Positions 1 to 64,000 of a DNA stretch of 64,000 nucleotides are shown one piece after another (positions within the stretch are counted from its first letter, which is position 1; every line of letters starts with the position of its first letter). The position numbers and the translations under genes were made by a program. Origin of the DNA: a virus. Location of the stretch: positions 35,166-99,165 of IMG/VR virus record IMGVR_UViG_3300032293_000933; one strand, given 5' to 3'. Below the pieces are notes generated by a model that searched no databases, was not told the DNA's origin, and saw only the letters and a list, made by a program, of their open reading frames with translations.

Positions 1-25
1 ACAACACTAATATCTTGTATTTATT

Positions 26-1645
26 ATGAAAGTTCTAACCATTTTTTCTGGACATGATGCATCTGCAACTGTTATAAAGGATGGTGTAATTGAATATTAC
101 TTTAAGGAAGAGAGGTATAATAAGAAGAAACACTCTGGTGGGCACAAATTTATTTTTGATATTATCTCAAAAAATTTTTTGCACGATATTGATTATATTA
201 TTTTTTCATCTGGAGAAAGTCAAGAGGATAAAGATAAAAAAGATTCATCAATTAAATTATCAAATCCTAAAATTAAATTCATAAATCCAAAGTATCACCA
301 TCATTTATTTCATGCATCTGGTGCATTTTATAATAGTGGATTTGAAAAGTCTTTAATTATATGTGTTGATTCTGCAGGTGGATATCCAATTGACCCAGAA
401 GTTTTTGAATGTGATTCTGTATATGTTGCAGAATATCCATGTAAATTCACTCCTCTATATAAAAGATATTGGACTGCAAACTTACAAAAAAGATTTGATA
501 AAGTTGTAAATGGATGTAGACATATTTGTAAACATCATACTGATGAAATTAATATAGGAAATCTTTACAATAGTGCTGCACTTGCGATAGGACAAACAAT
601 TGATGATTGTGGTAAAGCAATGGGATTGTCTTCCTATGGAGTTGCGATAGAAAAATTAAAGTTTTTTGGTGAAAGAATATCGGCAGATGCAGCAATTAAA
701 AAATATTTTAAGAATTATCCAGAATTATTAGATTATATGCTGGATTTTAATGATGATGCAAACTATAAGGTTGAGATAACAAAAGATAATTATCAATTTT
801 TTTCAAACTATTGTTACGAAGTTCAACGTCAATGTCAAGAACAAGTTTGTAATCTGGTTAAAAAATATGTAGATAAAACTGGAATAAAAAAAGTTTGTAT
901 TACTGGTGGTTATGGTATGAATATTGTTACCAATTATGAATTGACCATTAGATTTCCTGACGTTAAATTTTATTTCGATCCTATGTGTGATGACAGTGGA
1001 TTAAGCATAGGAGCTTCTATGTATTCTTATAGACAATTGTCTGGAGACTCTAGAATACTTCCATCTAAAGATACTTTTTTCCATGGTTTAACCCATGATG
1101 TATCACAATACCAAGGTGTATTTGCTGATGAAAAAGAGGTGGCAAGACTACTTTATAATAATAAGTCTGTTGCAGTATATAATCATCTTGCAGAAGCGGG
1201 TCAGAGGGCATTGGGGAACCGTTCTATACTGTTTAATGCACTAAATCCAAATGCTAAAGATATTGTTAATAAAATTAAAAATAGAGAGTGGTATCGACCA
1301 TTTGCTGCTATAGTTCTTGAAGAGGACGCGCATCTCTATTTTGACAATGTGATTCCAAATCCACACATGACAGTTTGCTTTCCTGTCAAGACAAATTTAA
1401 TTCCAGGAGTTACACATGTCGATAATACTTGTAGAATACAGACAGTAAATTCTGGGCATTTACATTCTATTTTAAATGAATTTAAAAACTTGACAGGGCA
1501 TGGTATCCTATTAAATACCAGTTTTAATTTGGCAGGAGAACCTTTAGTCGAAACCCCACAAGATGCATTTAGGACTTTAAATTCTTCTTCTCTCGATTAT
1601 CTTTGGTTTTACGAAACGAAACAGTTGTTTAATTTTACTTTTTGA
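26..1645 (+). CDS. NodU/CmcH-family O-carbamoyltransferase
   Basis: The 539-residue protein has the full length of the NodU/CmcH/TobZ family, which transfers a carbamoyl group from carbamoyl phosphate, through carbamoyl-AMP, to a hydroxyl on a sugar or antibiotic. The N-terminal actin-like domain shows a metal-site pattern HHLFHA (His92 and His96) and VDSAGG near residue 115. The C-terminal YrdC-like domain has EAGQRALGNRS near 389 and LLNTSFNLAGEP near 493. It ends four bases into the next reading frame, so it is tightly packed with the following gene. A second, shorter member lies at 48899. The family is certain; the acceptor substrate is unknown, with a glycan hydroxyl the likeliest guess. 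Confidence 0.9.
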   Translation: MKVLTIFSGHDASATVIKDGVIEYYFKEERYNKKKHSGGHKFIFDIISKNFLHDIDYIIFSSGESQEDKDKKDSSIKLSNPKIKFINPKYHHHLFHASGAFYNSGFEKSLIICVDSAGGYPIDPEVFECDSVYVAEYPCKFTPLYKRYWTANLQKRFDKVVNGCRHICKHHTDEINIGNLYNSAALAIGQTIDDCGKAMGLSSYGVAIEKLKFFGERISADAAIKKYFKNYPELLDYMLDFNDDANYKVEITKDNYQFFSNYCYEVQRQCQEQVCNLVKKYVDKTGIKKVCITGGYGMNIVTNYELTIRFPDVKFYFDPMCDDSGLSIGASMYSYRQLSGDSRILPSKDTFFHGLTHDVSQYQGVFADEKEVARLLYNNKSVAVYNHLAEAGQRALGNRSILFNALNPNAKDIVNKIKNREWYRPFAAIVLEEDAHLYFDNVIPNPHMTVCFPVKTNLIPGVTHVDNTCRIQTVNSGHLHSILNEFKNLTGHGILLNTSFNLAGEPLVETPQDAFRTLNSSSLDYLWFYETKQLFNFTF

Positions 1646-1677
1646 TATATAATTTACAAATGGGAGCATTCGTTTTC

Positions 1678-2037
1678 ATGGAAGAAGAAGTTGTCACACT
1701 CCATTACGACGTGGAGAAGGCAGTAGACTTTGCTTTTCAAGGAAAGTTTATATTAAATTTCTATCAATACCTCAAAACAAATAATGCAAAGCGTCGTCAT
1801 GCTGAGCAATTTATTGACAGCAAAACAGCAGCAAGCATTAACAGTCTAATTTTAGAGTTAGATGAATATTTAAAAGGAGGTCAAGATCCAGAACATAAAC
1901 TTCTTCGTGAGGCGTATGGTCATATACCAAAACCACAAGCAAGGAAAATAAAAGAATATCTTTATGGTATTCTTCAAGATGCCTGGAGATATAGTCATGA
2001 CAAACGACCAGGAAGAAGGAAAAAGTCAAATAAATAA
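1678..2037 (+). CDS. conserved small cyanophage protein, unknown function
   Basis: About 119 residues, helical and charged, ending in a very basic tail (KRPGRRKKSNK). I chose the ATG at 1678 because a GGGAG sits 12 bases upstream; in-frame ATG 1660 and TTG 1642 are alternatives. The 3' end overlaps the next gene. It looks like a conserved T4-like cyanophage protein, but I recognise no domain. The basic tail could bind nucleic acid, which is only inference. Confidence 0.7.
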   Translation: MEEEVVTLHYDVEKAVDFAFQGKFILNFYQYLKTNNAKRRHAEQFIDSKTAASINSLILELDEYLKGGQDPEHKLLREAYGHIPKPQARKIKEYLYGILQDAWRYSHDKRPGRRKKSNK

Positions 2038-2215
2038 AATTGAATCCTCTGATATTAATCGTGGATTTGAGTTAATGTTGCGACATCGTAGCAGGAGGGA
2101 GAAGGCACCAGAACCTAGAACATTTGGTATAATGTTTGGGAAGGTAATCTCGCTCCTTAAACGAGAGATACACTTCCGATTTGAAATTTCACTTGGTATT
2201 ATTAACAAACTATAA
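1997..2215 (+). CDS. small conserved phage protein, unknown function
   Basis: A 72-residue protein starting inside the end of the previous gene (41-base overlap), which suggests translational coupling. It has an acidic N-terminus, a basic middle (RHRSRREKAPEPRTFG) and an amphipathic C-terminus. No motif is recognised. The start is uncertain, because an in-frame upstream start at 1964 exists. Confidence 0.6.
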   Translation: MTNDQEEGKSQINKIESSDINRGFELMLRHRSRREKAPEPRTFGIMFGKVISLLKREIHFRFEISLGIINKL

Positions 2216-2232
2216 CTCTCGGGAGAAGTCCA

Positions 2233-2463
2233 ATGTTAGCAGTAACTCTCACATTCTCTGCCCTATTCTCAATAATGTTTTTATTTTTGGGTGGAGTAAT
2301 CGGATGGATCGCAAAGCAACACTTCTATGAAGGAACTGCAATTGCTTATACACACCCCGAAATGTTTGATGAAAATGGGAATATTATTCCCGATGAAATA
2401 GTAGCTGTACGATTTGAAAACACAAATGACTATTACGAAGACGAAGAAGGAGACGAAGACTGA
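2233..2463 (+). CDS. small membrane protein, unknown function
   Basis: A 76-residue protein with one strong N-terminal transmembrane segment (about residues 5-28, ending in GGVIGWIAKQ) and a soluble, strongly acidic tail (YYEDEEGDED). A GGGAG lies close upstream at 2220-2224. It precedes and overlaps the next gene. It is probably a single-pass inner-membrane protein with its C-terminus in the cytoplasm; the function is unknown. Confidence 0.7.
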   Translation: MLAVTLTFSALFSIMFLFLGGVIGWIAKQHFYEGTAIAYTHPEMFDENGNIIPDEIVAVRFENTNDYYEDEEGDED

Positions 2464-2995
2464 ATCTCCTATTGAATTGCAACCAAATTCTTTTCAATTT
2501 GAAATTTTAGAATTAGTTTCTAAGCAAAGATCTAGTGTAAAAAAAGTAGAAGTCCTTCAAAAATATAGAAATGAAGGACTTACTGCAATTCTTATTTGGA
2601 ATTTTGATGATACGGCAATCTCACTATTGCCACAAGGAGATGTTCCTTACTCAAGAGTTGAGGAGCAATCTGCATTTAATGATACTCTATCTGCATCAGT
2701 AGAAAAATTGAACAAAGTTCAAGGACTTTCTAATGCAGATGAATTTATCCGTAACAGGGCAACTTCCATTCGCAATGAGTGGGAGAACTTTTATAATTAT
2801 CTTCAAGGTGGTAACCCATCTTTGTCAAGTCTCCGTAGAGAGACTATGTTTATTCAAATGCTTGAAGGACTTCATCCAAAAGAAGCTGAGATTATGGTTC
2901 TTGTTAAGGACAAAAAACTTCAAGAAAAATATAAGATTACTAAAGATATTGTTGCTGAGGCATACCCAGATATTCAATGGGGAGGTCGCTCTTGA
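2426..2995 (+). CDS. DUF6433-like conserved phage protein
   Basis: A 189-residue soluble protein. The order LVSKQRSSVKKVEVLQKY, AILIWNFDD, RRETMFIQMLEGLHPKEAE and DIVAEAYPDIQWGGRS is what I remember for the DUF6433 family of T4-like phages; that is recalled, not searched. The ATG at 2426 overlaps the preceding gene by 38 bases. The role is unknown. The 3' end carries the GGAGG that serves the next gene. Confidence 0.75.
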   Translation: MTITKTKKETKTESPIELQPNSFQFEILELVSKQRSSVKKVEVLQKYRNEGLTAILIWNFDDTAISLLPQGDVPYSRVEEQSAFNDTLSASVEKLNKVQGLSNADEFIRNRATSIRNEWENFYNYLQGGNPSLSSLRRETMFIQMLEGLHPKEAEIMVLVKDKKLQEKYKITKDIVAEAYPDIQWGGRS

Positions 2996-3261
2996 ATATC
3001 AAAATTCTTCAACAAAATTGTGATCCTGAATTATCTAATGATAGAAATCTACCTTACAATGCATATCTAGTGCATTATTGTATTGATGATTCACTTTGTT
3101 ATGATATTGTTATCGCAAATAAAAAGATAGACATTTTTGATTATTATTGGGATCTGTATAGAGAAGGATTAAAGTGGTATAAACAATCGGAAGGAAGAGT
3201 TAACCCTAAACTTTGGAATATAACTCCAAAAGAAACTAAGAGTAAAAAAAGGGGGGAGTGA
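2992..3261 (+). CDS. conserved cyanophage protein, unknown function
   Basis: About 89 residues. I prefer the TTG start at 2992 because a GGAGG (2981-2985) lies six bases upstream, inside the previous gene; the in-frame ATG at 2977 has no such site. The body has KKIDIFDYYWDLYREGLKW and a basic tail. It ends in a TGATG overlap with the next gene, so the two are probably translationally coupled. No function is recognised. Confidence 0.7.
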   Translation: MNIKILQQNCDPELSNDRNLPYNAYLVHYCIDDSLCYDIVIANKKIDIFDYYWDLYREGLKWYKQSEGRVNPKLWNITPKETKSKKRGE

Positions 3262-3473
3262 TGTCTAGTGGATTTGGCGCGGATAAACCTAAAAATGGTA
3301 AGGCAGTAGTTGTTATTAATGATAATGAAGTTAATAAACTTCTAAAAGAATATAAGAAGATTAAAAAATATATGAGATCTTCTTTATACAAAGTAAAAAC
3401 TATTGATGGTACAGAAGATGTAGTAAAAAATCTTCTGGATGAATATGGTGGCGATTCGGATGAACTCATCTGA
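3261..3473 (+). CDS. small lysine-rich protein, unknown function
   Basis: A 70-residue protein starting at an ATG that overlaps the preceding stop (TGATG) and follows a GGGGGGAG site at 3251-3258. It has a predicted coiled helix (NEVNKLLKEYKKIKKYMRS) and an acidic C-terminus. Nothing is recognised beyond its place in this string of small genes. Confidence 0.65.
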   Translation: MSSGFGADKPKNGKAVVVINDNEVNKLLKEYKKIKKYMRSSLYKVKTIDGTEDVVKNLLDEYGGDSDELI

Positions 3474-4173
3474 TTGTTATAATTTTGATTGGGACCAGTA
3501 TAGGGAACAAATAGATAAATGTGTATCTAAAAAATATTTTTTAGATTATACACCAGATGGTATAGAGACAGTTGAATTTGATGCATTTTACATATCTAAA
3601 AGATATAAAATTCTATACATACCAATATCAAAAAATGCATCAACTTCTTTAAAGAATTTAATTGACTTTGAACCTGTGTACCAAGTACCAAATGTTCAGA
3701 GTCAATTTGATTTAGAAATACCAGAAGAATATAAAAAAGAATATAAAATTTTAGTTGTTACTAGGCATCCAAAGGATAGATGGATTTCTGGATTCAATCA
3801 ATTTCTTAGCGAGGTTGGGGTTTATCTTTCTACACCAAACTCTAGAGATATATTATTAGAGTTAAGAAACAAAAAATTTATATTTGATGGGCATACTTTG
3901 CCACAGTTTAGATTTATAGATTACTGCTTTCAACCATCAAAAATAAACTTTGACATTAATCTTATTAGAATCGATGAGTTTTTTGAACAAAAAATATCTG
4001 ATTTTATTGGTTGCGAAGTTCCAATAAAGAAAAAAAATTTAATGGATGGTGAGTATTTAAAAATTAAAAACTATGAATTATGTTGTAAGATTTTTAATGA
4101 CTATTGTTTAAGGCATCAAAAATTTATAGATGTATACAGTCAAGATTATGTCCTGTACAATAATTCTAAATAA
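3460..4173 (+). CDS. sulfotransferase-like protein
   Basis: About 237 residues. YIPISKNASTSL matches the 5'-phosphosulfate loop of PAPS-dependent sulfotransferases (usual form IPKTGGTS). About 40 residues later, VVTRHPKDRWISGF matches the 3'-phosphate site (usual form RDPVERFVSGY). The spacing fits the Sulfotransfer_2-type fold, which moves sulfate from PAPS to a sugar or small molecule. The start is uncertain: ATG 3460 follows GGTGG, ATG 3439 is in frame, and both overlap the previous gene. It may act with the carbamoyltransferases and oxygenases in this window. The substrate is unknown. Confidence 0.65.
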   Translation: MNSSDCYNFDWDQYREQIDKCVSKKYFLDYTPDGIETVEFDAFYISKRYKILYIPISKNASTSLKNLIDFEPVYQVPNVQSQFDLEIPEEYKKEYKILVVTRHPKDRWISGFNQFLSEVGVYLSTPNSRDILLELRNKKFIFDGHTLPQFRFIDYCFQPSKINFDINLIRIDEFFEQKISDFIGCEVPIKKKNLMDGEYLKIKNYELCCKIFNDYCLRHQKFIDVYSQDYVLYNNSK

Positions 4174-4199
4174 AAAAATGTCAAATATTTAAAGTAGAG

Positions 4200-4526
4200 A
4201 TGGGGAAACATTACTTATTAAATTTGTATGGGTGTTCTTTTGTATTGTTAGATGATCAAGAATACCTAATAAAGTTATTAGAAGAGGCAGCTAGTATTAG
4301 TGGTGCTACTGTAGTCAATACAATTTTTAAAAAATTTGATCCTCAAGGAGTTACTGTACTAACTTTGCTATCTGAAAGTCATATTAGTATTCATACTTGG
4401 CCAGAAAAGGGAGAGGCTGCAGTAGATCTGTTTACATGTGGCGATTGTGACCCAAAGATTGGATGTGATATGATAATTGAACAATTGTATGCTACAAATC
4501 ATACTTTGAGTTATATTGAACGATGA
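4200..4526 (+). CDS. speD: S-adenosylmethionine decarboxylase proenzyme (SpeD)
   Basis: A 108-residue prokaryotic-type AdoMet decarboxylase. The self-cleavage site is plain: SESHISIHTWPE near residue 60, where the serine after glutamate becomes the pyruvoyl cofactor. FTCGDCDP further on carries the conserved catalytic cysteine. The product, decarboxylated AdoMet, is the aminopropyl donor for spermidine. speD is known as an auxiliary gene of cyanophages. The stop overlaps the next small gene's start (ATGA). Confidence 0.93.
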   Translation: MGKHYLLNLYGCSFVLLDDQEYLIKLLEEAASISGATVVNTIFKKFDPQGVTVLTLLSESHISIHTWPEKGEAAVDLFTCGDCDPKIGCDMIIEQLYATNHTLSYIER

Positions 4527-4654
4527 TTAATAAAATTGTTGAAGCATTGGATCCAGTTGTTGTTGGTACAATTTTAGGAATTATGTTACTATTCCCATTT
4601 TCTTTTTTCATTTATGATTCAAGTAAGAATCCTGATAAGTATAGACACAAATAA
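4523..4654 (+). CDS. 43-residue single-pass membrane peptide
   Basis: The ATG overlaps the stop of speD (ATGA). The product has one hydrophobic helix of about 21 residues (VVVGTILGIMLLFPFSFFIY) followed by a short polar tail ending KYRHK. The size and layout resemble small thylakoid or inner-membrane subunits, but I cannot match it to a named one. The overlap with speD supports it being translated. Confidence 0.55.
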   Translation: MINKIVEALDPVVVGTILGIMLLFPFSFFIYDSSKNPDKYRHK

Positions 4655-4657
4655 TAG

Positions 4658-4686
4658 TTGACAAAATAAATTTTGCCTTCTATAAT
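4658..4686 (+). promoter_or_regulatory. sigma70-type promoter
   Basis: A consensus -35 TTGACA (4658-4663) is followed by exactly 17 bases and a consensus -10 TATAAT (4681-4686). It lies 23 bases before the ATG at 4709 and probably drives the 4709-5274 genes early, using host polymerase. Confidence 0.85.
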
Positions 4687-4708
4687 TTAAAAATATATCT
4701 TTCTCATC

Positions 4709-4912
4709 ATGACATATAAACCTTATAGTATGGAATGGAATCGGCATAGATACCTTGCCGAAGCAATTCAACAGTATTTTAATACTGATGCTTCGTTAGA
4801 CACTATTTTAGATGACATTGTGGATGTTCTGGAGAAGAATGTTGAACATCACAAGACTCGTGCAGAAAAATTTCAAGAAGTTTTGGATGGATTAAAATCT
4901 CTTCCATATTGA
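4709..4912 (+). CDS. conserved small cyanophage protein
   Basis: A 67-residue, mostly helical protein starting MTYKPYSMEWNRHRYLAEA. I remember similar short proteins from many T4-like cyanophages, without a function. It is the first gene after a consensus promoter, so it is probably made early. The helical, charged C-terminus (residues 34-64) could form a dimer. Confidence 0.75.
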   Translation: MTYKPYSMEWNRHRYLAEAIQQYFNTDASLDTILDDIVDVLEKNVEHHKTRAEKFQEVLDGLKSLPY

Positions 4913-4947
4913 TTTGAATACTAAATAACCCTATATGGAGACTACAT

Positions 4948-5274
4948 ATGCTCTCTACACAATATCGACTTCGTTTGGAAGCAATCTGTGATAAAATTGC
5001 TAAACATCAAGAAGTCACTTTAGATGATATGATTTGGGCAGAGAAACTTGCCAAGGCAAATAGGACCGCAGGTACAATGCTCCGCCAAGCAAGAAGAACA
5101 GCAGAAAATCCCGACATGAAGAAGGGTGATATGGATGATTTTTTAAATCAACTTGACATTGGTGGATTGGGTCACGAACGTTTTGGTATTCGTAGATTTG
5201 AAAGTGTTGATGATATTGTAGATTTCTTTTCGGAAGATAGAGATAAGCCTGACGATTGGAGACAAAGAGATTAA
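4948..5274 (+). CDS. conserved cyanophage protein, unknown function
   Basis: A 108-residue protein with a helical N-terminal half (RLEAICDKIAKHQEVTLDDM, WAEKLAKANRTA) and an acidic C-terminal half with LGHERFGIRRFES. A GGAG lies about 10 bases before the ATG. It belongs to the conserved small-gene set of cyanomyoviruses and is probably cotranscribed with 4709-4912. No catalytic motif is seen. Confidence 0.75.
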   Translation: MLSTQYRLRLEAICDKIAKHQEVTLDDMIWAEKLAKANRTAGTMLRQARRTAENPDMKKGDMDDFLNQLDIGGLGHERFGIRRFESVDDIVDFFSEDRDKPDDWRQRD

Positions 5275-5299
5275 AATGTATTACATTTTACAAAAAGAC

Positions 5300-5328
5300 T
5301 TGCCTATATAATGCAATAGGTCTATAAT
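5300..5328 (+). promoter_or_regulatory. sigma70-type promoter
   Basis: TTGCCT (5300-5305), a 17-base spacer and a perfect TATAAT (5323-5328). A second TATAAT at 5307-5312 lacks a good -35. It drives the 5388-5844 genes, which end in a clear terminator. Confidence 0.75.
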
Positions 5329-5334
5329 GACCTT

Positions 5335-5391
5335 ACGTTCATCCCTATGGGACGGAAGTAAGCCGACTCGGAACGGAACGTTCATCTATGG
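5335..5391 (+). promoter_or_regulatory. leader with duplicated start region, mini-ORF and hairpin
   Basis: ACGTTCATCCCTATGG (5335-5350) is repeated imperfectly as ACGTTCATCTATGG (5378-5391), the second copy holding the start codon of the 5388 gene. The first copy opens a four-codon frame, ATG GGA CGG AAG TAA (5347-5361, MGRK). A hairpin GAACG-GAA-CGTTC (5371-5383) sits just before the real ATG. It may control translation of the downstream gene. Confidence 0.45.
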
Positions 5392-5540
5392 AAGCACTCA
5401 TTCTTTCATGCTTACAGGCACAGTTAATTGCTGGGAGAGTTAATAAACAAGACATTCCTAAACAGATTAAGAATGATTTAATTTGGGAGATTAAACAAAT
5501 CTCTCCCAAAGAGTGTAAAATAGACGCAAAAGCCAACTGA
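5388..5540 (+). CDS. 50-residue conserved small protein
   Basis: MEALILSCLQAQLIAGRV opens a short helical protein with two cysteines and a basic C-terminus. It follows a promoter and an unusual duplicated leader. It resembles a short protein I recall in other cyanophages, without a function. It is the first gene of a three-gene unit closed by the terminator at 5849. Confidence 0.6.
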   Translation: MEALILSCLQAQLIAGRVNKQDIPKQIKNDLIWEIKQISPKECKIDAKAN

Positions 5541-5578
5541 AGGAACGCTCTTTAGCCTCAAAATTAAGGAGAACCCTA

Positions 5579-5746
5579 ATGTCTAAAGTCGTATATCGTG
5601 GTGTCGAATATGACACCAACGACCGCCCAAATCAAACTTTGAAAAGAGAACCTCATGTAGAAATCTATCGCGGAACAATGTTCTGGGTGGATGAAAATGG
5701 AAACAAATTCTCTATGGAAAAGTCAAAGGGAGGTAATGTAAAATGA
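5579..5746 (+). CDS. DUF4278-like small protein
   Basis: A 55-residue protein. The motif VYRGVEYD near the start and EIYRGTMFW in the middle match the pattern of DUF4278, a family of small cyanobacterial proteins of unknown function (typical core YRGV.Y). A strong AAGGAG lies upstream. The stop overlaps the next ATG. This suggests a gene shared with the cyanobacterial host. Confidence 0.65.
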   Translation: MSKVVYRGVEYDTNDRPNQTLKREPHVEIYRGTMFWVDENGNKFSMEKSKGGNVK

Positions 5747-5844
5747 ATACTTACTTCGTTCGTTACCTCAAGAAAAAAGCAAAGAAGGAAAGTCTTCTTA
5801 AAGCTGCACAGTTAAATATGGCAAAACAACCACAAATTGCTTAA
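5743..5844 (+). CDS. 33-residue basic peptide
   Basis: Starts MNTYFVRYLKKKAKKES and is very lysine-rich. Its ATG overlaps the previous stop (ATGA) and an AGGGAGG site lies inside the end of that gene. The terminator begins five bases after its stop, which supports it being the last gene of a real transcription unit. Function unknown. Confidence 0.5.
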   Translation: MNTYFVRYLKKKAKKESLLKAAQLNMAKQPQIA

Positions 5845-5848
5845 TATA

Positions 5849-5878
5849 AAGAGGGGACTTGACTCCCCTCTTTTTTTT
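5849..5878 (+). terminator. rho-independent terminator
   Basis: An 8-bp perfect stem, AGAGGGGA pairing with TCCCCTCT, has a 6-base loop (CTTGAC) and runs into eight Ts. It closes the 5388-5844 unit. Confidence 0.92.
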
Positions 5879-5910
5879 ATCTATAATTACCTTTGTTGAG
5901 GTTAATAAAA

Positions 5911-6075
5911 ATGGATAGAGAAAAGCTAAAGCTATTAATTAATACTCTTAAACAACTTATTGAAGAAATAGAATCTGAAGTTCTTTCAGATACAGAAAGT
6001 TATGTACAAGAATATGATTATAGTATAACCGATTACGATGAAGTCTTTGAGGATGACGATGGATACTGCGATTAA
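5911..6075 (+). CDS. small acidic protein, unknown function
   Basis: A 54-residue protein with a helical N-terminus (DREKLKLLINTLKQLIEEIE) and an extremely acidic tail (DYDEVFEDDDGYCD). A TATAAT-like box at 5882-5887 lies 23 bases upstream of the ATG, right after the terminator, so a new transcript probably starts here. It overlaps the next gene by 17 bases. No function recognised. Confidence 0.55.
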   Translation: MDREKLKLLINTLKQLIEEIESEVLSDTESYVQEYDYSITDYDEVFEDDDGYCD

Positions 6076-6628
6076 TACCTATCATAGATACCTTAACTTA
6101 CCTTTCACTATTGGTCCTCTTCCGTTATTTAAGGAACAGGGTAATCAAATCAGACATTTTTATATTAATGATTATCCATTCTATCCAATGGAAGAATTTT
6201 TTGTTGACCTTGGATTGACTCTTCATCTTAAAGAAGTATTTTATACCCCACCATTCTCTAAGATTCCGATTCATACCGATCATGGTCACTATACAAATCA
6301 TGCCAAGATTAATATGTCTTGGGGACCTGAAGAAGGTGTGATACAATGGTGGAAGTCTGATAAAACTAAAAGAATGCAACTGAATGGTTATCAGGGTAGC
6401 ACCGATGAATACCATGATAATCTTTGGGCAAATGAGGAAGATTCTGAACTTCTTTATGAGGCAAATACAAATCGACCTAGTTTAGTTAACGTGGGTGTTT
6501 TGCACGGTACAAATAATCCCACACCGCATGGTAGATGGACGTTATGCTTTGTTCCAGTCAACCAAGCGGGACAGTTTATACACTGGGATTCTGCTTTAGA
6601 AATTTTTAAAAATTATTTGGAGAGTTAA
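6059..6628 (+). CDS. 2OG-Fe(II) oxygenase-like protein
   Basis: A 189-residue cupin-fold protein related to Asp/Asn hydroxylases. The iron ligands can be proposed as HTD in IPIHTDHGHY (near residue 71) and His in NVGVLHGTNN (near 148), with the 2-oxoglutarate-binding Arg in GRWTLCF (near 162). The start at 6059 has GAGG six bases upstream; ATGs at 6053 and 6038 are in frame. It lies directly before thyX. It is one of at least seven such enzymes in this window; the substrate is unknown. Confidence 0.7.
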   Translation: MDTAINTYHRYLNLPFTIGPLPLFKEQGNQIRHFYINDYPFYPMEEFFVDLGLTLHLKEVFYTPPFSKIPIHTDHGHYTNHAKINMSWGPEEGVIQWWKSDKTKRMQLNGYQGSTDEYHDNLWANEEDSELLYEANTNRPSLVNVGVLHGTNNPTPHGRWTLCFVPVNQAGQFIHWDSALEIFKNYLES

Positions 6629-7345
6629 ATGTCTAATATTGTTAAATTGATTGCTGTTACTCAAGGTGCAGGAGAACTTGCTGGAAAGTCTGCACAGGAA
6701 GTAATTACATACAATGCTCGTGTAAGCAATCCAAGTAATCAACTTAAATTTGATACGTCTGCTGGACTTCTTCGTTATTGTATCAAGCAAAATCATTGGT
6801 CTATCTTCGAGCAAGCAGATATGACTCTTGAAATCAATACGACTCGTGGTATCGCAGCTCAAGTGCTTCGTCATAGGTCCTTCACATATCAGGAATTTTC
6901 ACAACGTTACGCAGATACAAAACTACTTACTGATCTTCCTGAGGTTCCTGAACTTCGTAGGCAGGATGAAAAGAATCGTCAGAACTCAACGAATGATCTT
7001 GATGAGCATGTAAGGGAAAAGTTTGAAGGAATGATTGAACAACACTTTGAAGAGTCCCAACGTCTCTACGATAAGATGCTTGATGCAGGTGTTGCAAAGG
7101 AATGTGCAAGGTTTGTGCTTCCACTCGCAACCCCCACCAGAATCTACATGAAGGGTTCTGTAAGGTCATGGATCCATTATATTGACCTACGCTCTGCTCA
7201 CGGCACTCAGAAGGAGCATATGGACATCGCAGAAGCAGCACGTTGCGTCTTTATCTGTCAGTTCCCTGATATTGCTAAAGCACTTGGTTGGGAACCAGAG
7301 AACTGTCCAGAATGTATTGATGCCCCATCTATTATCATCCAATAA
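6629..7345 (+). CDS. thyX: FAD-dependent thymidylate synthase ThyX
   Basis: A 238-residue flavin-dependent thymidylate synthase that makes dTMP from dUMP with methylene-tetrahydrofolate and NADPH. The ThyX signature RHRSFTYQEFSQRY lies near residues 81-94, matching RHRxxxxxxxS. The phage probably uses it to supply dTMP for its own replication, a standard cyanophage auxiliary gene. Codon use is rich in CGT compared with most neighbours. The ATG follows GGAGAG. Confidence 0.96.
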   Translation: MSNIVKLIAVTQGAGELAGKSAQEVITYNARVSNPSNQLKFDTSAGLLRYCIKQNHWSIFEQADMTLEINTTRGIAAQVLRHRSFTYQEFSQRYADTKLLTDLPEVPELRRQDEKNRQNSTNDLDEHVREKFEGMIEQHFEESQRLYDKMLDAGVAKECARFVLPLATPTRIYMKGSVRSWIHYIDLRSAHGTQKEHMDIAEAARCVFICQFPDIAKALGWEPENCPECIDAPSIIIQ

Positions 7346-7348
7346 ATA
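7341..7348 (+). promoter_or_regulatory. T4-type late promoter box
   Basis: AATAAATA, 22 bases before the ATG at 7371. It matches the core of the T4 late promoter (TATAAATA) apart from the first base, and shares its spacing with four other copies in this window. Confidence 0.5.
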
Positions 7349-7370
7349 AGTTATCTTTATTATAGAAGTT

Positions 7371-7613
7371 ATGGCAATTTATCCTATTATTCATGTTGAG
7401 ACTGGAGAAAAAAAGGTCGTTGAAATGAGTGTTAATGATATTATGCAGTGGTATAAAGATAACCCAGAATGGAGACGAGATTGGTCTGAAGGTTGTGCTT
7501 CTACTGGTGAGGTTGGTGAATGGAAAGACCAATTGATTAAAAAGCACCCTGGGTGGAATGATGTTCTTGAGAAGGCATCTAGAGCACCAAAATCTAATGT
7601 GAAAAAGATTTAA
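7371..7613 (+). CDS. conserved phage protein, unknown function
   Basis: An 80-residue protein. The pattern VETGEKKVVEMSVNDIMQWY, NPEWRRDWS, GEVGEWKDQLIKKHPGWNDV is one I remember from short proteins in many T4-like marine phages. It has tryptophan-rich repeats of the P-x-W type. No function is assigned. A late-promoter box lies upstream. Confidence 0.75.
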   Translation: MAIYPIIHVETGEKKVVEMSVNDIMQWYKDNPEWRRDWSEGCASTGEVGEWKDQLIKKHPGWNDVLEKASRAPKSNVKKI

Positions 7614-7615
7614 TC

Positions 7616-7765
7616 ATGGTTGGGAATGATAAAACAACGGATCGATGGTATAATAACAATAAAAATGTATTAAATACTATTGTTGGTGGTGCCAAACATA
7701 TTTGGCATCATCTCCTAAACAAAAAAACAAAGTATCCATTAAAGAATTTATTTCTTGGTGGATAA
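7616..7765 (+). CDS. possible 49-residue protein
   Basis: A short frame (MVGNDKTTDRWYNNNKN...) fills most of the 180-base gap before phoH. It starts three bases after the preceding stop and is basic and aromatic-rich. Another frame over the same bases would extend phoH upstream to 7702, so this gene is doubtful. No family is recognised. Confidence 0.3.
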   Translation: MVGNDKTTDRWYNNNKNVLNTIVGGAKHIWHHLLNKKTKYPLKNLFLGG

Positions 7766-7791
7766 TAAACCCTATTAATTTTAAAATTCTT

Positions 7792-8547
7792 ATGGCAAGA
7801 AAGAGAAGACCCGATTTACAACCAATTGGTGTTGGCATGACTGCTAAGCAAATGAAAAGAAGAAAACCAATTAATATGGATTTTCTTCTTGATATTGAAC
7901 CTCTCAACGATAATCAATCTAGATTGTTTGAGACGTTTGATAATGATAAGAATTTAGTTGCATATGGTGCCGCTGGAACTGGAAAGACATTCATCACTTT
8001 TTATAACGCTTTGAAGGATGTTCTTGATGAATCAACACCGTATGAAAAAATTTATATCGTAAGATCTCTTGTTGCCACTAGAGAAATCGGATTCCTTCCT
8101 GGTACACATGAGGATAAAGCAGATATCTATCAGATTCCATACAAGAACATGGTCAAATACATGTTCCAGATGGCAACAGATGCTGATTTTGAAATGCTTT
8201 ATGGCAACCTAAAGACTCAGGGCACGGTTAGTTTTTGGTCTACTTCATTCCTTAGAGGAACTACGTTAGACAAAGCAATTATTATTGTAGATGAATTCCA
8301 AAACTTGAATTTCCATGAACTTGATAGTATAATTACAAGGTCTGGTGAGAATACTAAAATTTGTTTCTGTGGTGATGCAACTCAATCCGACTTGCAAAAA
8401 ACCAATGAAAGAAATGGTATTATTGACTTTATGAAAATTCTTAGAGTTATGCCTTCGTTTGATATTGTTGAGTTTGGTCTTGAGGATATCGTTCGTTCTG
8501 GTCTCTGTAAAGAATACTTAATTGCAAAACACGAATTGGGATTTTGA
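7792..8547 (+). CDS. phoH: PhoH-like ATPase
   Basis: A 251-residue PhoH-family P-loop ATPase. The Walker A GAAGTGKT is near residues 59-66 and Walker B IIIVDEFQNL near 164-173, with CFCGDATQSD following as the PhoH sensor region. The start MARKRRPDLQPIG is chosen at 7792; an upstream TTG-like extension exists but has no family resemblance. phoH is found in nearly all cyanomyoviruses; a role in RNA metabolism or the phosphate-stress response has been proposed but not settled. The stop overlaps the next ATG. Confidence 0.95.
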   Translation: MARKRRPDLQPIGVGMTAKQMKRRKPINMDFLLDIEPLNDNQSRLFETFDNDKNLVAYGAAGTGKTFITFYNALKDVLDESTPYEKIYIVRSLVATREIGFLPGTHEDKADIYQIPYKNMVKYMFQMATDADFEMLYGNLKTQGTVSFWSTSFLRGTTLDKAIIIVDEFQNLNFHELDSIITRSGENTKICFCGDATQSDLQKTNERNGIIDFMKILRVMPSFDIVEFGLEDIVRSGLCKEYLIAKHELGF

Positions 8548-9224
8548 TGTTTAATCACGTTGATTTGAAACTCCCTCAACTTAAGAGGGAGACTATAGAT
8601 GGTGTTCGATATTATTTTGTTCCTGAAGAGAACGAACTATTAAAACTAGTCTCTATCACTTCTGTTACTAGTCACAAAAATCGCCAGTTCTTTGCGGACT
8701 GGCGTAAAAAAATTGGTGCAGAGAAGGCAGATAAAATTACACGACAAGCAACAAGTCGTGGAACTGACATGCACCTTTTGACAGAGCATCATCTCAAAAA
8801 TGAAGAACTTCCAAAGGTTCAACCACTGTCGGAATTTTTATTCAAAATTGCACAATCAGATCTAAATCGAATAAATAATATTCATGCACTTGAAGGTTCA
8901 ATGTACAGCAAGGTTCTAGGAATTGCTGGAACTGTAGACTGTATCGCTGAGTTTGATGGGGAACTTGCCATCATTGATTTCAAGACATCAAAAAAACCTA
9001 AACCAGTAGAGTGGATTGAACATTATTTTGTACAGTGTATGGCGTATGGATGTATGCTGTACGAATTGACAGGACTACAAGTAAAAAAACTTGTCATTAT
9101 TATGGCATGTGAAAATGGAGAATGCGTTGTTTATGAAGAATACGACAAAACAAAATACATTAAACTACTCATGGAATACACTAGAGAGTTTCTTAACTAC
9201 AAATTGGAAAGCTATGCCAGTTAA
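8547..9224 (+). CDS. PD-(D/E)XK exonuclease, RecB-like
   Basis: A 225-residue nuclease. The core motif is GTVDCIAEFDGELAIIDFKT near residues 129-148: the first Asp, then the D-x-K of IIDFKTSKK. A QCMAYGCMLYE helix follows, with the Q-x3-Y pattern of RecB-type nucleases. In cyanophages this gene sits between phoH and gp33, as here. It probably processes DNA ends during replication or recombination or degrades host DNA. The ATG overlaps the phoH stop; the 3' end overlaps gp33. Confidence 0.85.
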   Translation: MFNHVDLKLPQLKRETIDGVRYYFVPEENELLKLVSITSVTSHKNRQFFADWRKKIGAEKADKITRQATSRGTDMHLLTEHHLKNEELPKVQPLSEFLFKIAQSDLNRINNIHALEGSMYSKVLGIAGTVDCIAEFDGELAIIDFKTSKKPKPVEWIEHYFVQCMAYGCMLYELTGLQVKKLVIIMACENGECVVYEEYDKTKYIKLLMEYTREFLNYKLESYAS

Positions 9225-9483
9225 ACTAGAAGACGAGTTTGAAAGGGTATTAGAGAAGAAGTTTTTTTGCCCGACAAAATTTGCTCAAGAGATTGAGGTT
9301 CTAGTTAAAAATAACAAAGATATGAATTATATTGATGCTATTATTCATTTCTGTGAAAAGAATAGTATTGATTTAGAATCAGTTCCGAAACTTATATCAA
9401 AACCTTTAAAGGAAAAGATTAAGTATGATGCGATGGAATTAAACTTCTTAAAGAGGACTTCTAGAGCAAAATTGGTTTTTTGA
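9214..9483 (+). CDS. gp33: gp33 late-transcription coactivator
   Basis: An 89-residue protein (T4 gp33 is 112). The order EFERVLEKKFFCPTKFAQEIE, MNYIDAIIHFCEKNSIDLE, LISKPLKEKIKYDAMELNFL is the cyanophage gp33 pattern I recall. gp33 bridges RNA polymerase and the gp45 sliding clamp to activate late promoters with the sigma factor gp55. Being next to gp59 and gp32 matches T4 gene order. It overlaps the nuclease gene by 11 bases. Confidence 0.88.
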   Translation: MPVKLEDEFERVLEKKFFCPTKFAQEIEVLVKNNKDMNYIDAIIHFCEKNSIDLESVPKLISKPLKEKIKYDAMELNFLKRTSRAKLVF

Positions 9484-9543
9484 TTCAAAAAAAGTCGAAA
9501 AAAACATCGCGGGGAAAATTTTGAAAACCCCCCTTCTAAAATT

Positions 9544-10131
9544 ATGACTCCGTTTGACGTATATAAGACATATCTTTCGTTAAAAAATCACTTTACAAAA
9601 GATAATTACGATTATCATAAGTATTGTGGTAAAACTCGTGCCTCTTTGCAATCCTTTTATAAAAGGAAGGATAGATATTGGTTTGAGAAGTTAGGTAGGC
9701 AAAAAAATGATAAAGAGATTATTGATTTTTTTGTTGCTAATTTTGTTTCCTCTGGAGACGCAGATTCTCTTTGGATTGGTCAAATAATTAGAGAAGGTGA
9801 ATCTGTGTATAACAATTGGAAGAAGAAAAAAGAGTCTTTGGCATATATCTTTAAAGAAGAGACTACCGATTTGTTTACAGAGCATAAGTTTAAAGAAGTT
9901 TTTGATTGCTCAAAGGGACATCCACCTTTACTTAAAAAATTCTTAAATGGTAAAATTAGCATAGAAACTATGGTCATATATGACAGAATATTTCTCTTTG
10001 GGAATGATTTTGATAAAAAATTGATAGATCCAGTTTGGCAATTGGTCTCAAAAAATATCAAAAAATACAATTCCTTCCTAAATATTGATATATTCAAGTA
10101 TAAGAAAATTTTAAAGGAGTGTGTATTATGA
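9544..10131 (+). CDS. gp59: gp59 loader of the gp41 DNA helicase
   Basis: A 195-residue basic, helical protein (T4 gp59 is 217) starting TPFDVYKTYLSLKNHFTKD, the typical gp59 opening. It loads the replicative helicase gp41 onto gp32-coated forked DNA. It lies between gp33 and gp32 as in T4, with one extra gene inserted. The 60-base gap before it holds a weak GGGG/CCCC pairing but no convincing terminator. Confidence 0.9.
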   Translation: MTPFDVYKTYLSLKNHFTKDNYDYHKYCGKTRASLQSFYKRKDRYWFEKLGRQKNDKEIIDFFVANFVSSGDADSLWIGQIIREGESVYNNWKKKKESLAYIFKEETTDLFTEHKFKEVFDCSKGHPPLLKKFLNGKISIETMVIYDRIFLFGNDFDKKLIDPVWQLVSKNIKKYNSFLNIDIFKYKKILKECVL

Positions 10132-10466
10132 GTTTTTTTGATTCTGAAGTTGTTCGCTCCGAAATTGCACATATTAACGAACTTCAGGAAAAACTATACG
10201 ATAATATGTTCAAGTTTTTTAAGATGGATAGGGAAGGAAAACTTGAACATGTAAATGTACTCCAAGATTTGCTTGAGAAGCAAAAAGTATTATATACAAG
10301 ATTGTCTCTGTCGGATGATCCAGAGGCAAAAAAGATGAAGGAAAATATATCTAAATCTGCAATGGCAATGGGACTTCCAGAAGGAATGGACATGAATATT
10401 ATTTTTTCAAATATGGAAAAACTGATTCAACAAATGAAGGATCAGGTCAACAAAACAGAGGGTTGA
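10128..10466 (+). CDS. DUF1825 family protein
   Basis: A 112-residue helical protein. The opening MSFFDSEVVRSE, the central KFFKMDREGKLEHVNVLQ and LLEKQKVLYTRLSLSDDPEA match DUF1825, a protein family that is otherwise typical of cyanobacteria. This argues for gene exchange with the host. A perfect AAAGGAG lies eight bases before the ATG, and the start overlaps the gp59 stop. The function of the family is unknown. The gp32 promoter starts inside its last codons. Confidence 0.85.
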   Translation: MSFFDSEVVRSEIAHINELQEKLYDNMFKFFKMDREGKLEHVNVLQDLLEKQKVLYTRLSLSDDPEAKKMKENISKSAMAMGLPEGMDMNIIFSNMEKLIQQMKDQVNKTEG

Positions 10467-10491
10467 CGCACTAGGGGACTTGCACTATACT
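10463..10491 (+). promoter_or_regulatory. sigma70-type promoter of gp32
   Basis: TTGACG (10463-10468), 17 bases, TATACT (10486-10491). Transcription would begin near 10498 and give a 60-base leader before the gp32 ATG. Confidence 0.8.
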
Positions 10492-10496
10492 GGTAA

Positions 10497-10524
10497 GTGT
10501 CCACCGCAAGTCCCCAAAGGACAC
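10497..10524 (+). promoter_or_regulatory. gp32 leader hairpin
   Basis: GTGTCC (10497-10502) can pair with GGACAC (10519-10524). A competing short stem uses GTCC (10510-10513) with GGAC (10519-10522). T4 gp32 mRNA has a leader pseudoknot that gp32 binds to repress its own translation, so this could play the same part. The structure is by eye only. Confidence 0.4.
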
Positions 10525-10559
10525 ACACAAGCCGAATCTCAAAAATACGAGGTAATCTA

Positions 10560-11507
10560 ATGTCTTTCTCAGATCTTAAAAAGCAATCTTCGCTTGGTTC
10601 TCTTACTCAAAAGTTGGTAAAAGAAGTTGAGAAGATGAACACAAGTTCTAATGGCGCAGATGAGCGTCTTTGGAAACCAGAAATGGACAAAACTGGTAAT
10701 GGTTATGCAGTTATTCGTTTTCTCCCTGCTCCTGAAGGAGAAGACCTTCCTTGGGTAAAAATGTACTCCCACGGATTCCAAGGTCCTGGTGGTTGGTATA
10801 TTGAAAACTCCCTGACCACTATTGGACAAAAGGATCCAGTGTCCGAATATAATCGTGGACTTTGGAATAGCGGTAACGAAAAGGATAAGGAAACTGTCCG
10901 TAAACAGAAGCGTAAACTGTCTTACTATTCTAACATCTATATTGTAAAGGATCCTGCAAATCCTGCTAATGAGGGTAAAGTATTCCTCTTTAAATATGGT
11001 GCTAAAATCTTTGATAAGGTAATGGCAGCAATGCAACCTGAGTTTGAAGATGAAGAACCCATCAATCCCTTTGACTTCTGGCAGGGTGCGAACTTCAAAC
11101 TGAAGATTCGTAAGGTTGATGGTTATTGGAACTATGATAAGTCTGAGTTTGATCGTCAAGCACCTCTTCTTGAAGACGATGATGCTCTAGAGGGTGTATG
11201 GAAGAAAGAATATTCTCTACAAACTTTGGTTTCTCCTTCTGAGTTTAAAACTTTTGAAGAACTTCAAAAACGTCTTGACTATGTTCTTGGTAAGAAGGGA
11301 ACTCCTAAGTATCAAGATTCTGATGAATATGAAGAGGAAGATACCACTCGTGGTTCCTTCAAACCAGACTTCGGTTCACGTCAAACTCAAGAGAGTCAAC
11401 TTCCAGAAGAGTTGAGTTCTCAACTTGAATCGTTGACTTCTTCATCTTCTTCTAATGATGAGGATGATGACGCCCTTAGTTACTTCCAGCGCCTTGCTGA
11501 AAGTTGA
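10560..11507 (+). CDS. gp32: gp32 single-stranded DNA-binding protein
   Basis: A 315-residue gp32 homologue (T4 gp32 is 301). The N-terminus has the LAST-like basic segment, the core has WYIEN and LSYYSNIYIVKDPANP with KLKIRKVDGYWNYDKS, and the C-terminal 60 residues are an acidic, serine-rich tail that in T4 contacts replication partners. The ATG at 10560 follows GAGGTAATCTA. The whole protein contains no cysteine, so the His-Cys3 zinc site of T4 gp32 is absent; aligned positions are N, P and Y. It stops nine bases from the convergent gp53 gene. Confidence 0.95.
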   Translation: MSFSDLKKQSSLGSLTQKLVKEVEKMNTSSNGADERLWKPEMDKTGNGYAVIRFLPAPEGEDLPWVKMYSHGFQGPGGWYIENSLTTIGQKDPVSEYNRGLWNSGNEKDKETVRKQKRKLSYYSNIYIVKDPANPANEGKVFLFKYGAKIFDKVMAAMQPEFEDEEPINPFDFWQGANFKLKIRKVDGYWNYDKSEFDRQAPLLEDDDALEGVWKKEYSLQTLVSPSEFKTFEELQKRLDYVLGKKGTPKYQDSDEYEEEDTTRGSFKPDFGSRQTQESQLPEELSSQLESLTSSSSSNDEDDDALSYFQRLAES

Positions 11508-11515
11508 TTAAGTAG

Positions 11516-13897
11516 TTATTCATATAAACGAGGATTATCTCCTCTCTTAATGGTTCTGGACACATACTGTTCAGAACCTTCTTTATATTCCATAATACCT
11601 TCAATATCATCTAAAACTATACTTAAAAATTCTGGTTTTAGAATGTAAATATTTCTTTTTTTGTTTTCGAGGTTTTCTTCATACTGATAATTTGTTACAG
11701 GAACACAAGATTCTTTACCAACTATCTCTAATAGTTCTCCTGCTCTGGTGTCGAAATAAACAGTTCCATAAGTAAGTCTCTTTCTCCAGTTGAATCCATC
11801 ATACTTCCATTCTTGTCCACTTCTTTCAAAAATTTCATTAACTTGAGGTTCATATAGATTCCCAGGTTTACTAAAAATTAAATCTGGAGGAGAATTGTAT
11901 CCTCTTCCTGGATTTGTTAATGTTATTTCTTTAACCTCACCAGATTCTGTTTTTACAACTGCTTTTGCTGTAATTGGTGGCAATGGATTTTCAATTACAG
12001 CAGTTGGAGGGGTTCTGTAGTTATAACCACGGTCTACCATAATGACTTCATCAACACCACCATTTTTAATTAAAACATAACCAGTTGCTGTTCTGTGTGG
12101 AATTGGTGATTGAATAAAAATGTTCGGTGGATTACTTGTAGTGTATCCTGCTCCAGCTTTTGTAACCGTGATATTGACAATTTTTTCTGTTGTTGTAGTT
12201 CCAACACCCACAGTTGCAGTTGCTGTTGCAGTAATGTCTGTACTATAACGGTATAATTTTCTATTACTAGAACCACCAACGATGAATAGTGTCTCTGTTG
12301 GATTAGCATACGCATCCATAGGAATTGTGTCACCACTATCCGTTTGAATATTACGAGAACCTAGTAGTGTAAAACTATCTAAATCCCAATTTGCACCTAA
12401 TTCTAATACGTGCATTTGTTTTGTATCTGTTCCAGAGACATATAATTTTGTTCCATCGTCTTTAAACGCAAAACCACGTACAGAAGTTTCTCCAGTTAAT
12501 GATTGTATGTTAACTTGTTGTGTTGGTAATGGTTTTAATGTTGTAATATTCCATTCTACAAGTAATTCGTATTTTTTGATTGTATCTGGATCTTGAGTTT
12601 CAATAATATACAAGTAAAACCCATCATCCTGCATTCTAATTCCTGATGATGTTGGCATACTAATCGCACCAGCTACAGTTGCTGTGCTTATATCCCAATC
12701 TGTTGATAAATCATATTGTGCAATTTTAAAACCAGATCCAGTTAAACCAGAGACATACATTCTCGATCCATCTGGTTTAAATTCAATACCAGTTAGATAT
12801 ATGAAGGATACTCCACCAAAATTTAGAGTTCGAGTTGCAATCTTAGTCCCACTTGCTATATTGTAAGGTGATGATAATTCATAATGCTCAATAACTCCAC
12901 TAGTATAAGTATTTGCTCCGTGACATGTGTATATTCTTACACCTAGAGCATCCATAAAGAATCCTTCAAATCCATCTTCTACTGTAAAGTTTGAATCGGT
13001 AATAAACAATGCACTACTGATAACATCTGGAGGTGGATCTATTGTAACTATTGGTGTAAAAGTATATCCATCTCCAGGATTACTAATCGTTATAGATCTT
13101 ATAGTTCCTCCAGCACCAATAACAGGTGTTAATATTGCTGTAATTGTAGGTGGTGGAGGACTAAATGTAATTTGTGGTTGGAACGTATAACCAGTTCCAT
13201 TATCAATAATTGTAATTAAACCAACTTCTCTATCATCTGGTGGATTATTAAGTTCTACAGATATTGTACCTTTTCTTGGATTTGGTGGTGGAGTAATTGT
13301 TACAGATCCAATTCCAGTATATCCTGCCCCAGGATTTGTAATCGCTAGTTGAGTAACTGTTCCTGAGACTGCATCAACCGATGCTGATCCTGCTGCAAAA
13401 ATACCAGGAATAACCGATGGTAATTGAACGTTAGGGTCTAGCTCTATTTCATATTCTGGTGCTTTGAAAAATCCTTCATTGACTTCTTTTCCACCTTCTA
13501 CAATTATGTACCCTTCTCTTGTCCTAACCTCAGAAGTTTCATAATGATGAATTCCAGAATATAAATTTTCGTAACTTCCGTATTTTTGTAGAACATAGTC
13601 ATTGAATGCATATTGTGTCTTTGGCCACTCATCATAAACATTATTGACGTTATTCGCCAATAAAACTAACCAATCTAATGTGGGGTCATTGTAAAATTTA
13701 TCAGCTACTTGATCGGGTCTCTCTTCTCCAATTATAGTATACTTTTGAAAGTAGGAGACATTTTTAAAAATATCATCTCTTATTTTTGCTCTTTTGAACA
13801 AATTCTTGACAGTAGTATAATCTGATAGAGAATTTTTATTTAATCCTCTAGAAATGTATTCAAAATTAGGTACTTTTTTAAAATATTCTTGCGTCAT
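11516..13897 (-). CDS. gp53: gp53 baseplate wedge protein with inserted beta-propeller
   Basis: A 793-residue protein, four times T4 gp53 (196). Residues 1-130 match gp53 (YFKKVPNFEYISRGL, KIRDDIFKNVSYFQKY, DPTLDWLVLLANN), and the end (VYFDTRAGELLEIVGKESCVPV, ISRTIKRGDNPRLYE-like) closes the family region. Between them lie proline- and glycine-rich NPGxGYT repeats on both sides of a segment of about 270 residues with repeated GIEFKPDGSRMYVSG and YLYIIE blades that reads as a beta-propeller. gp53 joins adjacent baseplate wedges; the insert could face outward and bind a receptor or a fiber. It is the last gene of the minus-strand unit. Confidence 0.88.
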   Translation of the reverse strand: MTQEYFKKVPNFEYISRGLNKNSLSDYTTVKNLFKRAKIRDDIFKNVSYFQKYTIIGEERPDQVADKFYNDPTLDWLVLLANNVNNVYDEWPKTQYAFNDYVLQKYGSYENLYSGIHHYETSEVRTREGYIIVEGGKEVNEGFFKAPEYEIELDPNVQLPSVIPGIFAAGSASVDAVSGTVTQLAITNPGAGYTGIGSVTITPPPNPRKGTISVELNNPPDDREVGLITIIDNGTGYTFQPQITFSPPPPTITAILTPVIGAGGTIRSITISNPGDGYTFTPIVTIDPPPDVISSALFITDSNFTVEDGFEGFFMDALGVRIYTCHGANTYTSGVIEHYELSSPYNIASGTKIATRTLNFGGVSFIYLTGIEFKPDGSRMYVSGLTGSGFKIAQYDLSTDWDISTATVAGAISMPTSSGIRMQDDGFYLYIIETQDPDTIKKYELLVEWNITTLKPLPTQQVNIQSLTGETSVRGFAFKDDGTKLYVSGTDTKQMHVLELGANWDLDSFTLLGSRNIQTDSGDTIPMDAYANPTETLFIVGGSSNRKLYRYSTDITATATATVGVGTTTTEKIVNITVTKAGAGYTTSNPPNIFIQSPIPHRTATGYVLIKNGGVDEVIMVDRGYNYRTPPTAVIENPLPPITAKAVVKTESGEVKEITLTNPGRGYNSPPDLIFSKPGNLYEPQVNEIFERSGQEWKYDGFNWRKRLTYGTVYFDTRAGELLEIVGKESCVPVTNYQYEENLENKKRNIYILKPEFLSIVLDDIEGIMEYKEGSEQYVSRTIKRGDNPRLYE

Positions 13898-13901
13898 CTT
13901 A

Positions 13902-15431
13902 TCAATATCCTATTGGGTGGTTGTCTGATTCGTTATAGTCTTTAGCATAAATTGGTTCTAGCTCCATGAATTGTAAATTCACAGTATAAGAAACCATACC
14001 ACCGTCTTTAAAAGACATGTAACTTCCATCTGGTGTGTAATCAACATTACATGCCTGTAATGCACAATCTTTTATCTTACCTATACCAGAATGTTGTTTT
14101 CCACTTCCTCCATGATAAAACTCTATCCCAAAAACTCTTGGTGCTTTTAAGAATAATTCTTTTTCTGAGGTTTGTGCTGCCATACTTGATTTAAAAAATC
14201 TTAATATTTGCTTCACTCTTATACTCTCGTCTTTTGACCTTGGAGTAAATCTAAATGAGAAATTAAATGATCTTAATTGAGGTCCTTGGAATAATAATTC
14301 TGTATTTGGGTTAAAAATTGCACCACCAATCTTAGGTAAAATTTGAACACCTACTGCTTGTTCGGTAAAGTATGCAATGATTGCTTTTTCAATATCTGTA
14401 TTTGCACTTTTCATTTTATCAACAACATTTCCAATCTGACCAACAAATCCATCCATACCATCACGTATTCCACCAATTGCTAATTGAGAACCAGCTATCT
14501 GAGCAGGATTAAATGTTTCTTCATTCCATCCAACAGTATTGGCATCACTAATTCCAGTTTGTATTGGTAATTTAACACTATTACCAGTTGCAGTATTTGC
14601 TCTTGAATTAAAAGATAGATTTTCTGAACTAAATGTTTTCTTCCCGTAATTTTTTTCAGTAAATTTAATATAATCCATATTAGGTGGAAAAGCTAATGGA
14701 TACTCTATTGCACCTGCTCCTCCTGTTGCTGCTTGCCCAGAACCAGTTAAAGAATCTATGCTCACTACGGTAGACACCGCATCTGCTGCAGCAGATCTGT
14801 TTCCAACGACACTACCAGACCCACGAGCATCTGTTGTTTGTTGTTGAGGGTCTGGTGGAGTTCCACCTGGAGGTACTGTTCCATCTGGTTGAGTTGAATT
14901 ACCTTGCTGTGGTGGTTGTTGCTGCTGTTGAGCACCTGTTGCAGAGGAACCTAAAACATTTGAATTGGTTGTTATTGATGGTGATTTGGAATTAGCAGAA
15001 GTTTGAGCTGTAGACATTTGTTGGGAAGTTAATTGTCTTCCAGTTCTATCTACAGAGTCTTGATTTATGGCAATTTTTGCCGACTGTGTAAAATTATTTG
15101 CAGTTGTGCCATTACGGTTTATTGCATCTACTAAAGGTTGTCCACCTAAAGTGTTTGCATATTCTGAAGGAATCCATCTATTATTTGGACCTAAAGTAGC
15201 TATTCTTTGATTAGCATCTAGTGTGTTTGCAGCACCAAGAGGATTGAATGTCTGCAATACGACTATTGTTTCTCTGGTTGATGGAACATAAACTACTCTA
15301 TAATTTTGATTTGTGTCTAGTTGACCTTGATATTGTAATCTTTGAGTTCCGCCAATTATAACGTCAGAATTAGCTAGAGCTGGATTAGTATTCGATATGA
15401 CTGAACCTGGTTGTCTTGTAGCTCTAGACAT
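13902..15431 (-). CDS. gp48: gp48 baseplate tail-tube cap
   Basis: A 509-residue protein (T4 gp48 is 364). The C-terminal half has NTELLFQGPQLRSFNFSF and RSKDESIRVKQILRFFKSSM, the tube-like fold signature of gp48 and gp54. The N-terminal 230 residues are low complexity, with a Gln/Pro/Gly stretch (GAQQQQQPPQQG) likely to be a flexible linker. gp48 caps the hub and starts tail-tube polymerisation together with gp54. Four bases separate it from gp53. Confidence 0.88.
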   Translation of the reverse strand: MSRATRQPGSVISNTNPALANSDVIIGGTQRLQYQGQLDTNQNYRVVYVPSTRETIVVLQTFNPLGAANTLDANQRIATLGPNNRWIPSEYANTLGGQPLVDAINRNGTTANNFTQSAKIAINQDSVDRTGRQLTSQQMSTAQTSANSKSPSITTNSNVLGSSATGAQQQQQPPQQGNSTQPDGTVPPGGTPPDPQQQTTDARGSGSVVGNRSAAADAVSTVVSIDSLTGSGQAATGGAGAIEYPLAFPPNMDYIKFTEKNYGKKTFSSENLSFNSRANTATGNSVKLPIQTGISDANTVGWNEETFNPAQIAGSQLAIGGIRDGMDGFVGQIGNVVDKMKSANTDIEKAIIAYFTEQAVGVQILPKIGGAIFNPNTELLFQGPQLRSFNFSFRFTPRSKDESIRVKQILRFFKSSMAAQTSEKELFLKAPRVFGIEFYHGGSGKQHSGIGKIKDCALQACNVDYTPDGSYMSFKDGGMVSYTVNLQFMELEPIYAKDYNESDNHPIGY

Positions 15432-15433
15432 TT

Positions 15434-16081
15434 TTACTTTCCTTTAAAATCCTGATCGTTTTGACCATAACTTTTATATATTCTTGATCCCCGCAACATA
15501 TTCCTAAAAGACTTGTTAGTTTGTTTCCAAATATCTTCTAACATTAAATCTTTTTGCTCACCTTTTGTAATAGAAACAAATCCTTCTATAGGTAAGTTGG
15601 CGGCGACAGTCCACTCATTAAATGCAATATCTAAAAGTAGTCCATCAATTTGACTTATTATATATTTAGATATTGAACTATAAGGTAATGTTAATTTTCC
15701 ATCTTTTAGATTGTCAAGAACCATCTTTCTTTTGATTGGGTGAATGTAATGTAAATTACATCCCATAAAAGATTTTCCATCAAAAGATATTACATATACT
15801 AAAGGAAATGGATCAAATACCTTAACATCTTTTTTAAATGGTGGGTTATATTCAAACATATAAATGTGACCTTGACGAGGAACTCTTCTTAATAAATTTT
15901 CGTCTTGGTCTTCAGGGTCTTCCTGAGCAGAATCTTTTCGCTCATCTAGAATAAATTTTTTGGGATTATTCAAATATTGTCTTGTTAATCTGCGAAATGC
16001 TCTTCTATAAAAGAAAGGTGATCTACCTTCTTCTACTTCTACTTCTTCTTTTAGTTCCTCAAAAAGAGTTTTTTTAGACAT
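15434..16081 (-). CDS. conserved T4-like phage protein in the baseplate unit
   Basis: A 215-residue soluble protein. Clear conserved-looking stretches are RSPFFYRRAFRRL, DQDENLLRRVPRQGHIYMFEY, FPLVYVISFDGKSFMGCNLHYI and LLLDIAFNEWTVAANLPIEGF. I recall similar proteins in T4-like phages next to gp4 but cannot name the T4 counterpart; gp2 would fit the T4 gene order, without sequence proof. It overlaps gp4 by one base and lies two bases from gp48, so it is probably structural or an assembly factor. Confidence 0.65.
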   Translation of the reverse strand: MSKKTLFEELKEEVEVEEGRSPFFYRRAFRRLTRQYLNNPKKFILDERKDSAQEDPEDQDENLLRRVPRQGHIYMFEYNPPFKKDVKVFDPFPLVYVISFDGKSFMGCNLHYIHPIKRKMVLDNLKDGKLTLPYSSISKYIISQIDGLLLDIAFNEWTVAANLPIEGFVSITKGEQKDLMLEDIWKQTNKSFRNMLRGSRIYKSYGQNDQDFKGK

Positions 16082-16524
16082 TACTTGATTCCTAGTTCGT
16101 CTTCTGTAATAATTTTAAACTCTAATCTTCGGTCTTTACACCATTCTTCTGCAGCTCTCCATTTTGCTTTATTTACTTCATATGTTTTTGCTTCGTAAAT
16201 AAAAGATTTTGTAACCCTTGACTTTCTTGTTGGTGGAACTGTCTGTCTCTTTGGTTTCACTTCAACTACGTAAGTTTTAATATGTCCTGTCGATTCTTTT
16301 ACTTTTATAATAAAATCTGGAAAGTATCGATGAATTTTTTTATCTAATGGTGATATGTAAGGGATATAAAATTCTTCGCTTGCCCATTCAATTATATTTT
16401 CATTCAAATCACACCAAGCACAAAATTTTCGTTCCCAACTGCTTCTGCAAATAATATTGTTGGGATTTCCTTTATATTTTTGGGGATAGGATGGTTTGTA
16501 CTTGCTCTTTATACTTTCGTTCAT
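16081..16524 (-). CDS. gp4: gp4 head completion protein, nuclease-like fold
   Basis: A 147-residue protein, close to T4 gp4 (150). It shows YKGNPNNIICRSSWERKFCAW, DLNENIIEWASEEFYIPYI and HRYFPDFIIKV...YVVEVKPK. This E...PDF...E-x-K order is that of a TnsA-type PD-(D/E)XK nuclease. T4 gp4 finishes DNA-filled heads so that tails can attach. It is the first gene of the minus-strand unit, divergent from gp54, with a 41-base AT-rich spacer between. Confidence 0.9.
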   Translation of the reverse strand: MNESIKSKYKPSYPQKYKGNPNNIICRSSWERKFCAWCDLNENIIEWASEEFYIPYISPLDKKIHRYFPDFIIKVKESTGHIKTYVVEVKPKRQTVPPTRKSRVTKSFIYEAKTYEVNKAKWRAAEEWCKDRRLEFKIITEDELGIK

Positions 16525-16565
16525 TAAGTGTACTACATATAATATAAACAGTTAACTTTATTTAG
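16525..16565. promoter_or_regulatory. divergent promoter region gp4/gp54
   Basis: The spacer holds TATAATATAAACA on the plus strand (late-box-like TATAAACA at 16543-16550). On the minus strand CTAAATAAAG (16565-16556) lies about 31 bases before the gp4 ATG. Both are imperfect T4 late-promoter cores, consistent with divergent late transcription. Confidence 0.4.
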
Positions 16566-17465
16566 ATGGCAACGCCTCCAATATCTTCTGGAGTTACGAT
16601 GAATACTTTGAAGAGTAGGATTCTTAATCCTGCTTTAACTTCTCATTATTCAGTTATGATATATCCCCCTCAAGGGTCTTCTCAAGGAAATAATGACGGA
16701 GAACCAACTTTAGCAAATTATATAAGATCTGAATTTGGAATTATTTACGATTTGTCATTGATGGAACTGACATGCACAGAAGCAAATCTTCCAGGGTCTA
16801 GTCTTGCTACAATAGAAACTCTTGACTATATGGGAGTTACTGAAAAACATGCCTATAGAAGATTGTATGATGATACAATAGACTTTACTTTTTTAGTAAC
16901 TCAGGATAGTAATTATCAGCAAATTAGATTTTTTGATGCATGGCTTAGATATATTGTTAGAGAGGATAGTTCTAGATTGAATCAAAGTACCTTTTATGCT
17001 AGAGCAAGGTATCCTTCCGAATATAAAGGTACACTTCAAGTGGTTAAATTTGAGAAAAATTTAGGTAGTAGATTTTCTGTAGGAGGTGTACCTCTTTTGA
17101 TTTACAACTTTGTTGATGCTTATCCTAAATCAATAAATTCCATTCCAGTATCCTATGATGCGTCTGATCTATTAAAAGTAACAGTATCTTTTACTTACAG
17201 TCGTTATTATGTGGATAGGCAACTAACAGCAACATCTGCTAATCAAGAACGCAATCAAAACTCTCCAGGTAACCCAGAAGTTCCTTCTGTTGGTGCTCTT
17301 GGCACATTAAATCCCCAAAATAATGTTACTTCAGAGTTAAGATCGCAAGAATTGCAAAGAAATATTAGTAATGACTCTAGAACGCAACCATTTAATTTAA
17401 GGGGATTTGGTTCAAATTGGGGAACTACTAATAATAGAACAACAACTGGGGGCGGAAATGCCTGA
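16566..17465 (+). CDS. gp54: gp54-like tail-tube initiator
   Basis: A 299-residue protein (T4 gp54 is 320) with a tail-tube-like fold: LANYIRSEFGI, MELTCTEANLPGSSLATIE, DFTFLVTQDSNYQQIRFFDAW and VSFTYSRYYVDR. In T4, gp54 and gp48 form the platform on which the gp19 tube grows. The C-terminal 80 residues are Asn/Gln/Thr-rich and disordered. A gp19-like tube protein is the main alternative, but the position beside gp48 and gp26 favours gp54. Confidence 0.75.
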   Translation: MATPPISSGVTMNTLKSRILNPALTSHYSVMIYPPQGSSQGNNDGEPTLANYIRSEFGIIYDLSLMELTCTEANLPGSSLATIETLDYMGVTEKHAYRRLYDDTIDFTFLVTQDSNYQQIRFFDAWLRYIVREDSSRLNQSTFYARARYPSEYKGTLQVVKFEKNLGSRFSVGGVPLLIYNFVDAYPKSINSIPVSYDASDLLKVTVSFTYSRYYVDRQLTATSANQERNQNSPGNPEVPSVGALGTLNPQNNVTSELRSQELQRNISNDSRTQPFNLRGFGSNWGTTNNRTTTGGGNA

Positions 17466-17471
17466 TAAATA
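17464..17471 (+). promoter_or_regulatory. T4-type late promoter box before gp26
   Basis: GATAAATA, overlapping the stop region of gp54 and lying 28 bases before the gp26 ATG at 17500. Confidence 0.6.
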
Positions 17472-17499
17472 AACATACTGAAACTTATATCAGAATATC

Positions 17500-18219
17500 A
17501 TGCCTTTACCTAAGATATCTACACCAACTTATGAACTTGAATTGCCATCAACTGGTAAAACAATTCAATATAGACCTTTTTTGGTAAGAGAGGAAAAACT
17601 TCTTGTTCTTGCTTTAGAAAGTGAAGATACTAAGCAAATTACTACGGCAATCAAAACCGTAATTAAAAACTGTGTTTTAACAAAAAGCATTAAAGTAGAA
17701 GAATTGCCTACATTTGATATTGAATATTTATTTCTTAATATTAGAGGGAAGTCTGTAGGTGAAGATTTAGAAGTTAATGTGATTTGTCCAGATGATGAAG
17801 AAACATTAGTGCCAGTTAAAATTAATATTGATGATATTAGTGTTAAAAAGAACGAAGAACATAATAAACAAATTAAAGTTGATGATAGTATTATGATGGA
17901 AATGAAGTATCCATCATTAGACCAATTTATTAAAAATAATTTTGATTTTGCCTCTGGAGGTACAGTTGAACAATCTTTTGACCTTATTGCTACTTGTATT
18001 GATCAAATTTATACCGAAGAGGAATCCTGGGCAACTTCAGATTTAACTAAAAAAGAAGTTGTTGAGTTTTTAGATCAAATGAATTCATCTCAATTTAAAC
18101 AAATTGAAAAATTCTTTGAGACTATGCCAAAATTATCTCATGAAATTGCAGTTAAGAATCCTAAAACTGGAGTTGAAAGTACTGTAGTTCTGGAGGGACT
18201 ATCAAGTTTTTTCGCATAG
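17500..18219 (+). CDS. gp26: gp26 baseplate hub subunit
   Basis: A 239-residue T4_baseplate-family protein (T4 gp26 is 208). MPLPKISTPTYELELPSTGK and YRPFLVREEKLLVLALES are the family's hallmark N-terminus, and FIKNNFDFASGG plus EVVEFLDQMNSSQFKQIEKF follow. It takes part in assembly of the baseplate hub. It begins a plus-strand unit running to 29697. Confidence 0.92.
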   Translation: MPLPKISTPTYELELPSTGKTIQYRPFLVREEKLLVLALESEDTKQITTAIKTVIKNCVLTKSIKVEELPTFDIEYLFLNIRGKSVGEDLEVNVICPDDEETLVPVKINIDDISVKKNEEHNKQIKVDDSIMMEMKYPSLDQFIKNNFDFASGGTVEQSFDLIATCIDQIYTEEESWATSDLTKKEVVEFLDQMNSSQFKQIEKFFETMPKLSHEIAVKNPKTGVESTVVLEGLSSFFA

Positions 18220-18230
18220 CCCTCTCTCAC

Positions 18231-18398
18231 ATGGACTTGGAGAATTATTATAAATTAAATTTTGCGTTAATGCAGTATCATAAATATTCATTAACTGAAA
18301 TTGAAAATCTAATGCCATGGGAGCGAGATGTTTATGTTGCTCTGTTGAAGGCTCACTTAGAAGAAGAGAAATTAAAGCAACAACAAAATGGCGGATAA
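18231..18398 (+). CDS. gp51: gp51-like baseplate hub assembly protein
   Basis: A 55-residue protein, MDLENYYKLNFALMQYHKYS, followed by LTEIENLMPWERDVYVALL. The Y-x-x-N-F...Q-Y-H-K-Y-S...E-I-E...P-W-E-R-D-x-Y order matches the short cyanophage proteins annotated as gp51 hub-assembly catalyst. The position after gp26 fits T4 (26-51-27). The 3' end overlaps the next gene by 11 bases. Confidence 0.75.
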   Translation: MDLENYYKLNFALMQYHKYSLTEIENLMPWERDVYVALLKAHLEEEKLKQQQNGG

Positions 18399-20772
18399 AC
18401 CCAAGTATGTAGAAAAGTTTATATCTTATTCTTCTGTTCAGGCAAAGCGTGGACTGTGGAGATCCATTCTTGCAGAAAGAATGGACTTTGCTAAATTTTT
18501 GATTGCAAACACATATAATGTAAATGCAGATAGAGTTAAAGATATCTTTTTAAGTGCTTGGGACAAATCTACAAAAGATTATCCGTCACCAAAATATGCT
18601 AGACCACAAAATTCAAAAGAATGGGAGTCGTTTAATAGTTATATTTTATACTTGTGGGAATATTATGTAGAAAATCTAGGAACTAAGAAAAAATTACCAA
18701 AAGAAAAGGATACTGGTGCATTAGTTCCTACTGATAAAACTAATGGTTCACAACAAGAACCCCCAGGTAAAGAAAGATTATATGAAGGTGTTAATGAAGA
18801 GGACCTTGTTGATGAAGATATTGATGAAAGGGTATTAAAATTATTAGGGATCGATAATGTCTTCGACATTGATTATGCAACATACCTCTCTTTATTAAGG
18901 GAGAGAATGGCTGCTGCTAGAATGACGGGTAATAATATACCAACAGAAGAAGCAGAGTTGTTAACAAATGAGTGGAAGCGAGTAAAGGGTAAAGTTGGTA
19001 GATTTAGAATTAAAAGAAAAACTGTTAATACTGGAGGATTTGGTGGAGGTCCTTTAGCAATTAGAACAGGTTCATTTTTTGTTGCTCAAAAAGTAGCATT
19101 TCCAGAAAAAGAAGAAGGTGATAAAAAATTAGTTGGTCTTGCAGCAATTGCTGATGATATTGCTGCGATTAGAAAAACTGTTGAGTCTATTGCAGATTTA
19201 ATGTCTCAACAAATTTCTATGATTAGAAAGGAGTTAGAGAAAGATAGGAGACTAAAGGAAGGGAAGAAGAGACAAGATAAGGAAAATCTGTTAGAAAAAG
19301 GTGGAAAAGCAGCTTTAGCACTTGCTAAAAAAATGTTATCACCAGTGCAGAGTCTTTTAGATAAAATTATTCAATTTTTAACCACAGTTCTTGTTGGACA
19401 TTTGGTATTAAAATTGTTTAGGTGGTTTGCAAATCCAGAAAACAAAAATAAAGTAGATACAATTCTTCGATTTATAAAAGATTGGTGGCCTGCTTTACTT
19501 GCTGGATTTTTACTATTTGGAACTTCTGCTGGTAAATTAATTAGAACAGTCATTGGTACTTTAACCAAATTAACATTTACAATGGCAAGGAAGGGAATTC
19601 CTATGCTGTTGAACTTTTTAAAGAAAAATCCATATGTTGCTGGTGCTTTAGCAGTCACTGGATTGGCAATTGCCGCAAATGAGGTTACTGGGCAACGTCA
19701 AGCAGCATCTGTTCAAGCAGATAATAAAGCAAGAGCACAAAGAGGAGAAGGTTTAGGAGTTCAGGGAACTGATACTATGGGTGATAAAACCCCTAGTGTG
19801 GGTAATTTGGGACCAACAACTCAATTTGGGTCTCTTCAAGGCGCAAGTGGTGGTGGTAGAATTTTATCTCGTAGAGTAAAAGAAGAACCGATAAAAGCAG
19901 ATGCATTTGCTGGGGGAGCACAAGTAACTGAAGATTCTGGACAAAGGATAACGGGAGCAGGAAAAGATACACAATTGATTGCAGCAAGACCTGGAGAAAT
20001 TGTTATTTCAAAAGAGGCAGTTAATAAGTATGGAGCAAACTTTTTCTTAAGATTAAACAAATCTGGCGGAGGAACCAACGTTCCTAAAATGGTTAATAAT
20101 ATTCAACTTGCATCTGGTGGTGGTCTTATTGGCAATGCTTTGGACTTTTTGGGAAATCTTGGACTGCCTGGAACTGGTAGAGTAATGGCACCAAGATACG
20201 CTGATATGGGATATCGGAATAAATTTCTTGGATTAAATCTTAATCGAGTTAGACTTCCACAAATTCCTGGAAAGCAATTCTCACCACAACAGGTTCAGAG
20301 ATATAATCAATCTCCTTCGGCAGCAGGTATGATACGAGATTGGAGTCCTTATGACCCAGTTCAGGTAAGTTTTCCAAAACCAAGACCAATACAATCTGGT
20401 TCATTTGTTGGTGGGGCGTTTAAAAATTTTGGAAAAAATGTTCAGACTATAAAAGGTGCCGCAAGACGCCAAGAAATAATGATGAGACAAATGGGATATG
20501 AACCAGATGGATATGTAAATCTCCGTGGACAACCAGTTATTGGACCACAATCTAGAGTTCTACCAAATAAAAACATTGAAGTTGCATCAAATATTTCACC
20601 ACCAACAAGAAGAATTGAAATTACTTCTACAACAATTAATAAAGCTAAAAAACAAATTAAAGCACAACATGGGGTTGGTTCTCGTGACCTTGATACATCT
20701 TTCCCTGGAACTTACAATAGTACAACTCGTACTAAAAATATAATGACTTATGGTATAAGAGGGATAGCATAA
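18388..20772 (+). CDS. large tail hub / tape-measure-like protein with membrane segments
   Basis: A 794-residue protein at the T4 gp28-gp29 locus. The N-terminus is helical, followed by a coiled coil (residues about 260-310, IRKELEKDRRLKEGKKR). Three hydrophobic segments lie near residues 328-345, 367-384 and 412-430. The rest is glycine-rich and disordered, with ASGGG motifs and ARPGEIVISKEAVNKYG, a sequence often seen in tape-measure proteins. It shares the motif QFLTTVLVGHLVLKLFR with the next gene. It probably fills the tail tube or hub and may be injected into the membrane. Naming it gp29 would go too far. Confidence 0.65.
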   Translation: MADKPKYVEKFISYSSVQAKRGLWRSILAERMDFAKFLIANTYNVNADRVKDIFLSAWDKSTKDYPSPKYARPQNSKEWESFNSYILYLWEYYVENLGTKKKLPKEKDTGALVPTDKTNGSQQEPPGKERLYEGVNEEDLVDEDIDERVLKLLGIDNVFDIDYATYLSLLRERMAAARMTGNNIPTEEAELLTNEWKRVKGKVGRFRIKRKTVNTGGFGGGPLAIRTGSFFVAQKVAFPEKEEGDKKLVGLAAIADDIAAIRKTVESIADLMSQQISMIRKELEKDRRLKEGKKRQDKENLLEKGGKAALALAKKMLSPVQSLLDKIIQFLTTVLVGHLVLKLFRWFANPENKNKVDTILRFIKDWWPALLAGFLLFGTSAGKLIRTVIGTLTKLTFTMARKGIPMLLNFLKKNPYVAGALAVTGLAIAANEVTGQRQAASVQADNKARAQRGEGLGVQGTDTMGDKTPSVGNLGPTTQFGSLQGASGGGRILSRRVKEEPIKADAFAGGAQVTEDSGQRITGAGKDTQLIAARPGEIVISKEAVNKYGANFFLRLNKSGGGTNVPKMVNNIQLASGGGLIGNALDFLGNLGLPGTGRVMAPRYADMGYRNKFLGLNLNRVRLPQIPGKQFSPQQVQRYNQSPSAAGMIRDWSPYDPVQVSFPKPRPIQSGSFVGGAFKNFGKNVQTIKGAARRQEIMMRQMGYEPDGYVNLRGQPVIGPQSRVLPNKNIEVASNISPPTRRIEITSTTINKAKKQIKAQHGVGSRDLDTSFPGTYNSTTRTKNIMTYGIRGIA

Positions 20773-20773
20773 G

Positions 20774-23767
20774 ATGGCATTTATTGACGCTAAAAAATTA
20801 TTAAATGCATCAGATGAAGGTGGAAGGGTTGCAAAGGTTTCTCAACCAAAAATGTTTTTGGTCCCTGTTAAGAATACAGAATATAAGCAAACTGTAGATT
20901 TATCGCAACAAATTAATAATGAAGATTTGTCCGATCCTGAAAGGCAAGTTGTTGAAGATATTAAAGTTATACGTGAAAAAGTAGTTAAGATAGAAGATAT
21001 ACTTAAGAAAACAATTAAAATTAACGTTAAAAAAGTACAACTTCGTGCAAAACAAGATGAAAATAAAAAGAGAAAAGAACAAGAAGATAAGTTAGAACAA
21101 AAAAAAGAAAAGAAAAGGGGACCAGGACTACCAAATATTCCTATCCCAGGAATGAGTATTATTGATAGAATAAAGCAGTTTTTGGGAACTATCTTTACAG
21201 GATTTTTAGTCTTAAGAATATTCAGATTACTGCCAAAGTTGGTTGAGTTTTTGGATTATATAAAACCAGTAACTGCATTTATAGAAGATTTTGTTAAAGG
21301 AATGTTTGATAAGTTTGTTACGACAATAGATCTTGGATATAAACTTGTAGATGGGGCTCAATCTAAAATTAAAGAATTATTTGGTGATGATGGTGAGAAA
21401 AAGTTTACTGAGTTTACAAGTACTTTTACTAAGTTTATGAATCTCGCAATTATTGCGGGAATGGCATCTATGGGTGGCGAAGACCCACTTAAAGATAAAA
21501 GATTTAAGGGACCAGAAAGACGAGGTTTTGATAGGTCTGGTAGAAGGGTTAATGCAAGAACACAAGAGAGATATAGAAGAAGGTTTGGTGATAATCAATA
21601 TGGAGATAGATTTGGTAATAGGAATTTAAGAAAACTTAGGGGTCAAACACCCAGACCTACTCAAGGACTAGACCAAAGATTAGTTCAGCGTGGAGCGACT
21701 AAAATTGCTGGTAAAAATGTTGGAAGAATTGCTGGAAGAATTCCAATTGTAGGACCACTAATTGATTTTGGTATTAGGTCTTTAGTTTTTAAAGAACCTC
21801 TAGGTAAAGCTGCAGCAGGTGCAGTAGGTGCTGGTGTTGGACAGGCTCTTGGTGCTTGGTTGGGTGGAACTGTTGGAACTGTTGCTGGATCTGTGGTTCC
21901 AGTAGTTGGTAATTTAATTGGAGGAGCTGCTGGTGCTACAATTGGTGGAATTATTGGTGGATTGATTGGCGACCAAATTGGAGCTAGTCTTTATAATGTA
22001 ATTACAAAATCGTCTCCAGATAAGATTGAAGGCAGAGCAAGAGGTGGTAGAGTAGGAGATAAAAGTAGACGTGATCCAGGATTAAAATATGGAAAAAAGA
22101 AAAAAAGTAAAGCAGTACCAATTACAAAATTAAAAGTTGATAAAACTACACCAGGATTAACAACTGGTCAGAAAAAAATAAAAGATTTATATGCTACAAC
22201 AGATTTTAATAAACAACCAGTTCGTAATTTAGTATCTGCTGCTGAAAAATTAAAACAACCCAAGACATCAGTTTTTTCTAAGATTATGTCAATGGGTATT
22301 GATTTAATGTTGGGACATAGACCATCTAAAACAAGTCAAAGAAATGTTGCAAAAGCATTTGCTGGTTTGTTTGCTTCTGTACAAGATTCATCTTCCAATT
22401 CTATATCTAATGAAATTGCAAGAGCAATTCAAGCATTAGCATCTGGTGGTGAAGTTTTAAGTGATAATAGAGATATAAAACGAAAGAATGAATCTATACT
22501 TGGATTGATGAAGGGTATTGAAAATGCTCTTTCTAGAGATTTAAGTGTATTAAATGCTATTTTAAATATTAAAACCACTCCTCGTACAGATCCAACTCAA
22601 CCTGGAGGAGGTGCCCCTGGAGCAAGACTTCGTGGTGGGTCTAATGCCCAAATAGAAGCGGACTTGTTAGATTATTTTGCAGCAATTTATGGAAAAAATG
22701 CAGCAATTGGTATTGTTGCAAATATAAGACGAGAGAGTGGGTATAGAACTGCAACCCCTGATAATCCTAGTTATGAAGGAATGGTTCAATGGGATAGGAA
22801 TCATAGATGGCCTAAATTTGTAAAATGGGCGCAAGATAGAGGATTAGACCCCTATAATAGAAATGTTCAGGCACAATATATTGCAATAGATATTAACAAT
22901 CATGGAATCGCTGGAGAATTAAAGTCTGCCTCAAGTCCAGAAGAAGCGGCAAGTATTTTTTATAATAAATTTGAAAGAGGTGCTCATAGCAAACCAGTTA
23001 AAGGTAATGCTTATGATCCAAATAATGCACACGAGAATCTAAATAAACAATTTATTGCTGATATAACAGGAAGAAATCCTGATATTGGACGCAGATCTGG
23101 TCAGGTTGTGATTCGTCCGACACCTCAAGCAGTTGCAGGTAATTTGAAAGATACTGGATTAAAAGACTCCTCAGGGAGACCAATTAGATTGAAAGGTGCT
23201 ATTGCTGATGCATTTATTGATATGTCTTCTGCTGCTAGAAAAGACGGAATTGATTTAGGTCCTGGAATTTCCAATGCGTTTAGAGACCCTGAACACAATG
23301 CAAGAGTTGGAGGTGCTCAAGGATCTAGACATTTAAGTGGAGAAGCATTTGATATTAATTGGCATTCTGCTGCTGGAAAGTGGATAAGAAACAATGCAAG
23401 TAGATTTGGATTTCAATATAATACATATTCTGGAGAATCAACACACTTTGATTGGGTTGGTGGGTATACTCCACAAAGGACTCAACCATCAAGACCTACA
23501 CCAGCACAGTTGGGAAGAGTAATACGTTCTAGCAATGTTGGGGGTACAACTTATACTGAAAGGGAAGGTGGAAAATATTTTCAAAATGGAAAACCTATAT
23601 CTAAAGATTTATATGACGCAGTTAAAAAAAATCACCCATCTGCTTTTGGAACACAAGCGTCAATATCAACAAATAGACCAAATTCTGGTAATATTGCGGC
23701 ATTAAACCAACGTGCTTCATATGATACTGATGGGACAACTCATATTTTTATTGTAGAAGTTGGTTAA
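20774..23767 (+). CDS. tail protein with lysozyme and M15 peptidase domains
   Basis: A 997-residue protein. Residues 1-120 are coiled coil; QFLGTIFTGFLVLRIFR (about 133-149) repeats the membrane motif of the previous gene. Residues 325-410 form a glycine-zipper hydrophobic region (GGAAGATIGGIIGGLIGDQ). Residues 615-770 look like a phage tail lysozyme (AIGIVANIRRESGY, EGMVQWD). Residues 790-900 match an M15 or VanY-type D,D-peptidase: GSRHLSGEAFDINW (His near 852, Asp near 859) and STHFDWVG (His near 892). It would cut both the glycan and the peptide of the cell wall during entry. This replaces the lysozyme of T4 gp5, which the gp5 homologue here lacks. Confidence 0.82.
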   Translation: MAFIDAKKLLNASDEGGRVAKVSQPKMFLVPVKNTEYKQTVDLSQQINNEDLSDPERQVVEDIKVIREKVVKIEDILKKTIKINVKKVQLRAKQDENKKRKEQEDKLEQKKEKKRGPGLPNIPIPGMSIIDRIKQFLGTIFTGFLVLRIFRLLPKLVEFLDYIKPVTAFIEDFVKGMFDKFVTTIDLGYKLVDGAQSKIKELFGDDGEKKFTEFTSTFTKFMNLAIIAGMASMGGEDPLKDKRFKGPERRGFDRSGRRVNARTQERYRRRFGDNQYGDRFGNRNLRKLRGQTPRPTQGLDQRLVQRGATKIAGKNVGRIAGRIPIVGPLIDFGIRSLVFKEPLGKAAAGAVGAGVGQALGAWLGGTVGTVAGSVVPVVGNLIGGAAGATIGGIIGGLIGDQIGASLYNVITKSSPDKIEGRARGGRVGDKSRRDPGLKYGKKKKSKAVPITKLKVDKTTPGLTTGQKKIKDLYATTDFNKQPVRNLVSAAEKLKQPKTSVFSKIMSMGIDLMLGHRPSKTSQRNVAKAFAGLFASVQDSSSNSISNEIARAIQALASGGEVLSDNRDIKRKNESILGLMKGIENALSRDLSVLNAILNIKTTPRTDPTQPGGGAPGARLRGGSNAQIEADLLDYFAAIYGKNAAIGIVANIRRESGYRTATPDNPSYEGMVQWDRNHRWPKFVKWAQDRGLDPYNRNVQAQYIAIDINNHGIAGELKSASSPEEAASIFYNKFERGAHSKPVKGNAYDPNNAHENLNKQFIADITGRNPDIGRRSGQVVIRPTPQAVAGNLKDTGLKDSSGRPIRLKGAIADAFIDMSSAARKDGIDLGPGISNAFRDPEHNARVGGAQGSRHLSGEAFDINWHSAAGKWIRNNASRFGFQYNTYSGESTHFDWVGGYTPQRTQPSRPTPAQLGRVIRSSNVGGTTYTEREGGKYFQNGKPISKDLYDAVKKNHPSAFGTQASISTNRPNSGNIAALNQRASYDTDGTTHIFIVEVG

Positions 23768-23789
23768 ATAGTAAATATAACTTTCAAAA

Positions 23790-25091
23790 ATGGCTGGTAA
23801 TACTCCAAATACAAAAGCAGAATCAGGTAATATATCAAAATGTCTCATTCATTCTAATAGAGGCAGTGGGACTGCTGATATATCTGGCGGTATTGTGGAT
23901 TTTTCATATTTTGAAAGTATATTGGATAATTCTGTTAGATTTTCTCTGATAGTTTTGGATTCTGGACATAATGAAGGAAAATCTGATGATATTGCAATTT
24001 TATATAAACTTAAATTATCTGGATTTGAAAGGGTTGAAGTAACTTTTAATGATAATGATAACAACACATTAAAATTTACTGGTAATAACGCACTTTACAT
24101 TAGCAAAATTTCAAATATATTATCATCATCTGAGCAGATGATTTATACAATTGATCTTTGTTCAAAAGAAATTTTAGCAAATGATTTTTTAAAGTCAGAA
24201 GTATATCAGAGATTTGATGGTGAAATCTCACAATCAGTTAGTATTATTTTAAAAGAAATTTTAAAAACTAAAAAAAATATTATAAGTGACCCTACAGAAA
24301 ACAAATATAATTTTTATGGGTCTGGTAAAAAACCATTTGATTTGATAGCGGAAGTTGGAACAATGGGAGTTCCTCAAGGAGCGAAGTCTTCTGCTGGATA
24401 TCTAATCTTTGAAACTTATGATGGATTTAATTTTAGAGCGATTGATAAATTATTTGCTGGAAGTCCTAAGAAAAAATTCATCTACAACGATTCAACATTA
24501 TTACCACAAGGATATGATTCTAAAATTATTAACTATAAATCGTTAAAAACAATAGATGTTCAAAAGAATTTGGATTCTGGAGCATATGGTGGCAGACTAG
24601 AAACTTTTAATCCATATACACAATCCTTTAGTCCAAAAGCAAAAGAAGTTGGTAATGAGGATCAAAAACCAAGAGGTGGGCAAGAATTCCCCAAAATTTC
24701 TTCAGACTTTAGTGTTTATGGTGAATATACTAGAAGGTATAGCCATAGAATGGATGTAGGACAAACGCCATCTGGAAATAAAGGAAGGCAACTTGAAAAA
24801 AGAAAGGAAGAAAATTTGGAGTCAGCAAGAACAATAGTTCAATCTGGAATGACTTATAATAAACTGTTTACTTTGTCTGTTGAGATAAGTATCCCAGGAG
24901 ATTTTAGTTTAAGGGCAGGTCAAATTGTACATTGTGATTTTCCAGAGCAATCTGGAAAGAAAGAAATGATAGCAAATAAAGAATTAAGTGGCATATATAT
25001 CATATCAGATATATGTCATTACTTGACACCTAAGGCATGTTTAACTAAAATGACATTAGTTAGAGATTCTTACGGTAGAAAACCAAGATAG
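23790..25091 (+). CDS. gp27: gp27 baseplate central hub protein
   Basis: A 433-residue protein (T4 gp27 is 391). ADISGGIVDFSYFESILDNSV is close to the usual gp27 opening, with YTIDLCSKEILANDFLKS and SLRAGQIVHCDFPEQSG later. gp27 forms the trimeric hub that holds the gp5 spike and matches the tail-tube symmetry. It is followed by a small CP12-like gene and then gp5. Confidence 0.88.
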   Translation: MAGNTPNTKAESGNISKCLIHSNRGSGTADISGGIVDFSYFESILDNSVRFSLIVLDSGHNEGKSDDIAILYKLKLSGFERVEVTFNDNDNNTLKFTGNNALYISKISNILSSSEQMIYTIDLCSKEILANDFLKSEVYQRFDGEISQSVSIILKEILKTKKNIISDPTENKYNFYGSGKKPFDLIAEVGTMGVPQGAKSSAGYLIFETYDGFNFRAIDKLFAGSPKKKFIYNDSTLLPQGYDSKIINYKSLKTIDVQKNLDSGAYGGRLETFNPYTQSFSPKAKEVGNEDQKPRGGQEFPKISSDFSVYGEYTRRYSHRMDVGQTPSGNKGRQLEKRKEENLESARTIVQSGMTYNKLFTLSVEISIPGDFSLRAGQIVHCDFPEQSGKKEMIANKELSGIYIISDICHYLTPKACLTKMTLVRDSYGRKPR

Positions 25092-25100
25092 GTTAATTAA

Positions 25101-25313
25101 ATGGATAACATTCAACAACATATTGACAATGATAAAATGATTCTTGATGATCCTACTATTTCTCCACAAAGGCGTCGCCATACTGAGGAAGAATTGAGGG
25201 ATCTAGAGGCATATCAACAACGTCACCCAGAAGATGACCATGATCCTACATCATTGGAATTATATTGTGACTCTCATCCACATGCATTAGAATGTAAAGT
25301 ATATGATGATTGA
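25101..25313 (+). CDS. small protein with CP12-type C-terminal motif
   Basis: A 70-residue acidic protein. The N-terminal half is a charged helix (QRRRHTEEELRDLEAYQQRH), and the end LELYCDSHPHALECKVYDD has a Cys pair spaced C-x8-C followed by K-V-Y-D-D. This is the GAPDH-binding tail of cyanobacterial CP12, which switches off GAPDH and phosphoribulokinase. Phage cp12 genes are known, but they normally lie among photosynthesis genes, not between gp27 and gp5. Whether it acts as CP12 or is a virion part that resembles it cannot be decided. Confidence 0.6.
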   Translation: MDNIQQHIDNDKMILDDPTISPQRRRHTEEELRDLEAYQQRHPEDDHDPTSLELYCDSHPHALECKVYDD

Positions 25314-25317
25314 ATAG

Positions 25318-27684
25318 ATGACATTTTCACATTCTGCTGCTTTAGATGTACCTTACAACTTTCTTAAAGATCCACTTGTAAAATATTGGTGGGAAGGTAT
25401 TGTTGCGCCAAGAGAAACATGGAGCACTGATTCTCAAGAAAAAGGAATTACAAATCCTAAACAACTTGAAAATTGGGGAAAAAGAGTAAAAGTCAGGATA
25501 CAAAATGTTCATCCAGCTGATAAAAAACTTCTCCCAGATGATCAACTTCCATGGGCAGAGGTTAGAATGGGGTCTGCTGGAAGTGGTCATCAAGGAGCTG
25601 GTTTAATTGGTGGAATAACTCAGGGGTCTAGAGTTTATGGTATTTGGGGAGATATTTCAAAATTAAATAATCCTATAATTTTAGGTACTTTAGGGAATAA
25701 CGAAGAAGTTCCTATTAAAAGAACTCAAGGTCAGAATGGATTTGAATCTTATAGTGGGTATGGAGAAAAAGATATTGTAGCAGCTTTTAATGTTCCATTA
25801 GTAAAAGGTCTTCCACTAGAAACAACATTTAATGCAAACCTTTGGGGAATAAGCGATAAATCTGTTGTTCAAGAATATACTTTTGGTGTTGCATCCCCTA
25901 CAGACTGTGAAAAAATTCCATTAACTGGAATTATGAAGTCTATGCAGGAGTTGATTCAAAAGATTGAAAAGGCTCAAAAACAATTATCAGAGTGGGAATC
26001 TTCTGCTCAAGGATGGATTTCTGATAAGCAAAAATGGATTCAGGAAAAAACTCAAAAAGCACAAGAGTTTATTGCTGAAGGTTTAAAATGGGTATTTAAA
26101 GAAATCCGTAAATTTGTCGAAGAGAAAATTAATAAAGAAACTAAAAAATTATATGAGAATATAAATCCACCCGATAGAGACAAAGCCAAAAAAGGGCATG
26201 ATGCCCTCATGGAGTTGATTACTTGTCTATTTAATAAATTGATTTCAAATCTTTTTAAGATGATTGGTAATTTTCTTAATCAAATCTTTAATCGTTATAT
26301 CAATGTTCCTGCTTGTGCTGTTCAAAATTTTGTTGCCGACTTATTAGGAAATACAATTGGAAGAATCGCAGGTGCTGTTGATTCTATTATTAGTTCTGTA
26401 TCTGGTTTAATTGGAGGAGCATTCAGTATTGCTAATTCAATTTTAAATCTTTTAAAAGCATTGGCTGGATTTTTTGCTTGTGAAGAAGAACAGGAGTGTC
26501 CAGAAACAAAAGAATGGAATATTTTTGAAGGTGGGAAACCAGCAGCAATTTTTGATATTAATTCCATTATTAATTCTGCTCAAGGAATAGCATCTCAAGT
26601 TAGTGGATTGGTTGGTAGTGCGACTGGTGTAGTTGATACTATTGCAGCAGCAGTTGATTTTAGTGGATTAATTAATAGTGCAATTAGTGCAACAAGTGGG
26701 TGTAATGTTGGTCCTGTTTTTTGTGGTCCTCCAACTGTTACTTTTTGGGGTGGTGGTGGAAGTGGTGCAAGAGGAAATGCAATCCTAAGTGCAACAGGAG
26801 ACATTTTAGGAGTTGATATTATTGCTGGGGGATCTGGTTATACTAAAGCTCCTTTTATAGACATTAGTGATAATTGTGGTAAAGGTTCTGGGGCGTATGC
26901 AACTCCAATTATTTCACCAGATGGAGGAACAGATCCAAATACGGGACAACCAACTTATCAAGTTGTTAATGTTGCTGTTCCTAGTCCTGGAGCAGATTAT
27001 CCAACAAGACCTAATGGAGATTTGGGTGGTGATGGTAGGGTTTGGGCACCAGCTGAAAATACTGTGATTAGGACTCCCGATGGAAGATGGGAACAATATC
27101 CACCAGGAACAGAAATTCCTCAAAGAGAAGGTGATGTTGTAATTAGACCAGAAGATAAGCAAATATTGGAAGGTGTAGCACCTGTGATTGGACTTACTCC
27201 TCCTGGATTTGGTGGTGATAATCAAAATGATGCTGGGTTGCCCCCAGAAAATCAAATTGGAAATGCTACTGGAATCACAGCAATACCTGGAACAGGTACT
27301 AATGGTGCAACAGAACTTGATGCATTCCCAGTAATTAATATTGGAAGTTATCCAGCAATCTTGTATATTTGTGATTTGGTTATTGAAAATGCTGGAATTA
27401 ACTATTCTTCAGGAGATAAAGTTGTTATTGAACCAAATTCTGGTGCAGAAATTGAAGCTACATTTGGACCATTTGGTGTTTTAACCTCTTTGAGAATTAT
27501 TAATTCTGGAAATGGATTTGTAGAAAGACCAGAGATTTACATTAAATCTGAGACAGGATATAATGCTGTTATTACACCAGTTTTTTGTGTAAGAAGAATT
27601 GGGGATGACACCGAAGGGACATTAACAGATGAGCAAAAGTTTAAAGTTATCAGAATTGTCGATTGTGTAGGAAGAGTTGATTAA
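25318..27684 (+). CDS. gp5: gp5-like baseplate hub/spike protein without lysozyme
   Basis: A 788-residue protein. Residues 1-170 match the gp5/VgrG OB-fold (KRVKVRIQNVHPADK, LPWAEVRMGSAGSGHQG, GDISKLNNPIILGTLGN). Then comes a coiled coil (about 205-280), a hydrophobic Ala/Gly/Ile region (about 330-390 and 420-460), and glycine-rich GGSGYT and NSGNGF repeats to the end. No lysozyme motif of T4 gp5 is visible, and the C-terminal beta-helix appears in the next gene. It would sit on the gp27 trimer at the tip of the tail. Confidence 0.75.
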   Translation: MTFSHSAALDVPYNFLKDPLVKYWWEGIVAPRETWSTDSQEKGITNPKQLENWGKRVKVRIQNVHPADKKLLPDDQLPWAEVRMGSAGSGHQGAGLIGGITQGSRVYGIWGDISKLNNPIILGTLGNNEEVPIKRTQGQNGFESYSGYGEKDIVAAFNVPLVKGLPLETTFNANLWGISDKSVVQEYTFGVASPTDCEKIPLTGIMKSMQELIQKIEKAQKQLSEWESSAQGWISDKQKWIQEKTQKAQEFIAEGLKWVFKEIRKFVEEKINKETKKLYENINPPDRDKAKKGHDALMELITCLFNKLISNLFKMIGNFLNQIFNRYINVPACAVQNFVADLLGNTIGRIAGAVDSIISSVSGLIGGAFSIANSILNLLKALAGFFACEEEQECPETKEWNIFEGGKPAAIFDINSIINSAQGIASQVSGLVGSATGVVDTIAAAVDFSGLINSAISATSGCNVGPVFCGPPTVTFWGGGGSGARGNAILSATGDILGVDIIAGGSGYTKAPFIDISDNCGKGSGAYATPIISPDGGTDPNTGQPTYQVVNVAVPSPGADYPTRPNGDLGGDGRVWAPAENTVIRTPDGRWEQYPPGTEIPQREGDVVIRPEDKQILEGVAPVIGLTPPGFGGDNQNDAGLPPENQIGNATGITAIPGTGTNGATELDAFPVINIGSYPAILYICDLVIENAGINYSSGDKVVIEPNSGAEIEATFGPFGVLTSLRIINSGNGFVERPEIYIKSETGYNAVITPVFCVRRIGDDTEGTLTDEQKFKVIRIVDCVGRVD

Positions 27685-28271
27685 TGGGAAAACCACAACT
27701 TCATAACCCAATAGAATTGGGAAGCAATTACGGGCATTTAAAACTAGGTCATATTAATATGAATAACACCTATGCTGGTGTTATGTTGAGAAATGGTCAT
27801 CCTGGACAACCATCAGAACATTATATGATGTTTATGTCTTCTGGAAAAATGACGGGATCTACGATTAATCGTTGTCCTGGTGTTTATCAAATTATGTGTG
27901 GTGAAAAACCAGTAGATAATACTTCTTTTATTTTAAGAGCTTCTGATGGTGATATTGTTATTGCTGCTCCTTTAGGCAGAATTAGGTTTGAAGCTAAAAA
28001 TATTGATATGATTGCTAATGGTAGTGGCAATAAAAGTGGATATATTAATATTGAATCAAATGAAAAAATTAATATTAGATCAAAAAATATAGAAGTAAAT
28101 GGAGATTCTGTAGCAAAATTCCTTTCTTCTGGCGTAATGGAAATAGTTGGTAATGGAACACTAAACTTTTATGGTGGATTGATTGATTGTGCAGATTCTT
28201 GTACAACATTGAAAAAATCTAAAGGTATATCTGATTTTGAGGAACAACAAAAAGGTGGAGGATTTATTTAA
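27684..28271 (+). CDS. spike-like beta-helix protein
   Basis: A 195-residue protein overlapping gp5 by one base. Residues 95-165 repeat short valine/isoleucine strands (DGDIVIAAPLGRIRFEAKNI, GYINIESNEKINIRSKNIEV) with the spacing of the gp5C/VgrG triple-stranded beta-helix. It therefore looks like the needle part of gp5 made as a separate polypeptide. The C-terminus is glycine-rich (QKGGGFI), possibly the seat of a tip protein. Confidence 0.6.
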   Translation: MGKPQLHNPIELGSNYGHLKLGHINMNNTYAGVMLRNGHPGQPSEHYMMFMSSGKMTGSTINRCPGVYQIMCGEKPVDNTSFILRASDGDIVIAAPLGRIRFEAKNIDMIANGSGNKSGYINIESNEKINIRSKNIEVNGDSVAKFLSSGVMEIVGNGTLNFYGGLIDCADSCTTLKKSKGISDFEEQQKGGGFI

Positions 28272-29041
28272 TGAAAGTACCTGATTTAGAAGTTAAAAAA
28301 ACATTATATGTTGGTGTAGGAGATCCTTCCCTTGTTTTGGGTAAAGGACCGCTTCAAATTAGAGGTGGTTCATTTATGGAAGGTCCTTCTGTTTTTGGCG
28401 CAATTCCATCATTCCTTACTGCTACAGTAATGATTGGAAAATGCAATAATTCTGATTTGTTTAAACCACCATTAATACCTGGGGCATTGTGTACAGGAAT
28501 TAATAATCCATATTCTCTTGCTGTTACTGGATCAACTGCATTTTTAGGCGTTGTTGATACAAACGCTAATGTAAATGTTGGTGGCAATTTAATTACTCAA
28601 GGTGAGGTTATGTCTCGTTGTGGTGGACATATTCTTTCCGCTAAAAAGAATTTTGATATCCCTCATCCTACAAAAGATGGATGGAGACTTCGCCACACTT
28701 GCCCAGAAGGCCCATCTAATGATGTATACATAAGAGGTAAATTAAAGAATTTAAATATAATTGATCTTCCAGATTATTGGAGAGAATTGGTAGATGTTGA
28801 TTCAATTACAGTTTCTATTACTCCAGTTGGATCTCATCAAAGTATTATTGTTCAGAAGATAGAAGATAATAAAATATATCTTCACGCTGCAAAACCAATT
28901 GATTGTCATTATCATGTTTTTGGTGAACGCAAAGATGGTGAGAGATTGATACCAGAATATCAAGGTCAAACTCCTGCAGATTATCCTGGTAATAATGATG
29001 AGTATTCTGTATCTGGATATCACTATGATACGAAGAGGTAA
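28271..29041 (+). CDS. virion protein with C-terminal repeated domain, copy 1
   Basis: A 256-residue protein. The N-terminal half is beta-rich; the C-terminal half has SAKKNFDIPHPTKDGWRLRH, CPEGPSNDVYIRGKL, DLPDYWRELVD and FGERKDGERLIPEYQG. The next gene carries the same domain. I recall this HPTK...RLRxxCxEGP domain from cyanophage and other marine-phage tail and fiber proteins. It begins one base before the preceding stop. Probably baseplate- or fiber-associated. Confidence 0.65.
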   Translation: MKVPDLEVKKTLYVGVGDPSLVLGKGPLQIRGGSFMEGPSVFGAIPSFLTATVMIGKCNNSDLFKPPLIPGALCTGINNPYSLAVTGSTAFLGVVDTNANVNVGGNLITQGEVMSRCGGHILSAKKNFDIPHPTKDGWRLRHTCPEGPSNDVYIRGKLKNLNIIDLPDYWRELVDVDSITVSITPVGSHQSIIVQKIEDNKIYLHAAKPIDCHYHVFGERKDGERLIPEYQGQTPADYPGNNDEYSVSGYHYDTKR

Positions 29042-29043
29042 TT

Positions 29044-29697
29044 ATGGCAGATGAAAAGTTTATTTTAAAGAATACGAATAAATCAAATTGTAAAGACGAG
29101 GGTATTACAGGACCATTTTCTTCAAAATATGATTATATTTTGAAGTCAACAACTGGTGACCCAGATTATCCAGTAGAAGCATGTACCCCTTGGATACATT
29201 ATAATGTTAAAGTTGGTAACCTAAAAGCAGATGCTCTTGTTCAGGGACAAGACGTTAAAACAGCATCTGTCGGGTCTTTAAATGCAAAAGCTGCTGTTTG
29301 GGATGCTAAGAAATCTTTTGATATTCAACATCCAACTAAACAAGACCATCGTCTCAGATATATTTGTCTTGAAGGACCTACTGCAGATGTATATTTAAAA
29401 GGTAAACTTGTCAATGAGTCTTACATCAAATTGCCAGATTATTGGAAAGATTTTGTTGATATGGAAACTTTAGTTATCAATTTAACTCCTAATGGACACT
29501 GGCAAGAATTGTTTGTTGATAGGATTGAATGGGGAGATAGAATATACGTTAAGAATAATGCAGGAACTGCTATTAATTGTGATTATGTTGTTTTTGGTGA
29601 ACGGATTGACACCACCAAAAATATTTCTGAGTATCAGGGCTTGACACCAGCAGACTATCCAGGCGATAATAGAGAGTACAATATTAACGGTAAGTAA
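29044..29697 (+). CDS. virion protein with C-terminal repeated domain, copy 2
   Basis: A 217-residue paralogue of the previous protein. The shared C-terminal domain starts at KSFDIQHPTKQDHRLRYICL and contains LEGPTADVYLKGKL, KLPDYWKDFVD and EYQGLTPADYPGDN. The N-terminal 90 residues differ. The pair most likely arose by tandem duplication, giving two attachment proteins with different N-terminal docking parts. Confidence 0.65.
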   Translation: MADEKFILKNTNKSNCKDEGITGPFSSKYDYILKSTTGDPDYPVEACTPWIHYNVKVGNLKADALVQGQDVKTASVGSLNAKAAVWDAKKSFDIQHPTKQDHRLRYICLEGPTADVYLKGKLVNESYIKLPDYWKDFVDMETLVINLTPNGHWQELFVDRIEWGDRIYVKNNAGTAINCDYVVFGERIDTTKNISEYQGLTPADYPGDNREYNINGK

Positions 29698-30371
29698 TGC
29701 ACCGAGTACATGAAGCATTCCCCTTGATTGTTTATCAGGGAATGGTGGAGTCTCAAGATAAAATTAAGATTTACTTGGAAGAACTTCGTGATTATTGGTT
29801 TGATGGATATCAAAATGAAAGTCCAGAGTATTCTGGTAGGATTTTTGCACACCAAAATGAGATTTATCGTCCATTTTTTGAAGAACTTCGCAGTCATGTA
29901 GATAATTATTTTGGATATCTTAATGTGGACTATTCAAAACTTGATTATCATATCATCAAGTCTTGGGTTGGATACCATAAAGATGATGATACACCATCAA
30001 TTAAACCCCATAATCATAATGCATCAGATTTGAGTTTTGTTTATTATGTTAAAACTGATGAGACTTCTGATAAATTTTGCGTAGCACAAGAAAAAAATCC
30101 TAATGAATGTGTTGGTGATATGTTCACTGAGGCACTACAAAAGAATTTAATCACTGGATATAATCGTTATAATTGTAATGTTTATAGTATTACCCCTATC
30201 GAGGGTAGTGTAGTAATTTTTCCAAGTAAAATTGGGCACTTTACTCAAAAGTTTACTGAGAGAAAGGGTGAACGTCTTGTGATTCCTGGTGATATTCGTG
30301 TTACTTTAAAACCACAAAATCCAGATTACCATCAGGGTTCTACACATCCTTCTCAATGGTTACAACTTTGA
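29697..30371 (+). CDS. 2OG-Fe(II) oxygenase-like protein
   Basis: A 224-residue protein. IKPHNHNASDLSFVYYV near residue 102 gives the proposed first iron ligands, VVIFPSKIGHFTQK near 180 the distal His, and R in LVIPGDIRVTL the 2-oxoglutarate site. The pattern resembles the family of putative 2OG-Fe(II) oxygenases with an HNH-A/P-S-x-S-xVYYV core. It overlaps the previous stop by one base and the convergent gene by 32 bases. Substrate unknown; it is one of at least seven such genes here. Confidence 0.7.
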   Translation: MHRVHEAFPLIVYQGMVESQDKIKIYLEELRDYWFDGYQNESPEYSGRIFAHQNEIYRPFFEELRSHVDNYFGYLNVDYSKLDYHIIKSWVGYHKDDDTPSIKPHNHNASDLSFVYYVKTDETSDKFCVAQEKNPNECVGDMFTEALQKNLITGYNRYNCNVYSITPIEGSVVIFPSKIGHFTQKFTERKGERLVIPGDIRVTLKPQNPDYHQGSTHPSQWLQL

Positions 30372-31080
30372 GAGGGTCGTGTTTTTTATAAATGTTCTGG
30401 ACCTCAGACATCCAAGGTTCATCTCTCATCTTCCAATCCATATCATAATCTAATGTGATATGTTCAGAACCAATATACCTATCGATGTATGATTTGATTA
30501 GGGTTTCTCCCAAGGAGACATCACCCCAATCATTATCATGCATCTCTTTTGTTTTTTCATACAATTTAAGATATTTTTTCATCCAATATCCATTTCCATG
30601 TGCAAAGTAATCCACATATGAATCTTCTGGATTGCATGGACCTGGATGAACCTTCCACACAGGCAAAACCAAGTCTTTATTTGTTTGAAGGTGAAAGTTT
30701 TTTATAGAGAAGTCTGCTCTGCATTTAATTACAATATTATATTCTCTAGGATCAAATATTCGTAATCCCAGATAATTTGTATACCATTGTCTTAATATTC
30801 TATATGACCATTCTCTTCCATTTATCTCTAATCCATTTGATTTGAATTTAAATTCTGGAAGAGTTTCTTTATCTCTAAACAAATAATTTTTTGGATTATA
30901 TTTCTTTATTATGTCATCTACATCTATCTGAACTATATCAGAACCCATGTAAAGTTCAGAATAACTGTAAGAACTGATGTATACATCAGTTGAATATTTG
31001 TCAATAATATTGGTTTTTATGTTTTGGAAGTGGTTCTCCCAATTCCTCATATATCCAGTTAATAATAGAGCAACTTTCAC
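30340..31080 (-). CDS. glycosyltransferase-like protein
   Basis: A 246-residue protein on the minus strand between plus-strand virion genes. The opening MKVALLLTGYMRNWENHFQN, then TDVYISSYSYSE and EYNIVIKCRADFSI, resembles phage and bacterial proteins annotated as glycosyltransferase-like, in which RxD stands near the nucleotide-sugar site. Its end overlaps the convergent oxygenase by 32 bases. It may be a late acquisition. Lack of a clear DxD motif keeps the confidence low. Confidence 0.5.
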   Translation of the reverse strand: MKVALLLTGYMRNWENHFQNIKTNIIDKYSTDVYISSYSYSELYMGSDIVQIDVDDIIKKYNPKNYLFRDKETLPEFKFKSNGLEINGREWSYRILRQWYTNYLGLRIFDPREYNIVIKCRADFSIKNFHLQTNKDLVLPVWKVHPGPCNPEDSYVDYFAHGNGYWMKKYLKLYEKTKEMHDNDWGDVSLGETLIKSYIDRYIGSEHITLDYDMDWKMRDEPWMSEVQNIYKKHDPLKVVTIEKDV

Positions 31081-31088
31081 AATAAATA
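31081..31088 (+). promoter_or_regulatory. T4-type late promoter box
   Basis: AATAAATA lies right at the start of the antisense gene and 22 bases before the ATG at 31111. Confidence 0.5.
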
Positions 31089-31110
31089 TAGAAAATACAT
31101 ATAATGATTT

Positions 31111-31863
31111 ATGGGAATTGTTGTAACTAAATTACAAGAAGATAAGGAAACTCTTTTAAGGCAAAATCAAATATTGCCACAAAGAATTTCTATTGCCTCT
31201 TCTTTAAGAGATGCTTTTAATGGACCATCTGCAAATGCTGCTCAGCAAAGTTTAAATACTGTAAATGCTGCAAATGCAATTAAAGTCCAAATTGTTGCTA
31301 TTGGTGGGAATACTGGTTTATTAACGACAAGATATGGTTCTAGTACGGCAAATATTAGCTCTCAATATGGAAGTGTTGTATCTGGAGTAGGAACTGCTAC
31401 TGCTTCATCTTTAGGTATTGTTGGATTGGGGTCTGTAATTATTGCATATGGGACAATTACAGCAGATGTTCTTAAATCTTATGATTACCCAAAAATTTCT
31501 GGAGGAAATTATGGGTCCGACTATCCATTTAATGGAGAGGGATATGTCACTGTTACATCTTCTAATGTTGGACTTGGTGTAAGCACAAGACTATTTCAAA
31601 ATGGTGGATCTGAGTTAGGAAAGGTGTTTGATATTATTGGTCCTGCAGTAGATGTAAGTTCTCTTATATCTCAATATAATTCTGGAATTGGTACAGTGTC
31701 TTCTCAGAATAGTATTGCTACAGCAACACAAAAGATAAAAGGAGAATATGAATTGCAAGTTTGGGGTCTTAACAGGCAACTGCAAGAAAATATTGAAAGA
31801 TTAACCGAACTCAATGAGGCTCTTGGTTATGCCAATGATCCAGCATACGGTGGACCTTGGTAG
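31111..31863 (+). CDS. putative virion protein, unknown
   Basis: A 250-residue protein with Gly/Ser/Thr-rich, beta-prone composition (VSGVGTATASSLGIVGLGSV) flanked by helical ends. The C-terminus is a helix (LNRQLQENIERLTELNEAL). A late-promoter box precedes it and it follows the baseplate block, so a structural role is likely. It ends in TAG fused to a run of ten Gs. Confidence 0.6.
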   Translation: MGIVVTKLQEDKETLLRQNQILPQRISIASSLRDAFNGPSANAAQQSLNTVNAANAIKVQIVAIGGNTGLLTTRYGSSTANISSQYGSVVSGVGTATASSLGIVGLGSVIIAYGTITADVLKSYDYPKISGGNYGSDYPFNGEGYVTVTSSNVGLGVSTRLFQNGGSELGKVFDIIGPAVDVSSLISQYNSGIGTVSSQNSIATATQKIKGEYELQVWGLNRQLQENIERLTELNEALGYANDPAYGGPW

Positions 31864-31872
31864 GGGGGGGGG
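31863..31872 (+). repeat. poly-G tract of ten
   Basis: Ten consecutive Gs, starting with the last base of the TAG stop and ending right before a TTGACA -35 box. It is striking in AT-rich DNA. It could be a sequencing error or a slippage-prone spot. Confidence 0.9.
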
Positions 31873-31901
31873 TTGACACCTCAGAACCAATGCCCTATAA
31901 T
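31873..31901 (+). promoter_or_regulatory. consensus sigma70 promoter for the tRNA region
   Basis: TTGACA (31873-31878), 17 bases, TATAAT (31896-31901): both boxes are perfect. It lies about 60 bases before tRNA-Gly and could drive the whole tRNA and small-gene run to 32799. Confidence 0.88.
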
Positions 31902-31963
31902 ATAAGGGTAATCAGTTGAGGGGTCGCCCAAATCTCAGTTTAGATCTCTTAATGATTACATCT

Positions 31964-32034
31964 GCGAATGTGGTGTAGCGGTAACATCCCATCCTTCCAA
32001 GTTGGTGTCACGGGTTCGATCCCCGTCATTCGCT
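31964..32034 (+). tRNA. tRNA-Gly(UCC)
   Basis: A 71-base cloverleaf with acceptor GCGAATG/CATTCGC, T arm ACGGG-TTCGATC-CCCGT and anticodon loop CTTCCAA (anticodon TCC, reads GGA). The anticodon stem CCATC/GTTGG has one T-T mismatch. CCA is not encoded. Confidence 0.93.
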
Positions 32035-32068
32035 TCCCCTTAATTGGGGATTTACAAACTTAATACTT

Positions 32069-32272
32069 ATGAAAACAAAACCACTTTATATTGACCTATT
32101 TGAAATGCCTGTAAAGACAACTCCAGAGAATGTCAAGGAAGCAAACAAAGGTCTCTTCAATTGTACGATGACACTTCCTGCTGCAGCAAAACACTGTGGT
32201 ATGACCCAAAAAGAAATGAAAATGACTTTTAGGGAATATTTGAAGTATCATCCACCCACTTACAAGGTGTAA
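32069..32272 (+). CDS. conserved small cyanophage protein
   Basis: A 67-residue protein between tRNA-Gly and tRNA-Leu. NVKEANKGLFNCTMTLPAAA, KHCGMTQKEMKMTFREYLKY and PPTYKV match a helix-turn-helix-like short protein I recall in many cyanomyoviruses. The TLPAAAKHCGMTQKEMKMTF part reads like an HTH. It may bind DNA; the role is unknown. Confidence 0.7.
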   Translation: MKTKPLYIDLFEMPVKTTPENVKEANKGLFNCTMTLPAAAKHCGMTQKEMKMTFREYLKYHPPTYKV

Positions 32273-32280
32273 GTTCTTAT

Positions 32281-32363
32281 GGGAGCGTGGTGGAATCGGT
32301 AGACACACCAGACTTAAAATCTGTCGGGCATTGCCTGTGGGGGTTCAAGTCCCCCCGCTCCTA
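32281..32363 (+). tRNA. tRNA-Leu(UAA)
   Basis: An 83-base tRNA with a long variable arm (GTCGGGCATTGCCTGT region), acceptor GGGAGCG/CGCTCCT (G-T at the top), T arm GGGGG-TTCAAGT-CCCCC and anticodon loop CTTAAAA (TAA, reads TTA, the codon favoured in AT-rich DNA). No encoded CCA. Confidence 0.93.
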
Positions 32364-32365
32364 CT

Positions 32366-32407
32366 GGAAGGAATATTAAAGGGATTGAGTATAACTCTCC
32401 GCCTTCC
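32366..32407 (+). ncRNA. nested hairpin downstream of tRNA-Leu
   Basis: GGAAGG (32366-32371) can pair with CCTTCC (32402-32407), enclosing GGA-TT-GAGT-ATA-ACTC-TCC (32382-32400). No T-run follows, so it is more likely a processing or stability element than a terminator. Seen by eye only. Confidence 0.35.
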
Positions 32408-32438
32408 TTAAACTAAATATAAAGAAACGGTGTAGAGA

Positions 32439-32726
32439 ATGAAGCTTAGAATCACCAAAGCTTATTGCTGGCATTCTCCAGAAATAAATATAAAGAACGT
32501 TGTTATGATGTACTTTGTTAATTCTATACCGTTCACTTGGGATGATTTAACCGAAGAGGAAGAAGCAGACCCATCTACTATTATTGAAGCTAATAATAAC
32601 CTTACATATACTGCAGAAGATTTATTCAGAGCTTCTGCATACTTAATAATGGAAGAAGCACATCCGTGTTTTTTTGAAATGGATTTAGAAAATCCTGAGG
32701 TTTTAGCAGAACTGGATGATTATTAA
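32439..32726 (+). CDS. small acidic protein, unknown function
   Basis: A 95-residue protein between tRNA-Leu and tRNA-Thr, with the opening MKLRITKAYCWHSPEINIKN and an acidic C-terminal half (FEMDLENPEVLAELDDY). It has no recognised family. A TAAATATAAAG stretch about 20 bases upstream is a weak late-box candidate. The 3' end lies one base before tRNA-Thr, so it is probably on the same transcript. Confidence 0.6.
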   Translation: MKLRITKAYCWHSPEINIKNVVMMYFVNSIPFTWDDLTEEEEADPSTIIEANNNLTYTAEDLFRASAYLIMEEAHPCFFEMDLENPEVLAELDDY

Positions 32727-32727
32727 T

Positions 32728-32799
32728 GCCCTTGTAGCTCAGTGGTAGAGCAACGGTTTTGTAAACCGTTGGTCGCTGGTTCAAATCCAGTCGGGGGCT
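32728..32799 (+). tRNA. tRNA-Thr(UGU)
   Basis: A 72-base cloverleaf with acceptor GCCCTTG/CGGGGGC (two T-G pairs), D arm GCTC-AGTGGTA-GAGC, anticodon arm with loop TTTGTAA (TGT, reads ACA) on stem ACGGT/ACCGT, and T arm CTGG-TTCAAAT-CCAG. No encoded CCA. Confidence 0.94.
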
Positions 32800-32815
32800 T
32801 AGACTAAGAATAGAT

Positions 32816-33922
32816 ATGCTTATATTTGACGCTACTCACAATCAATATGATATGAACAAATATCCTTTTGGGGATATTTTGTTATCTCTAGTTCAAAAAT
32901 ATTACCCAGAAGTAAAAGATCTTCAATATCTCCATGAACATGTATCTTCAAATTCTATTGGAGAACTAGTAAAACATTTAACTAAAGATCTTGTTGATAC
33001 TGATTTTTATATTTTATTTGATAGGATGGTAGAAGAATATGTTGTTCCGCAGTTAAATACTGATATTCTTATACAAAAATTTGGTAATATTAGGGCAACA
33101 ATTCCCAATCAAGATAAGAATGGGACTGTTCTTCCATTCCATCAAGGTAGATGGGTTGGTAATGGTCTCGGATTAAGAACTGTTTGGTTACCTTTTACAG
33201 AAACTTTTGATACAAATTCACTCCAAATTATTGGAATTGATAAGAGTAGAGAAATTACTCGTAGGTCTGAGAAAGAAAAATGGTCTCATGAAAAACTAGA
33301 AGAGGTTTGTACTCAAGAATGTTATCCAGTAAATATGTCTCCTGGAACATTTTTACTTTTTACTCAAGAAAATATTCATGGTGGAGTACCAAATAGAACT
33401 GGAAAAACTAGAATGAGTATTGATGTAAGATTATTACTAAGAGATGGACAACCTCATCGAAAATGGCCAGGGGCATACTTTAGAAGATTGCATGATACAG
33501 ATATTCAGTCTCGCAAGATTGAAATTTTACCACATGAAAATGTGGTAACCTATGCAGAATATGAAGGATTTAAAACCAAACATATTGATTTATACTTTCA
33601 GACATTAACTGTTAGGGAGTATTGTTCTAGGATGGGTTATAAATTTCCACATCAAACTGGAGATAATGAAGGAAGAAATCACTCATTTTTAGAGTATTCT
33701 ATAAAACATACAAATTTAGATCATATCATTTTGTTTAGTATTTTTTCTTTACCTGATGACAAATCCAGAAGAACATATATAATGAATCTTGCATTAGAAC
33801 ACAACTGCAAACTTCATTTTGCTAATGAAGAATTTGTTCTTGATAGTCAAGAAATGTTAGAAAAAATAGAATATCTTAGATCTTTTACTAACGATTGGAG
33901 TAATCCTGCATATGAAAATTAA
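32816..33922 (+). CDS. fusion of a carbohydrate-cluster 2OG-Fe(II) oxygenase with an LIC12192-like domain
   Basis: A 368-residue protein in two parts. Residues 1-220 look like a phytanoyl-dioxygenase-type oxygenase: LPFHQGRWVGNG (His near 110), ENIHGGVPNR (His near 187) and RMSIDVRL (Arg). The usual HxD acid is a Gln-Gly here, so activity is unsure. Residues 245-362 (DLYFQTLTVREYCSRMGYKF, IILFSIFSLPDD, KLHFANEEFVLDS) resemble the LIC12192 'sporadic carbohydrate cluster' family. In bacteria the two families occur as neighbouring genes in surface-sugar clusters; here they seem fused. Confidence 0.65.
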   Translation: MLIFDATHNQYDMNKYPFGDILLSLVQKYYPEVKDLQYLHEHVSSNSIGELVKHLTKDLVDTDFYILFDRMVEEYVVPQLNTDILIQKFGNIRATIPNQDKNGTVLPFHQGRWVGNGLGLRTVWLPFTETFDTNSLQIIGIDKSREITRRSEKEKWSHEKLEEVCTQECYPVNMSPGTFLLFTQENIHGGVPNRTGKTRMSIDVRLLLRDGQPHRKWPGAYFRRLHDTDIQSRKIEILPHENVVTYAEYEGFKTKHIDLYFQTLTVREYCSRMGYKFPHQTGDNEGRNHSFLEYSIKHTNLDHIILFSIFSLPDDKSRRTYIMNLALEHNCKLHFANEEFVLDSQEMLEKIEYLRSFTNDWSNPAYEN

Positions 33923-34073
33923 TCTTTGGCACTGCAAAGAAATGGGTCAATGGCGTTGGACCCTTGTTGATGATTCCCGACCTATTTTAAGACAAGAATC
34001 TGGTCAAAGACCTGATTTACGTGATGCTATGAACGATGTTGCAAATACTGTTGAGTATATGTTAGCAAAATAA
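33912..34073 (+). CDS. 53-residue conserved cyanophage protein
   Basis: MKINLWHCKEMGQWRWTLVD opens a short protein containing RQESGQRPDLRDAMNDVANT. I recall a similar protein in many cyanomyoviruses. The start overlaps the end of the oxygenase fusion by 11 bases. Function unknown. Confidence 0.65.
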   Translation: MKINLWHCKEMGQWRWTLVDDSRPILRQESGQRPDLRDAMNDVANTVEYMLAK

Positions 34074-34100
34074 TACCCTCTGTTTATGGTTTTTACTATG

Positions 34101-34108
34101 AATAAATA
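34101..34108 (+). promoter_or_regulatory. T4-type late promoter box before the large fiber
   Basis: AATAAATA in the context GAATAAATAAAT, 29 bases before the ATG at 34138. It probably drives the 5.8-kb fiber gene late. Confidence 0.6.
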
Positions 34109-34137
34109 AATCATAGTAGCCATCCTAGAGTAATAAA

Positions 34138-37100
34138 ATGGGTCTTAGTCGCTTAGATAATTTTCTGAAGAATAGTAGAGGCGATATTCTATACGTCGAT
34201 CCTTCCAGTATAGACTCTACAGATAGTATTGAAAACCAAGGTAACTCATTAGTTAGACCTTTTAAAACAATTCAAAGGGCACTGATTGAGGCAGCAAGAT
34301 TCTCATATCAAAAAGGATTTGATAATGATAGATTTAGTAGAACAACTATCATTGTTTATCCTGGCGAACATGTAATCGACAATAGACCAGGATGGATTCC
34401 TGTACATGACGCTCCTATTTCTGGTAATAATTGGTTAACTAGAAGTGGTGCATCTTCTAATGACCTCACAGAATTTACTTTAAATTCTGATTTTGACATT
34501 GATTCTCCAGAGAATGATCTTTATAAAATGAACTCCGTTTATGGTGGAGTTATCATTCCTCGTGGCACATCAATCGTTGGTATGGATCTTCGTAAAACAA
34601 AGATTCGTCCAAGGTTTGTTCCAAGTCCTCAAGACAATACAGTTGATTCAACTTGTTTATTTCGAGTAACTGGTACTTGTTATTTTTATCAGTTTACATT
34701 TTTTGATGCGGATCCAAACTCAAATGTATATAAAGATTATGGCACATCAAAGTTTGTTCCCAACTTCTCTCACCATAAACTAACTTGTTTTGAATATGCG
34801 GATGGTGTAAATCCTGTAAAATTTAATGATACTTATTTAAATTACAATACGACTAGAACCGACCTTGACATTTATTATGAAAAAATCGGTTTAGTATATG
34901 GTCCTTCTAGTGGAAGATCTATTTCACCTGATTATCCAAGTGCTGCAATTGATGTTCAATCAAAAATTGATGAATTCCGAATTGTTGGTTCTAAAGGTCA
35001 AAATATTGGAATTTCTAGTATCAGAGCAGGTGATGGTGTAACTTCCAGTAAGAAAATTACAGTAGATCTTGTTGAATCTGTTGATGGATTGGATGTAGAT
35101 ACTCCGATTAGAATTGAAGGTATTCCTAGTGGTGGATACAATGGTTCTTATGTTGTAAAAACTGTAGAATCTACAACTCGGGTTACTTATGAGGTTTCTA
35201 CAGCACCTGTAAATCCTCTTCCTGCTATTGTATCAGGTGCTCCAACTCTTAATATTGTAGTTGACAGTGTTACTTCTGCATCTCCATATATCTTCAATTG
35301 TTCTTTACGTTCCGTTTATGGAATGTGTGGACTTCATGCGGATGGTAGCAAAGCTGATGGATTTAAATCCATGGTGGTTGCTCAGTTCACTGGTATTGGA
35401 CTACAGAAAGACGATAATGCATTTGTAAAATATAATGCAGTATCTGGTGTTTATGAAGATTCCACTGCTGTTTCAAACCTTCATACCAATTCTTCTGCAG
35501 TATATAAACCAGCATACGAAAACTTCCATATTAAAGCATCAAATGATGCATTCCTTCAACTAGTTTCTGTGTTTGCTATTGGATATGCAAATCACTTTGT
35601 TGCAGAATCTGGTGGAGACCATTCGATTACAAACTCCAACTCAAACTTTGGTGCAAAGGCAATTGTTTGTAGAGGATTCAGAAATGACGCTTTCCCAAGA
35701 GATGATACTGGATATATTACCCATATTTTACCACCACAAAGAGTTGATAATAATGAAATAACTATTGAATTTGCTCCTATTGACGTTGAGAAAACAATTT
35801 CTGTAGGTAATACTTCTAGACTTTATCTTTATAATGAGACCAATAGAAATATACCACCAAAATCAGTATTAGAAGGATATCGAATTGGTGCGAAAAATCA
35901 GGACAAATTAAAAGTTGTTATTAATATTGGTAACATTGGTGTTACCAAAGAATCTGTAATTGTAATGCCAGAGACACAGGGAACTGGTAATTATGAGGTA
36001 TCTGCTACAAAATTATCTACTGTAGGTAGAACAGCAATTGGTATTAATAGTATTACCTCTAATATCTTTACAGCAACTCAACCTCACCAATTTATTAATG
36101 GTGAATCTGTACGTATTTTAAGTGATGATGGTGAACTTCCTGATGGTTTGAGGCACAATCAACTTTATTATGCAATTACTGCTGGAATTAATAGTGATCA
36201 GATTAAATTAGCACAAACATTTAATGACACTGTAAGTTTGTCTGCTATCACTGTTAATAGTAAAGGTGGTATTCTTCAGATTGAATCTAGAGTATCTGAT
36301 AAAAAGTCTGGTGACGTTGGGCACCCAATACAATATGATAGTGCTATTGGTCAATGGTTTATTACGGTAAGTTCTACTAATAACTCAATTTATAGTACGA
36401 TTGTTGGTCTTGGAACAGCATCCCTTGGTAGGGCAACTCCAAAAACATTTATTACTAGAACTCCTGATAATAGAGCTCTTGAAGATCGAATTTACAAAGT
36501 AAGGTATGTAATTCCAAGAGATTCAAGTGTTCTTGGTAGACCTCCAGAAGATGCATTTATTATGCAGGAGTCCAGCAATACAACTGGATTTACTAATGCA
36601 GAGGTTGCTAAGTTTAAAAGTATTGCGCCAGCTGTCCTATCTAATACTTCAGAATTAAGAAATCCTAGATTTATTTCGGGTGCTACCTGGGACGGAATTG
36701 TTGGATTAGCGACGTTTACGACAGATACACCACATGAACTGTCTGTTGGTTCTAAAGTTCAAGTTTTTAACATTGTATCAACAGCAAACACAAGTGGATT
36801 AGGAAATACTGGATTTAATGGCGTTTATACTGTTGTATCAAGTCCTACACGGAGAGAATTTACAGTTGGTATTACTACCAATCCAGGAACATTCTCTAAT
36901 AATATTAATCAGAGAACAACAAATCTGCCCAGATATGAGAGAAAAGAATTTAGTAATACGTTCTACATTTATAGAAAGGAAGCAGTCCAGGAATATGTTC
37001 CAAATGCAAAAGATGGAGTTTATCATTTAACTATTCTTGATTCATCATCTTCACCTCAAGTATCTCCATTCCAAAATCTTAGATTCTCTCAACCAGTTAA

Positions 37101-39966
37101 AAATTTATACCCACAACTTGATAGAGATAATCCAGATTCCGATCCAGATCAGACTAGAACGTTTGCTCTACCAACACCACTTGGACTAACTGAGATTAAT
37201 AACCCACAGAATAGTATTACAAAAGAGGTTATTAATAAGAATATTCGTGATTTTGTTGTTGGATTTGGAATTGTTGAGATACATTCAAGTTCTGGAATAT
37301 CTCACACACTTACAACTCAAAAAGATCATGGATTAAATTATATTACTAGAGTTGGAATTACTAGTGCTGGTGTAAATTATGGTGATGGATCTGGAAGCAT
37401 TCAAACGTTGTATAATGCAAGACTGGTAGGATTTGCTGGTTCTACAACTGGAAAATATGCTACTGCAAACATTGAAATTGATTCTGCAGGTGCGATTACT
37501 GGAATTAAAATTGTAGATGGTGGTTCTGCTTTTGGAATTGGTAATACATTAGCAGTTGTTGGTGTAGGAACTACTACTGGATGGGTTCCTGGTTATATTA
37601 CAGTCTTAAACATTCATAATAGCGTTGGTGATGTAATTAAAATTGATGGTATTCGTGACAGTCGTTTTACTGATTACAATAATGTTTATAAAATTGAGAG
37701 TATTGCAACTGGTGATGATCAAAATGTTAGAGTATCATCTGCGTCAACAGTTTATGCTAGAAATCAGTTCCTTGGTCCACAACCAATTACTGGTATTAAC
37801 ACTAATGGACTGAGTAACGTTAATGCTACTGTTCTTTCTGACGTTACTGCCTACGTCACTGGTGAGTCTGTTGGAATCTCTTCGTTAAATTATAATAATG
37901 TGACTGGAATTGCAAGTGTTATCACTTCAAATTCTCATGGATTCTTGGTTGGTAATAGAATTAAATTTGGTGGATTCAACCAGAATATTTACAACGGTGA
38001 ATTTACAATAACAGAAGTTTATAATGTAAGTAGTTTTGCTGTAAAGGTTGGAGTAGGTACAACAACCGCAATTGCATCTGGATCTGGAAGAGTTTATCCA
38101 ATAGGATTTAGTGCTCAAAATAGTGCAATTGATTTTGCTGATGAAGCAGCATCTTCAAGACTTGTTTATCAGTACGCTGGTATCACTACAACTTTAAATG
38201 TTGCTTTAACTGATCCTACAATTAATACTTTGACTGTCACCAATGCCACTCATATGGGTTGGGATATTGGTGATTATCTGGTTCTAGATAATGAAATTAT
38301 GCGTATTAGTGAGTCAATTACTTCTAATACTGCAATTGATGTCTTCCGTGGATTATTTGGAACTCAAAAACAAACTCACGTTGTTGGGTCTGTTATTAGA
38401 AAAGTTAGATTTAAACCAGTAGAATTTAGAAGAAACTCTATTATTCGTGCATCTGGACACACTTTTGAATATCTTGGATTTGGACCTGGTAACTATTCAA
38501 CTGCTTTACCAGAGAGACAAGATAGACAGTTTAGAAGTGTTGAAAGAATTCTATCACAATCAGTATCTGATAATGGTGGTACTCCATTCTATAACGGATT
38601 GGATGATAAGGGTAATGCATATACAGTAACTAAATTTACAAGTGGTGCTACTGGACAAGATTTAATTACTAATGCTCCAATTCCAACAGTAAGAGGAGAG
38701 GACCTTACAAGCAATAGTGATGCTATTGGATTTGATGTTGGTTCTACTGAACAATTAACTATTAATAGGGGATTAAAGGTTGATGGTGGAAAAGACAATA
38801 ATATTATCTCGGAATTTAATGGTCCAGCAGTATTTAATGAAAAAGTAACAATTAATAATTCTGTTGAAGCAAATAGTTTGCTTATTCAGGGTGATCAAAT
38901 TATTGCTAGAGAGTATACCACAGGCATTGGTACGCCATTAATTGCAGGGAACGTTGGCAACGTTGTATATGATGCAGAACCACCATCAGGTGGAGAAATT
39001 GGATGGGTTTATACCAATGATAATAATTGGAAAAAGTTTGGACCTATTCAATCTGGTGGTGATAATTATTATGTTGGTTTATGGAGTGGAGCATTTAAGG
39101 GAGATGGTTCTGGATTAAGTAACGTATCTGACGTTTGGGTATTTGATGGAGTTGGTATTTCAACAACAACCAATGTCGGTATTGAGACTACTTCTGCAAA
39201 AGTTGGTTATTCCCTTTATGTTGCTGGTCAAACATTATTTGAAAATAATGTTGAATTTAGAGCATCATCGCTAACTTGGAATATTACCAATGGATTCTTA
39301 GTTAATACGGGTATTAGTACCTTTAACCAACAAGTTAATCTTAATACCTTAAGGGTAACTGGTATTTCAACCTTTAGAAATGACGTTTTAATTACAACAA
39401 ATCCAGACACAACTGGTGATATTGATGGTAATTATTTGAGATTCCAGCAAACTGACCAGGCACTTAATGCTTCGTATTTTTATGGTGGATTGAAGTTTGA
39501 AGGTAGAGATATTGGTAATGATGGTGAGCGTGGATACATCAAAGGTGTATCTGAAGGAACCTCAGGTCAATTTGCTATTATCTTTGGAACCCAAGGTTCT
39601 GGTCCTTCTGCACCACAAGAACGACTCAGACTCAACAATGCTGGTAATGCAACATTCTCAGGAACAGTTACAGCAAACTCTGACGAGAAACTGAAAGAAA
39701 ATGTTGTTGGTATTGGTAATGCTCTTAATAAAGTTCTTGATTTGAGAGGTGTTTACTTTAACCGTATTGGTCAACCTGAACGTGAGATTGGTGTTATTGC
39801 ACAAGAGATTGAGAAAGTACTACCTGAATTAGTATATGAAGCTCCTGATGGTACTAAATCTGTTGCATATCAGAACATGGTTGCAGTTTTGATTGAGGCT
39901 ATCAAGGAGCAGCAGGGACAAATTGATGAGTTAAGAAGAGAGGTTGACAAATTAAAAAACACCTAG
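34138..39966 (+). CDS. giant tail fiber with C-terminal S74 chaperone
   Basis: A 1942-residue protein, the largest in the window. The N-terminus (MGLSRLDNFLKNSRGDILYV, NSLVRPFKTIQRALIEAARF, YPGEHVIDNRPG) is the common docking domain of cyanophage fibers and has a pectate-lyase-like beta-helix pattern. Internal repeats of HGF/HxL-VGxxVxx...YNGxFTI occur near residues 650, 860 and 1265. The end carries a peptidase-S74 intramolecular chaperone (SDEKLKENVVGIGNALNKVL from about 1848, then GVIAQEIEKVLPELV and a coiled coil). S74 domains trimerise the fiber and then cut themselves off. Confidence 0.85.
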   Translation: MGLSRLDNFLKNSRGDILYVDPSSIDSTDSIENQGNSLVRPFKTIQRALIEAARFSYQKGFDNDRFSRTTIIVYPGEHVIDNRPGWIPVHDAPISGNNWLTRSGASSNDLTEFTLNSDFDIDSPENDLYKMNSVYGGVIIPRGTSIVGMDLRKTKIRPRFVPSPQDNTVDSTCLFRVTGTCYFYQFTFFDADPNSNVYKDYGTSKFVPNFSHHKLTCFEYADGVNPVKFNDTYLNYNTTRTDLDIYYEKIGLVYGPSSGRSISPDYPSAAIDVQSKIDEFRIVGSKGQNIGISSIRAGDGVTSSKKITVDLVESVDGLDVDTPIRIEGIPSGGYNGSYVVKTVESTTRVTYEVSTAPVNPLPAIVSGAPTLNIVVDSVTSASPYIFNCSLRSVYGMCGLHADGSKADGFKSMVVAQFTGIGLQKDDNAFVKYNAVSGVYEDSTAVSNLHTNSSAVYKPAYENFHIKASNDAFLQLVSVFAIGYANHFVAESGGDHSITNSNSNFGAKAIVCRGFRNDAFPRDDTGYITHILPPQRVDNNEITIEFAPIDVEKTISVGNTSRLYLYNETNRNIPPKSVLEGYRIGAKNQDKLKVVINIGNIGVTKESVIVMPETQGTGNYEVSATKLSTVGRTAIGINSITSNIFTATQPHQFINGESVRILSDDGELPDGLRHNQLYYAITAGINSDQIKLAQTFNDTVSLSAITVNSKGGILQIESRVSDKKSGDVGHPIQYDSAIGQWFITVSSTNNSIYSTIVGLGTASLGRATPKTFITRTPDNRALEDRIYKVRYVIPRDSSVLGRPPEDAFIMQESSNTTGFTNAEVAKFKSIAPAVLSNTSELRNPRFISGATWDGIVGLATFTTDTPHELSVGSKVQVFNIVSTANTSGLGNTGFNGVYTVVSSPTRREFTVGITTNPGTFSNNINQRTTNLPRYERKEFSNTFYIYRKEAVQEYVPNAKDGVYHLTILDSSSSPQVSPFQNLRFSQPVKNLYPQLDRDNPDSDPDQTRTFALPTPLGLTEINNPQNSITKEVINKNIRDFVVGFGIVEIHSSSGISHTLTTQKDHGLNYITRVGITSAGVNYGDGSGSIQTLYNARLVGFAGSTTGKYATANIEIDSAGAITGIKIVDGGSAFGIGNTLAVVGVGTTTGWVPGYITVLNIHNSVGDVIKIDGIRDSRFTDYNNVYKIESIATGDDQNVRVSSASTVYARNQFLGPQPITGINTNGLSNVNATVLSDVTAYVTGESVGISSLNYNNVTGIASVITSNSHGFLVGNRIKFGGFNQNIYNGEFTITEVYNVSSFAVKVGVGTTTAIASGSGRVYPIGFSAQNSAIDFADEAASSRLVYQYAGITTTLNVALTDPTINTLTVTNATHMGWDIGDYLVLDNEIMRISESITSNTAIDVFRGLFGTQKQTHVVGSVIRKVRFKPVEFRRNSIIRASGHTFEYLGFGPGNYSTALPERQDRQFRSVERILSQSVSDNGGTPFYNGLDDKGNAYTVTKFTSGATGQDLITNAPIPTVRGEDLTSNSDAIGFDVGSTEQLTINRGLKVDGGKDNNIISEFNGPAVFNEKVTINNSVEANSLLIQGDQIIAREYTTGIGTPLIAGNVGNVVYDAEPPSGGEIGWVYTNDNNWKKFGPIQSGGDNYYVGLWSGAFKGDGSGLSNVSDVWVFDGVGISTTTNVGIETTSAKVGYSLYVAGQTLFENNVEFRASSLTWNITNGFLVNTGISTFNQQVNLNTLRVTGISTFRNDVLITTNPDTTGDIDGNYLRFQQTDQALNASYFYGGLKFEGRDIGNDGERGYIKGVSEGTSGQFAIIFGTQGSGPSAPQERLRLNNAGNATFSGTVTANSDEKLKENVVGIGNALNKVLDLRGVYFNRIGQPEREIGVIAQEIEKVLPELVYEAPDGTKSVAYQNMVAVLIEAIKEQQGQIDELRREVDKLKNT

Positions 39967-39994
39967 TAATATCTGATTATGATTGTACGTGGTT

Positions 39995-40837
39995 ATGAAT
40001 TTTACTATATTATCAAACCCACCATATCAAGATAATAATAAAGCAAAAAATAATAAACTTTGGTATAAGTTTATTGAATTGGACATCAATCTTCTTCAAA
40101 ATGGCGCAACCATGGCAAAGGTTACGCCATCATCTTTTATTGGAACAACTGGATTTGGCAAAAAGTTCTTTCAAAAATGTCAAACAATTTATAACCTAAT
40201 TCAAATTGATTATACTTCCGATAAGTATTTTACTGAAGGTGTGTCTATTTGTTCATGGATTTTAAAAAAAGAACCATATAAAGGAATTACAAAAGTTATA
40301 CATGAGACTGGAATCCATTATTTGGATTTGAGAGATGGACTCCCTTTGTTTGGAGAAGAAAAATTATTACATACTATTTTTAATAAAATTGCAAATTCAA
40401 ATCATCCAAGGATACCTCTTAAGATTGGACAGGACATTCCAAAAGATGAGTACTGTGATGATGGAAAGTACGAAGTTTACGCCTCAGGAAAAAATATAAA
40501 AAGAACTAATGTTCTTCCGACTACGGGAGACTTACTAAAATTTGTAGTGCCATATTCTTGTTCATATACTGACAGATTTATCACAAATGGATACATCGGT
40601 ATGTTAAACTCATGGTGCCCTATCAAAGATGAAGAGGGAGGTAAATTATTATCAACTATATTTGATATTCCTTTAATTAAGTTGTTTGTTGAAAACTATA
40701 AAACTACTGCTGGATTCGCTGCAGCAGTTAAAAATGCAGAAGTTCCTCTTATAAAGGATTTTAATGATGTGCATCAACAATTTGATTTTACATCTGAAGA
40801 ACTAGAGTATTTGAGAGATAAAAATGTCATCCAATAA
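39995..40837 (+). CDS. catalytic half of a split N6-adenine DNA methyltransferase
   Basis: A 280-residue protein beginning with the catalytic motif IV: MNFTILSNPPYQDNN places NPPY at residues 8-11. WYKFIELDINLLQNGATMAKVTPSSFIG and the later KFVVPYSCSYTDRFITNGYIG correspond to motifs V-VIII and a target-recognition region of type II adenine methylases. The S-adenosylmethionine-binding motif I is missing here and lies in the next gene. The ATG at 39995 is chosen; TTG 39983 is an alternative. Confidence 0.75.
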   Translation: MNFTILSNPPYQDNNKAKNNKLWYKFIELDINLLQNGATMAKVTPSSFIGTTGFGKKFFQKCQTIYNLIQIDYTSDKYFTEGVSICSWILKKEPYKGITKVIHETGIHYLDLRDGLPLFGEEKLLHTIFNKIANSNHPRIPLKIGQDIPKDEYCDDGKYEVYASGKNIKRTNVLPTTGDLLKFVVPYSCSYTDRFITNGYIGMLNSWCPIKDEEGGKLLSTIFDIPLIKLFVENYKTTAGFAAAVKNAEVPLIKDFNDVHQQFDFTSEELEYLRDKNVIQ

Positions 40838-41243
40838 AAATAAACATAATGAGTCTTTAGGGTCTGAAGTTGAAAGGTCAGACCAGAGAATTTCTGAGAC
40901 TGGAGAAGTTTTTACTCCACCAGATTTGGTTAATGAATTGATTGAGTGTATGGATCAAAGTTTGTTCAAAAATCCCGATTCAAAATTCCTTGATAATTCT
41001 GCTGGAAATGGTAATTTTATAGTAGAATTAAAAAATAAATTATGCAGATATCATGATGAGGACCATGTAATAAACAATATGTTGTATGCTGTTGAGTTAA
41101 TGGAGGATAATCATCGTGAATTATGTAAGAGACTTGGAATTCCCACAACTCATCCACATTATGTTTGTTCAGATGCACTTGAATATCATTACCGATTTGA
41201 TGGTACAATAGGTCATCCCACCTTAGACCAATTTTTTAACTGA
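40824..41243 (+). CDS. SAM-binding half of a split N6-adenine DNA methyltransferase
   Basis: A 139-residue protein overlapping the previous gene by 14 bases. TGEVFTPPDLVNELIECM is motif X and FLDNSAGNGNFIVEL (residues 55-69) motif I, the AdoMet loop; YAVELMEDNHRELCKRLGI is motif II-III. The end reads FDGTIGHPTLDQFF, where a gamma-class enzyme would have FDxIIGNPPYQ, so it stops at a decayed motif IV. The N-terminal half of the enzyme is thus encoded after the C-terminal half. Confidence 0.75.
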   Translation: MSSNKNKHNESLGSEVERSDQRISETGEVFTPPDLVNELIECMDQSLFKNPDSKFLDNSAGNGNFIVELKNKLCRYHDEDHVINNMLYAVELMEDNHRELCKRLGIPTTHPHYVCSDALEYHYRFDGTIGHPTLDQFFN

Positions 41244-41295
41244 CCACTCTCCCGATGATGGTTGGTAACTTTTGCTGTATAATATTTCTATCGTT

Positions 41296-42534
41296 ATGAC
41301 ACCCATGCAACTCCGTCCTCATCAATCCGAAGCACTTGACATCATGGACCGCATCCTTAAGGGGATGATTGTGGTTCCCACTGGCGGTGGTAAGTCCCTG
41401 ATTGCTATTATGGATGCTGTTCGTCAGTTTATGACTGGTGACAAAACTATTGTAGTCGTTGCTCCTAGGTTGATGCTCGCTCGTCAGTTGTCTGCTGAGT
41501 TTACTGAGCACATCACCAATGCATCCATTATGCATGTTCATTCTGGTGGCGATCTTCCTTACTTTACAACGACTAAACCAAATCAAATCTTTTCCTGGTG
41601 CTATCACACTAAAGGTAATAAGTTGATCTTTACTACTTATCAGTCTCTGCATCGCATTCAGGAAGCAAACATTGCTGTAGATACGATTTACTATGATGAA
41701 GCGCACAATTCAGTTAAAAAAAGTTATTTCTCTTCCGTCAAGTATTTCTCTTCTGTTGCTAACCGCAGTTATTTCTTCACTGCTACTCCTAAGTATTCTG
41801 CCACTGCTTCAAAACCTGGAATGAATGATGCTAGTGTCTACGGTGGCATTATTTACAATGTTCCTGCTCCGCGTCTTGTTAGTAATGGTTCCATTCTTCC
41901 TCCTAAGATTAACGCTATCAATGTTGGTAGCATTCGTTTGAAGGGCGAGGAAGCGGCAGAGAGGGACTGTATGACCCTTCTGGATACCCTATCCAATGAA
42001 GAGCACATGGAGAAGGTTCTAATCGCTGCTCCTAATACCAAAGTGATGATCCGTATGCTTGCTGAGACTGCCTTTATGGAGGAAGTTCAATCCATGGGAT
42101 ACGATCTCCTTTGGATTACCAGCAAGCATGGTGCATTCCTTAATGACCAGAAAATTACCCGTGAGCAGTTTTTTAATCTTGTACGTGAGTATGGTGCAGA
42201 TCCTGACAAAAAGTTTATTGTTCTGCACTATTCTATTCTGAGTGAAGGTATCTCTGTTCCTGGTCTTACTTCTTTGATTATGATGCGTCAAATGAATGTT
42301 ATTGAGATGTGCCAATCTGTTGGTCGTGTGATTCGTCTTCATCTTGATGATGTAAAGCGTATTCAACAAGGCACTCTTACTCCTGGTAATCTCCAGGAGT
42401 ACACCAAATCTTTTGGTTTTGTTCATGTTCCCGTTTACAACAACGTGGGCATTGCAACGGTCAAACGCCTTCAGAACGTTGTAGATACTGTGTTTGTTGA
42501 AGGTCAACCTGCTATTGCTACTATTAAACGATGA
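41296..42534 (+). CDS. SF2 DEAH-box helicase
   Basis: A 412-residue ResIII/DEAD-like helicase with Walker A VVPTGGGKSLIA, motif Ia APRLMLARQL, Walker B YYDEAHN, motif III FTATPKYS, SEGISVPGLTS and QSVGRVIR (motif VI). Only the helicase core is present; no nuclease domain is attached. The ATG at 41296 is preceded by a TATAAT (41278-41283) without a clear -35. The gene is more GC- and CGN-codon-rich than its neighbours. It could be a UvsW-like recombination or repair helicase or a partner of the upstream methylase. Confidence 0.85.
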   Translation: MTPMQLRPHQSEALDIMDRILKGMIVVPTGGGKSLIAIMDAVRQFMTGDKTIVVVAPRLMLARQLSAEFTEHITNASIMHVHSGGDLPYFTTTKPNQIFSWCYHTKGNKLIFTTYQSLHRIQEANIAVDTIYYDEAHNSVKKSYFSSVKYFSSVANRSYFFTATPKYSATASKPGMNDASVYGGIIYNVPAPRLVSNGSILPPKINAINVGSIRLKGEEAAERDCMTLLDTLSNEEHMEKVLIAAPNTKVMIRMLAETAFMEEVQSMGYDLLWITSKHGAFLNDQKITREQFFNLVREYGADPDKKFIVLHYSILSEGISVPGLTSLIMMRQMNVIEMCQSVGRVIRLHLDDVKRIQQGTLTPGNLQEYTKSFGFVHVPVYNNVGIATVKRLQNVVDTVFVEGQPAIATIKR

Positions 42535-42704
42535 AAGAAGGATTTATTACAAATGACGGTTATGCCGCAGTTCCATTCGGAAATCAACTTATGATCATCT
42601 ATAATGGAGAGCAACTGCAAGTTTGTAGAACTGTCAACTCAGCTCACAATTTTATTAAAAAACATCGCACACAACCTCAATCTGGAACGGTATTTGTAAA
42701 ATGA
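42531..42704 (+). CDS. 57-residue protein, unknown
   Basis: Starts MKEGFITNDGYAAVPFGNQL in an ATGA overlap with the helicase stop and itself ends ATGA on the next gene. The VCRTVNSAHNFIKKHRTQP part is basic. Unrecognised, but the double overlap supports translation. Confidence 0.55.
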   Translation: MKEGFITNDGYAAVPFGNQLMIIYNGEQLQVCRTVNSAHNFIKKHRTQPQSGTVFVK

Positions 42705-42895
42705 AAACAAAATTTATTTGTCTGACTCCAATCAGTAAAGAAGCAAAAACTCAGTTTACTCTTGATATGCTACAATTCCATTCTTGTAGAGTTAAAAATG
42801 AAGATAATGACCGATATTATGTCGAATCATTAAATAAAACTTGTTATTTTTGGGTAGATAAAGTATCAGATCCTAATTGGAGAATTGAAAAATGA
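42701..42895 (+). CDS. 64-residue protein, paralogue of the 59326 gene
   Basis: It shares a pattern with the protein at 59326: a KxAKxx..L/MLxxxxC start and YFWVxxxxxxxWxIE/WEV at the end. The pair suggests a small phage family, likely a beta-rich fold binding something through its YFWV segment. It is coupled to both neighbours by overlaps. Confidence 0.55.
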   Translation: MKTKFICLTPISKEAKTQFTLDMLQFHSCRVKNEDNDRYYVESLNKTCYFWVDKVSDPNWRIEK

Positions 42896-43116
42896 AAATG
42901 GAACCAACTTCAGACCCAACTGCTTTGGTTAAAATTACAGTTGACAGAGAAGGACTGAAAACAATGATTCAGGCAGCTATCTGTGCTATCAGATATGGTG
43001 AAGATTGGAATTTTGGTGATGAGTATGACTTGGATCTCACTCCATATCATGACATGAGAGATCGTCTTATTGAAAAATACAAGGAGGTTTATTCTGATGA
43101 AGATTTCACAATCTGA
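42892..43116 (+). CDS. 74-residue protein, unknown
   Basis: Starts MKMEPTSDPTALVKITVDRE with GLKTMIQAAICAIRYGEDWN further on and an acidic C-terminus. It overlaps both neighbours. The ITVDREGLKTMI part resembles short phage proteins I recall, but without a function. Confidence 0.55.
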   Translation: MKMEPTSDPTALVKITVDREGLKTMIQAAICAIRYGEDWNFGDEYDLDLTPYHDMRDRLIEKYKEVYSDEDFTI

Positions 43117-43279
43117 ACTTAAGCATCAACGTCTTCAAGCATGGTTGCGTGAGCATCAATGTGATGATATTGAATATCTTGGTGAGAAGGAAGGTGAATA
43201 TTGGTATCGTATTGGACCTCACGAAATTACATCAGATCAATTTGAAGATATTGAATTTGTTGGAATGGTTGATGTTTAA
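43097..43279 (+). CDS. 60-residue protein, unknown
   Basis: MKISQSELKHQRLQAWLREH starts nine bases after a perfect AAGGAGG (43081-43087). The second half (EYWYRIGPHEITSDQFEDIE) is acidic and aromatic. It overlaps both neighbouring genes. Unrecognised. Confidence 0.6.
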   Translation: MKISQSELKHQRLQAWLREHQCDDIEYLGEKEGEYWYRIGPHEITSDQFEDIEFVGMVDV

Positions 43280-43757
43280 AGAGTTTTTTGTAGAAGATGA
43301 GGTAAGTGATTACTTCAATCTTCTACTTAATTTTGTTTCTAATTATCCAGAGACTTTTAAGGATAAAAAACAAAGTTCTTTAAGTGGAAATTGTTTTTAC
43401 ACGTTAAATCTTTTGGATAATATTAACTCAAAAATCTTTTATAACTATATTGATAAAGTTAAATTATTGTGTGAGGATATTTTAAATTTAAAATTAAAAT
43501 ATTTTTATATTCATATGATTGATTATCAAAATGGTGGTAAAATGAATGTGCATAAGCACAACCACAATGAAGATTATAGTTTTATACTTTACTTAAATTC
43601 TTGTAATGATGGTGAAACCATGATTTATATTGATGATAATCAATATAAGATTATTCCAGAAAAAAATAAAGTGTTACTATTTTCTTCTCACATACCTCAT
43701 TCTGCAGAATACTCTGAATCTAAAAGAGTTCTTGTTGGTGGGTTAAGAACCAAGTAG
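43272..43757 (+). CDS. 2OG-Fe(II) oxygenase-like protein
   Basis: A 161-residue protein of the prolyl-4-hydroxylase type. KMNVHKHNHNEDYSFILYLN (from about residue 89) gives the iron site, GETMIYI the middle strand, LLFSSHIPHSAEYSESKR the distal His and Arg. It opens the accessory island and is extremely AT-rich (43441-43500 has only 8 G+C of 60). Substrate unknown. Confidence 0.65.
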   Translation: MFKEFFVEDEVSDYFNLLLNFVSNYPETFKDKKQSSLSGNCFYTLNLLDNINSKIFYNYIDKVKLLCEDILNLKLKYFYIHMIDYQNGGKMNVHKHNHNEDYSFILYLNSCNDGETMIYIDDNQYKIIPEKNKVLLFSSHIPHSAEYSESKRVLVGGLRTK

Positions 43758-43763
43758 GAAATT

Positions 43764-43940
43764 ATGGAAAAACATCAAAAAAGGCGCGATGCATTTAATC
43801 TTTTTTATGAGAGCGTCTTAAAACCAGATTATGAGTTGCGTGAAATTGCCCATGAGCAACAGTGTTATTATGAGTTGATGGAATGGAGGAAAGAAATACT
43901 TACATACTTGGACCTAAAAAGAATAGAAGAATTTAACTGA
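43764..43940 (+). CDS. 58-residue helical protein, unknown
   Basis: MEKHQKRRDAFNLFYESVLK opens a helical, charged protein with no known motif. It stops one base before the radical SAM gene and may be translated with it. Confidence 0.5.
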   Translation: MEKHQKRRDAFNLFYESVLKPDYELREIAHEQQCYYELMEWRKEILTYLDLKRIEEFN

Positions 43941-43941
43941 T

Positions 43942-44760
43942 ATGTTAAAAGTACCTCACGAGATACAATTACACGTTACTCACTCTTGCAATTTAACTTG
44001 TGAGGGATGCACTCATTATATGAATCAAGGTCACTCTGGTTCTGTATCTCTTGAACAGGCATCAGAGTGGATGGAAAACTGGAGTAAAAGAATCATACCT
44101 CAAAGGTTCACATTGATGGGTGGAGAGCCTGCTTTACATCCAGATTTGACTGAATTTGTATATTTGGCAAGAGAAAAGTGGTCAAATTCATATTTGGATT
44201 TAATTTCTAATGGATTTTATCTGTATAAACATCCAAATCTTTGGGAAGCATTAAAAAAAACAAGAACAACTCTTGGTGTATCTGTTCATTCTGATGGTGA
44301 CCCAGAATATAGGCAGAAGTTTGAACCAGTTTATAATCTAATGAGAGAATGGATTGCAAAAGGAGCGCCAGTTGAAATGCGTCCATCAATTATTCATTGG
44401 ATTAGACAATATAAAGGGTTTGGTGATAAAATGGAACCATTTGAAGATGATAATCCAAAGTTAAGTTGGAAGTATTGTGTATCAAAGTTGTGTGTTCAAT
44501 TGCATGAAGGAAAACTTTGGAAGTGTCCCGCTCTTGCATATCTTCCAATGCAAGCAAATAAATATAATCTATCTGAAAAGTGGGAACCATATCTTAAATA
44601 TACACCATTAGAGCATACCTGTACGGATGAAGAATTAAAAGACTTTTTTACTCGTAAGGAAGAATCTTATTGCTCTATGTGTCCTGCCAAAGAAGAGTAT
44701 TTTATTCCTAAAAATCCACTCTTACCAGTAAGTTATTGGAAAAAGTTATATGACACTTGA
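43942..44760 (+). CDS. radical SAM protein, copy 1
   Basis: A 272-residue radical SAM enzyme. CNLTCEGC near residues 16-23 is the CxxxCxxC cluster motif and LMGGEPALHPD the GGE motif. The C-terminal part has further cysteines, KYCVSKLCVQLHEGKLWKC and SYCSMCPA, like the auxiliary cluster of SPASM or twitch proteins. A paralogue lies at 48073. Such enzymes do radical chemistry on peptides, sugars or small molecules. The stop overlaps the next start. Confidence 0.85.
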   Translation: MLKVPHEIQLHVTHSCNLTCEGCTHYMNQGHSGSVSLEQASEWMENWSKRIIPQRFTLMGGEPALHPDLTEFVYLAREKWSNSYLDLISNGFYLYKHPNLWEALKKTRTTLGVSVHSDGDPEYRQKFEPVYNLMREWIAKGAPVEMRPSIIHWIRQYKGFGDKMEPFEDDNPKLSWKYCVSKLCVQLHEGKLWKCPALAYLPMQANKYNLSEKWEPYLKYTPLEHTCTDEELKDFFTRKEESYCSMCPAKEEYFIPKNPLLPVSYWKKLYDT

Positions 44761-45403
44761 TATTGGTCCAGTCTATCCAGAAGATCCTAGAGATGTAGAG
44801 CACTTTGATTTTTGTGGCAATGAAATCTACAGGGCATATAATCTTCTAAGTAAATATGATATGAAAAATCTCTTAGAAGAGATTGATAATGAATTAGAAG
44901 TTTGTGAAGATAAATGGGATTTATCTGTTGAAGCAACTAATAGATTGTCTCAACGTAAGTTGTGGTATAAAAAAAGTTGGACAAACTTTTTTAAATTAGT
45001 TAAAAAACATCTTTATACTTATTCAGAAATCACTAATGACCCAAGAATAAAAGAGTATAAAGTCCAATCATATTGGGCAAAACGGATGAGGGGAACAACA
45101 GAGGAGAACTATGGGAATGAATTGTATATAAACTATGGTAATAGTCATAGTCATGATAATTTTGATCTTGGTATGATTTATTATCTTAAAAATCCATCTA
45201 GAATATATGGAACTCTAATTGAGAATAAAGATAGAGAAATCATCATTCCAGGAGATGAAAATTCTTTATTAATACATCATTCTCATGTTAATCATCAACC
45301 AGTTATGCCACCACCTATTGTGGCAAAAGAATACTATAGGTGTGTAATTGTGGTTGATTTTATGCATCCTTCAAAAGTAGATTACTATGAACGCAGAAGA
45401 TAG
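44750..45403 (+). CDS. putative 2OG-Fe(II) oxygenase
   Basis: A 217-residue protein overlapping the radical SAM gene by 11 bases. The C-terminal half has NSHSHDNFDLGMIYYLKN, then PGDENSLLIHHSHVNHQPV and YYRCVIVVDF, the H...D...H...R order of a double-stranded beta-helix oxygenase. The N-terminal half is helical. Assignment rests on this pattern only. Close coupling to the radical SAM gene suggests one pathway. Confidence 0.55.
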   Translation: MTLDIGPVYPEDPRDVEHFDFCGNEIYRAYNLLSKYDMKNLLEEIDNELEVCEDKWDLSVEATNRLSQRKLWYKKSWTNFFKLVKKHLYTYSEITNDPRIKEYKVQSYWAKRMRGTTEENYGNELYINYGNSHSHDNFDLGMIYYLKNPSRIYGTLIENKDREIIIPGDENSLLIHHSHVNHQPVMPPPIVAKEYYRCVIVVDFMHPSKVDYYERRR

Positions 45404-45620
45404 AATTAAATACGCAAGTATAACTCAAAAAATTAATAAAAAAAGAATATCAGACTTAACAGAAGATGAATATGATTGGTTAAAATATCATCCAAATTTA
45501 ATTTCTGAAATTAGAAAACATAAACAAAAGAATGATATTATGAATGCTACTGTCGGCAACAAAAATACGATTGAAGAAATTTTGTTTGATTTGGACTTGT
45601 CAGACCGAATGTATCGATGA
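45387..45620 (+). CDS. 77-residue protein, unknown
   Basis: MNAEDRIKYASITQKINKKR starts inside the previous gene (17-base overlap). Helical and lysine-rich N-terminus, acidic C-terminus (EEILFDLDLSDRM). The -35 of the next promoter lies in its last codons. No family recognised. Confidence 0.55.
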   Translation: MNAEDRIKYASITQKINKKRISDLTEDEYDWLKYHPNLISEIRKHKQKNDIMNATVGNKNTIEEILFDLDLSDRMYR

Positions 45621-45626
45621 TATAAT
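45597..45626 (+). promoter_or_regulatory. sigma70-type promoter of the RNA-repair genes
   Basis: TTGTCA (45597-45602), 18 bases, TATAAT (45621-45626), 24 bases before the ATG at 45651. It could transcribe 45651 through the RNA ligase and phosphatase. Confidence 0.65.
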
Positions 45627-45650
45627 TGATAATATCTACTATATTGAACA

Positions 45651-45845
45651 ATGCATTCTATCTTTGACATGATGCACGACGAACGTCGTTACGGGTGGGT
45701 TGTAGACAAAAGATATGATTGGATTAATATGCTTCATAAAATGGAAAAAAACAATCCTAGAAGATTTTCAGAATTTCAATATTCAAAAGAAAATATCTAT
45801 CATCATTTAGATAGAATACAACAAGAGCAAAATGTTTATGACTGA
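45651..45845 (+). CDS. 64-residue protein, unknown
   Basis: MHSIFDMMHDERRYGWVVDK opens a basic, aromatic-rich protein. It is the first gene after a sigma70-like promoter and lies two bases before the RNA ligase. It is not recognised. Confidence 0.55.
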   Translation: MHSIFDMMHDERRYGWVVDKRYDWINMLHKMEKNNPRRFSEFQYSKENIYHHLDRIQQEQNVYD

Positions 45846-45847
45846 GT

Positions 45848-46588
45848 ATGGATTATTCTTTTCCTGTAATCTACAATATTTTTCAAATACTTAAAGAACT
45901 AAAAAAAGAAGATCATAACATCATCAATCAAGATGAGTTTTGCATAGTAAATTGTAGTAGTAGCGAAACTCCTTTATTGAGAGAAATAAGAGGACTTGCA
46001 TTTAATCTTGAAGGTAATATAATTGCTAGACCATACCATCAAGCATTTACGTTAGACCAAAGTTTTGAAACTAATTTTGATAAGATTATAAAAAAACTTA
46101 AAAATCTTAATGTTTTTTTGGAAAAATTAGATGGTGTAATGGTATATCCTGTTCCGACCCCTTACGGATACAGACTAACTACAAAAAATGGAATTAATTC
46201 TACATCATTCAATGCTGAAGTTTTTATAGCAAATAAAACTTATTATAATGAGTTTATAAAAATATGCTTAGCAAAAAACTGTACGCCCATTTTTGAGTGG
46301 TGTTCTCCAAACGATAAAATTGTGGTAGAATATCCAGAAGAAAACTTAGTATTAACTGGATTGCGTAATATTAAAACAGGAGTGTATTGCAAATATATGT
46401 TCCTTCGCAAACTTGCAGTTAATTTAAAAATTCCTGTGGTAAATAAAATGTGTGTCAACTACTACGAAATTTCTCAATATATTGATGAAATTAAAAATCA
46501 ACAAGATGCCGAAGGTGTGGTAGTTAGGTTTGATAGTGGGCACATGTTTTATATTAAATCGGAAGCATACTTGCAGAAAAAAAGTTAA
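45848..46588 (+). CDS. rnlA: Rnl1-type RNA ligase (nucleotidyltransferase domain)
   Basis: A 246-residue protein of the T4 RNA ligase 1 family. All nucleotidyltransferase motifs can be read: EKLDG (Lys93 is the AMP-attaching lysine), LREIRGLAFN upstream, FEWCSPNDKIV (III), LVLTGLRN (IIIa), AEGVVVRF (IV) and YIKSEAYLQKK (V). It ends just after motif V, so the C-terminal domain of T4 Rnl1 (374 residues), which recognises tRNA, is missing. T4 Rnl1 seals tRNAs broken by host anticodon nucleases. The end-healing partner lies two genes on. Confidence 0.88.
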   Translation: MDYSFPVIYNIFQILKELKKEDHNIINQDEFCIVNCSSSETPLLREIRGLAFNLEGNIIARPYHQAFTLDQSFETNFDKIIKKLKNLNVFLEKLDGVMVYPVPTPYGYRLTTKNGINSTSFNAEVFIANKTYYNEFIKICLAKNCTPIFEWCSPNDKIVVEYPEENLVLTGLRNIKTGVYCKYMFLRKLAVNLKIPVVNKMCVNYYEISQYIDEIKNQQDAEGVVVRFDSGHMFYIKSEAYLQKKS

Positions 46589-46593
46589 CTTCT

Positions 46594-47070
46594 ATGGAAC
46601 ACTTAAAAATTAAACCATACCAAACAATTTTAGTTTTAAATTCTAGTTACGAACCAATTAATTTTACTAATTGGAGACGAGCTGTAATTTTAGTTCTAAA
46701 AGAAAAAGTTCAGGTTATATCTGAAAGAGTTATTCGATTACTAAATTATATTAAAGTTCCAATTAATTATGCTGCAAAATGTAAACCATCTAGAGCAATG
46801 GTTTATAAAAGAGATCTTAATACTTGTCAATATTGTGGTTCTACTACTAGACTGACCATAGACCATGTTCTCCCTCGTAGTAAAGGTGGAGATGACTCTT
46901 GGGAAAATTTAGTGGTTGCATGTTCTTCTTGTAATACTAAAAAAGGAAATAAATTATTAGAACATACTAATATGAGATTGATTCGTCAACCAAGAGCACC
47001 TTGGAATAAAGTTGCGTTTGATCTTGCTAATTGTAATGTTCCTGAGTGGAGAGAATATTCATATGAATAA
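46594..47070 (+). CDS. HNH endonuclease
   Basis: A 158-residue HNH nuclease. CQYCGSTTRLTIDHVLPRSK and NLVVACSSCNTKKGN give the two zinc CxxC pairs and the catalytic DH...N. The N-terminal part (ILVLNSSYEPINFTNWRRAV) is that of the common cyanobacterial HNH family, so it may come from the host. It sits between RNA ligase and phosphatase, with short spacing on both sides. A free-standing homing nuclease or a nuclease working on DNA ends are both possible. Confidence 0.9.
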   Translation: MEHLKIKPYQTILVLNSSYEPINFTNWRRAVILVLKEKVQVISERVIRLLNYIKVPINYAAKCKPSRAMVYKRDLNTCQYCGSTTRLTIDHVLPRSKGGDDSWENLVVACSSCNTKKGNKLLEHTNMRLIRQPRAPWNKVAFDLANCNVPEWREYSYE

Positions 47071-47524
47071 ACTTCGTAATCCTTGTGTAATTTTTGATTT
47101 AGATGGCACATTATGCAATGTAAAACATAGACAGCAATTTATTGCAACTCACCCAAGAAATTGGGATGCTTGGAATGCTGGTATTCTACAAGACAGTATA
47201 AATGTTCCTGTTGGAGTTGTTTTTAAGTCTTTGAAAAATACATATTCCAAATTAAAAATGGTCATTCTTACTGGAAGAACGGATAATTATAAGGATGAAA
47301 CTGAATTGTGGTTAAATAAAAATGCAATTGAATATGATGAATTGTATATGAGAAAACAGAATGACCGTAGAGATGATTCTGTAGTAAAGGGTGAGTTTGT
47401 GGATTTTTTGGAAAAGAAGTATAATATATTGTGTGTTTTTGAAGACCGTAAAAGAGTTGTTGATATGTGGGTGAAAAGGGGTATATGGGTATTTGATTGT
47501 GGTCAAACAAAAGGAGATTTTTAA
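47063..47524 (+). CDS. PNK-type 3'-phosphatase (HAD family)
   Basis: A 153-residue HAD phosphatase resembling the C-terminal domain of T4 polynucleotide kinase (PseT). CVIFDLDGTLCNVKHRQ is the catalytic DxDGT, VILTGRTDN motif II, MRKQNDRRDDSVVKGEF and FEDRKRVVDMWVKRGI the Pnkp-specific end. The kinase domain is absent. It would remove 3'-phosphate or cyclic phosphate from cut RNA before ligation. It overlaps the HNH gene by eight bases. Confidence 0.82.
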   Translation: MNKLRNPCVIFDLDGTLCNVKHRQQFIATHPRNWDAWNAGILQDSINVPVGVVFKSLKNTYSKLKMVILTGRTDNYKDETELWLNKNAIEYDELYMRKQNDRRDDSVVKGEFVDFLEKKYNILCVFEDRKRVVDMWVKRGIWVFDCGQTKGDF

Positions 47525-48076
47525 ATGTTTTTTCGTAAATTAAACAAGCAGTTTTTTATAAACAACTATAATAAGACTGGTAGAAAAATAGAATATGGAA
47601 TGGATACTCCATATGGATTTGCTGGTATTAAATATTCATATATTAAATCAGAGAATGAAACTGATTTGCTTCAAGTAATACCAGAATCTTATAGAGATAA
47701 TTGTACTCTGTCATTAATGGAGCTGAATTATAAAATTCCTCCACATACTGATAGTAATATTGAGGCTATTGTAAACTTTTATATTAAGACTGATAGATGT
47801 GTAACACAGTTCTATTATCCTCCAGGAGAAACACCTACAACTAAAGTCGCAAATCAAACAGACGGAGCAATCTTTCATGAGGGTTATTTGAGAAAGTCTG
47901 TCAGGTTTATGGCACATCCTGGAGATGCTTATTTGCTTGATGTATCTAAACCACACTCGGTATTTCCAATGGAAGCAGGTCTTCCTGATCGTAAAGCAAT
48001 TTGTTTGCAAATTCTTTATAAGTCTTTTGATGAGGCAGTGGAGATGTTGAAAGAAACTGGATATATTGATGAATGA
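47525..48076 (+). CDS. 2OG-Fe(II) oxygenase-like protein
   Basis: A 183-residue protein starting right after the phosphatase stop. KIPPHTDSNIEAIVNFYI gives HxD (near residue 75), KPHSVFPMEAGLPDRKAICLQ gives the distal His and Arg. GDAYLLDV is the usual strand before the second His. It overlaps the second radical SAM gene by four bases, so the two are probably cotranslated. Confidence 0.7.
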   Translation: MFFRKLNKQFFINNYNKTGRKIEYGMDTPYGFAGIKYSYIKSENETDLLQVIPESYRDNCTLSLMELNYKIPPHTDSNIEAIVNFYIKTDRCVTQFYYPPGETPTTKVANQTDGAIFHEGYLRKSVRFMAHPGDAYLLDVSKPHSVFPMEAGLPDRKAICLQILYKSFDEAVEMLKETGYIDE

Positions 48077-48924
48077 AACAATTTGATACTAAACAAATAG
48101 AACTGCATGTAACTCATACTTGCAATTTTACTTGTGAAGGATGCTCTCATTATTCAAATCACGGTCATTCTGGGACATTAACCCTAGAAACTATAAAAGA
48201 TTGGCTATATATTTGGGGTCAAAGAATAAGACCAAAAACTTTTGTTATTCTTGGTGGTGAACCAACTTTAAATAAAGAACTTACTGATATTGTATATTTG
48301 GTGAGGATGATTTATCCTGATCCATGTACACAAATTGACCTTGTATCTAATGCTAGTTTTTTACATAATCATCCAAAACTCCCAAAAGCACTGATAGCAA
48401 CTCAGACAAATTTAGCAATATCTATACACAGCACCACTCATAAAAACTATGTAAAAAAGTTTAAACGTGGATATACTCTTGCTAAGCAATGGAGACATGA
48501 TCTTGGAGTGCATGTAGAATTTTGGGATTATACTAATGAATATTGGACACCACAATATACTGGGTTTGGAAATAATATGATGCCTTATGAGGATAATAAT
48601 CCTAGGCAAAGTTGGGAAAAGTGTTTATCTAAACATGCTATCCAACTACATGAAAATAAATTGTGGAAGTGTCCAGCATTGGCTTATTTACCAATGCAAT
48701 CTAAAAAATATAATTTAAGCGATAAATGGAATGTATATCTTAAATATCAACCATTAGAACCAGATTGTAGTGATGATGAGCTGGAAAAGTTTTTAAACAA
48801 AGAAGATGAGTCATATTGTTCAATGTGTCCTGCAAATAAGGATAAAAATTTTGTAAAAGAAGATCCAACACTACCAGTAAGTTATTGGGAGAAAAAATAT
48901 GATAACATGGGGGATATCATCTAA
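48073..48924 (+). CDS. radical SAM protein, copy 2
   Basis: A 283-residue paralogue of the protein at 43942. CNFTCEGC is the cluster motif and LGGEPTLNKE the GGE motif; the auxiliary cysteines SYCSMCPA and KLWKCPALAYLPMQ are nearly identical to copy 1. The middle part (residues 100-180) diverges, which would fit a different substrate. It overlaps the carbamoyltransferase gene by 26 bases, a strong hint that the two act together. Confidence 0.85.
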   Translation: MKQFDTKQIELHVTHTCNFTCEGCSHYSNHGHSGTLTLETIKDWLYIWGQRIRPKTFVILGGEPTLNKELTDIVYLVRMIYPDPCTQIDLVSNASFLHNHPKLPKALIATQTNLAISIHSTTHKNYVKKFKRGYTLAKQWRHDLGVHVEFWDYTNEYWTPQYTGFGNNMMPYEDNNPRQSWEKCLSKHAIQLHENKLWKCPALAYLPMQSKKYNLSDKWNVYLKYQPLEPDCSDDELEKFLNKEDESYCSMCPANKDKNFVKEDPTLPVSYWEKKYDNMGDII

Positions 48925-50323
48925 TAGTCATAATGCTGCATTGTCAGTATTTGTAAAAGACGAATTGGTATTCGCCAGTGAGAGTGAACGTTTTAGTAAA
49001 ATTAAAAATGATCCATATATTTCAGATTCTTTATTAAACTATGCTTTAAGATATGGAAAACCAGAATTAATTTGTTGGTATGAAAATCCTTTAAAAAAGA
49101 GGATGAGACAAATTTATGCAGGTCAAGGTCCATTTGTGAATAATTTTGAAAGATATTATGAGTGCAAGCACAAATTTTTTAACCATCACTATACCCATGC
49201 ATGTGGTGGTTATTTTACTAGTAAATTTAAACATGCTGTTATTTTAGTCATAGATGCTATTGGAGAATTTCAAACACTTACAATTTGGGAAGCAAGTGGC
49301 AATAATTTAAAGTTAAAGTATGAATTAAAGTATCCAAATAGTGTGGGATTACTGTATTCTGCAATGACTCAGCGGTGTGGTTTAAAACCGAATGAAGAAG
49401 AATATATTTTGATGGCTTTATCTGCATTGGGAGATAAACATAAATTAAAAGATGCTATTTTTGATGATTTCATAACAGAAGATTTTAAATGTAAGTTAAA
49501 TTTACATCAGGGATGTAAAGATTGGAGACCAGAAGAATCAAAAGAAGATATTGCTGCGGCAACTCAAGAAGTATATGAGATTCTTTTTAATAATGCACTG
49601 AGACTTGCTAAAAAATTGGTGCCAACTAATAACCTTGTATTGATGGGGGGTTGTGCTTTAAATTGCGTAGCAAATAAACATGCTTATAATCATTTTAAAA
49701 ATGTGTGGATAATGCCAGCACCTGGAGACAGTGGATCTGCGATTGGTGCTGTATTGGCGCACAAGAAAATTCATATCAAATTCACACCCTATCTTGGATA
49801 TTATCTGCAACATAAACATACAAACACTGAGATTGTAAAATATTTGTATGAGCATAAAGTGTGTGGACTTGCGAGAGGTAGATCGGAGTTTGGTCCAAGA
49901 GCATTGGGTGCAAGGAGTTTAATAGCAGACCCATCTGATCCAGAAATAAAAGATAGAGTTAATAAAATCAAAAATAGAGAATCTTATAGACCATTCTCTC
50001 CAGTTGTTCCTATAGAGTTTGCCAATACTTATTTTGATATGCATCAGGATTTGATAGAAAGTCCATTTATGCAACACACCGTTAGATGTAAATATCCAGA
50101 AAAGTTCCCTGGAATTGTTCATGTTGATGGAACAAGTAGATTGCAAACTGTTAAAAAAAGTGATGCTCCTAGACTTTATAATTTACTATATCAATGGAAA
50201 GCAAAAACTGGTCATCCCATGCTTTTAAATACTAGTTTAAATATTAAAGGGCAACCGATGTTAAATGATGAGAGGGATTGTGATAAGTGGTCTAGACGCT
50301 ATAATATTCAAATATTCTCATGA
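48899..50323 (+). CDS. NodU/CmcH-family O-carbamoyltransferase, second copy
   Basis: A 474-residue enzyme, shorter than the one at 26. It has TWGISSNSHNAALSVF, FNHHYTHACGG (metal His pair), VLMGGCALNC, EFGPRALGARSLIADP and LLNTSLNIKGQPML. The first carbamoyltransferase has the N-terminus FSGHDASATVI and differs throughout, so these are not recent duplicates. It overlaps the second radical SAM gene and the first SGNH gene. The acceptor is unknown. Confidence 0.9.
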   Translation: MITWGISSNSHNAALSVFVKDELVFASESERFSKIKNDPYISDSLLNYALRYGKPELICWYENPLKKRMRQIYAGQGPFVNNFERYYECKHKFFNHHYTHACGGYFTSKFKHAVILVIDAIGEFQTLTIWEASGNNLKLKYELKYPNSVGLLYSAMTQRCGLKPNEEEYILMALSALGDKHKLKDAIFDDFITEDFKCKLNLHQGCKDWRPEESKEDIAAATQEVYEILFNNALRLAKKLVPTNNLVLMGGCALNCVANKHAYNHFKNVWIMPAPGDSGSAIGAVLAHKKIHIKFTPYLGYYLQHKHTNTEIVKYLYEHKVCGLARGRSEFGPRALGARSLIADPSDPEIKDRVNKIKNRESYRPFSPVVPIEFANTYFDMHQDLIESPFMQHTVRCKYPEKFPGIVHVDGTSRLQTVKKSDAPRLYNLLYQWKAKTGHPMLLNTSLNIKGQPMLNDERDCDKWSRRYNIQIFS

Positions 50324-51108
50324 CATTTTTAAAATTATCTGAAAGATTTGAACAAAAATTACTTCTTCCAAATCAAGAACTAATCACTGGTAATCATGAA
50401 TGGTTTGACCAAGATACTAAGGAACTTTATAAAACAAATCTAAAAGAACAACCTGATGATTGGTATTATCGGGTTAATAAAGTTGAATATAATTTAAATA
50501 GTGCTGGATATAGAACAAAAGATTTCAATCAAATAAATTGGTCAAAATCAATCGTGATTTTTGGATGTTCTCATGTATTTGGTGTTGGAACTTCAGAGGA
50601 AGATACTATATCTGGACAATTAGAAAGTATGACAAATTGCTCAGTGATTAATTTAGGTTCTACTGGGTCATCCTCTTTATTCACTTTACATAATTCTATA
50701 CTGTTAAATGAGTCATATCCAACTCCAAAGGCAGTTGTTAGTATTTGGACTTCTCCATATAGACTTCCATATTATACTGAAGATCGAGTGATGCATTGTG
50801 GAAATTGGAATTATGATAGATTTAAAATTGGTTATTATTGGAATATTGATAAGAATAATGCAATCACACATTTAAAGTTAAATGCGATGACTTTCCAAGA
50901 ATTTTGGAAAAATAAGACTAATTATTTTGATTTAAGTTTATTTTATGATACTGCTAAAATATTAAATTGTGAATATGTAAATCAAATAGATGCTGCTCGT
51001 GATTTAGTAAAACAAAAATCAGGGTCTTATGTTGCCCATCAAGGAAAATTAACAAATAAAATTATAGCGGGAAGAATAATACAAGGATTAGGATTGCAAG
51101 TTGCTTGA
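50320..51108 (+). CDS. SGNH/GDSL-like protein, copy 1
   Basis: A 262-residue protein with IVIFGCSHVFGVGTSEEDT as block I, in which GCS replaces the usual GDS, VINLGSTGSS as block II-III and YVAHQGKLTN near the end with a candidate catalytic His. SGNH enzymes are esterases or acyltransferases that often trim or add acetyl groups on polysaccharides. It overlaps the carbamoyltransferase stop by four bases. A paralogue follows at 52132. Confidence 0.65.
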   Translation: MTFLKLSERFEQKLLLPNQELITGNHEWFDQDTKELYKTNLKEQPDDWYYRVNKVEYNLNSAGYRTKDFNQINWSKSIVIFGCSHVFGVGTSEEDTISGQLESMTNCSVINLGSTGSSSLFTLHNSILLNESYPTPKAVVSIWTSPYRLPYYTEDRVMHCGNWNYDRFKIGYYWNIDKNNAITHLKLNAMTFQEFWKNKTNYFDLSLFYDTAKILNCEYVNQIDAARDLVKQKSGSYVAHQGKLTNKIIAGRIIQGLGLQVA

Positions 51109-51144
51109 TAATGTGTTATCATTACACCAGATGCTATAGAGGAC

Positions 51145-51294
51145 ATGGCAATCCGTACATTTTCTGACACAAATTCAAATGACTGGAGTTGGGAAGAGAC
51201 ACCAGAGACTATTGAAGCATTAAAGCAACTTCATAATACAGTAAAACAAGTAAATGAAAATAAAACTCTAAAACCAAAACCTGTGAAAAAATGA
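51145..51294 (+). CDS. 49-residue small protein
   Basis: MAIRTFSDTNSNDWSWEETP opens a short, hydrophilic protein with a helical middle and a basic end (KTLKPKPVKK). A GAGG lies about eight bases upstream. Its stop overlaps the next start (ATGA). Unrecognised. Confidence 0.55.
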   Translation: MAIRTFSDTNSNDWSWEETPETIEALKQLHNTVKQVNENKTLKPKPVKK

Positions 51295-51503
51295 CAGAAG
51301 ATAAAAAGTTAATTGACGGATGTTTTTACGTAGATCAAAAAAAGTATGGACTTTGGTATTCCACAGACGAAGAAGGTAATGGACTTATCACCTCTCTCAC
51401 TGAGCAGTCGTGTATCCAAGCAACCCGTTTTTATCTTAAAGGACGGCAGGAAGGTTGGACTGAGACCCGAACTTATGAAGGTGAAGTAGGTGGAAAACTC
51501 TAA
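51291..51503 (+). CDS. 70-residue conserved protein
   Basis: MTEDKKLIDGCFYVDQKKYG, then LWYSTDEEGNGLITS and SCIQATRFYLKGRQEGW. It is compact with mixed alpha and beta prediction and resembles a short cyanophage protein I recall. No function. Overlaps both neighbours. Confidence 0.6.
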   Translation: MTEDKKLIDGCFYVDQKKYGLWYSTDEEGNGLITSLTEQSCIQATRFYLKGRQEGWTETRTYEGEVGGKL

Positions 51504-51657
51504 AGAATATCCATATCATGTGTTAGATCCAACAACACCTTGGTATGAGTGGTTATGTTATTGTGAAATTTGTCACCAATTAAATGTTATTGGACAACCA
51601 TCTTTAGGTAGATTTGCTGCATATCGACGTTATTTAAAATCGGTAGGTGTATTGTGA
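51490..51657 (+). CDS. 55-residue protein with CxC-x2-C motif
   Basis: A GTG-started frame overlapping the previous gene by 14 bases. WLCYCEICHQLNVIGQP could bind a metal ion. It ends in TGTGA with the next GTG start. No family recognised. Confidence 0.45.
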   Translation: MENSKEYPYHVLDPTTPWYEWLCYCEICHQLNVIGQPSLGRFAAYRRYLKSVGVL

Positions 51658-51962
51658 ACATTAAAAACTTTATTAACTGGTTCTTTGTATCCGACAAAGA
51701 AAAGAAAGTAATCGTAGATTGTGATGATGGTTTTATTGGAAGTAAATTTACTTTACTTGATTTAATTCAATCTTTAGAGACACGGGTGGAATACCTTGAA
51801 CAAAAATATAAAGGAGCACTTGAGGATATTAAGAGGTTAGAAATAGAAAATATAGAGACTACAAACTCATTGTATGAAATGGAGAATCGTCTTCAAGCAC
51901 AAATTGATGCTCACTGTCCACCAATATATAATATGAAGCAATATACATTAGGAGATAAGTAA
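51654..51962 (+). CDS. coiled-coil protein, unknown
   Basis: A GTG-started 102-residue protein. The N-terminus is aromatic (NIKNFINWFFVSDKEKK); residues 40-90 form a coiled coil (LETRVEYLEQKYKGALEDIK). It overlaps both neighbours. Function unknown. Confidence 0.55.
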   Translation: MNIKNFINWFFVSDKEKKVIVDCDDGFIGSKFTLLDLIQSLETRVEYLEQKYKGALEDIKRLEIENIETTNSLYEMENRLQAQIDAHCPPIYNMKQYTLGDK

Positions 51963-52135
51963 TGTACGAATTGGATGATTTTGAAAAAGCGTTAGCACAT
52001 TTTGGAACAAGAGTTGATATTATTTGTGCTCTTGAAATGGGTGATAAAATTGACGCTCAAACAGCATATAAAGAAATTAAAACAGAATTGAAAGAACTTA
52101 AAAAAGCAAAGAAGCAATATCTTAAAGATCAGTGA
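51962..52135 (+). CDS. 57-residue conserved cyanophage protein
   Basis: MYELDDFEKALAHFGTRVDI followed by AQTAYKEIKTELKELKKAKK. I recall close relatives in many cyanomyoviruses, without a function. It is helical, with a lysine-rich end. It overlaps the second SGNH gene by four bases. Confidence 0.65.
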   Translation: MYELDDFEKALAHFGTRVDIICALEMGDKIDAQTAYKEIKTELKELKKAKKQYLKDQ

Positions 52136-52917
52136 AGGTCAATCCAAATATAATACGTTCAATCAATAATCAAGAGTTTATTCCAGTACCAAATTCAACA
52201 GTTCAAAATTTTGAACAATCCATAAAAAATAGTGATAAATTTGATATATGTGGTAGTTGGGATTTTTTTGGGTCCGATGATTATGATAAGTATCAGTTAA
52301 ATTTAAAAATTCAATCTCCCGACTGGTACTATCGAAAAAATAAAGTAAAATATACTTTAAATTCTCATGGATATAGAACTAAAGAGTTTAATGATATCAA
52401 TTGGTCAAATTCAATAGTTATTTTTGGTTGTTCGTATATTTTTGGAACTGGTATAGATGATTCTCATACAATACCTGCATTTTTGGAAGAACTTTATGAA
52501 ATACCTGTAATTAATTTGGGAATGGGAGGTTCATCAATACAGTTTGCTTTACATAATTCATTAATGCTTTATAAAAAATATGGAACTCCAAAATGTGTGA
52601 TTTATGGTATGCCAGGTATTACAAGATATTTGATGTATCAAAGAAATCGCGTAGAGTTAAAACTTGATTGTGAAAATAATAGTAAATTTGTAGATCATTT
52701 GGTTCCATTTAATCTTATAAATGTTGAGTTAATTAGGAATTTGTGGGAAGGAAAGACTCAATATTATGAATTCTCTTTTTTTCCAACAACATCAAAATTA
52801 TTAGGTTGTGATTTGCATAAACCAATACCAGATGATTATGCTAGAGATATGAGTCATCCTGGCATAAAATCTAATAAATTAACCGCACAAAACATTTACA
52901 AATTTTTGAAGTTATGA
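52132..52917 (+). CDS. SGNH/GDSL-like protein, copy 2
   Basis: A GTG-started 261-residue paralogue of the 50320 protein. SPDWYYRKNKVKYTLNSHGY, IVIFGCSYIFGTGIDDSHT, VINLGMGGSS and DYARDMSHPGIKSNKLTA align with copy 1; DMSHPG gives a D-x2-H pair typical of the SGNH active-site end. GCS instead of GDS occurs in both copies, so it is a stable feature of this subfamily. Confidence 0.65.
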   Translation: MKVNPNIIRSINNQEFIPVPNSTVQNFEQSIKNSDKFDICGSWDFFGSDDYDKYQLNLKIQSPDWYYRKNKVKYTLNSHGYRTKEFNDINWSNSIVIFGCSYIFGTGIDDSHTIPAFLEELYEIPVINLGMGGSSIQFALHNSLMLYKKYGTPKCVIYGMPGITRYLMYQRNRVELKLDCENNSKFVDHLVPFNLINVELIRNLWEGKTQYYEFSFFPTTSKLLGCDLHKPIPDDYARDMSHPGIKSNKLTAQNIYKFLKL

Positions 52918-53027
52918 TTAAATATATTAGAAAGATATACAATTTATTTGTAGAATATCTTGAAAATCAAAAAAGCAAAAAATTAGCTAAACAACTTAGC
53001 AAAGAAGATCCTTTCATTTACAAGTAA
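52914..53027 (+). CDS. 37-residue basic peptide
   Basis: MIKYIRKIYNLFVEYLENQK, helical and amphipathic, starting in an ATGA overlap with the SGNH gene. No relatives known to me; whether it is made is unsure. Confidence 0.4.
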   Translation: MIKYIRKIYNLFVEYLENQKSKKLAKQLSKEDPFIYK

Positions 53028-53029
53028 TC

Positions 53030-53371
53030 ATGGCAAAAATTTATGAATCTCCTGATAAAGGAGAGACTATTAGAGAAAGAGAATTTCTTGGTTGGCAAGA
53101 AGTTAAAGAATCTGATTTTAATAAAGTTATGGCAAAAGATCCTAAAAAGACTTGGGTTTTGGAAGTTGAAAAAGTACATGAAGAATACTTTATTAGTCTC
53201 CCTGATGATTTGCTTGATGCTGCTAATTTAAAAGCAGGAGATAATATTGAGTGGGTTGATAATGGCGATGGTTCTTTTATTATGAAGAAACTTCCTTCTA
53301 TGACTTATGATGAAATGGTTGCAGAAGGTTGGACTATGACTGTGGATGGATTTTGGATAAAGGATAAATAA
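53030..53371 (+). CDS. AbrB/SpoVT-like fold protein
   Basis: A 113-residue protein. The middle, EEYFISLPDDLLDAANLKAG and DNIEWVDNGDGSFIMKK, fits the swapped-hairpin SpoVT-AbrB/MazE pattern of small DNA-binding proteins. The C-terminus (MVAEGWTMTVDGFWIK) is a second aromatic hairpin. It may be a transcription regulator; a conserved cyanophage protein without proven function. Confidence 0.6.
   Translation: MAKIYESPDKGETIREREFLGWQEVKESDFNKVMAKDPKKTWVLEVEKVHEEYFISLPDDLLDAANLKAGDNIEWVDNGDGSFIMKKLPSMTYDEMVAEGWTMTVDGFWIKDK
53363..53370 (+). promoter_or_regulatory. T4-type late promoter box before the fiber tips
   Basis: GATAAATA overlaps the stop of the previous gene and lies 27 bases before the ATG at 53398. 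Confidence 0.6.
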
Positions 53372-53397
53372 GTAAATAAAAGAAATATTATTGTAAG

Positions 53398-53961
53398 ATG
53401 GCAGCAACATTAACCGCTACTGGTTTAACTTTTGATGATGGAACTTCATTAAATTCAAAGTATGGAGTTTTGGCACAAGGAACAGTATCGGTATTCTTCC
53501 AAGCGGCAGCACCTACTGGATGGACAAAATCTACTACTCATAATGATAAAGCACTAAGAGTCGTGTCTGGAACTGGTGGTGACTTTGGATTTGGTGGAGT
53601 ATCTGGTGCTGGTGGACTGTCTTTTAGTACAGTATTTCCAAGTAGCACTTCTCCAGTGAGTGTTAGTTTTAGTGCAAATGTTCCTGTTACGGGCACTGTT
53701 GGAAATACAACACTAACAACTTCACAAATACCAAATCATACTCACAATTCTTTAACTGGTGGAAGTGGAAGTGCTTCAAGTGGAGGATCTAATTTCTTGG
53801 TAAGTGGTTCAAATAATACTGGAGGTGTTGTGTCTCCTGGAGGCACTGGTGGATCACATAATCACCCGTTTAGTGGTAATATAAATTTTACTGCAACTGG
53901 TAGTGGTTCTGTTGATTTAAGACTACAATATATTGACGTTATTCTCTGCTCTTTTGATTGA
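53398..53961 (+). CDS. fiber-tip / tail-collar-like protein, copy 1
   Basis: A 187-residue protein. TVSVFFQAAAPTGWTKSTTH, ALRVVSGTGG, IPNHTHNSLTGG, GGSHNHPFSG and LQYIDVILC form the T4 gp12-type collar/tip pattern, in which HxH motifs on three chains bind metal ions. The glycine-rich middle would vary with the receptor. Probably a trimeric receptor-binding tip. Confidence 0.75.
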   Translation: MAATLTATGLTFDDGTSLNSKYGVLAQGTVSVFFQAAAPTGWTKSTTHNDKALRVVSGTGGDFGFGGVSGAGGLSFSTVFPSSTSPVSVSFSANVPVTGTVGNTTLTTSQIPNHTHNSLTGGSGSASSGGSNFLVSGSNNTGGVVSPGGTGGSHNHPFSGNINFTATGSGSVDLRLQYIDVILCSFD

Positions 53962-53962
53962 T

Positions 53963-54538
53963 ATGGCAAGACTAACTTCTACTGGAATTTTATTTAACAT
54001 TGCAGATACAGCAAATTCTATTAATAGTTTTTACTGGATATATCCTGCTGGGACTATAAAGGTATTTTATCAAGCAACTGCACCTACAGGATGGACAAGA
54101 CTTTCTACCCAAAATAATAAAGCACTAAGAGTTGTTTCTGGGACTGGTGGTGGATCTGGTGGTGCAGTAAATTTTACAACGGTATTATCCTCAACGATTG
54201 GTAACTTTTCTGTAAATGTTAACAGTACATTTCCAGTTGGATTAGCACCCACTACAGTTCAAAATGTTGGTAATACTACGTTAGCATTATCACAATTACC
54301 AGATCATACTCACGTAGGATTAACAGGAGGACTTGGAGGTTCTGGTGCAACTCCATTTAGTTTTGGTGGTTCTTTTCTTGTTTCTGGAACAAGTGGAACT
54401 GGTGGAATGAATGAAAATTCTGGAGGTGGGTCTCATACTCACCCATTTAGTGGATCTGCATCTATGAATGAAACTAGGGCATATTCGTTAAATTTAGCAG
54501 TTCAATATGTAGATACTATAATTTGCTCATTAAACTAA
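53963..54538 (+). CDS. fiber-tip / tail-collar-like protein, copy 2
   Basis: A 191-residue paralogue of the gene before it: TIKVFYQATAPTGWTRLSTQ, ALRVVSGTGG, LPDHTHVGLTGG, GGGSHTHPFSG and LAVQYVDTIICS. The HxH motifs are kept while the loops differ, which would fit an alternative receptor specificity. The start MARLTSTGILFNI aligns with copy 1. Confidence 0.75.
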   Translation: MARLTSTGILFNIADTANSINSFYWIYPAGTIKVFYQATAPTGWTRLSTQNNKALRVVSGTGGGSGGAVNFTTVLSSTIGNFSVNVNSTFPVGLAPTTVQNVGNTTLALSQLPDHTHVGLTGGLGGSGATPFSFGGSFLVSGTSGTGGMNENSGGGSHTHPFSGSASMNETRAYSLNLAVQYVDTIICSLN

Positions 54539-54550
54539 ATATGTTATAAT
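54523..54550 (+). promoter_or_regulatory. possible sigma70-type promoter
   Basis: A perfect TATAAT (54545-54550) with TTGCTC (54523-54528) 16 bases before it. It lies 23 bases ahead of the ATG at 54574. The -35 is weak. Confidence 0.45.
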
Positions 54551-54573
54551 ACAATTACTATTTTGACTTAATT

Positions 54574-54906
54574 ATGGCTCAAATTAAACCTGGAAACTTT
54601 TGCCCCCTAATTCAATCAGATTGTAAGGGACTTGAATGTTCTTGGTATACTCAAATAAGAGGTTCTAATCCAAATACAGGTGAACCTGTGGATGAATGGG
54701 CATGTGCAATTAATTGGTTGCCAATGTTGATGATTGAAAATTCTCAACAACAACGCTCAACTGGTGCAGCAGTTGAATCGTTTAGGAATGAAATGGTTAA
54801 AGCAAATGAAAGTAATATTAATGTTTTGTCTGCTGCTGCTCAAATGCTACAACATGCAAGAGAGAGTAAAGTTCTAACTGCTAACGTACAAGAGGTAACA
54901 GAATAA
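54574..54906 (+). CDS. Cys-rich conserved phage protein
   Basis: A 110-residue protein. The N-terminal half has four cysteines in FCPLIQSDCKGLECSW and EWACAINW, arranged like a metal or Fe-S site (C-x6-C-x4-C...C). The C-terminal half is a helix (SFRNEMVKANESNINVLSAA). Similar proteins occur in many marine phages, without a known function. Confidence 0.65.
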   Translation: MAQIKPGNFCPLIQSDCKGLECSWYTQIRGSNPNTGEPVDEWACAINWLPMLMIENSQQQRSTGAAVESFRNEMVKANESNINVLSAAAQMLQHARESKVLTANVQEVTE

Positions 54907-55706
54907 TGAAAAAATTTACATTAATTGAACAGGATCGATACATTGGTATTGATGATGTTGGTATCTTCTTTGATGGAGATAAATGGCCTTTTGTCGATAT
55001 AGAACATCTTTGGGCGATTCAATGGAGGGATGATGGCACAGAGGATGGTAATGGGTGGATTGAATATGACTCGCCCGTTCCTAATACTCCATGCACTCGT
55101 AAAGACCTCAAACAGTATGTTGAGCATTTTGATGCTGAGTATGAGCGTCAAATGATTATAAAGAGAGAAAGAGAGGAAGAAGAAGGTAAAAAAGTTCTTT
55201 CTTGGCAAGATGCTATGAAAGAATTGGAAGAGCAAATGGAGGAAATGCAAAAGAGGCATGAAGAAAACATTGAGTCTATGAAGGAAGACCATGATTATCA
55301 AATACAAAAAGTTCATGAACGTGTAGCAGAAGCACACGAGAATCTCTTTTACTCTTCAAATACCCTTCAAGATAACATTGAGGAGAGTAAGACTGCATTT
55401 CAGTCCGAGCGTGGATATGATAATATCACGATTTTTGATGGTAGTGTAGATCCATCTCTGTTTGATGATTCTGTAGATGAATCATTCTTTGATGATAAAG
55501 GAACGGAATCTTTGCTTGGTACTTACGATATTCAAACAAAACCAGATGATACAATTAAAGACTTTTCAAATATTGACTTAAGTGTACTGGATAGTGAATT
55601 TAATCTTGAGTTATTATTTGAAGAAGATCCAACCGAGCAAGTTGTAAATGAAATTGAAGAACTGATTGAAGAAGTTGAAAATGAGGAGGATTCCACTACT
55701 AAATGA
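54906..55706 (+). CDS. acidic coiled-coil protein
   Basis: A 266-residue protein. The N-terminus (about 1-70) is a compact domain (DVGIFFDGDKWPFVDIEHLW, RDDGTEDGNGWIEY). Residues 85-150 form a long coiled coil (MKELEEQMEEMQKRHEENIE). The end is acidic, with repeats of SxxDDSVDESFFDDK type. Possibly a virion or scaffold protein. It overlaps neighbours on both sides. Confidence 0.65.
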   Translation: MKKFTLIEQDRYIGIDDVGIFFDGDKWPFVDIEHLWAIQWRDDGTEDGNGWIEYDSPVPNTPCTRKDLKQYVEHFDAEYERQMIIKREREEEEGKKVLSWQDAMKELEEQMEEMQKRHEENIESMKEDHDYQIQKVHERVAEAHENLFYSSNTLQDNIEESKTAFQSERGYDNITIFDGSVDPSLFDDSVDESFFDDKGTESLLGTYDIQTKPDDTIKDFSNIDLSVLDSEFNLELLFEEDPTEQVVNEIEELIEEVENEEDSTTK

Positions 55707-56857
55707 TCTCTAAATTATTTGAAGACAACTATCTGGTTGTTCCTAATTTTATATCATCGGAAAAAGCAAAACAATTAGCAGAAGAATTTAAAGAATATGC
55801 AGATACTTATGATTTGAAAGATGATTCTCAAGTATCTGGGTGTAAAAGTAAATATGATTATATTTCTTTTGTAGAGTTATTGTGTGAAAAAACAACCACA
55901 GTGTCTCAGTTAATTGGAGAGACTGTGGTTCCCACGTATTCTTATGCTAGAATTTATCAGCATGGTAATGAATTAAAACCTCATGTTGACAAGTCTCATT
56001 GTGAGATATCTTTAACTGTTAATTTGGATTGTGATGAACCGTGGGCAATATGGATTGAGACTCCTAAAAAGGTTAAAAAGGAAGTTATCTTGAATCCTGG
56101 AGATGCAATGTTGTATCTGGGAATAGAAGGTCCTCATTGGAGAGAACCATTTAAGGGAACTTATTGTAATCAAGTATTTTTGCATTATGTGAGAAGTCGT
56201 GGTCCTTATTTTTCTAGTTATTTTGATAAAGACCATAGAATAACCGAAGATGCGATTAAACCAATTGAAACTAAACCAGTTGTGACAAAAAGTTTGAATA
56301 GTCTTGCAAGTTATATCAAAATTTATGATGACATTCTTACAAAGGAGGAGTGTGATTATATCATATCAGAATATAAAGATGCAGCAGAGTGGAGAACATC
56401 TGAGATAGGTGTTAATGGCAATCAAAATACTTCTGTTAGGAACTGTGATATTATTAACATATCTCTTGGTCATGTAATTGATTCAAATCAAGATGTGAGG
56501 AAAAGAATAGATGATATTCTTTTTAATAAGTCTGCAGATGCAGCAAAAAAGTATATTGTAGATTTCCCAGATTGTTTTTTACAGTCCGATAGTGGATATG
56601 ACCTTTTAAGATATCAAGAGGGTGGATATTATATTCAACACACTGATAGTTTTAAAACACAACCAAGAACGATTTCAATGTCATTTAATTTAAATGATGA
56701 TTATGTTGGTGGTGAATTTGCATTCTTTGATAGAGAAATGCAAATTAGAACAAGACCAGGGTCTGTAATTGTATTCCCATCAAACTTTATGTACCCTCAT
56801 GAGGTTATGCCTGTCGTCAAAGGAACACGTTATTCAATTGTTACTTGGTTTACTTGA
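55703..56857 (+). CDS. tandem-domain 2OG-Fe(II) oxygenase
   Basis: A 384-residue protein with two prolyl-4-hydroxylase-like units. The first (1-190) has YARIYQHGNELKPHVDKSHC (His94, Asp96), NPGDAMLYLGIEGPHWREPF and QVFLHYVR. The second (200-384) has YQEGGYYIQHTDSF (HTD near 313), GSVIVFPSNFMYPHEVMPV (His) and TRYSIVTWF (Arg). Both keep full iron and 2-oxoglutarate motifs, so both may be active. Fused pairs are less common than single units. Confidence 0.8.
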   Translation: MISKLFEDNYLVVPNFISSEKAKQLAEEFKEYADTYDLKDDSQVSGCKSKYDYISFVELLCEKTTTVSQLIGETVVPTYSYARIYQHGNELKPHVDKSHCEISLTVNLDCDEPWAIWIETPKKVKKEVILNPGDAMLYLGIEGPHWREPFKGTYCNQVFLHYVRSRGPYFSSYFDKDHRITEDAIKPIETKPVVTKSLNSLASYIKIYDDILTKEECDYIISEYKDAAEWRTSEIGVNGNQNTSVRNCDIINISLGHVIDSNQDVRKRIDDILFNKSADAAKKYIVDFPDCFLQSDSGYDLLRYQEGGYYIQHTDSFKTQPRTISMSFNLNDDYVGGEFAFFDREMQIRTRPGSVIVFPSNFMYPHEVMPVVKGTRYSIVTWFT

Positions 56858-56882
56858 CATGGGTTGTACTTGCTGATATATT
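56854..56882 (+). promoter_or_regulatory. sigma70-type promoter
   Basis: TTGACA (56854-56859, overlapping the oxygenase stop), 17 bases, TATATT (56877-56882). It is 23 bases before the ATG at 56906 and drives the small-gene region. Confidence 0.75.
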
Positions 56883-56905
56883 ATCAATAGTTGTTACTTA
56901 ATTCT

Positions 56906-57127
56906 ATGGCACTCTCTCAATCTGTTGAAACAAGTTTGAAGGAAGCAGAATCTTCTCTTCGTAATGCTCTGTCTTATGCTGCTCGTCAGGAACGTCCAGT
57001 GGTTTGTAATGCAATCTCAAAGTTAATTGTAGATATTGACCATATCATGAGTTTTGATGGTCTTCTAGATAAATTGGAGCAGAGAATGGAAGGTGATAAG
57101 GGAACGTGGGGACCCTTTGGTTCGTAA
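56906..57127 (+). CDS. conserved small cyanophage protein
   Basis: A 73-residue protein. MALSQSVETSLKEAESSLRN, ALSYAARQERPVVCNAISKL and GDKGTWGPFGS at the end; I recall this short helical protein in many cyanomyoviruses. It follows a strong promoter. Function unknown. Confidence 0.75.
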   Translation: MALSQSVETSLKEAESSLRNALSYAARQERPVVCNAISKLIVDIDHIMSFDGLLDKLEQRMEGDKGTWGPFGS

Positions 57128-57223
57128 AGATATGTTACAACACTCTAAAGATAATATTAAGAAATAACACTTTATGGTTAAATATTGTTAGAATATGCTG
57201 ACAAATTACGGGAGCACCCCAGC

Positions 57224-57385
57224 ATGACATTTTCTTCTAAGGACAATAAACTCACTGACGCCGAATGGCAGGAGATGATCGCTCTTAGAAATGCAATCAA
57301 TACTAATCCAGCTACAGTTCATCCAGAAAAAATGGAACAATTTACGGAATATCTTGTTCGTAGTATGAGGGAGATGGGGGCATAA
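57224..57385 (+). CDS. conserved small cyanophage protein
   Basis: A 53-residue protein, MTFSSKDNKLTDAEWQEMIA, then NPATVHPEKMEQFTEYLVRS. The ATG at 57224 is chosen because GGGAG ends nine bases before it; a TTG at 57185 would extend it. It matches a short cyanophage protein that I remember. The 96 bases before it hold nothing clear. Confidence 0.7.
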   Translation: MTFSSKDNKLTDAEWQEMIALRNAINTNPATVHPEKMEQFTEYLVRSMREMGA

Positions 57386-57417
57386 GATTATAGATAATAT
57401 ATCTTATCTCAGCTAAA

Positions 57418-57906
57418 ATGGATTCTGATTTACTTGAATTATACAAAAAAGGTATAAAAACAAAAGAAGATATAGATATAGACTACAAAAGCAGACTAGA
57501 AGAAAAGAGTCGTGTTAAAAACATGATTCTTCTTAAAACTGGTCTGCTTTGTCTTAAGTTGACTGAAGATTATTTTAGGGAAACTCGTTATATTTTAAGT
57601 AGAAGAGAGTTAAGTGAGGGTGAAACAATAGAAATTAAATATAAAAGAAGAGAACTTGATAATAACTTAGATATTGGATCTTTTGTAATAGATGATGATA
57701 ATAGAAAGTATTATAGAGTTCTTCAATTAACTGATACTGATACTCCAAAGACACATTGTTTTATTGACATGAATACTGGTATTGTTTACAAACCACGTAA
57801 CTCTACGTCGGCAAATAAAAAACTTGCATGGGATATTGATGAGTGCATTAGAGTAGCAGATTGGAGAGGATATTACCTAAATGAAGATCCAAAAATAGGA
57901 GAATAA
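57418..57906 (+). CDS. 162-residue protein, unknown
   Basis: Starts MDSDLLELYKKGIKTKEDID. The N-terminal helix is followed by a beta-rich part (YYRVLQLTDTDTPKTHCFID, GIVYKPRNSTSANKKLAWDI) and VADWRGYY. No family recognised. It is cotranscribed with the next gene four bases on. Confidence 0.6.
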   Translation: MDSDLLELYKKGIKTKEDIDIDYKSRLEEKSRVKNMILLKTGLLCLKLTEDYFRETRYILSRRELSEGETIEIKYKRRELDNNLDIGSFVIDDDNRKYYRVLQLTDTDTPKTHCFIDMNTGIVYKPRNSTSANKKLAWDIDECIRVADWRGYYLNEDPKIGE

Positions 57907-57910
57907 ATCT

Positions 57911-58312
57911 ATGGGAATGTTTGACACAATTAAAAGCTCTTACGATCTTGGTCCAGGATATCAAAAAGAATTGCAAACAAAAGACCTAGATTCTCTAATG
58001 AATCAATATTGGATTGATCCATTGGGTAGATTATTTTTGATTGACGATTCACATACTGCTGATTTTGTTGAATTAAAAGAAGGTGATGATGGATATAATC
58101 CTGATAGATTATTTTTAAACTTTATTTGGGTTCCAAATGGAATTCATGGTAAAGTTAGACCAGTTTATCACTATGGTGTTGTAGAGGTATATCCTTCTGT
58201 ATGGGATTGCAAATATTCACCCTATCCAAGTTGCAAAATATTTTTTAGGTATGGTATTATAGAAGAAGTAGTTCATAATACGGAACGTTTTGAGAACGTA
58301 AGATATGCATAG
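57911..58312 (+). CDS. conserved phage protein starting MGMFDTI
   Basis: A 133-residue protein. The opening MGMFDTIKSSYDLGPGYQKE and LQTKDLDSLMNQYWIDPLGR match a widespread phage family I recall from many tailed phages, without a function. The C-terminal half is aromatic and beta-rich. It overlaps the next gene by eight bases. Confidence 0.7.
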   Translation: MGMFDTIKSSYDLGPGYQKELQTKDLDSLMNQYWIDPLGRLFLIDDSHTADFVELKEGDDGYNPDRLFLNFIWVPNGIHGKVRPVYHYGVVEVYPSVWDCKYSPYPSCKIFFRYGIIEEVVHNTERFENVRYA

Positions 58313-58691
58313 TACACTAGTAAGAGGAACCGCACCAAAGAAAAACAGAACAACCATGAACTGGTGGGAATATTGGATTGGACATTGTTGGATGACAGGA
58401 TGGCAAAGTATTCGTGGAGCATTCCGAATCTGGGCAGACCTTATGACTTCCAACTATACAGATTATGCTTTGCCAAGAACCGTAGAAGACCCAGAACAAG
58501 AATGTCTTGAATGGTTTTGGACATCTCTTGGTGAAGATGATACATATCCAAAAGAGTTTCTTGAACATCTAATGCAAATGGTAGATGATATTGAGACTGG
58601 AAAAGAAAAACTTATTCCATTAGATGAAGACTTTTTTAATAGATTAAAGGACCTTACTGAAGACGTGGAGTTGGACGATGAACTTAATTAA
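58305..58691 (+). CDS. 128-residue protein, unknown
   Basis: It has a tryptophan-rich stretch (MNWWEYWIGHCWMTGWQSIR) near residues 18-37 that could bury into a membrane or protein surface, and an acidic C-terminal half (EDVELDDELN). Overlaps both neighbours. Not recognised. Confidence 0.6.
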   Translation: MHSTLVRGTAPKKNRTTMNWWEYWIGHCWMTGWQSIRGAFRIWADLMTSNYTDYALPRTVEDPEQECLEWFWTSLGEDDTYPKEFLEHLMQMVDDIETGKEKLIPLDEDFFNRLKDLTEDVELDDELN

Positions 58692-58968
58692 ATTTAATTA
58701 TAGAGAGGATTTTGGACATGATTGGTATGTACAAATTCTAAACACTGGAAGACACTTTCCAAAATTTATTAAAAACTATTCATTGATTCAGTTGTCAATC
58801 AGTTGGAATGATTCTTCTGGATGGCCTTATTTTCAAATTTGTTTTGGTTCTAATGGTTTTTTTAGCATTCTATTTTGGGTGCATAAATTTGGATTTGATC
58901 TTGATATACTATCACGCACTTGGAATTTTGAATGTTTGGAGAAATTGGATGAAGAATTTACCAGATAA
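58678..58968 (+). CDS. 96-residue aromatic-rich protein
   Basis: MNLIKFNYREDFGHDWYVQI, then LIQLSISWNDSSGWPYFQIC and GFFSILFWVHKFGFDLDIL. Many aromatic residues in alternating strands suggest a beta-sandwich. Overlaps both neighbours. Unknown. Confidence 0.55.
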   Translation: MNLIKFNYREDFGHDWYVQILNTGRHFPKFIKNYSLIQLSISWNDSSGWPYFQICFGSNGFFSILFWVHKFGFDLDILSRTWNFECLEKLDEEFTR

Positions 58969-59149
58969 ACTACAACTGGATATAATGTGGACTGTTGCCA
59001 CATCAACCAGTATTGAAACTGGCACAAGACCCCATTACGGGTTTGCCGACCTGCTGTATGATTACCTCACAGACAACCTCAAAAACAAATACGGAGTTGA
59101 ACTCTACTATGAACCTCAAAGAGAAGAAGGCACTACTCAAACGCCTTGA
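58949..59149 (+). CDS. 66-residue protein, unknown
   Basis: Opens MKNLPDKLQLDIMWTVATST in the tail of the previous gene (20-base overlap). HYGFADLLYDYLTDNLKNKY is the only striking stretch. No family recognised. Confidence 0.5.
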   Translation: MKNLPDKLQLDIMWTVATSTSIETGTRPHYGFADLLYDYLTDNLKNKYGVELYYEPQREEGTTQTP

Positions 59150-59366
59150 ACAGACAGGCACAACCTGTATGGATTGTGGACAAAAGTATGGCGTCTATTC
59201 AGTCGGTTGTTCATCTGTCTGGAATGGTAAGTGTGGTGTGTGTGGTGAAGAGAAACGGGTGACTGAATCCCGTGACTTTGCTTACTTTATTACTGGTATT
59301 CGCAAACTGAAACTGGAGATTCAAAATGAGAAGAGTAACAGTCAGACCCAAAAGCAAGAAGGCTAA
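59109..59366 (+). CDS. small zinc-ribbon-like protein
   Basis: An 85-residue protein. TTCMDCGQKYGVYSVGC and WNGKCGVCGEEKRVTES give two CxxC pairs, a plausible zinc ribbon. The region DFAYFITGIRKLKLEI is helical. Its first 41 bases overlap the previous gene and its last 41 the next. Possibly binds DNA or RNA. Confidence 0.6.
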   Translation: MNLKEKKALLKRLEQTGTTCMDCGQKYGVYSVGCSSVWNGKCGVCGEEKRVTESRDFAYFITGIRKLKLEIQNEKSNSQTQKQEG

Positions 59367-59520
59367 GAACCGCCTTGCTAATATGATGGACAACAATCCT
59401 ATCTGCATTGTAGAGCAGGACAAAGGTGACGGTATGATGTTTCTTGCATCAGAGAACCAGAAATACTTTTTCTGGGTGAATATTAACGATTTTTGGGAAT
59501 GTGATTGGGAGGTATTATGA
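59326..59520 (+). CDS. 64-residue protein, paralogue of the 42701 gene
   Basis: MRRVTVRPKSKKAKNRLANM, then ICIVEQDKGDGMMFLASENQ and KYFFWVNINDFWECDWEVL. The layout, ending in YFxWV...W, follows the 42701 protein. It overlaps the zinc-ribbon gene and the nuclease gene (ATGA). Confidence 0.55.
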   Translation: MRRVTVRPKSKKAKNRLANMMDNNPICIVEQDKGDGMMFLASENQKYFFWVNINDFWECDWEVL

Positions 59521-60107
59521 TTACAGTTCATGAAGCTGCAAAAAGATTGTCCATGGTTGACACTTCTACTATTTCTGCCCCATCTAAAGATAAAGGTTCT
59601 CGGGGAAAATTAGTACAAGATGCTTTAAATATTCCTAATACAAAAGCATTAAAAGATTGTCTTGATGGAGATGTAAAAGTCTTTAAAATTGGACAAACAG
59701 TTGCCATTACTATGTTGGGTCATTGTTTAGATGAAATTATATCTAAATCTGTAGAGTTTGAAGATTCTAAAGTTTTTGCAAAATTAGAAAAAACTTTATT
59801 TGTTGGATTTGACAAACAAAATAACTTTGTAGATGCTAAAGTAGTTGACCTTCTTTCAGATAAAGAACATTTTTATAAACTATCAGAAGATTATGGTTAT
59901 CTTTCTGCTGCTATTAGACACGCATATTTGACAAATCAATCACTTCATACAATTAGTGGTCCAAATAAAATTATGCAGATTCGCACTAAAGCAAGTAAAG
60001 GTAAAAATGGATATTCTCCTTTATGCTATAATGGTGTGGAGTTAAAAAATAAATCGATGGCATTTTATTTCCTATCCAAATATGTCAAGGATGTTATTTT
60101 AAAATGA
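59517..60107 (+). CDS. MutH/Sau3AI-family endonuclease
   Basis: A 196-residue protein. KGSRGKLVQDALNIPN, then KDCLDGDVKVFK (candidate active site D-x5-D-x-K; the middle acid is Asp where MutH has Glu), QTVAITML and near the end MQIRTKASKGKNGY and SMAFYFLSKYV match the MutH/Sau3AI/DpnII fold (MutH has LQIRPKAANAK and GFYLKKNF). These enzymes cut GATC. The Dam gene starts inside its last codons, so a GATC nuclease and methylase are paired. Confidence 0.75.
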   Translation: MITVHEAAKRLSMVDTSTISAPSKDKGSRGKLVQDALNIPNTKALKDCLDGDVKVFKIGQTVAITMLGHCLDEIISKSVEFEDSKVFAKLEKTLFVGFDKQNNFVDAKVVDLLSDKEHFYKLSEDYGYLSAAIRHAYLTNQSLHTISGPNKIMQIRTKASKGKNGYSPLCYNGVELKNKSMAFYFLSKYVKDVILK

Positions 60108-60919
60108 ATAAACCATTTTTAAAATGGGCAGGTAGCAAGTATCGTGTTCTGCCTCACATCTTGCCGTTGATTGGTTCTCCCAAACAATACATTGAACCAT
60201 TCTCTGGTTCAATGGCAGTTGCACTTAACGTAGCATCTGATTGTATGGTGTTGAATGATTTTAATAGTGATTTGATTTCTCTTTATCGTTATGTAATGAA
60301 TGACGAAGAGTTTGTTGATGATTGTGAGAAAGTGTGTGCTGATGGCAATAACCAAGAAGTTTTTTATCAGTATCGTGATATTTTCAATACAACCTCAGAT
60401 TCTCGTCATAAAGCGATTTTATTCATCTATTTGAATCGTCATTGTTTTAATGGGTTGACTCGTTATAACAAAAAGGGACAGTTCAATGTGCCTTTTGGTA
60501 AGTATAGTTCTCCATACTTCCCCCGTAAAGAAATGGAAAACTTCAAAGAAGTATTCAAGCAAAATCAATCTGTTCGTATGACTGCATATGACTTTGCTGC
60601 AGATGAATTGTATCAAAATATAGATTCCAACACAGTGGTTTATTTTGACCCACCATATCTGCCTATTAATGATACTGCATACTTCACTGATTATGCATCA
60701 TGTGGTTTTAATTATGCTGATCAAGTTCGTTTGCGTGATTTGGTTCTAAATCTTGCTAATCGTGGTGTTCGTGTTATTGTTAGCAATCATGACACTCCAG
60801 CAGCACGGGAATTATATTCCTCAGCATCTCTAACGACTATTGATGTTTCTAGAACAATTGCTGCAAACAAAAACTCAAGAGAAAAAGTTAAGGAGTTGCT
60901 TGCTGTCTGGAACAGTTGA
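60104..60919 (+). CDS. dam: Dam-type DNA adenine methyltransferase
   Basis: A 271-residue D12-class methylase (T4 Dam is 259). PFLKWAGSKYRVLPHILPL is the AdoMet motif X/I region, EPFSGSMAVAL motif I, FIYLNRHCFNGLTRYN a recognition loop, VVYFDPPYLPIND the DPPY catalytic motif (near residue 183). It adds N6-methyl groups, expected at GATC. It overlaps the MutH-like gene by four bases, giving an operon that could protect phage DNA from the neighbour nuclease. Codons are CGT-rich. Confidence 0.92.
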   Translation: MNKPFLKWAGSKYRVLPHILPLIGSPKQYIEPFSGSMAVALNVASDCMVLNDFNSDLISLYRYVMNDEEFVDDCEKVCADGNNQEVFYQYRDIFNTTSDSRHKAILFIYLNRHCFNGLTRYNKKGQFNVPFGKYSSPYFPRKEMENFKEVFKQNQSVRMTAYDFAADELYQNIDSNTVVYFDPPYLPINDTAYFTDYASCGFNYADQVRLRDLVLNLANRGVRVIVSNHDTPAARELYSSASLTTIDVSRTIAANKNSREKVKELLAVWNS

Positions 60920-61027
60920 TAAACTGTCCACTGGTGCCACATCAATTAAATTTATGGTTTATAATAACTTCGGTCCAAACACATGTTTGACTGAATTTAT
61001 GCTCTCTACTATCGAGGAAAATTGTTA

Positions 61028-61216
61028 ATGAAAACTTCTACTGCTCTTGGTGTTGCTTTTGGTGTAATTGTCCTTGCTGTTGCGGGACTATTCTTTGAAG
61101 CATGGTTGCTTGGACTGATTCTGTCTTGGTTTGGTGTATCCTTGACCTTCTGGCAGAACTTTGCTATTATCTTTCTTGCCAATCTTATTTTCAAATCTAA
61201 CGTATCTACAAAATGA
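61028..61216 (+). CDS. small membrane protein with two helices
   Basis: A 62-residue protein with two predicted transmembrane helices (TALGVAFGVIVLAVAGLFF and FWQNFAIIFLANLIF) and almost no polar mass. It overlaps the next gene (ATGA). No phage holin family is recognised, but the size would fit one. The 108 bases before it hold no convincing gene. Confidence 0.6.
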   Translation: MKTSTALGVAFGVIVLAVAGLFFEAWLLGLILSWFGVSLTFWQNFAIIFLANLIFKSNVSTK

Positions 61217-61635
61217 TTAAAGTGGTCTATAATGCCTGCTACGGTGGATTCAATCTGTCCCGTGAAGCATGTAAGCGTTATTGGGAACTTCAAGGCAAAG
61301 AAGTTTGGATTAAAGATGGTGACTTCATGGATATGTTCACTGTTTGGTTGGTTCCACCCGAAGAACGTCTTACAAAACCAGAACCCTGGTATTCTGCGCC
61401 AATTGAAGAACGGATTGCTTACAACAAAAAGCATTCCGAACAAACTTGGAATGACCATAATATTTCCCGTCACGATCCTATTCTTGTTCAAGTTGTAGAA
61501 GAACTGGGTGACAAAGCAAACGGAATGTGTGCTAAACTTGCTATTGATGAGGTCTCTGGTCCTTATCGTATTGATGAATATGATGGATTTGAGAGTGTTG
61601 TAGAACCCGATGGTTATGATTGGATTATTCCCTGA
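61213..61635 (+). CDS. conserved phage protein, VVYNACYGGF family
   Basis: A 140-residue protein. MIKVVYNACYGGFNLSREAC, then HDPILVQVVEELGDKANGMC and IDEYDGFESVVEPDGYDWI match a widespread tailed-phage family I remember, with no known function. The start overlaps the membrane protein stop. Confidence 0.75.
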   Translation: MIKVVYNACYGGFNLSREACKRYWELQGKEVWIKDGDFMDMFTVWLVPPEERLTKPEPWYSAPIEERIAYNKKHSEQTWNDHNISRHDPILVQVVEELGDKANGMCAKLAIDEVSGPYRIDEYDGFESVVEPDGYDWIIP

Positions 61636-61654
61636 ACTTTATTTGAGGTAAATT

Positions 61655-62059
61655 ATGAAACCTGATAACACTCTTCGTAACGCTAGTATCATTGGCGTTT
61701 CTTTTCTTTTGAGTCTGATGATTATCAATGCAGTGGTTGGACCTCTCTATAATGTGTGGGCACAATCTCTGCAAGGTAAGGCAGAACTTCAAAAAGCAGA
61801 ATACACTCGTCAGGTAGCAGTTCTTGAGGCACAAGCAAAGAAAGATAGTGCCCAACAACTTGCTGAGGCAGAGGTTATTCGTGCTGGTGGTGTTGCTAAA
61901 GCAAACCAAATCATCGGTGATTCGCTGAAAGACAACCGTGAGTATCTTCAGTATCTGTATATCACTGGATTGGAAGAAGGTTCTAACAAAGGTAACGTAA
62001 CTGTTTATGTGCCAACTGAAGGTGGTATGCCTGTTCCTACTCTTCAAATGAACAAATGA
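61655..62059 (+). CDS. membrane-anchored SPFH-like coiled-coil protein
   Basis: A 134-residue protein. A transmembrane segment (IIGVSFLLSLMIINAVVGPL) is followed by a helical stretch (VAVLEAQAKKDSAQQLAEAE, VIRAGGVAKANQIIGDSL) like the end of band-7/SPFH proteins, then a short polar tail (VPTEGGMPVP). It could scaffold at the inner membrane. A GAGG precedes the ATG. The overall family is uncertain. Confidence 0.6.
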   Translation: MKPDNTLRNASIIGVSFLLSLMIINAVVGPLYNVWAQSLQGKAELQKAEYTRQVAVLEAQAKKDSAQQLAEAEVIRAGGVAKANQIIGDSLKDNREYLQYLYITGLEEGSNKGNVTVYVPTEGGMPVPTLQMNK

Positions 62060-62241
62060 TGAAACCTAAGTTCCGTGTTATCTTGGAACAGGCAATTAGT
62101 GAGGGTGTGCGTTACGGTTATCGTCGCGCACACAAACATGTAGAAAATCCAACTGAAGAATCAATCTGTGAACAGATCGAAGAGCAGGTTATGTCTTCAA
62201 TCTATGAATACTTTACTTTTAATGATAATGACTCTGATTGA
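62056..62241 (+). CDS. 61-residue conserved protein
   Basis: MMKPKFRVILEQAISEGVRY followed by GYRRAHKHVENPTEESICEQ. Helical, conserved-looking in phage small-gene clusters. Starts in an overlap (ATGATGA) with the previous stop. Confidence 0.6.
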   Translation: MMKPKFRVILEQAISEGVRYGYRRAHKHVENPTEESICEQIEEQVMSSIYEYFTFNDNDSD

Positions 62242-62431
62242 TACGCTTGAATACTTCATTGATGATACTCAAGCACGTCTATCTGATATTGAATGGGAGA
62301 TCCGTGAAGAAACCAACTATGATGACGATGGACATCAAGAACGAATGGATCAATTCTGTGAAGAATATGATGAACACAAAGCACGATTAGAAGATCTTAA
62401 AACCATCAAATCTATTATTGAGGCACAATAA
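62228..62431 (+). CDS. 67-residue acidic helical protein
   Basis: MTLIDTLEYFIDDTQARLSD, coiled-coil throughout (HKARLEDLKTIKSIIEAQ). Starts within the previous gene, ends on the next ATG. Function unknown. Confidence 0.55.
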   Translation: MTLIDTLEYFIDDTQARLSDIEWEIREETNYDDDGHQERMDQFCEEYDEHKARLEDLKTIKSIIEAQ

Positions 62432-62643
62432 TGACTTACGACCAACTCTACGAGCACATCGTCAAGTATGTTGCTATGCCTCATACTACCATCACAGAGC
62501 ACGATCATCGTCGCACCTGCTTGATTCTTAGTGCATTCATGGAGTTTATTCTTGACTGCCAAGAAGAAGGTGTGGATGCGAATACTATTGATGTGACTGA
62601 TTTTATTCACAAAAAACTTGATATTCTGGAGGGTAAGAAATGA
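62431..62643 (+). CDS. 70-residue protein, unknown
   Basis: MTYDQLYEHIVKYVAMPHTT, then EHDHRRTCLILSAFMEFILD and DVTDFIHKKLDILEGKK. Helical. It overlaps neighbours by one and four bases. Unrecognised. Confidence 0.55.
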   Translation: MTYDQLYEHIVKYVAMPHTTITEHDHRRTCLILSAFMEFILDCQEEGVDANTIDVTDFIHKKLDILEGKK

Positions 62644-62930
62644 GCGGCGGGCACTTTGGAGATTGTGGTTACGATTACTACAAGGTAGCACAGTTTGCTG
62701 ATGAGTTGGAAGTGGAGATTGAGAATAATGGTAGAGAGGGAAATGTAGAGAATGATTATTGCTGGTATCCCAACCACGACCCTGATGTGATTGATGTTCT
62801 AGAGGAGCAACTCCCCAAACTGCGTAAGATGGCAGAGATTATGCGTCATATTGACTATTTGTATAGTGGTGACATTGGCGACGATGGTTTCCTGTTGCGT
62901 ATGAAAGAAACTGAGGTGAAGTACAAATGA
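62640..62930 (+). CDS. 96-residue conserved phage protein
   Basis: MSGGHFGDCGYDYYKVAQFA, then YPNHDPDVIDVLEEQLPKLR. The opening SGGHF and HDxxVID are a pattern I recall in short proteins of many phages. It may be a small fold of mixed alpha and beta structure. Overlaps both neighbours. Confidence 0.65.
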   Translation: MSGGHFGDCGYDYYKVAQFADELEVEIENNGREGNVENDYCWYPNHDPDVIDVLEEQLPKLRKMAEIMRHIDYLYSGDIGDDGFLLRMKETEVKYK

Positions 62931-63085
62931 CACACATCAACAAACAACACTGGGATGATCTTTATGCTCGTCTACATGATGCTTATGTGGAGTGTATGAA
63001 GCATAATAATCCCACATATGAACAGAAGATTGCCATGGTTTTAGACCACATGATTAAAAACAAAAAGTATTTGTATATTCGATGA
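62927..63085 (+). CDS. 52-residue protein, unknown
   Basis: MTHINKQHWDDLYARLHDAY, followed by VLDHMIKNKKYLYIR. Helical and basic. Starts in an ATGA overlap with the previous gene, ends in ATGA with the next. Confidence 0.5.
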   Translation: MTHINKQHWDDLYARLHDAYVECMKHNNPTYEQKIAMVLDHMIKNKKYLYIR

Positions 63086-63255
63086 TCAGAGCAATCCTAA
63101 ATCAGTTCCCTGCTCGCTATGGAACTTATTTTGCTGAAGGTAACAAAATCCGCCGAACATTCTCAAACGGATTTAGTTACATTGTAGAAGAATGTTGGTC
63201 ACCAGAAGAAGCACAACGCATCGTAAGTGACCTCAACTATCTTACGGGCAAATGA
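63082..63255 (+). CDS. 57-residue protein, unknown
   Basis: MIRAILNQFPARYGTYFAEG, then FSNGFSYIVEECWSPEEAQR. A short alpha-beta protein that overlaps both neighbours by four bases. Confidence 0.5.
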   Translation: MIRAILNQFPARYGTYFAEGNKIRRTFSNGFSYIVEECWSPEEAQRIVSDLNYLTGK

Positions 63256-63422
63256 CTGACAAACAAAAAGTAGAGGCACTTCAAGAGTTATGTGATAAAG
63301 TTATCAGTTCTCTTGAATTAACAGTCTATGATATTGATGACCCTTATGAGAGGTCAAAAGTAAATAAACTTGCTGACGGTTATTTTCAACAAATGCTCAA
63401 CATTATTCACTCAAATGACTAA
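63252..63422 (+). CDS. 56-residue helical protein, unknown
   Basis: MTDKQKVEALQELCDKVISS, then DPYERSKVNKLADGYFQQML. It overlaps its neighbours by four and eight bases. Not recognised. Confidence 0.5.
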   Translation: MTDKQKVEALQELCDKVISSLELTVYDIDDPYERSKVNKLADGYFQQMLNIIHSND

Positions 63423-63672
63423 AATCCAACTCAAAGCAATCACAGTTACTTACACCCGAACTCTCACAGTTGCTCCCACAACTGAAATGTTTGAGGACTG
63501 GGAGGATTACCCAGACCAAGAAGGATTTGAGAGTTTAGTGCTTAATGAATTGTTTGATAAAATCCATTATGAGATGGGAGGACCTGCAAATCCTATGCCT
63601 TACACTAATGTAGAACAGTTTGAAACCGTTGAGATTGACTGGGAGGGTGATGATGAGGAGGATGAAGAATGA
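63415..63672 (+). CDS. 85-residue acidic protein, unknown
   Basis: MTKIQLKAITVTYTRTLTVA begins a beta-rich protein ending in a run of acidic residues (EIDWEGDDEEDEE). It overlaps the previous gene by eight bases and the next by four. No family recognised. Confidence 0.5.
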   Translation: MTKIQLKAITVTYTRTLTVAPTTEMFEDWEDYPDQEGFESLVLNELFDKIHYEMGGPANPMPYTNVEQFETVEIDWEGDDEEDEE

Positions 63673-63848
63673 CTGACACCTGGAAGAAGTGGAACATCTG
63701 GACTTCTATTCATCTCTTTGAGTATTGTGTGTATTCTTGGAGAAATCATATGTGGAATCATCTTGATGGGTATCCTAATGAAACCAGAATGAGAAACTTG
63801 TTCTGGCACTATCTAAACTACGGCAACACAAACACTTATTATGACTAA
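63669..63848 (+). CDS. 59-residue aromatic-rich protein, unknown
   Basis: MTDTWKKWNIWTSIHLFEYC contains many Trp and Tyr residues; the remainder (NHMWNHLDGYPNETRMRNLF) is similar. Overlaps both neighbours. Possibly membrane-surface associated, but unproven. Confidence 0.45.
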   Translation: MTDTWKKWNIWTSIHLFEYCVYSWRNHMWNHLDGYPNETRMRNLFWHYLNYGNTNTYYD

Positions 63849-64000
63849 CGAAGAACTCCCAGTATCAAACGAATTCATCACATTTGTAAGAATTCAACTT
63901 GACCACGAACAAAGACAACAACTCCGTCGTTATCTAAATCTCCATTATCTTGGTGATGTAAATTGTAATGAGTATGATGAGAATATGAAAATTGTTCCCA
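63841..64000 (+). CDS. partial gene, cut by the window end
   Basis: An open frame from the ATG at 63841 to the last base, MTNEELPVSNEFITFVRIQL and on. It starts in an 8-base overlap with the previous gene. The first 53 residues show nothing recognisable; the gene continues beyond this window. Confidence 0.5.
   Translation, partial: MTNEELPVSNEFITFVRIQLDHEQRQQLRRYLNLHYLGDVNCNEYDENMKIVP

Follow-up and report, generated by a model that had tools for sequence, protein, structure and literature searches.

The radical SAM enzyme SpeY acts in the spectinomycin pathway. In BtrN, the auxiliary cluster is held by four cysteines (PMC9012708). Other enzymes of interest here act on a peptide in crocagin biosynthesis, namely the dioxygenase CgnC, the hydrolase CgnD, which has an SGNH-like fold, and the carbamoyltransferase CgnI (PMC10070186). 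Closer to our subject, the cyanophages P-SSM2, S-SSM7 and S-SM2 have lipopolysaccharide gene clusters, and T4-like cyanophages carry carbamoyltransferase, PrnA and 2OG oxygenase genes (PMC3037559). The locus described here is also from a T4-like cyanophage and has the same classes of accessory enzymes, but the phrase 'radical SAM' is absent from the main text of that paper. That cyanophages have glycan genes, carbamoyltransferases and oxygenases is already known; what is new is the coupling of radical SAM and SGNH genes. We found a conserved block of genes for unusual chemistry in an uncultured cyanophage group, next to tail-fibre-like genes, and its most likely role is sugar decoration. It lies in a window of 64,000 nucleotides, the whole stretch of DNA analysed, which is part of a 99-kb record (Table 1).

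Table 1. Features of the island, its flanks and the rest of the window. Intervals are counted among 21 relatives; the counts for RS2 and SGNH1 partly reflect the choice of seed.
Feature	Coordinates	Strand	Evidence	Intervals
Second carbamoyltransferase	26-1645		PF02543 over cut-off; NCBIfam NodU 1.3e-35, under NodU cut-off	
Sulfotransferase-like gene	3439-4173		PF03567 23.9 bits, cut-off 22	
Proposed glycosyltransferase-like gene	30340-31080		0 families matched	
Left flank, helicase-like gene (by eye)	41272-42534	+	Non-radical-SAM seed, alignment A6	
OX1, 2OG-Fe(II) oxygenase	43272-43757	+	PF13640 E 1.3e-6; start from sequence	21/21
RS1, twitch-type radical SAM enzyme	43942-44760	+	PF04055 E 5.7e-12	15/21
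OX2, oxygenase-like by motif only	44750-45403	+	No family match	21/21
Conserved small ORF (77 aa) after OX2	45387-45620	+	tblastn matches, same place, many relatives	
RNA ligase, insert not core	45848-46588	+	PF09511 E 2.4e-21	5/21
HNH nuclease	46594-47070	+	PF01844 E 6.5e-17	18/21
PNKP-type phosphatase, insert not core	47057-47524	+	PF25109 E 5.6e-27	5/21
OX3, oxygenase-like by motif only	47525-48076	+	No family match	18/21
RS2, SpeY-like twitch radical SAM enzyme (predicted)	48073-48924	+	PF04055 E 2.5e-11	21/21
CBT, NodU/TobZ-type O-carbamoyltransferase	48899-50323	+	PF02543 4.5e-37, PF16861 1.9e-49	20/21
SGNH1, SGNH-fold enzyme (modelled)	50320-51108	+	Predicted structure	21/21
SGNH2, paralog of SGNH1	52132-52917	+	40% identity to SGNH1, same Ser/Asp/His	8/21
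Right flank COL1, tail-fibre-like gene	53398-53961	+	51% to S-SCSM1 'tail fiber protein'; no match in Pfam search	

The same gene order is kept in 21 distinct relatives, and the arrangement is therefore beyond chance; the helicase flank is present in all of them by the way the set was built. Neighbouring genes do overlap by 4 to 26 bases, as the earlier note had described: by 4 between OX3 and RS2 and between CBT and SGNH1, 11 between RS1 and OX2, 14 between the HNH and PNKP genes (with an ATG at 47057), 17 between OX2 and the small ORF, and 26 between RS2 and CBT. That note had read the locus as an island of group transfer and oxidation. Genes for both are there and the island is genuine, yet it is more than pure tailoring, since it also contains an HNH gene and an RNA ligase and PNKP-type phosphatase that form an inserted RNA-repair pair. 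These three genes had been overlooked.

RS1 is missing from 6 of the intervals, CBT from 1 and SGNH2 from 13, and hence the full set is not required. One might suppose that there is no joint pathway at all, and that the site between helicase and tail-fibre genes is a hot spot gathering individually useful enzymes. RNA ligase, phosphatase, HNH and transaldolase-like (by eye) genes vary there, and in S-SCSM1, a genome with 24 2OG oxygenase genes according to its authors (PMC9602691), the slot is filled by five genes, three of them for 2OG oxygenases. We regard this explanation as rather unlikely. OX1, OX2, RS2 and SGNH1 stay together in all 21 intervals, a count that for RS2 and SGNH1 owes something to seed choice, whereas the inserts do not. 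RS1 forms a clade of its own in the tree (support 100/98), and RS1 and RS2, in separate, well supported clades, are retained side by side. The adjacency of radical SAM and SGNH genes is also repeated elsewhere with another radical SAM subfamily, as discussed below.

Two further sets of loci were seeded with genes other than radical SAM. With the helicase as seed and 6 kb downstream, a radical SAM gene is found in 5 of 31 loci, accompanied by OX2 in 5, CBT in 4, SGNH in 4 and OX3 in 2; the remaining 26 have no OX2, CBT, SGNH or OX3. With the tail-fibre gene as seed and 5.5 kb upstream, 23 of 34 loci have a radical SAM gene, together with SGNH (23), CBT (22), OX2 (19) and OX3 (19), while 10 of the other 11 lack every partner and one (L205) has CBT and SGNH. 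These counts are not independent because the loci bearing the block are one clade. The block is missing as a whole from the sampled sister lineages. Among the sampled loci, it is thus inherited as a unit in one cyanophage clade, and the idea that its genes are gained and lost together holds for the block but not for RS1, CBT and SGNH2, which vary separately.

Both radical SAM paralogs exceed the PF04055 cut-off for the core domain. The structural model of RS2 (pLDDT 78.5, pTM 0.80) has SpeY as its best match (Z 20.0, 3.3 A, 240 residues aligned), and the profiles of the two proteins align over 5-267 (E 1e-10) with all three plus four cysteines in register. The core CxxxCxxC (Cys17/21/24) is kept in 84 of 85 sequences, with one gap, and the auxiliary-site cysteines 184, 200, 249 and 252, aligned with those of SpeY, in 85 of 85. 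Core motif, four-cysteine auxiliary site and overall predicted fold are alike in SpeY, BtrN (Z 13.6) and RS2, which suggests that RS2 is a SpeY-like twitch radical SAM dehydrogenase. It differs from SpeY in its 18% identity, in being phage-encoded and duplicated, in its location beside carbamoyltransferase and SGNH genes, and in that its activity is predicted. Viperin was considered as an identity for RS1 and RS2 and rejected (NCBIfam 48.2 and 36.4 bits, cut-off 180).

These weak matches, also seen with PADLOC pVip, and the existence of a phage-type carbamoyltransferase producing 5-carbamoyloxymethylcytosine (PMC8670742) would fit an enzyme set for nucleic acids or nucleotides, either carbamoylating 5-hydroxymethylcytosine or making a viperin-like modified nucleotide. 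We hold this to be highly improbable. The viperin matches are limited to the shared core, viperin scores about 13 against the RS2 model where SpeY scores 20, and the auxiliary-site cysteines are invariant. The thymidylate-synthase family PF00303 is found in none of 15 records, all of which may be fragments; the window carries a ThyX-like gene, by eye. DNA hypermodification is unsupported.

The carbamoyltransferase announced by the earlier note has both Carbam_trans domains, N and C, over the cut-off. H96, H100, D119 and D277 are kept in 40 of 40 intact homologs, and the HxxxH and Asp are what we take, from residue roles in TobZ, to be a putative metal site. Domains and putative metal-site residues are shared with TobZ, NodU and GdmN; unlike TobZ, CBT has 474 rather than 576 residues and overlaps a radical SAM gene. 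The proposed second carbamoyltransferase and the sulfotransferase-like gene elsewhere in the window were both recovered, and the whole record has four carbamoyltransferase N domains. Of the three proposed 2OG-Fe(II) oxygenases, only OX1 has a family match (29.7 bits, cut-off 27). Profile-profile comparison gave no match for OX2 or OX3, and a search with the 8 members of each alignment gave no 2OG family. Their candidate residues are mostly kept, in 38 of 38 sequences for H133, H135, H182 and R197 of OX2, and in OX3 for H74 (29/30), D76 (27/30), H144 (28/30) and R156 (29/30). SGNH1 and SGNH2 have no match in family profile searches; the model of SGNH1 (pLDDT 84.6) matches SGNH enzymes with Foldseek and VIA, its Ser/Asp/His residues S84, D228 and H240 are kept in 80 of 80, and the SGNH pair of the earlier note is confirmed. 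Almost every unbroken copy has its catalytic residues, and a few copies are broken: CBT in G019 and in the record of L012, where OX3 is also shortened to 139 aa. Among 50,697 phage records, CBT matches 144, RS2 two, OX3 two Roseobacter phages, OX2 one, weakly, and SGNH1 none.

The resemblance to antibiotic tailoring that had been noted has substance, since SpeY is the nearest fold to RS2 and homologs elsewhere adjoin aminotransferase and inosamine-phosphate-type amidinotransferase genes. In sister cyanophages a radical SAM homolog lies between these two genes, the former of DegT type, and S-SCSM2R and L097-L104 have glycosyltransferase, DegT, radical SAM and amidinotransferase genes. The amidinotransferase is nearest to 1bwd, an inosamine-phosphate amidinotransferase (E 7.2e-63 in L097, 2.7e-95 in L093, 1.2e-60 in S-SCSM2R). 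Aminotransferase, SpeY-like radical SAM enzyme and 1bwd-type amidinotransferase recall the streptomycin-type system, from which the short DegT (196 aa) differs. No amidinotransferase was found in the window's record with PF02274, a weak test because this profile also misses the gene of L097. The record has no glycosyltransferase by PF00535, PF01075 or PF01755, the last matching only G001 and G015 among 6 records, and no gene was identified for a 'carbohydrate-cluster fusion' claimed earlier. It does have ADP-heptose synthesis kinase-, adenylyltransferase- and epimerase-like genes, below cut-offs.

Outside the clade, a radical SAM gene of a different subfamily from RS1 and RS2 stands directly upstream of an SGNH gene in 13 of 22 distinct cases (SGNH genes with an upstream neighbour), for 5.0 expected from the radical SAM share of ORFs. 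A Pfam count on 15 selected records of this kind gave 8-13 radical SAM matches in 11 of them. In the marine virus AG-345-D19 a radical SAM gene overlaps a split carbamoyltransferase, and on another contig two genes, SGNH by eye, adjoin a carbamoyltransferase.

The enzymes might instead mature a protein: radical SAM enzymes and oxygenases would modify a virion protein, probably the tail-fibre-like neighbours, and the SGNH enzyme would trim or acylate it, as in crocagin. The crocagin cluster likewise brings together a dioxygenase, an SGNH-like hydrolase and a carbamoyltransferase (PMC10070186), and CgnD is the best structural match of SGNH1 (Z 13.5, against 10-12 for carbohydrate esterases and TesA). 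The block adjoins tail-fibre-like genes. Of the 11 loci seeded on the tail-fibre gene that lack RS1 and RS2, 7 have a member of another radical SAM subfamily, RSb, upstream of that gene. Twitch and SPASM folds include peptide-modifying enzymes, which counts against sugar tailoring; SuiB (Z 14.5), sulfatase maturase and SkfB are among those ranking next after SpeY for RS2. Still, we find protein maturation unlikely, although it stays a serious rival. The Z score of SpeY exceeds those of the peptide enzymes by 5.5, and RS1 and RS2, of 272 and 283 aa, open directly with the core domain and show no match to SPASM, leaving scant room for a peptide-binding domain. The crocagin pathway acts on a peptide and includes a precursor gene, whereas no precursor-like peptide was recognised in the island, by eye only, and the sister homologs adjoin sugar and aminocyclitol-type genes.

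We therefore favour, with a probability of about one half, a modular phage-encoded pathway that tailors a sugar or cyclitol shown on the virion or host surface. By analogy with SpeY and BtrN, RS1 and RS2 would most likely turn an alcohol of the sugar or cyclitol into a ketone. Hydroxylation would fall to OX1 and, judged by motif, to OX2 and OX3; CBT would cap a hydroxyl with a carbamoyl group, and the SGNH enzyme, which accompanies radical SAM most steadily, would add or remove an acyl group. We infer display on the virion, at the tail fibre, or on the envelope of the infected host. A virion role draws no support from the xTAAATA motif because it is absent before the island genes, though present ahead of neighbouring tail genes, including COL1 (35 and 27 bp upstream).

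More tentatively, and with the odds against it, phages may own an undescribed class of biosynthetic islands, in which a radical SAM-SGNH core is joined by carbamoyl-, amidino-, amino- and sulfotransferases and oxygenases to make new sugars or cyclitols, some guanidino, for the surface of the virion or host. In this class the cyanophage block would be a small member and the phage fragments with 8-13 radical SAM matches the extreme. With its intact active sites, a nearest relative whose chemistry is known and its steady pairing of radical SAM and SGNH genes, the block allows a testable hypothesis on the product. If phages do make carbamoylated or guanidinylated sugars, this would matter for adsorption, superinfection exclusion and the recognition between phage and host, and such islands would supply new radical enzymes that modify sugars.

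The genes were called where the earlier note had placed them, with OX1 starting at 43272, and the overlapping pairs it had described are real (overlaps of 4, 11, 14, 17 and 26 bases). Pfam also bore out its families for OX1, for both radical SAM genes (the twitch-type paralogs RS1 and RS2) and for the carbamoyltransferase (CBT). But OX2 and OX3 had no Pfam match, and neither profile nor profile-profile searches supported taking them as proven 2OG oxygenases. SGNH1 had no match in Pfam, nor had SGNH2 in PHROGs or NCBIfam. Three genes absent from the original list also lie inside the island and encode an RNA ligase, an HNH nuclease and a PNKP-type phosphatase (Pfam). The window spans bases 35166-99165 of a virus record of 99,165 bases. 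We read the virus as a T4-like cyanophage because, by eye, genes like psbA, psbD, talC and gnd were seen in the part of the record beyond the window, and T4-like structural and replication genes within it.

Locations of features in the window and in other loci (L numbers; L003 and L004 belong to the window's own record, L004 being its bases 18001-35600)
Location	Feature	Remark
Window 39983-40837	Eco57I methylase match	Weak, E 1.7e-4, under cut-off
Window 41272-42534	Helicase-like gene (by eye)	Left flank
Window 43272-52917	Island
Window 45848-46588	RNA ligase	Forms an RNA-repair pair with the next, inserted in the islands of 5/21 relatives
Window 47057-47524	PNKP phosphatase domain	L069 and L088 have a separate gene, kinase-like by eye, between ligase and phosphatase
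Window 53398-53961	COL1, tail-fibre-like gene	Right flank
Window 60104-60919	Orphan DNA methyltransferase model	Strong match (PADLOC 5.1e-88)
L003:4719-5396	talC-like gene	Far upstream
L004:10724-15570	ADP-heptose-type set	Also has cupin, 2OG and carbamoyltransferase N-half genes
L004:11863-12939	Stand-alone N half of NodU-type carbamoyltransferase	358 aa; phosphatase-like gene follows, no C domain
L006:396-1688	Gene of AG-345-D19, rejected as amidinotransferase	No PDB match; BLAST to other amidinotransferases weak; uncounted
L040:18204-18878	Gene resembling a transaldolase (by eye), located between SGNH1 and tail-fibre-like gene	Also in many relatives
L155:6249-7805	Gene resembling B12-binding radical SAM enzyme (by eye)
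L205:434-5635	About six P-loop genes resembling sulfotransferases (by eye)	Just upstream of a carbamoyltransferase whose match is crossed by two in-frame stops

The joint RS1/RS2 profile (A2) matched SpeY (7wzv; E 1e-10, positions 5-267), with core and auxiliary cysteines aligned. The name and class of SpeY come from the titles of structural matches, and we take its pathway to be that of spectinomycin; an open-literature search for SpeY, radical SAM and spectinomycin together returned no paper. The model of RS2 (pLDDT 78.5, pTM 0.80) resembled SpeY with a Z of 20.0 over 240 residues at 3.3 A, ahead of SuiB (14.5), an anaerobic sulfatase maturase (13.7), BtrN (13.6) and viperins (about 13). A viperin-like RS1/RS2 was rejected, since its scores were under the cut-off and the fold match was weaker than that to SpeY. 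The profile search found no SPASM match in the whole record (G000). Four cysteines occupy the auxiliary site both in RS2 (Cys184/200/249/252) and in BtrN, which according to the available text of its source holds its auxiliary cluster with them and oxidises 2-deoxy-scyllo-inosamine (PMC9012708).

The neighbourhoods of radical SAM genes in sister phages are of the aminocyclitol type. In the isolate S-SCSM2R, glycosyltransferases and a short aminotransferase (AHBA synthase by annotation) are followed by the radical SAM gene, a glycosyltransferase, a 2OG oxygenase and an 'inosamine amidinotransferase' (record annotation). Among the matches listed for the radical SAM profile, 7/8 loci of L097-L104 carry DegT and glycosyltransferase-like genes (L099 begins past the DegT place), and 7/8 have an amidinotransferase directly 3' of the radical SAM gene (L102 ends ahead of that place). 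DegT matched Pfam at 2.1e-15, as two short stretches. Because PF02274 missed the clear amidinotransferase of L097, we used phmmer against PDB chains, where the top match was 1bwd for L097 (E 7.2e-63), S-SCSM2R (1.2e-60) and L093 (2.7e-95); elsewhere in the record G021, PF02274 gave a weak match only. Tailoring of a sugar or cyclitol is the most likely function of the block; given the likeness to SpeY and these neighbours, which are its strongest, though indirect, support, we put its probability at about one half.

A different function is suggested by the SGNH enzyme and by the right flank. The best structural match of the SGNH1 model (pLDDT 84.6) is CgnD (Z 13.5), followed by GDSL esterases, TesA and carbohydrate esterases (Z 10-12). 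In the available text on crocagin synthesis, CgnD cleaves the leader peptide, and a dioxygenase and a carbamoyltransferase also take part (PMC10070186), a set of enzymes like that of the island. The block adjoins the tail-fibre-like gene, and 7/11 tail-fibre-seeded loci lacking RS genes (among the matches listed) have RSb, a radical SAM subfamily other than RS1/RS2, upstream of this gene. These observations favour maturation of a protein as the function of the block, which we nevertheless hold to be unlikely.

The viral collection was scanned with RS2, RS1, A2 and the profiles A3 (SGNH), A5 (tail-fibre-like gene) and A6 (helicase), which gave viral loci between L007 and L327; the four profile scans kept the best 80 matches each, and A5 and A6 matched more. 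Among the matches listed, both flanks were present in 73 loci, which at 95% nucleotide identity reduce to 21 distinct intervals. OX1, OX2, RS2 and SGNH1 each occur in 21/21, the counts of RS2 and SGNH1 being fixed in part by locus selection, followed by CBT (20/21), OX3 and HNH (18/21 each), RS1 (15/21), SGNH2 (8/21), and RNA ligase and phosphatase (5/21 each). Relatives carry extra 2OG oxygenases in tandem runs of up to three, both between OX1 and RS1 (PF13759 in 6/6 scanned) and between OX3 and RS2 (PF13640 with E up to 0.1 in 6/8 scanned, best 9.9e-5). One might see here a hot spot that collects genes without a joint pathway. This accounts for the inserts but leaves the constant core unexplained, and we find it doubtful.

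Presence of the block follows the phage lineage. The helicase-seeded loci (best 80 of more) include 31 with at least 6 kb downstream; RS genes occur in 5/31, accompanied by OX2 (5/5), CBT and SGNH (4/5 each) and OX3 (2/5), whereas OX2, CBT, SGNH and OX3 are all at 0/26 in the others (among the matches listed). The tail-fibre-seeded set comprises 69 further loci among the matches listed, 34 of them with at least 5.5 kb upstream. RS genes are found in 23/34, together with SGNH (23/23), CBT (22/23), OX3 (19/23) and OX2 (19/23, where L198, L209 and L214, with a 10-kb flank, and L199, at a contig end, stop short of its usual place). Ten of the 11/34 without RS in the flank have none of these four; the eleventh, L205, has CBT and SGNH, and its contig carries radical SAM genes farther upstream (L088). 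The bearers form one clade, since COL1 identity is at least 60% in all 23 and at most 56% in the ten empty loci (among the matches listed). In the loci sampled, joint gain and loss of the set is mostly borne out for OX1, OX2, RS2 and SGNH1, the block being jointly absent from sister lineages, but not for CBT, RS1 and SGNH2, which vary. One group within the clade (L071, L073, L074, L076-L078, L082-L085) has no CBT, and RS1 is lacking in L020, L021, L060, L061, L069 and L080. RS1 and RS2 form separate clades in the tree (support 100/98 each); the two copies have therefore been maintained for a long time.

Catalytic residues mutated in most members had been named as a sign against the proposal; they are nearly invariant among distinct intact homologs (reference excluded, as were copies with stops, unread bases or less than 80% coverage). 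Cys17/21/24 of the radical SAM enzymes are found in 84/85 (one gap) and Cys184/200/249/252 in 85/85; H96, H100, D119, D277, R334, K358 and R364 of the carbamoyltransferase in 40/40; S84, N111, D228 and H240 of SGNH in 80/80; H133, H135, H182 and R197 of OX2 in 38/38; H94, H96, H98 and H143 of OX1 in 29/29. OX3 keeps H74 (29/30), D76 (27/30), H144 (28/30) and R156 (29/30). The OX3 of L041 has HTN and PY where others have HTD and PH, L012 has an OX3 of 139 aa and a CBT of 404 aa with the remaining C domain in another frame, and the CBT of record G019 has two in-frame stops; these copies thus point to decay or sequence error in single lineages.

Outside the clade, radical SAM genes accompany SGNH genes again. 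There are 33 SGNH-seeded loci, with a radical SAM pattern somewhere in 26. They hold 24 distinct SGNH genes, and for 22 of these an upstream neighbour is present; it is a same-strand radical SAM gene in 13/22, against 5.0 expected from ORF share (all among the matches listed). Eleven of the 13 pairs overlap by 1-74 bases, one is 1 base apart and one 123. These radical SAM genes were found by regular expression, and a Pfam control on 15 records (12 with the pattern, 3 without) agreed on presence or absence in 15/15. Their products are another subfamily by sequence: they share 22-29% identity with RSb of L227, and 1/13 matches RS2 (E <1e-3, 63 residues). With 57-96% mutual identity they are one family, therefore one further lineage and not thirteen events. 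PF04055 gave 8-13 matches (E <0.001) in 11 of the 15 chosen records, three in one and none in three; the same 11 have 7-13 over the family cut-off, and their counts include 13 in a 57.6-kb record and 11 in a 40.8-kb record. The PF04055-rich virus records include L137, L155, L163 and L145, and several have SGNH genes adjoining.

A bacterial origin was rejected; one scan of the genome collection gave four loci. L047, labelled a Rhodobacteraceae MAG, is a phage contig, probably misbinned, that carries most of the cyanophage block and has many unread bases. Distant homologs from bacteria are seen in L048 and L049, the latter adjoined by glycosyltransferase-like genes (by eye), and L050 is a partial match (29%).

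Other sugar-type genes lie elsewhere in the record. The ADP-heptose-type set has kinase-like (TIGR02198, 1.2e-42), adenylyltransferase-like (TIGR02199, 1.5e-29) and epimerase-like (TIGR02197, 5.7e-67) genes, all under curated cut-offs. It adjoins a tryptophan-halogenase family gene (PF04820, 5.1e-93), with cupin and 2OG genes in the same locus and a full carbamoyltransferase just upstream. Carbam_trans_N occurs in four genes of the record and Carbam_trans_C in three. Short N-domain ORFs are also present in the records G001, G003, G011 and G019. Two of these records, G001 and G019, have a stand-alone C domain (about 200 aa) just ahead of an N half, in the same swapped order as AG-345-D19. In AG-345-D19 the radical SAM gene overlaps a carbamoyltransferase that is split into one gene for the C half and one for the N half, and on another contig a carbamoyltransferase adjoins two genes that look like SGNH by eye. 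PF01755 glycosyltransferases were found in 2/6 records (G001, whose locus L007 has genes 96-100% identical to the island's, and G015), with none in the window's record; PF00535 and PF01075 were found in 0/6, this record included. DNA hypermodification by carbamoylation was rejected as the main reading, a thymidylate-synthase-family gene being present in 0/15 records, each of which may be a fragment.

Of the 65 plus-strand starts listed, 11 have the motif xTAAATA, presumably a late promoter, 20-42 bp ahead of them (2.0 expected; 0/2000 random sets as high). The motif precedes COL1 and the gene at 34138, which encodes 1942 aa, and at this distance none of the island genes, which is neither proof of nor against late read-through into the island. 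Over window positions 1-64000, TATAAATA is absent against 9.1 expected and CTAAATA occurs 8 times against 18.7. The motif looks like a late-promoter motif sparingly used and avoided elsewhere.

As far as the available text of these sources goes, a 2010 paper had already described LPS clusters, carbamoyltransferases, a tryptophan halogenase and numerous 2OG oxygenases for cyanophages (PMC3037559), and a 2022 paper counted 24 genes for 2OG oxygenases in a single phage (PMC9602691). Phage radical SAM genes were also known: PHROGs families bear that name, and the S-SCSM2R copy is annotated as a maturase. The SpeY-like reading of such genes was not met in the open literature searched. The coupling of radical SAM and SGNH genes and the occurrence of 8-13 radical SAM matches in single phage fragments were likewise not met, in searches directed at other topics, and may be new. 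If the block does act on a sugar or cyclitol, RS1 and RS2 would oxidise this compound, which might also be hydroxylated and capped with a carbamoyl group, while SGNH enzymes may edit its acyl groups.
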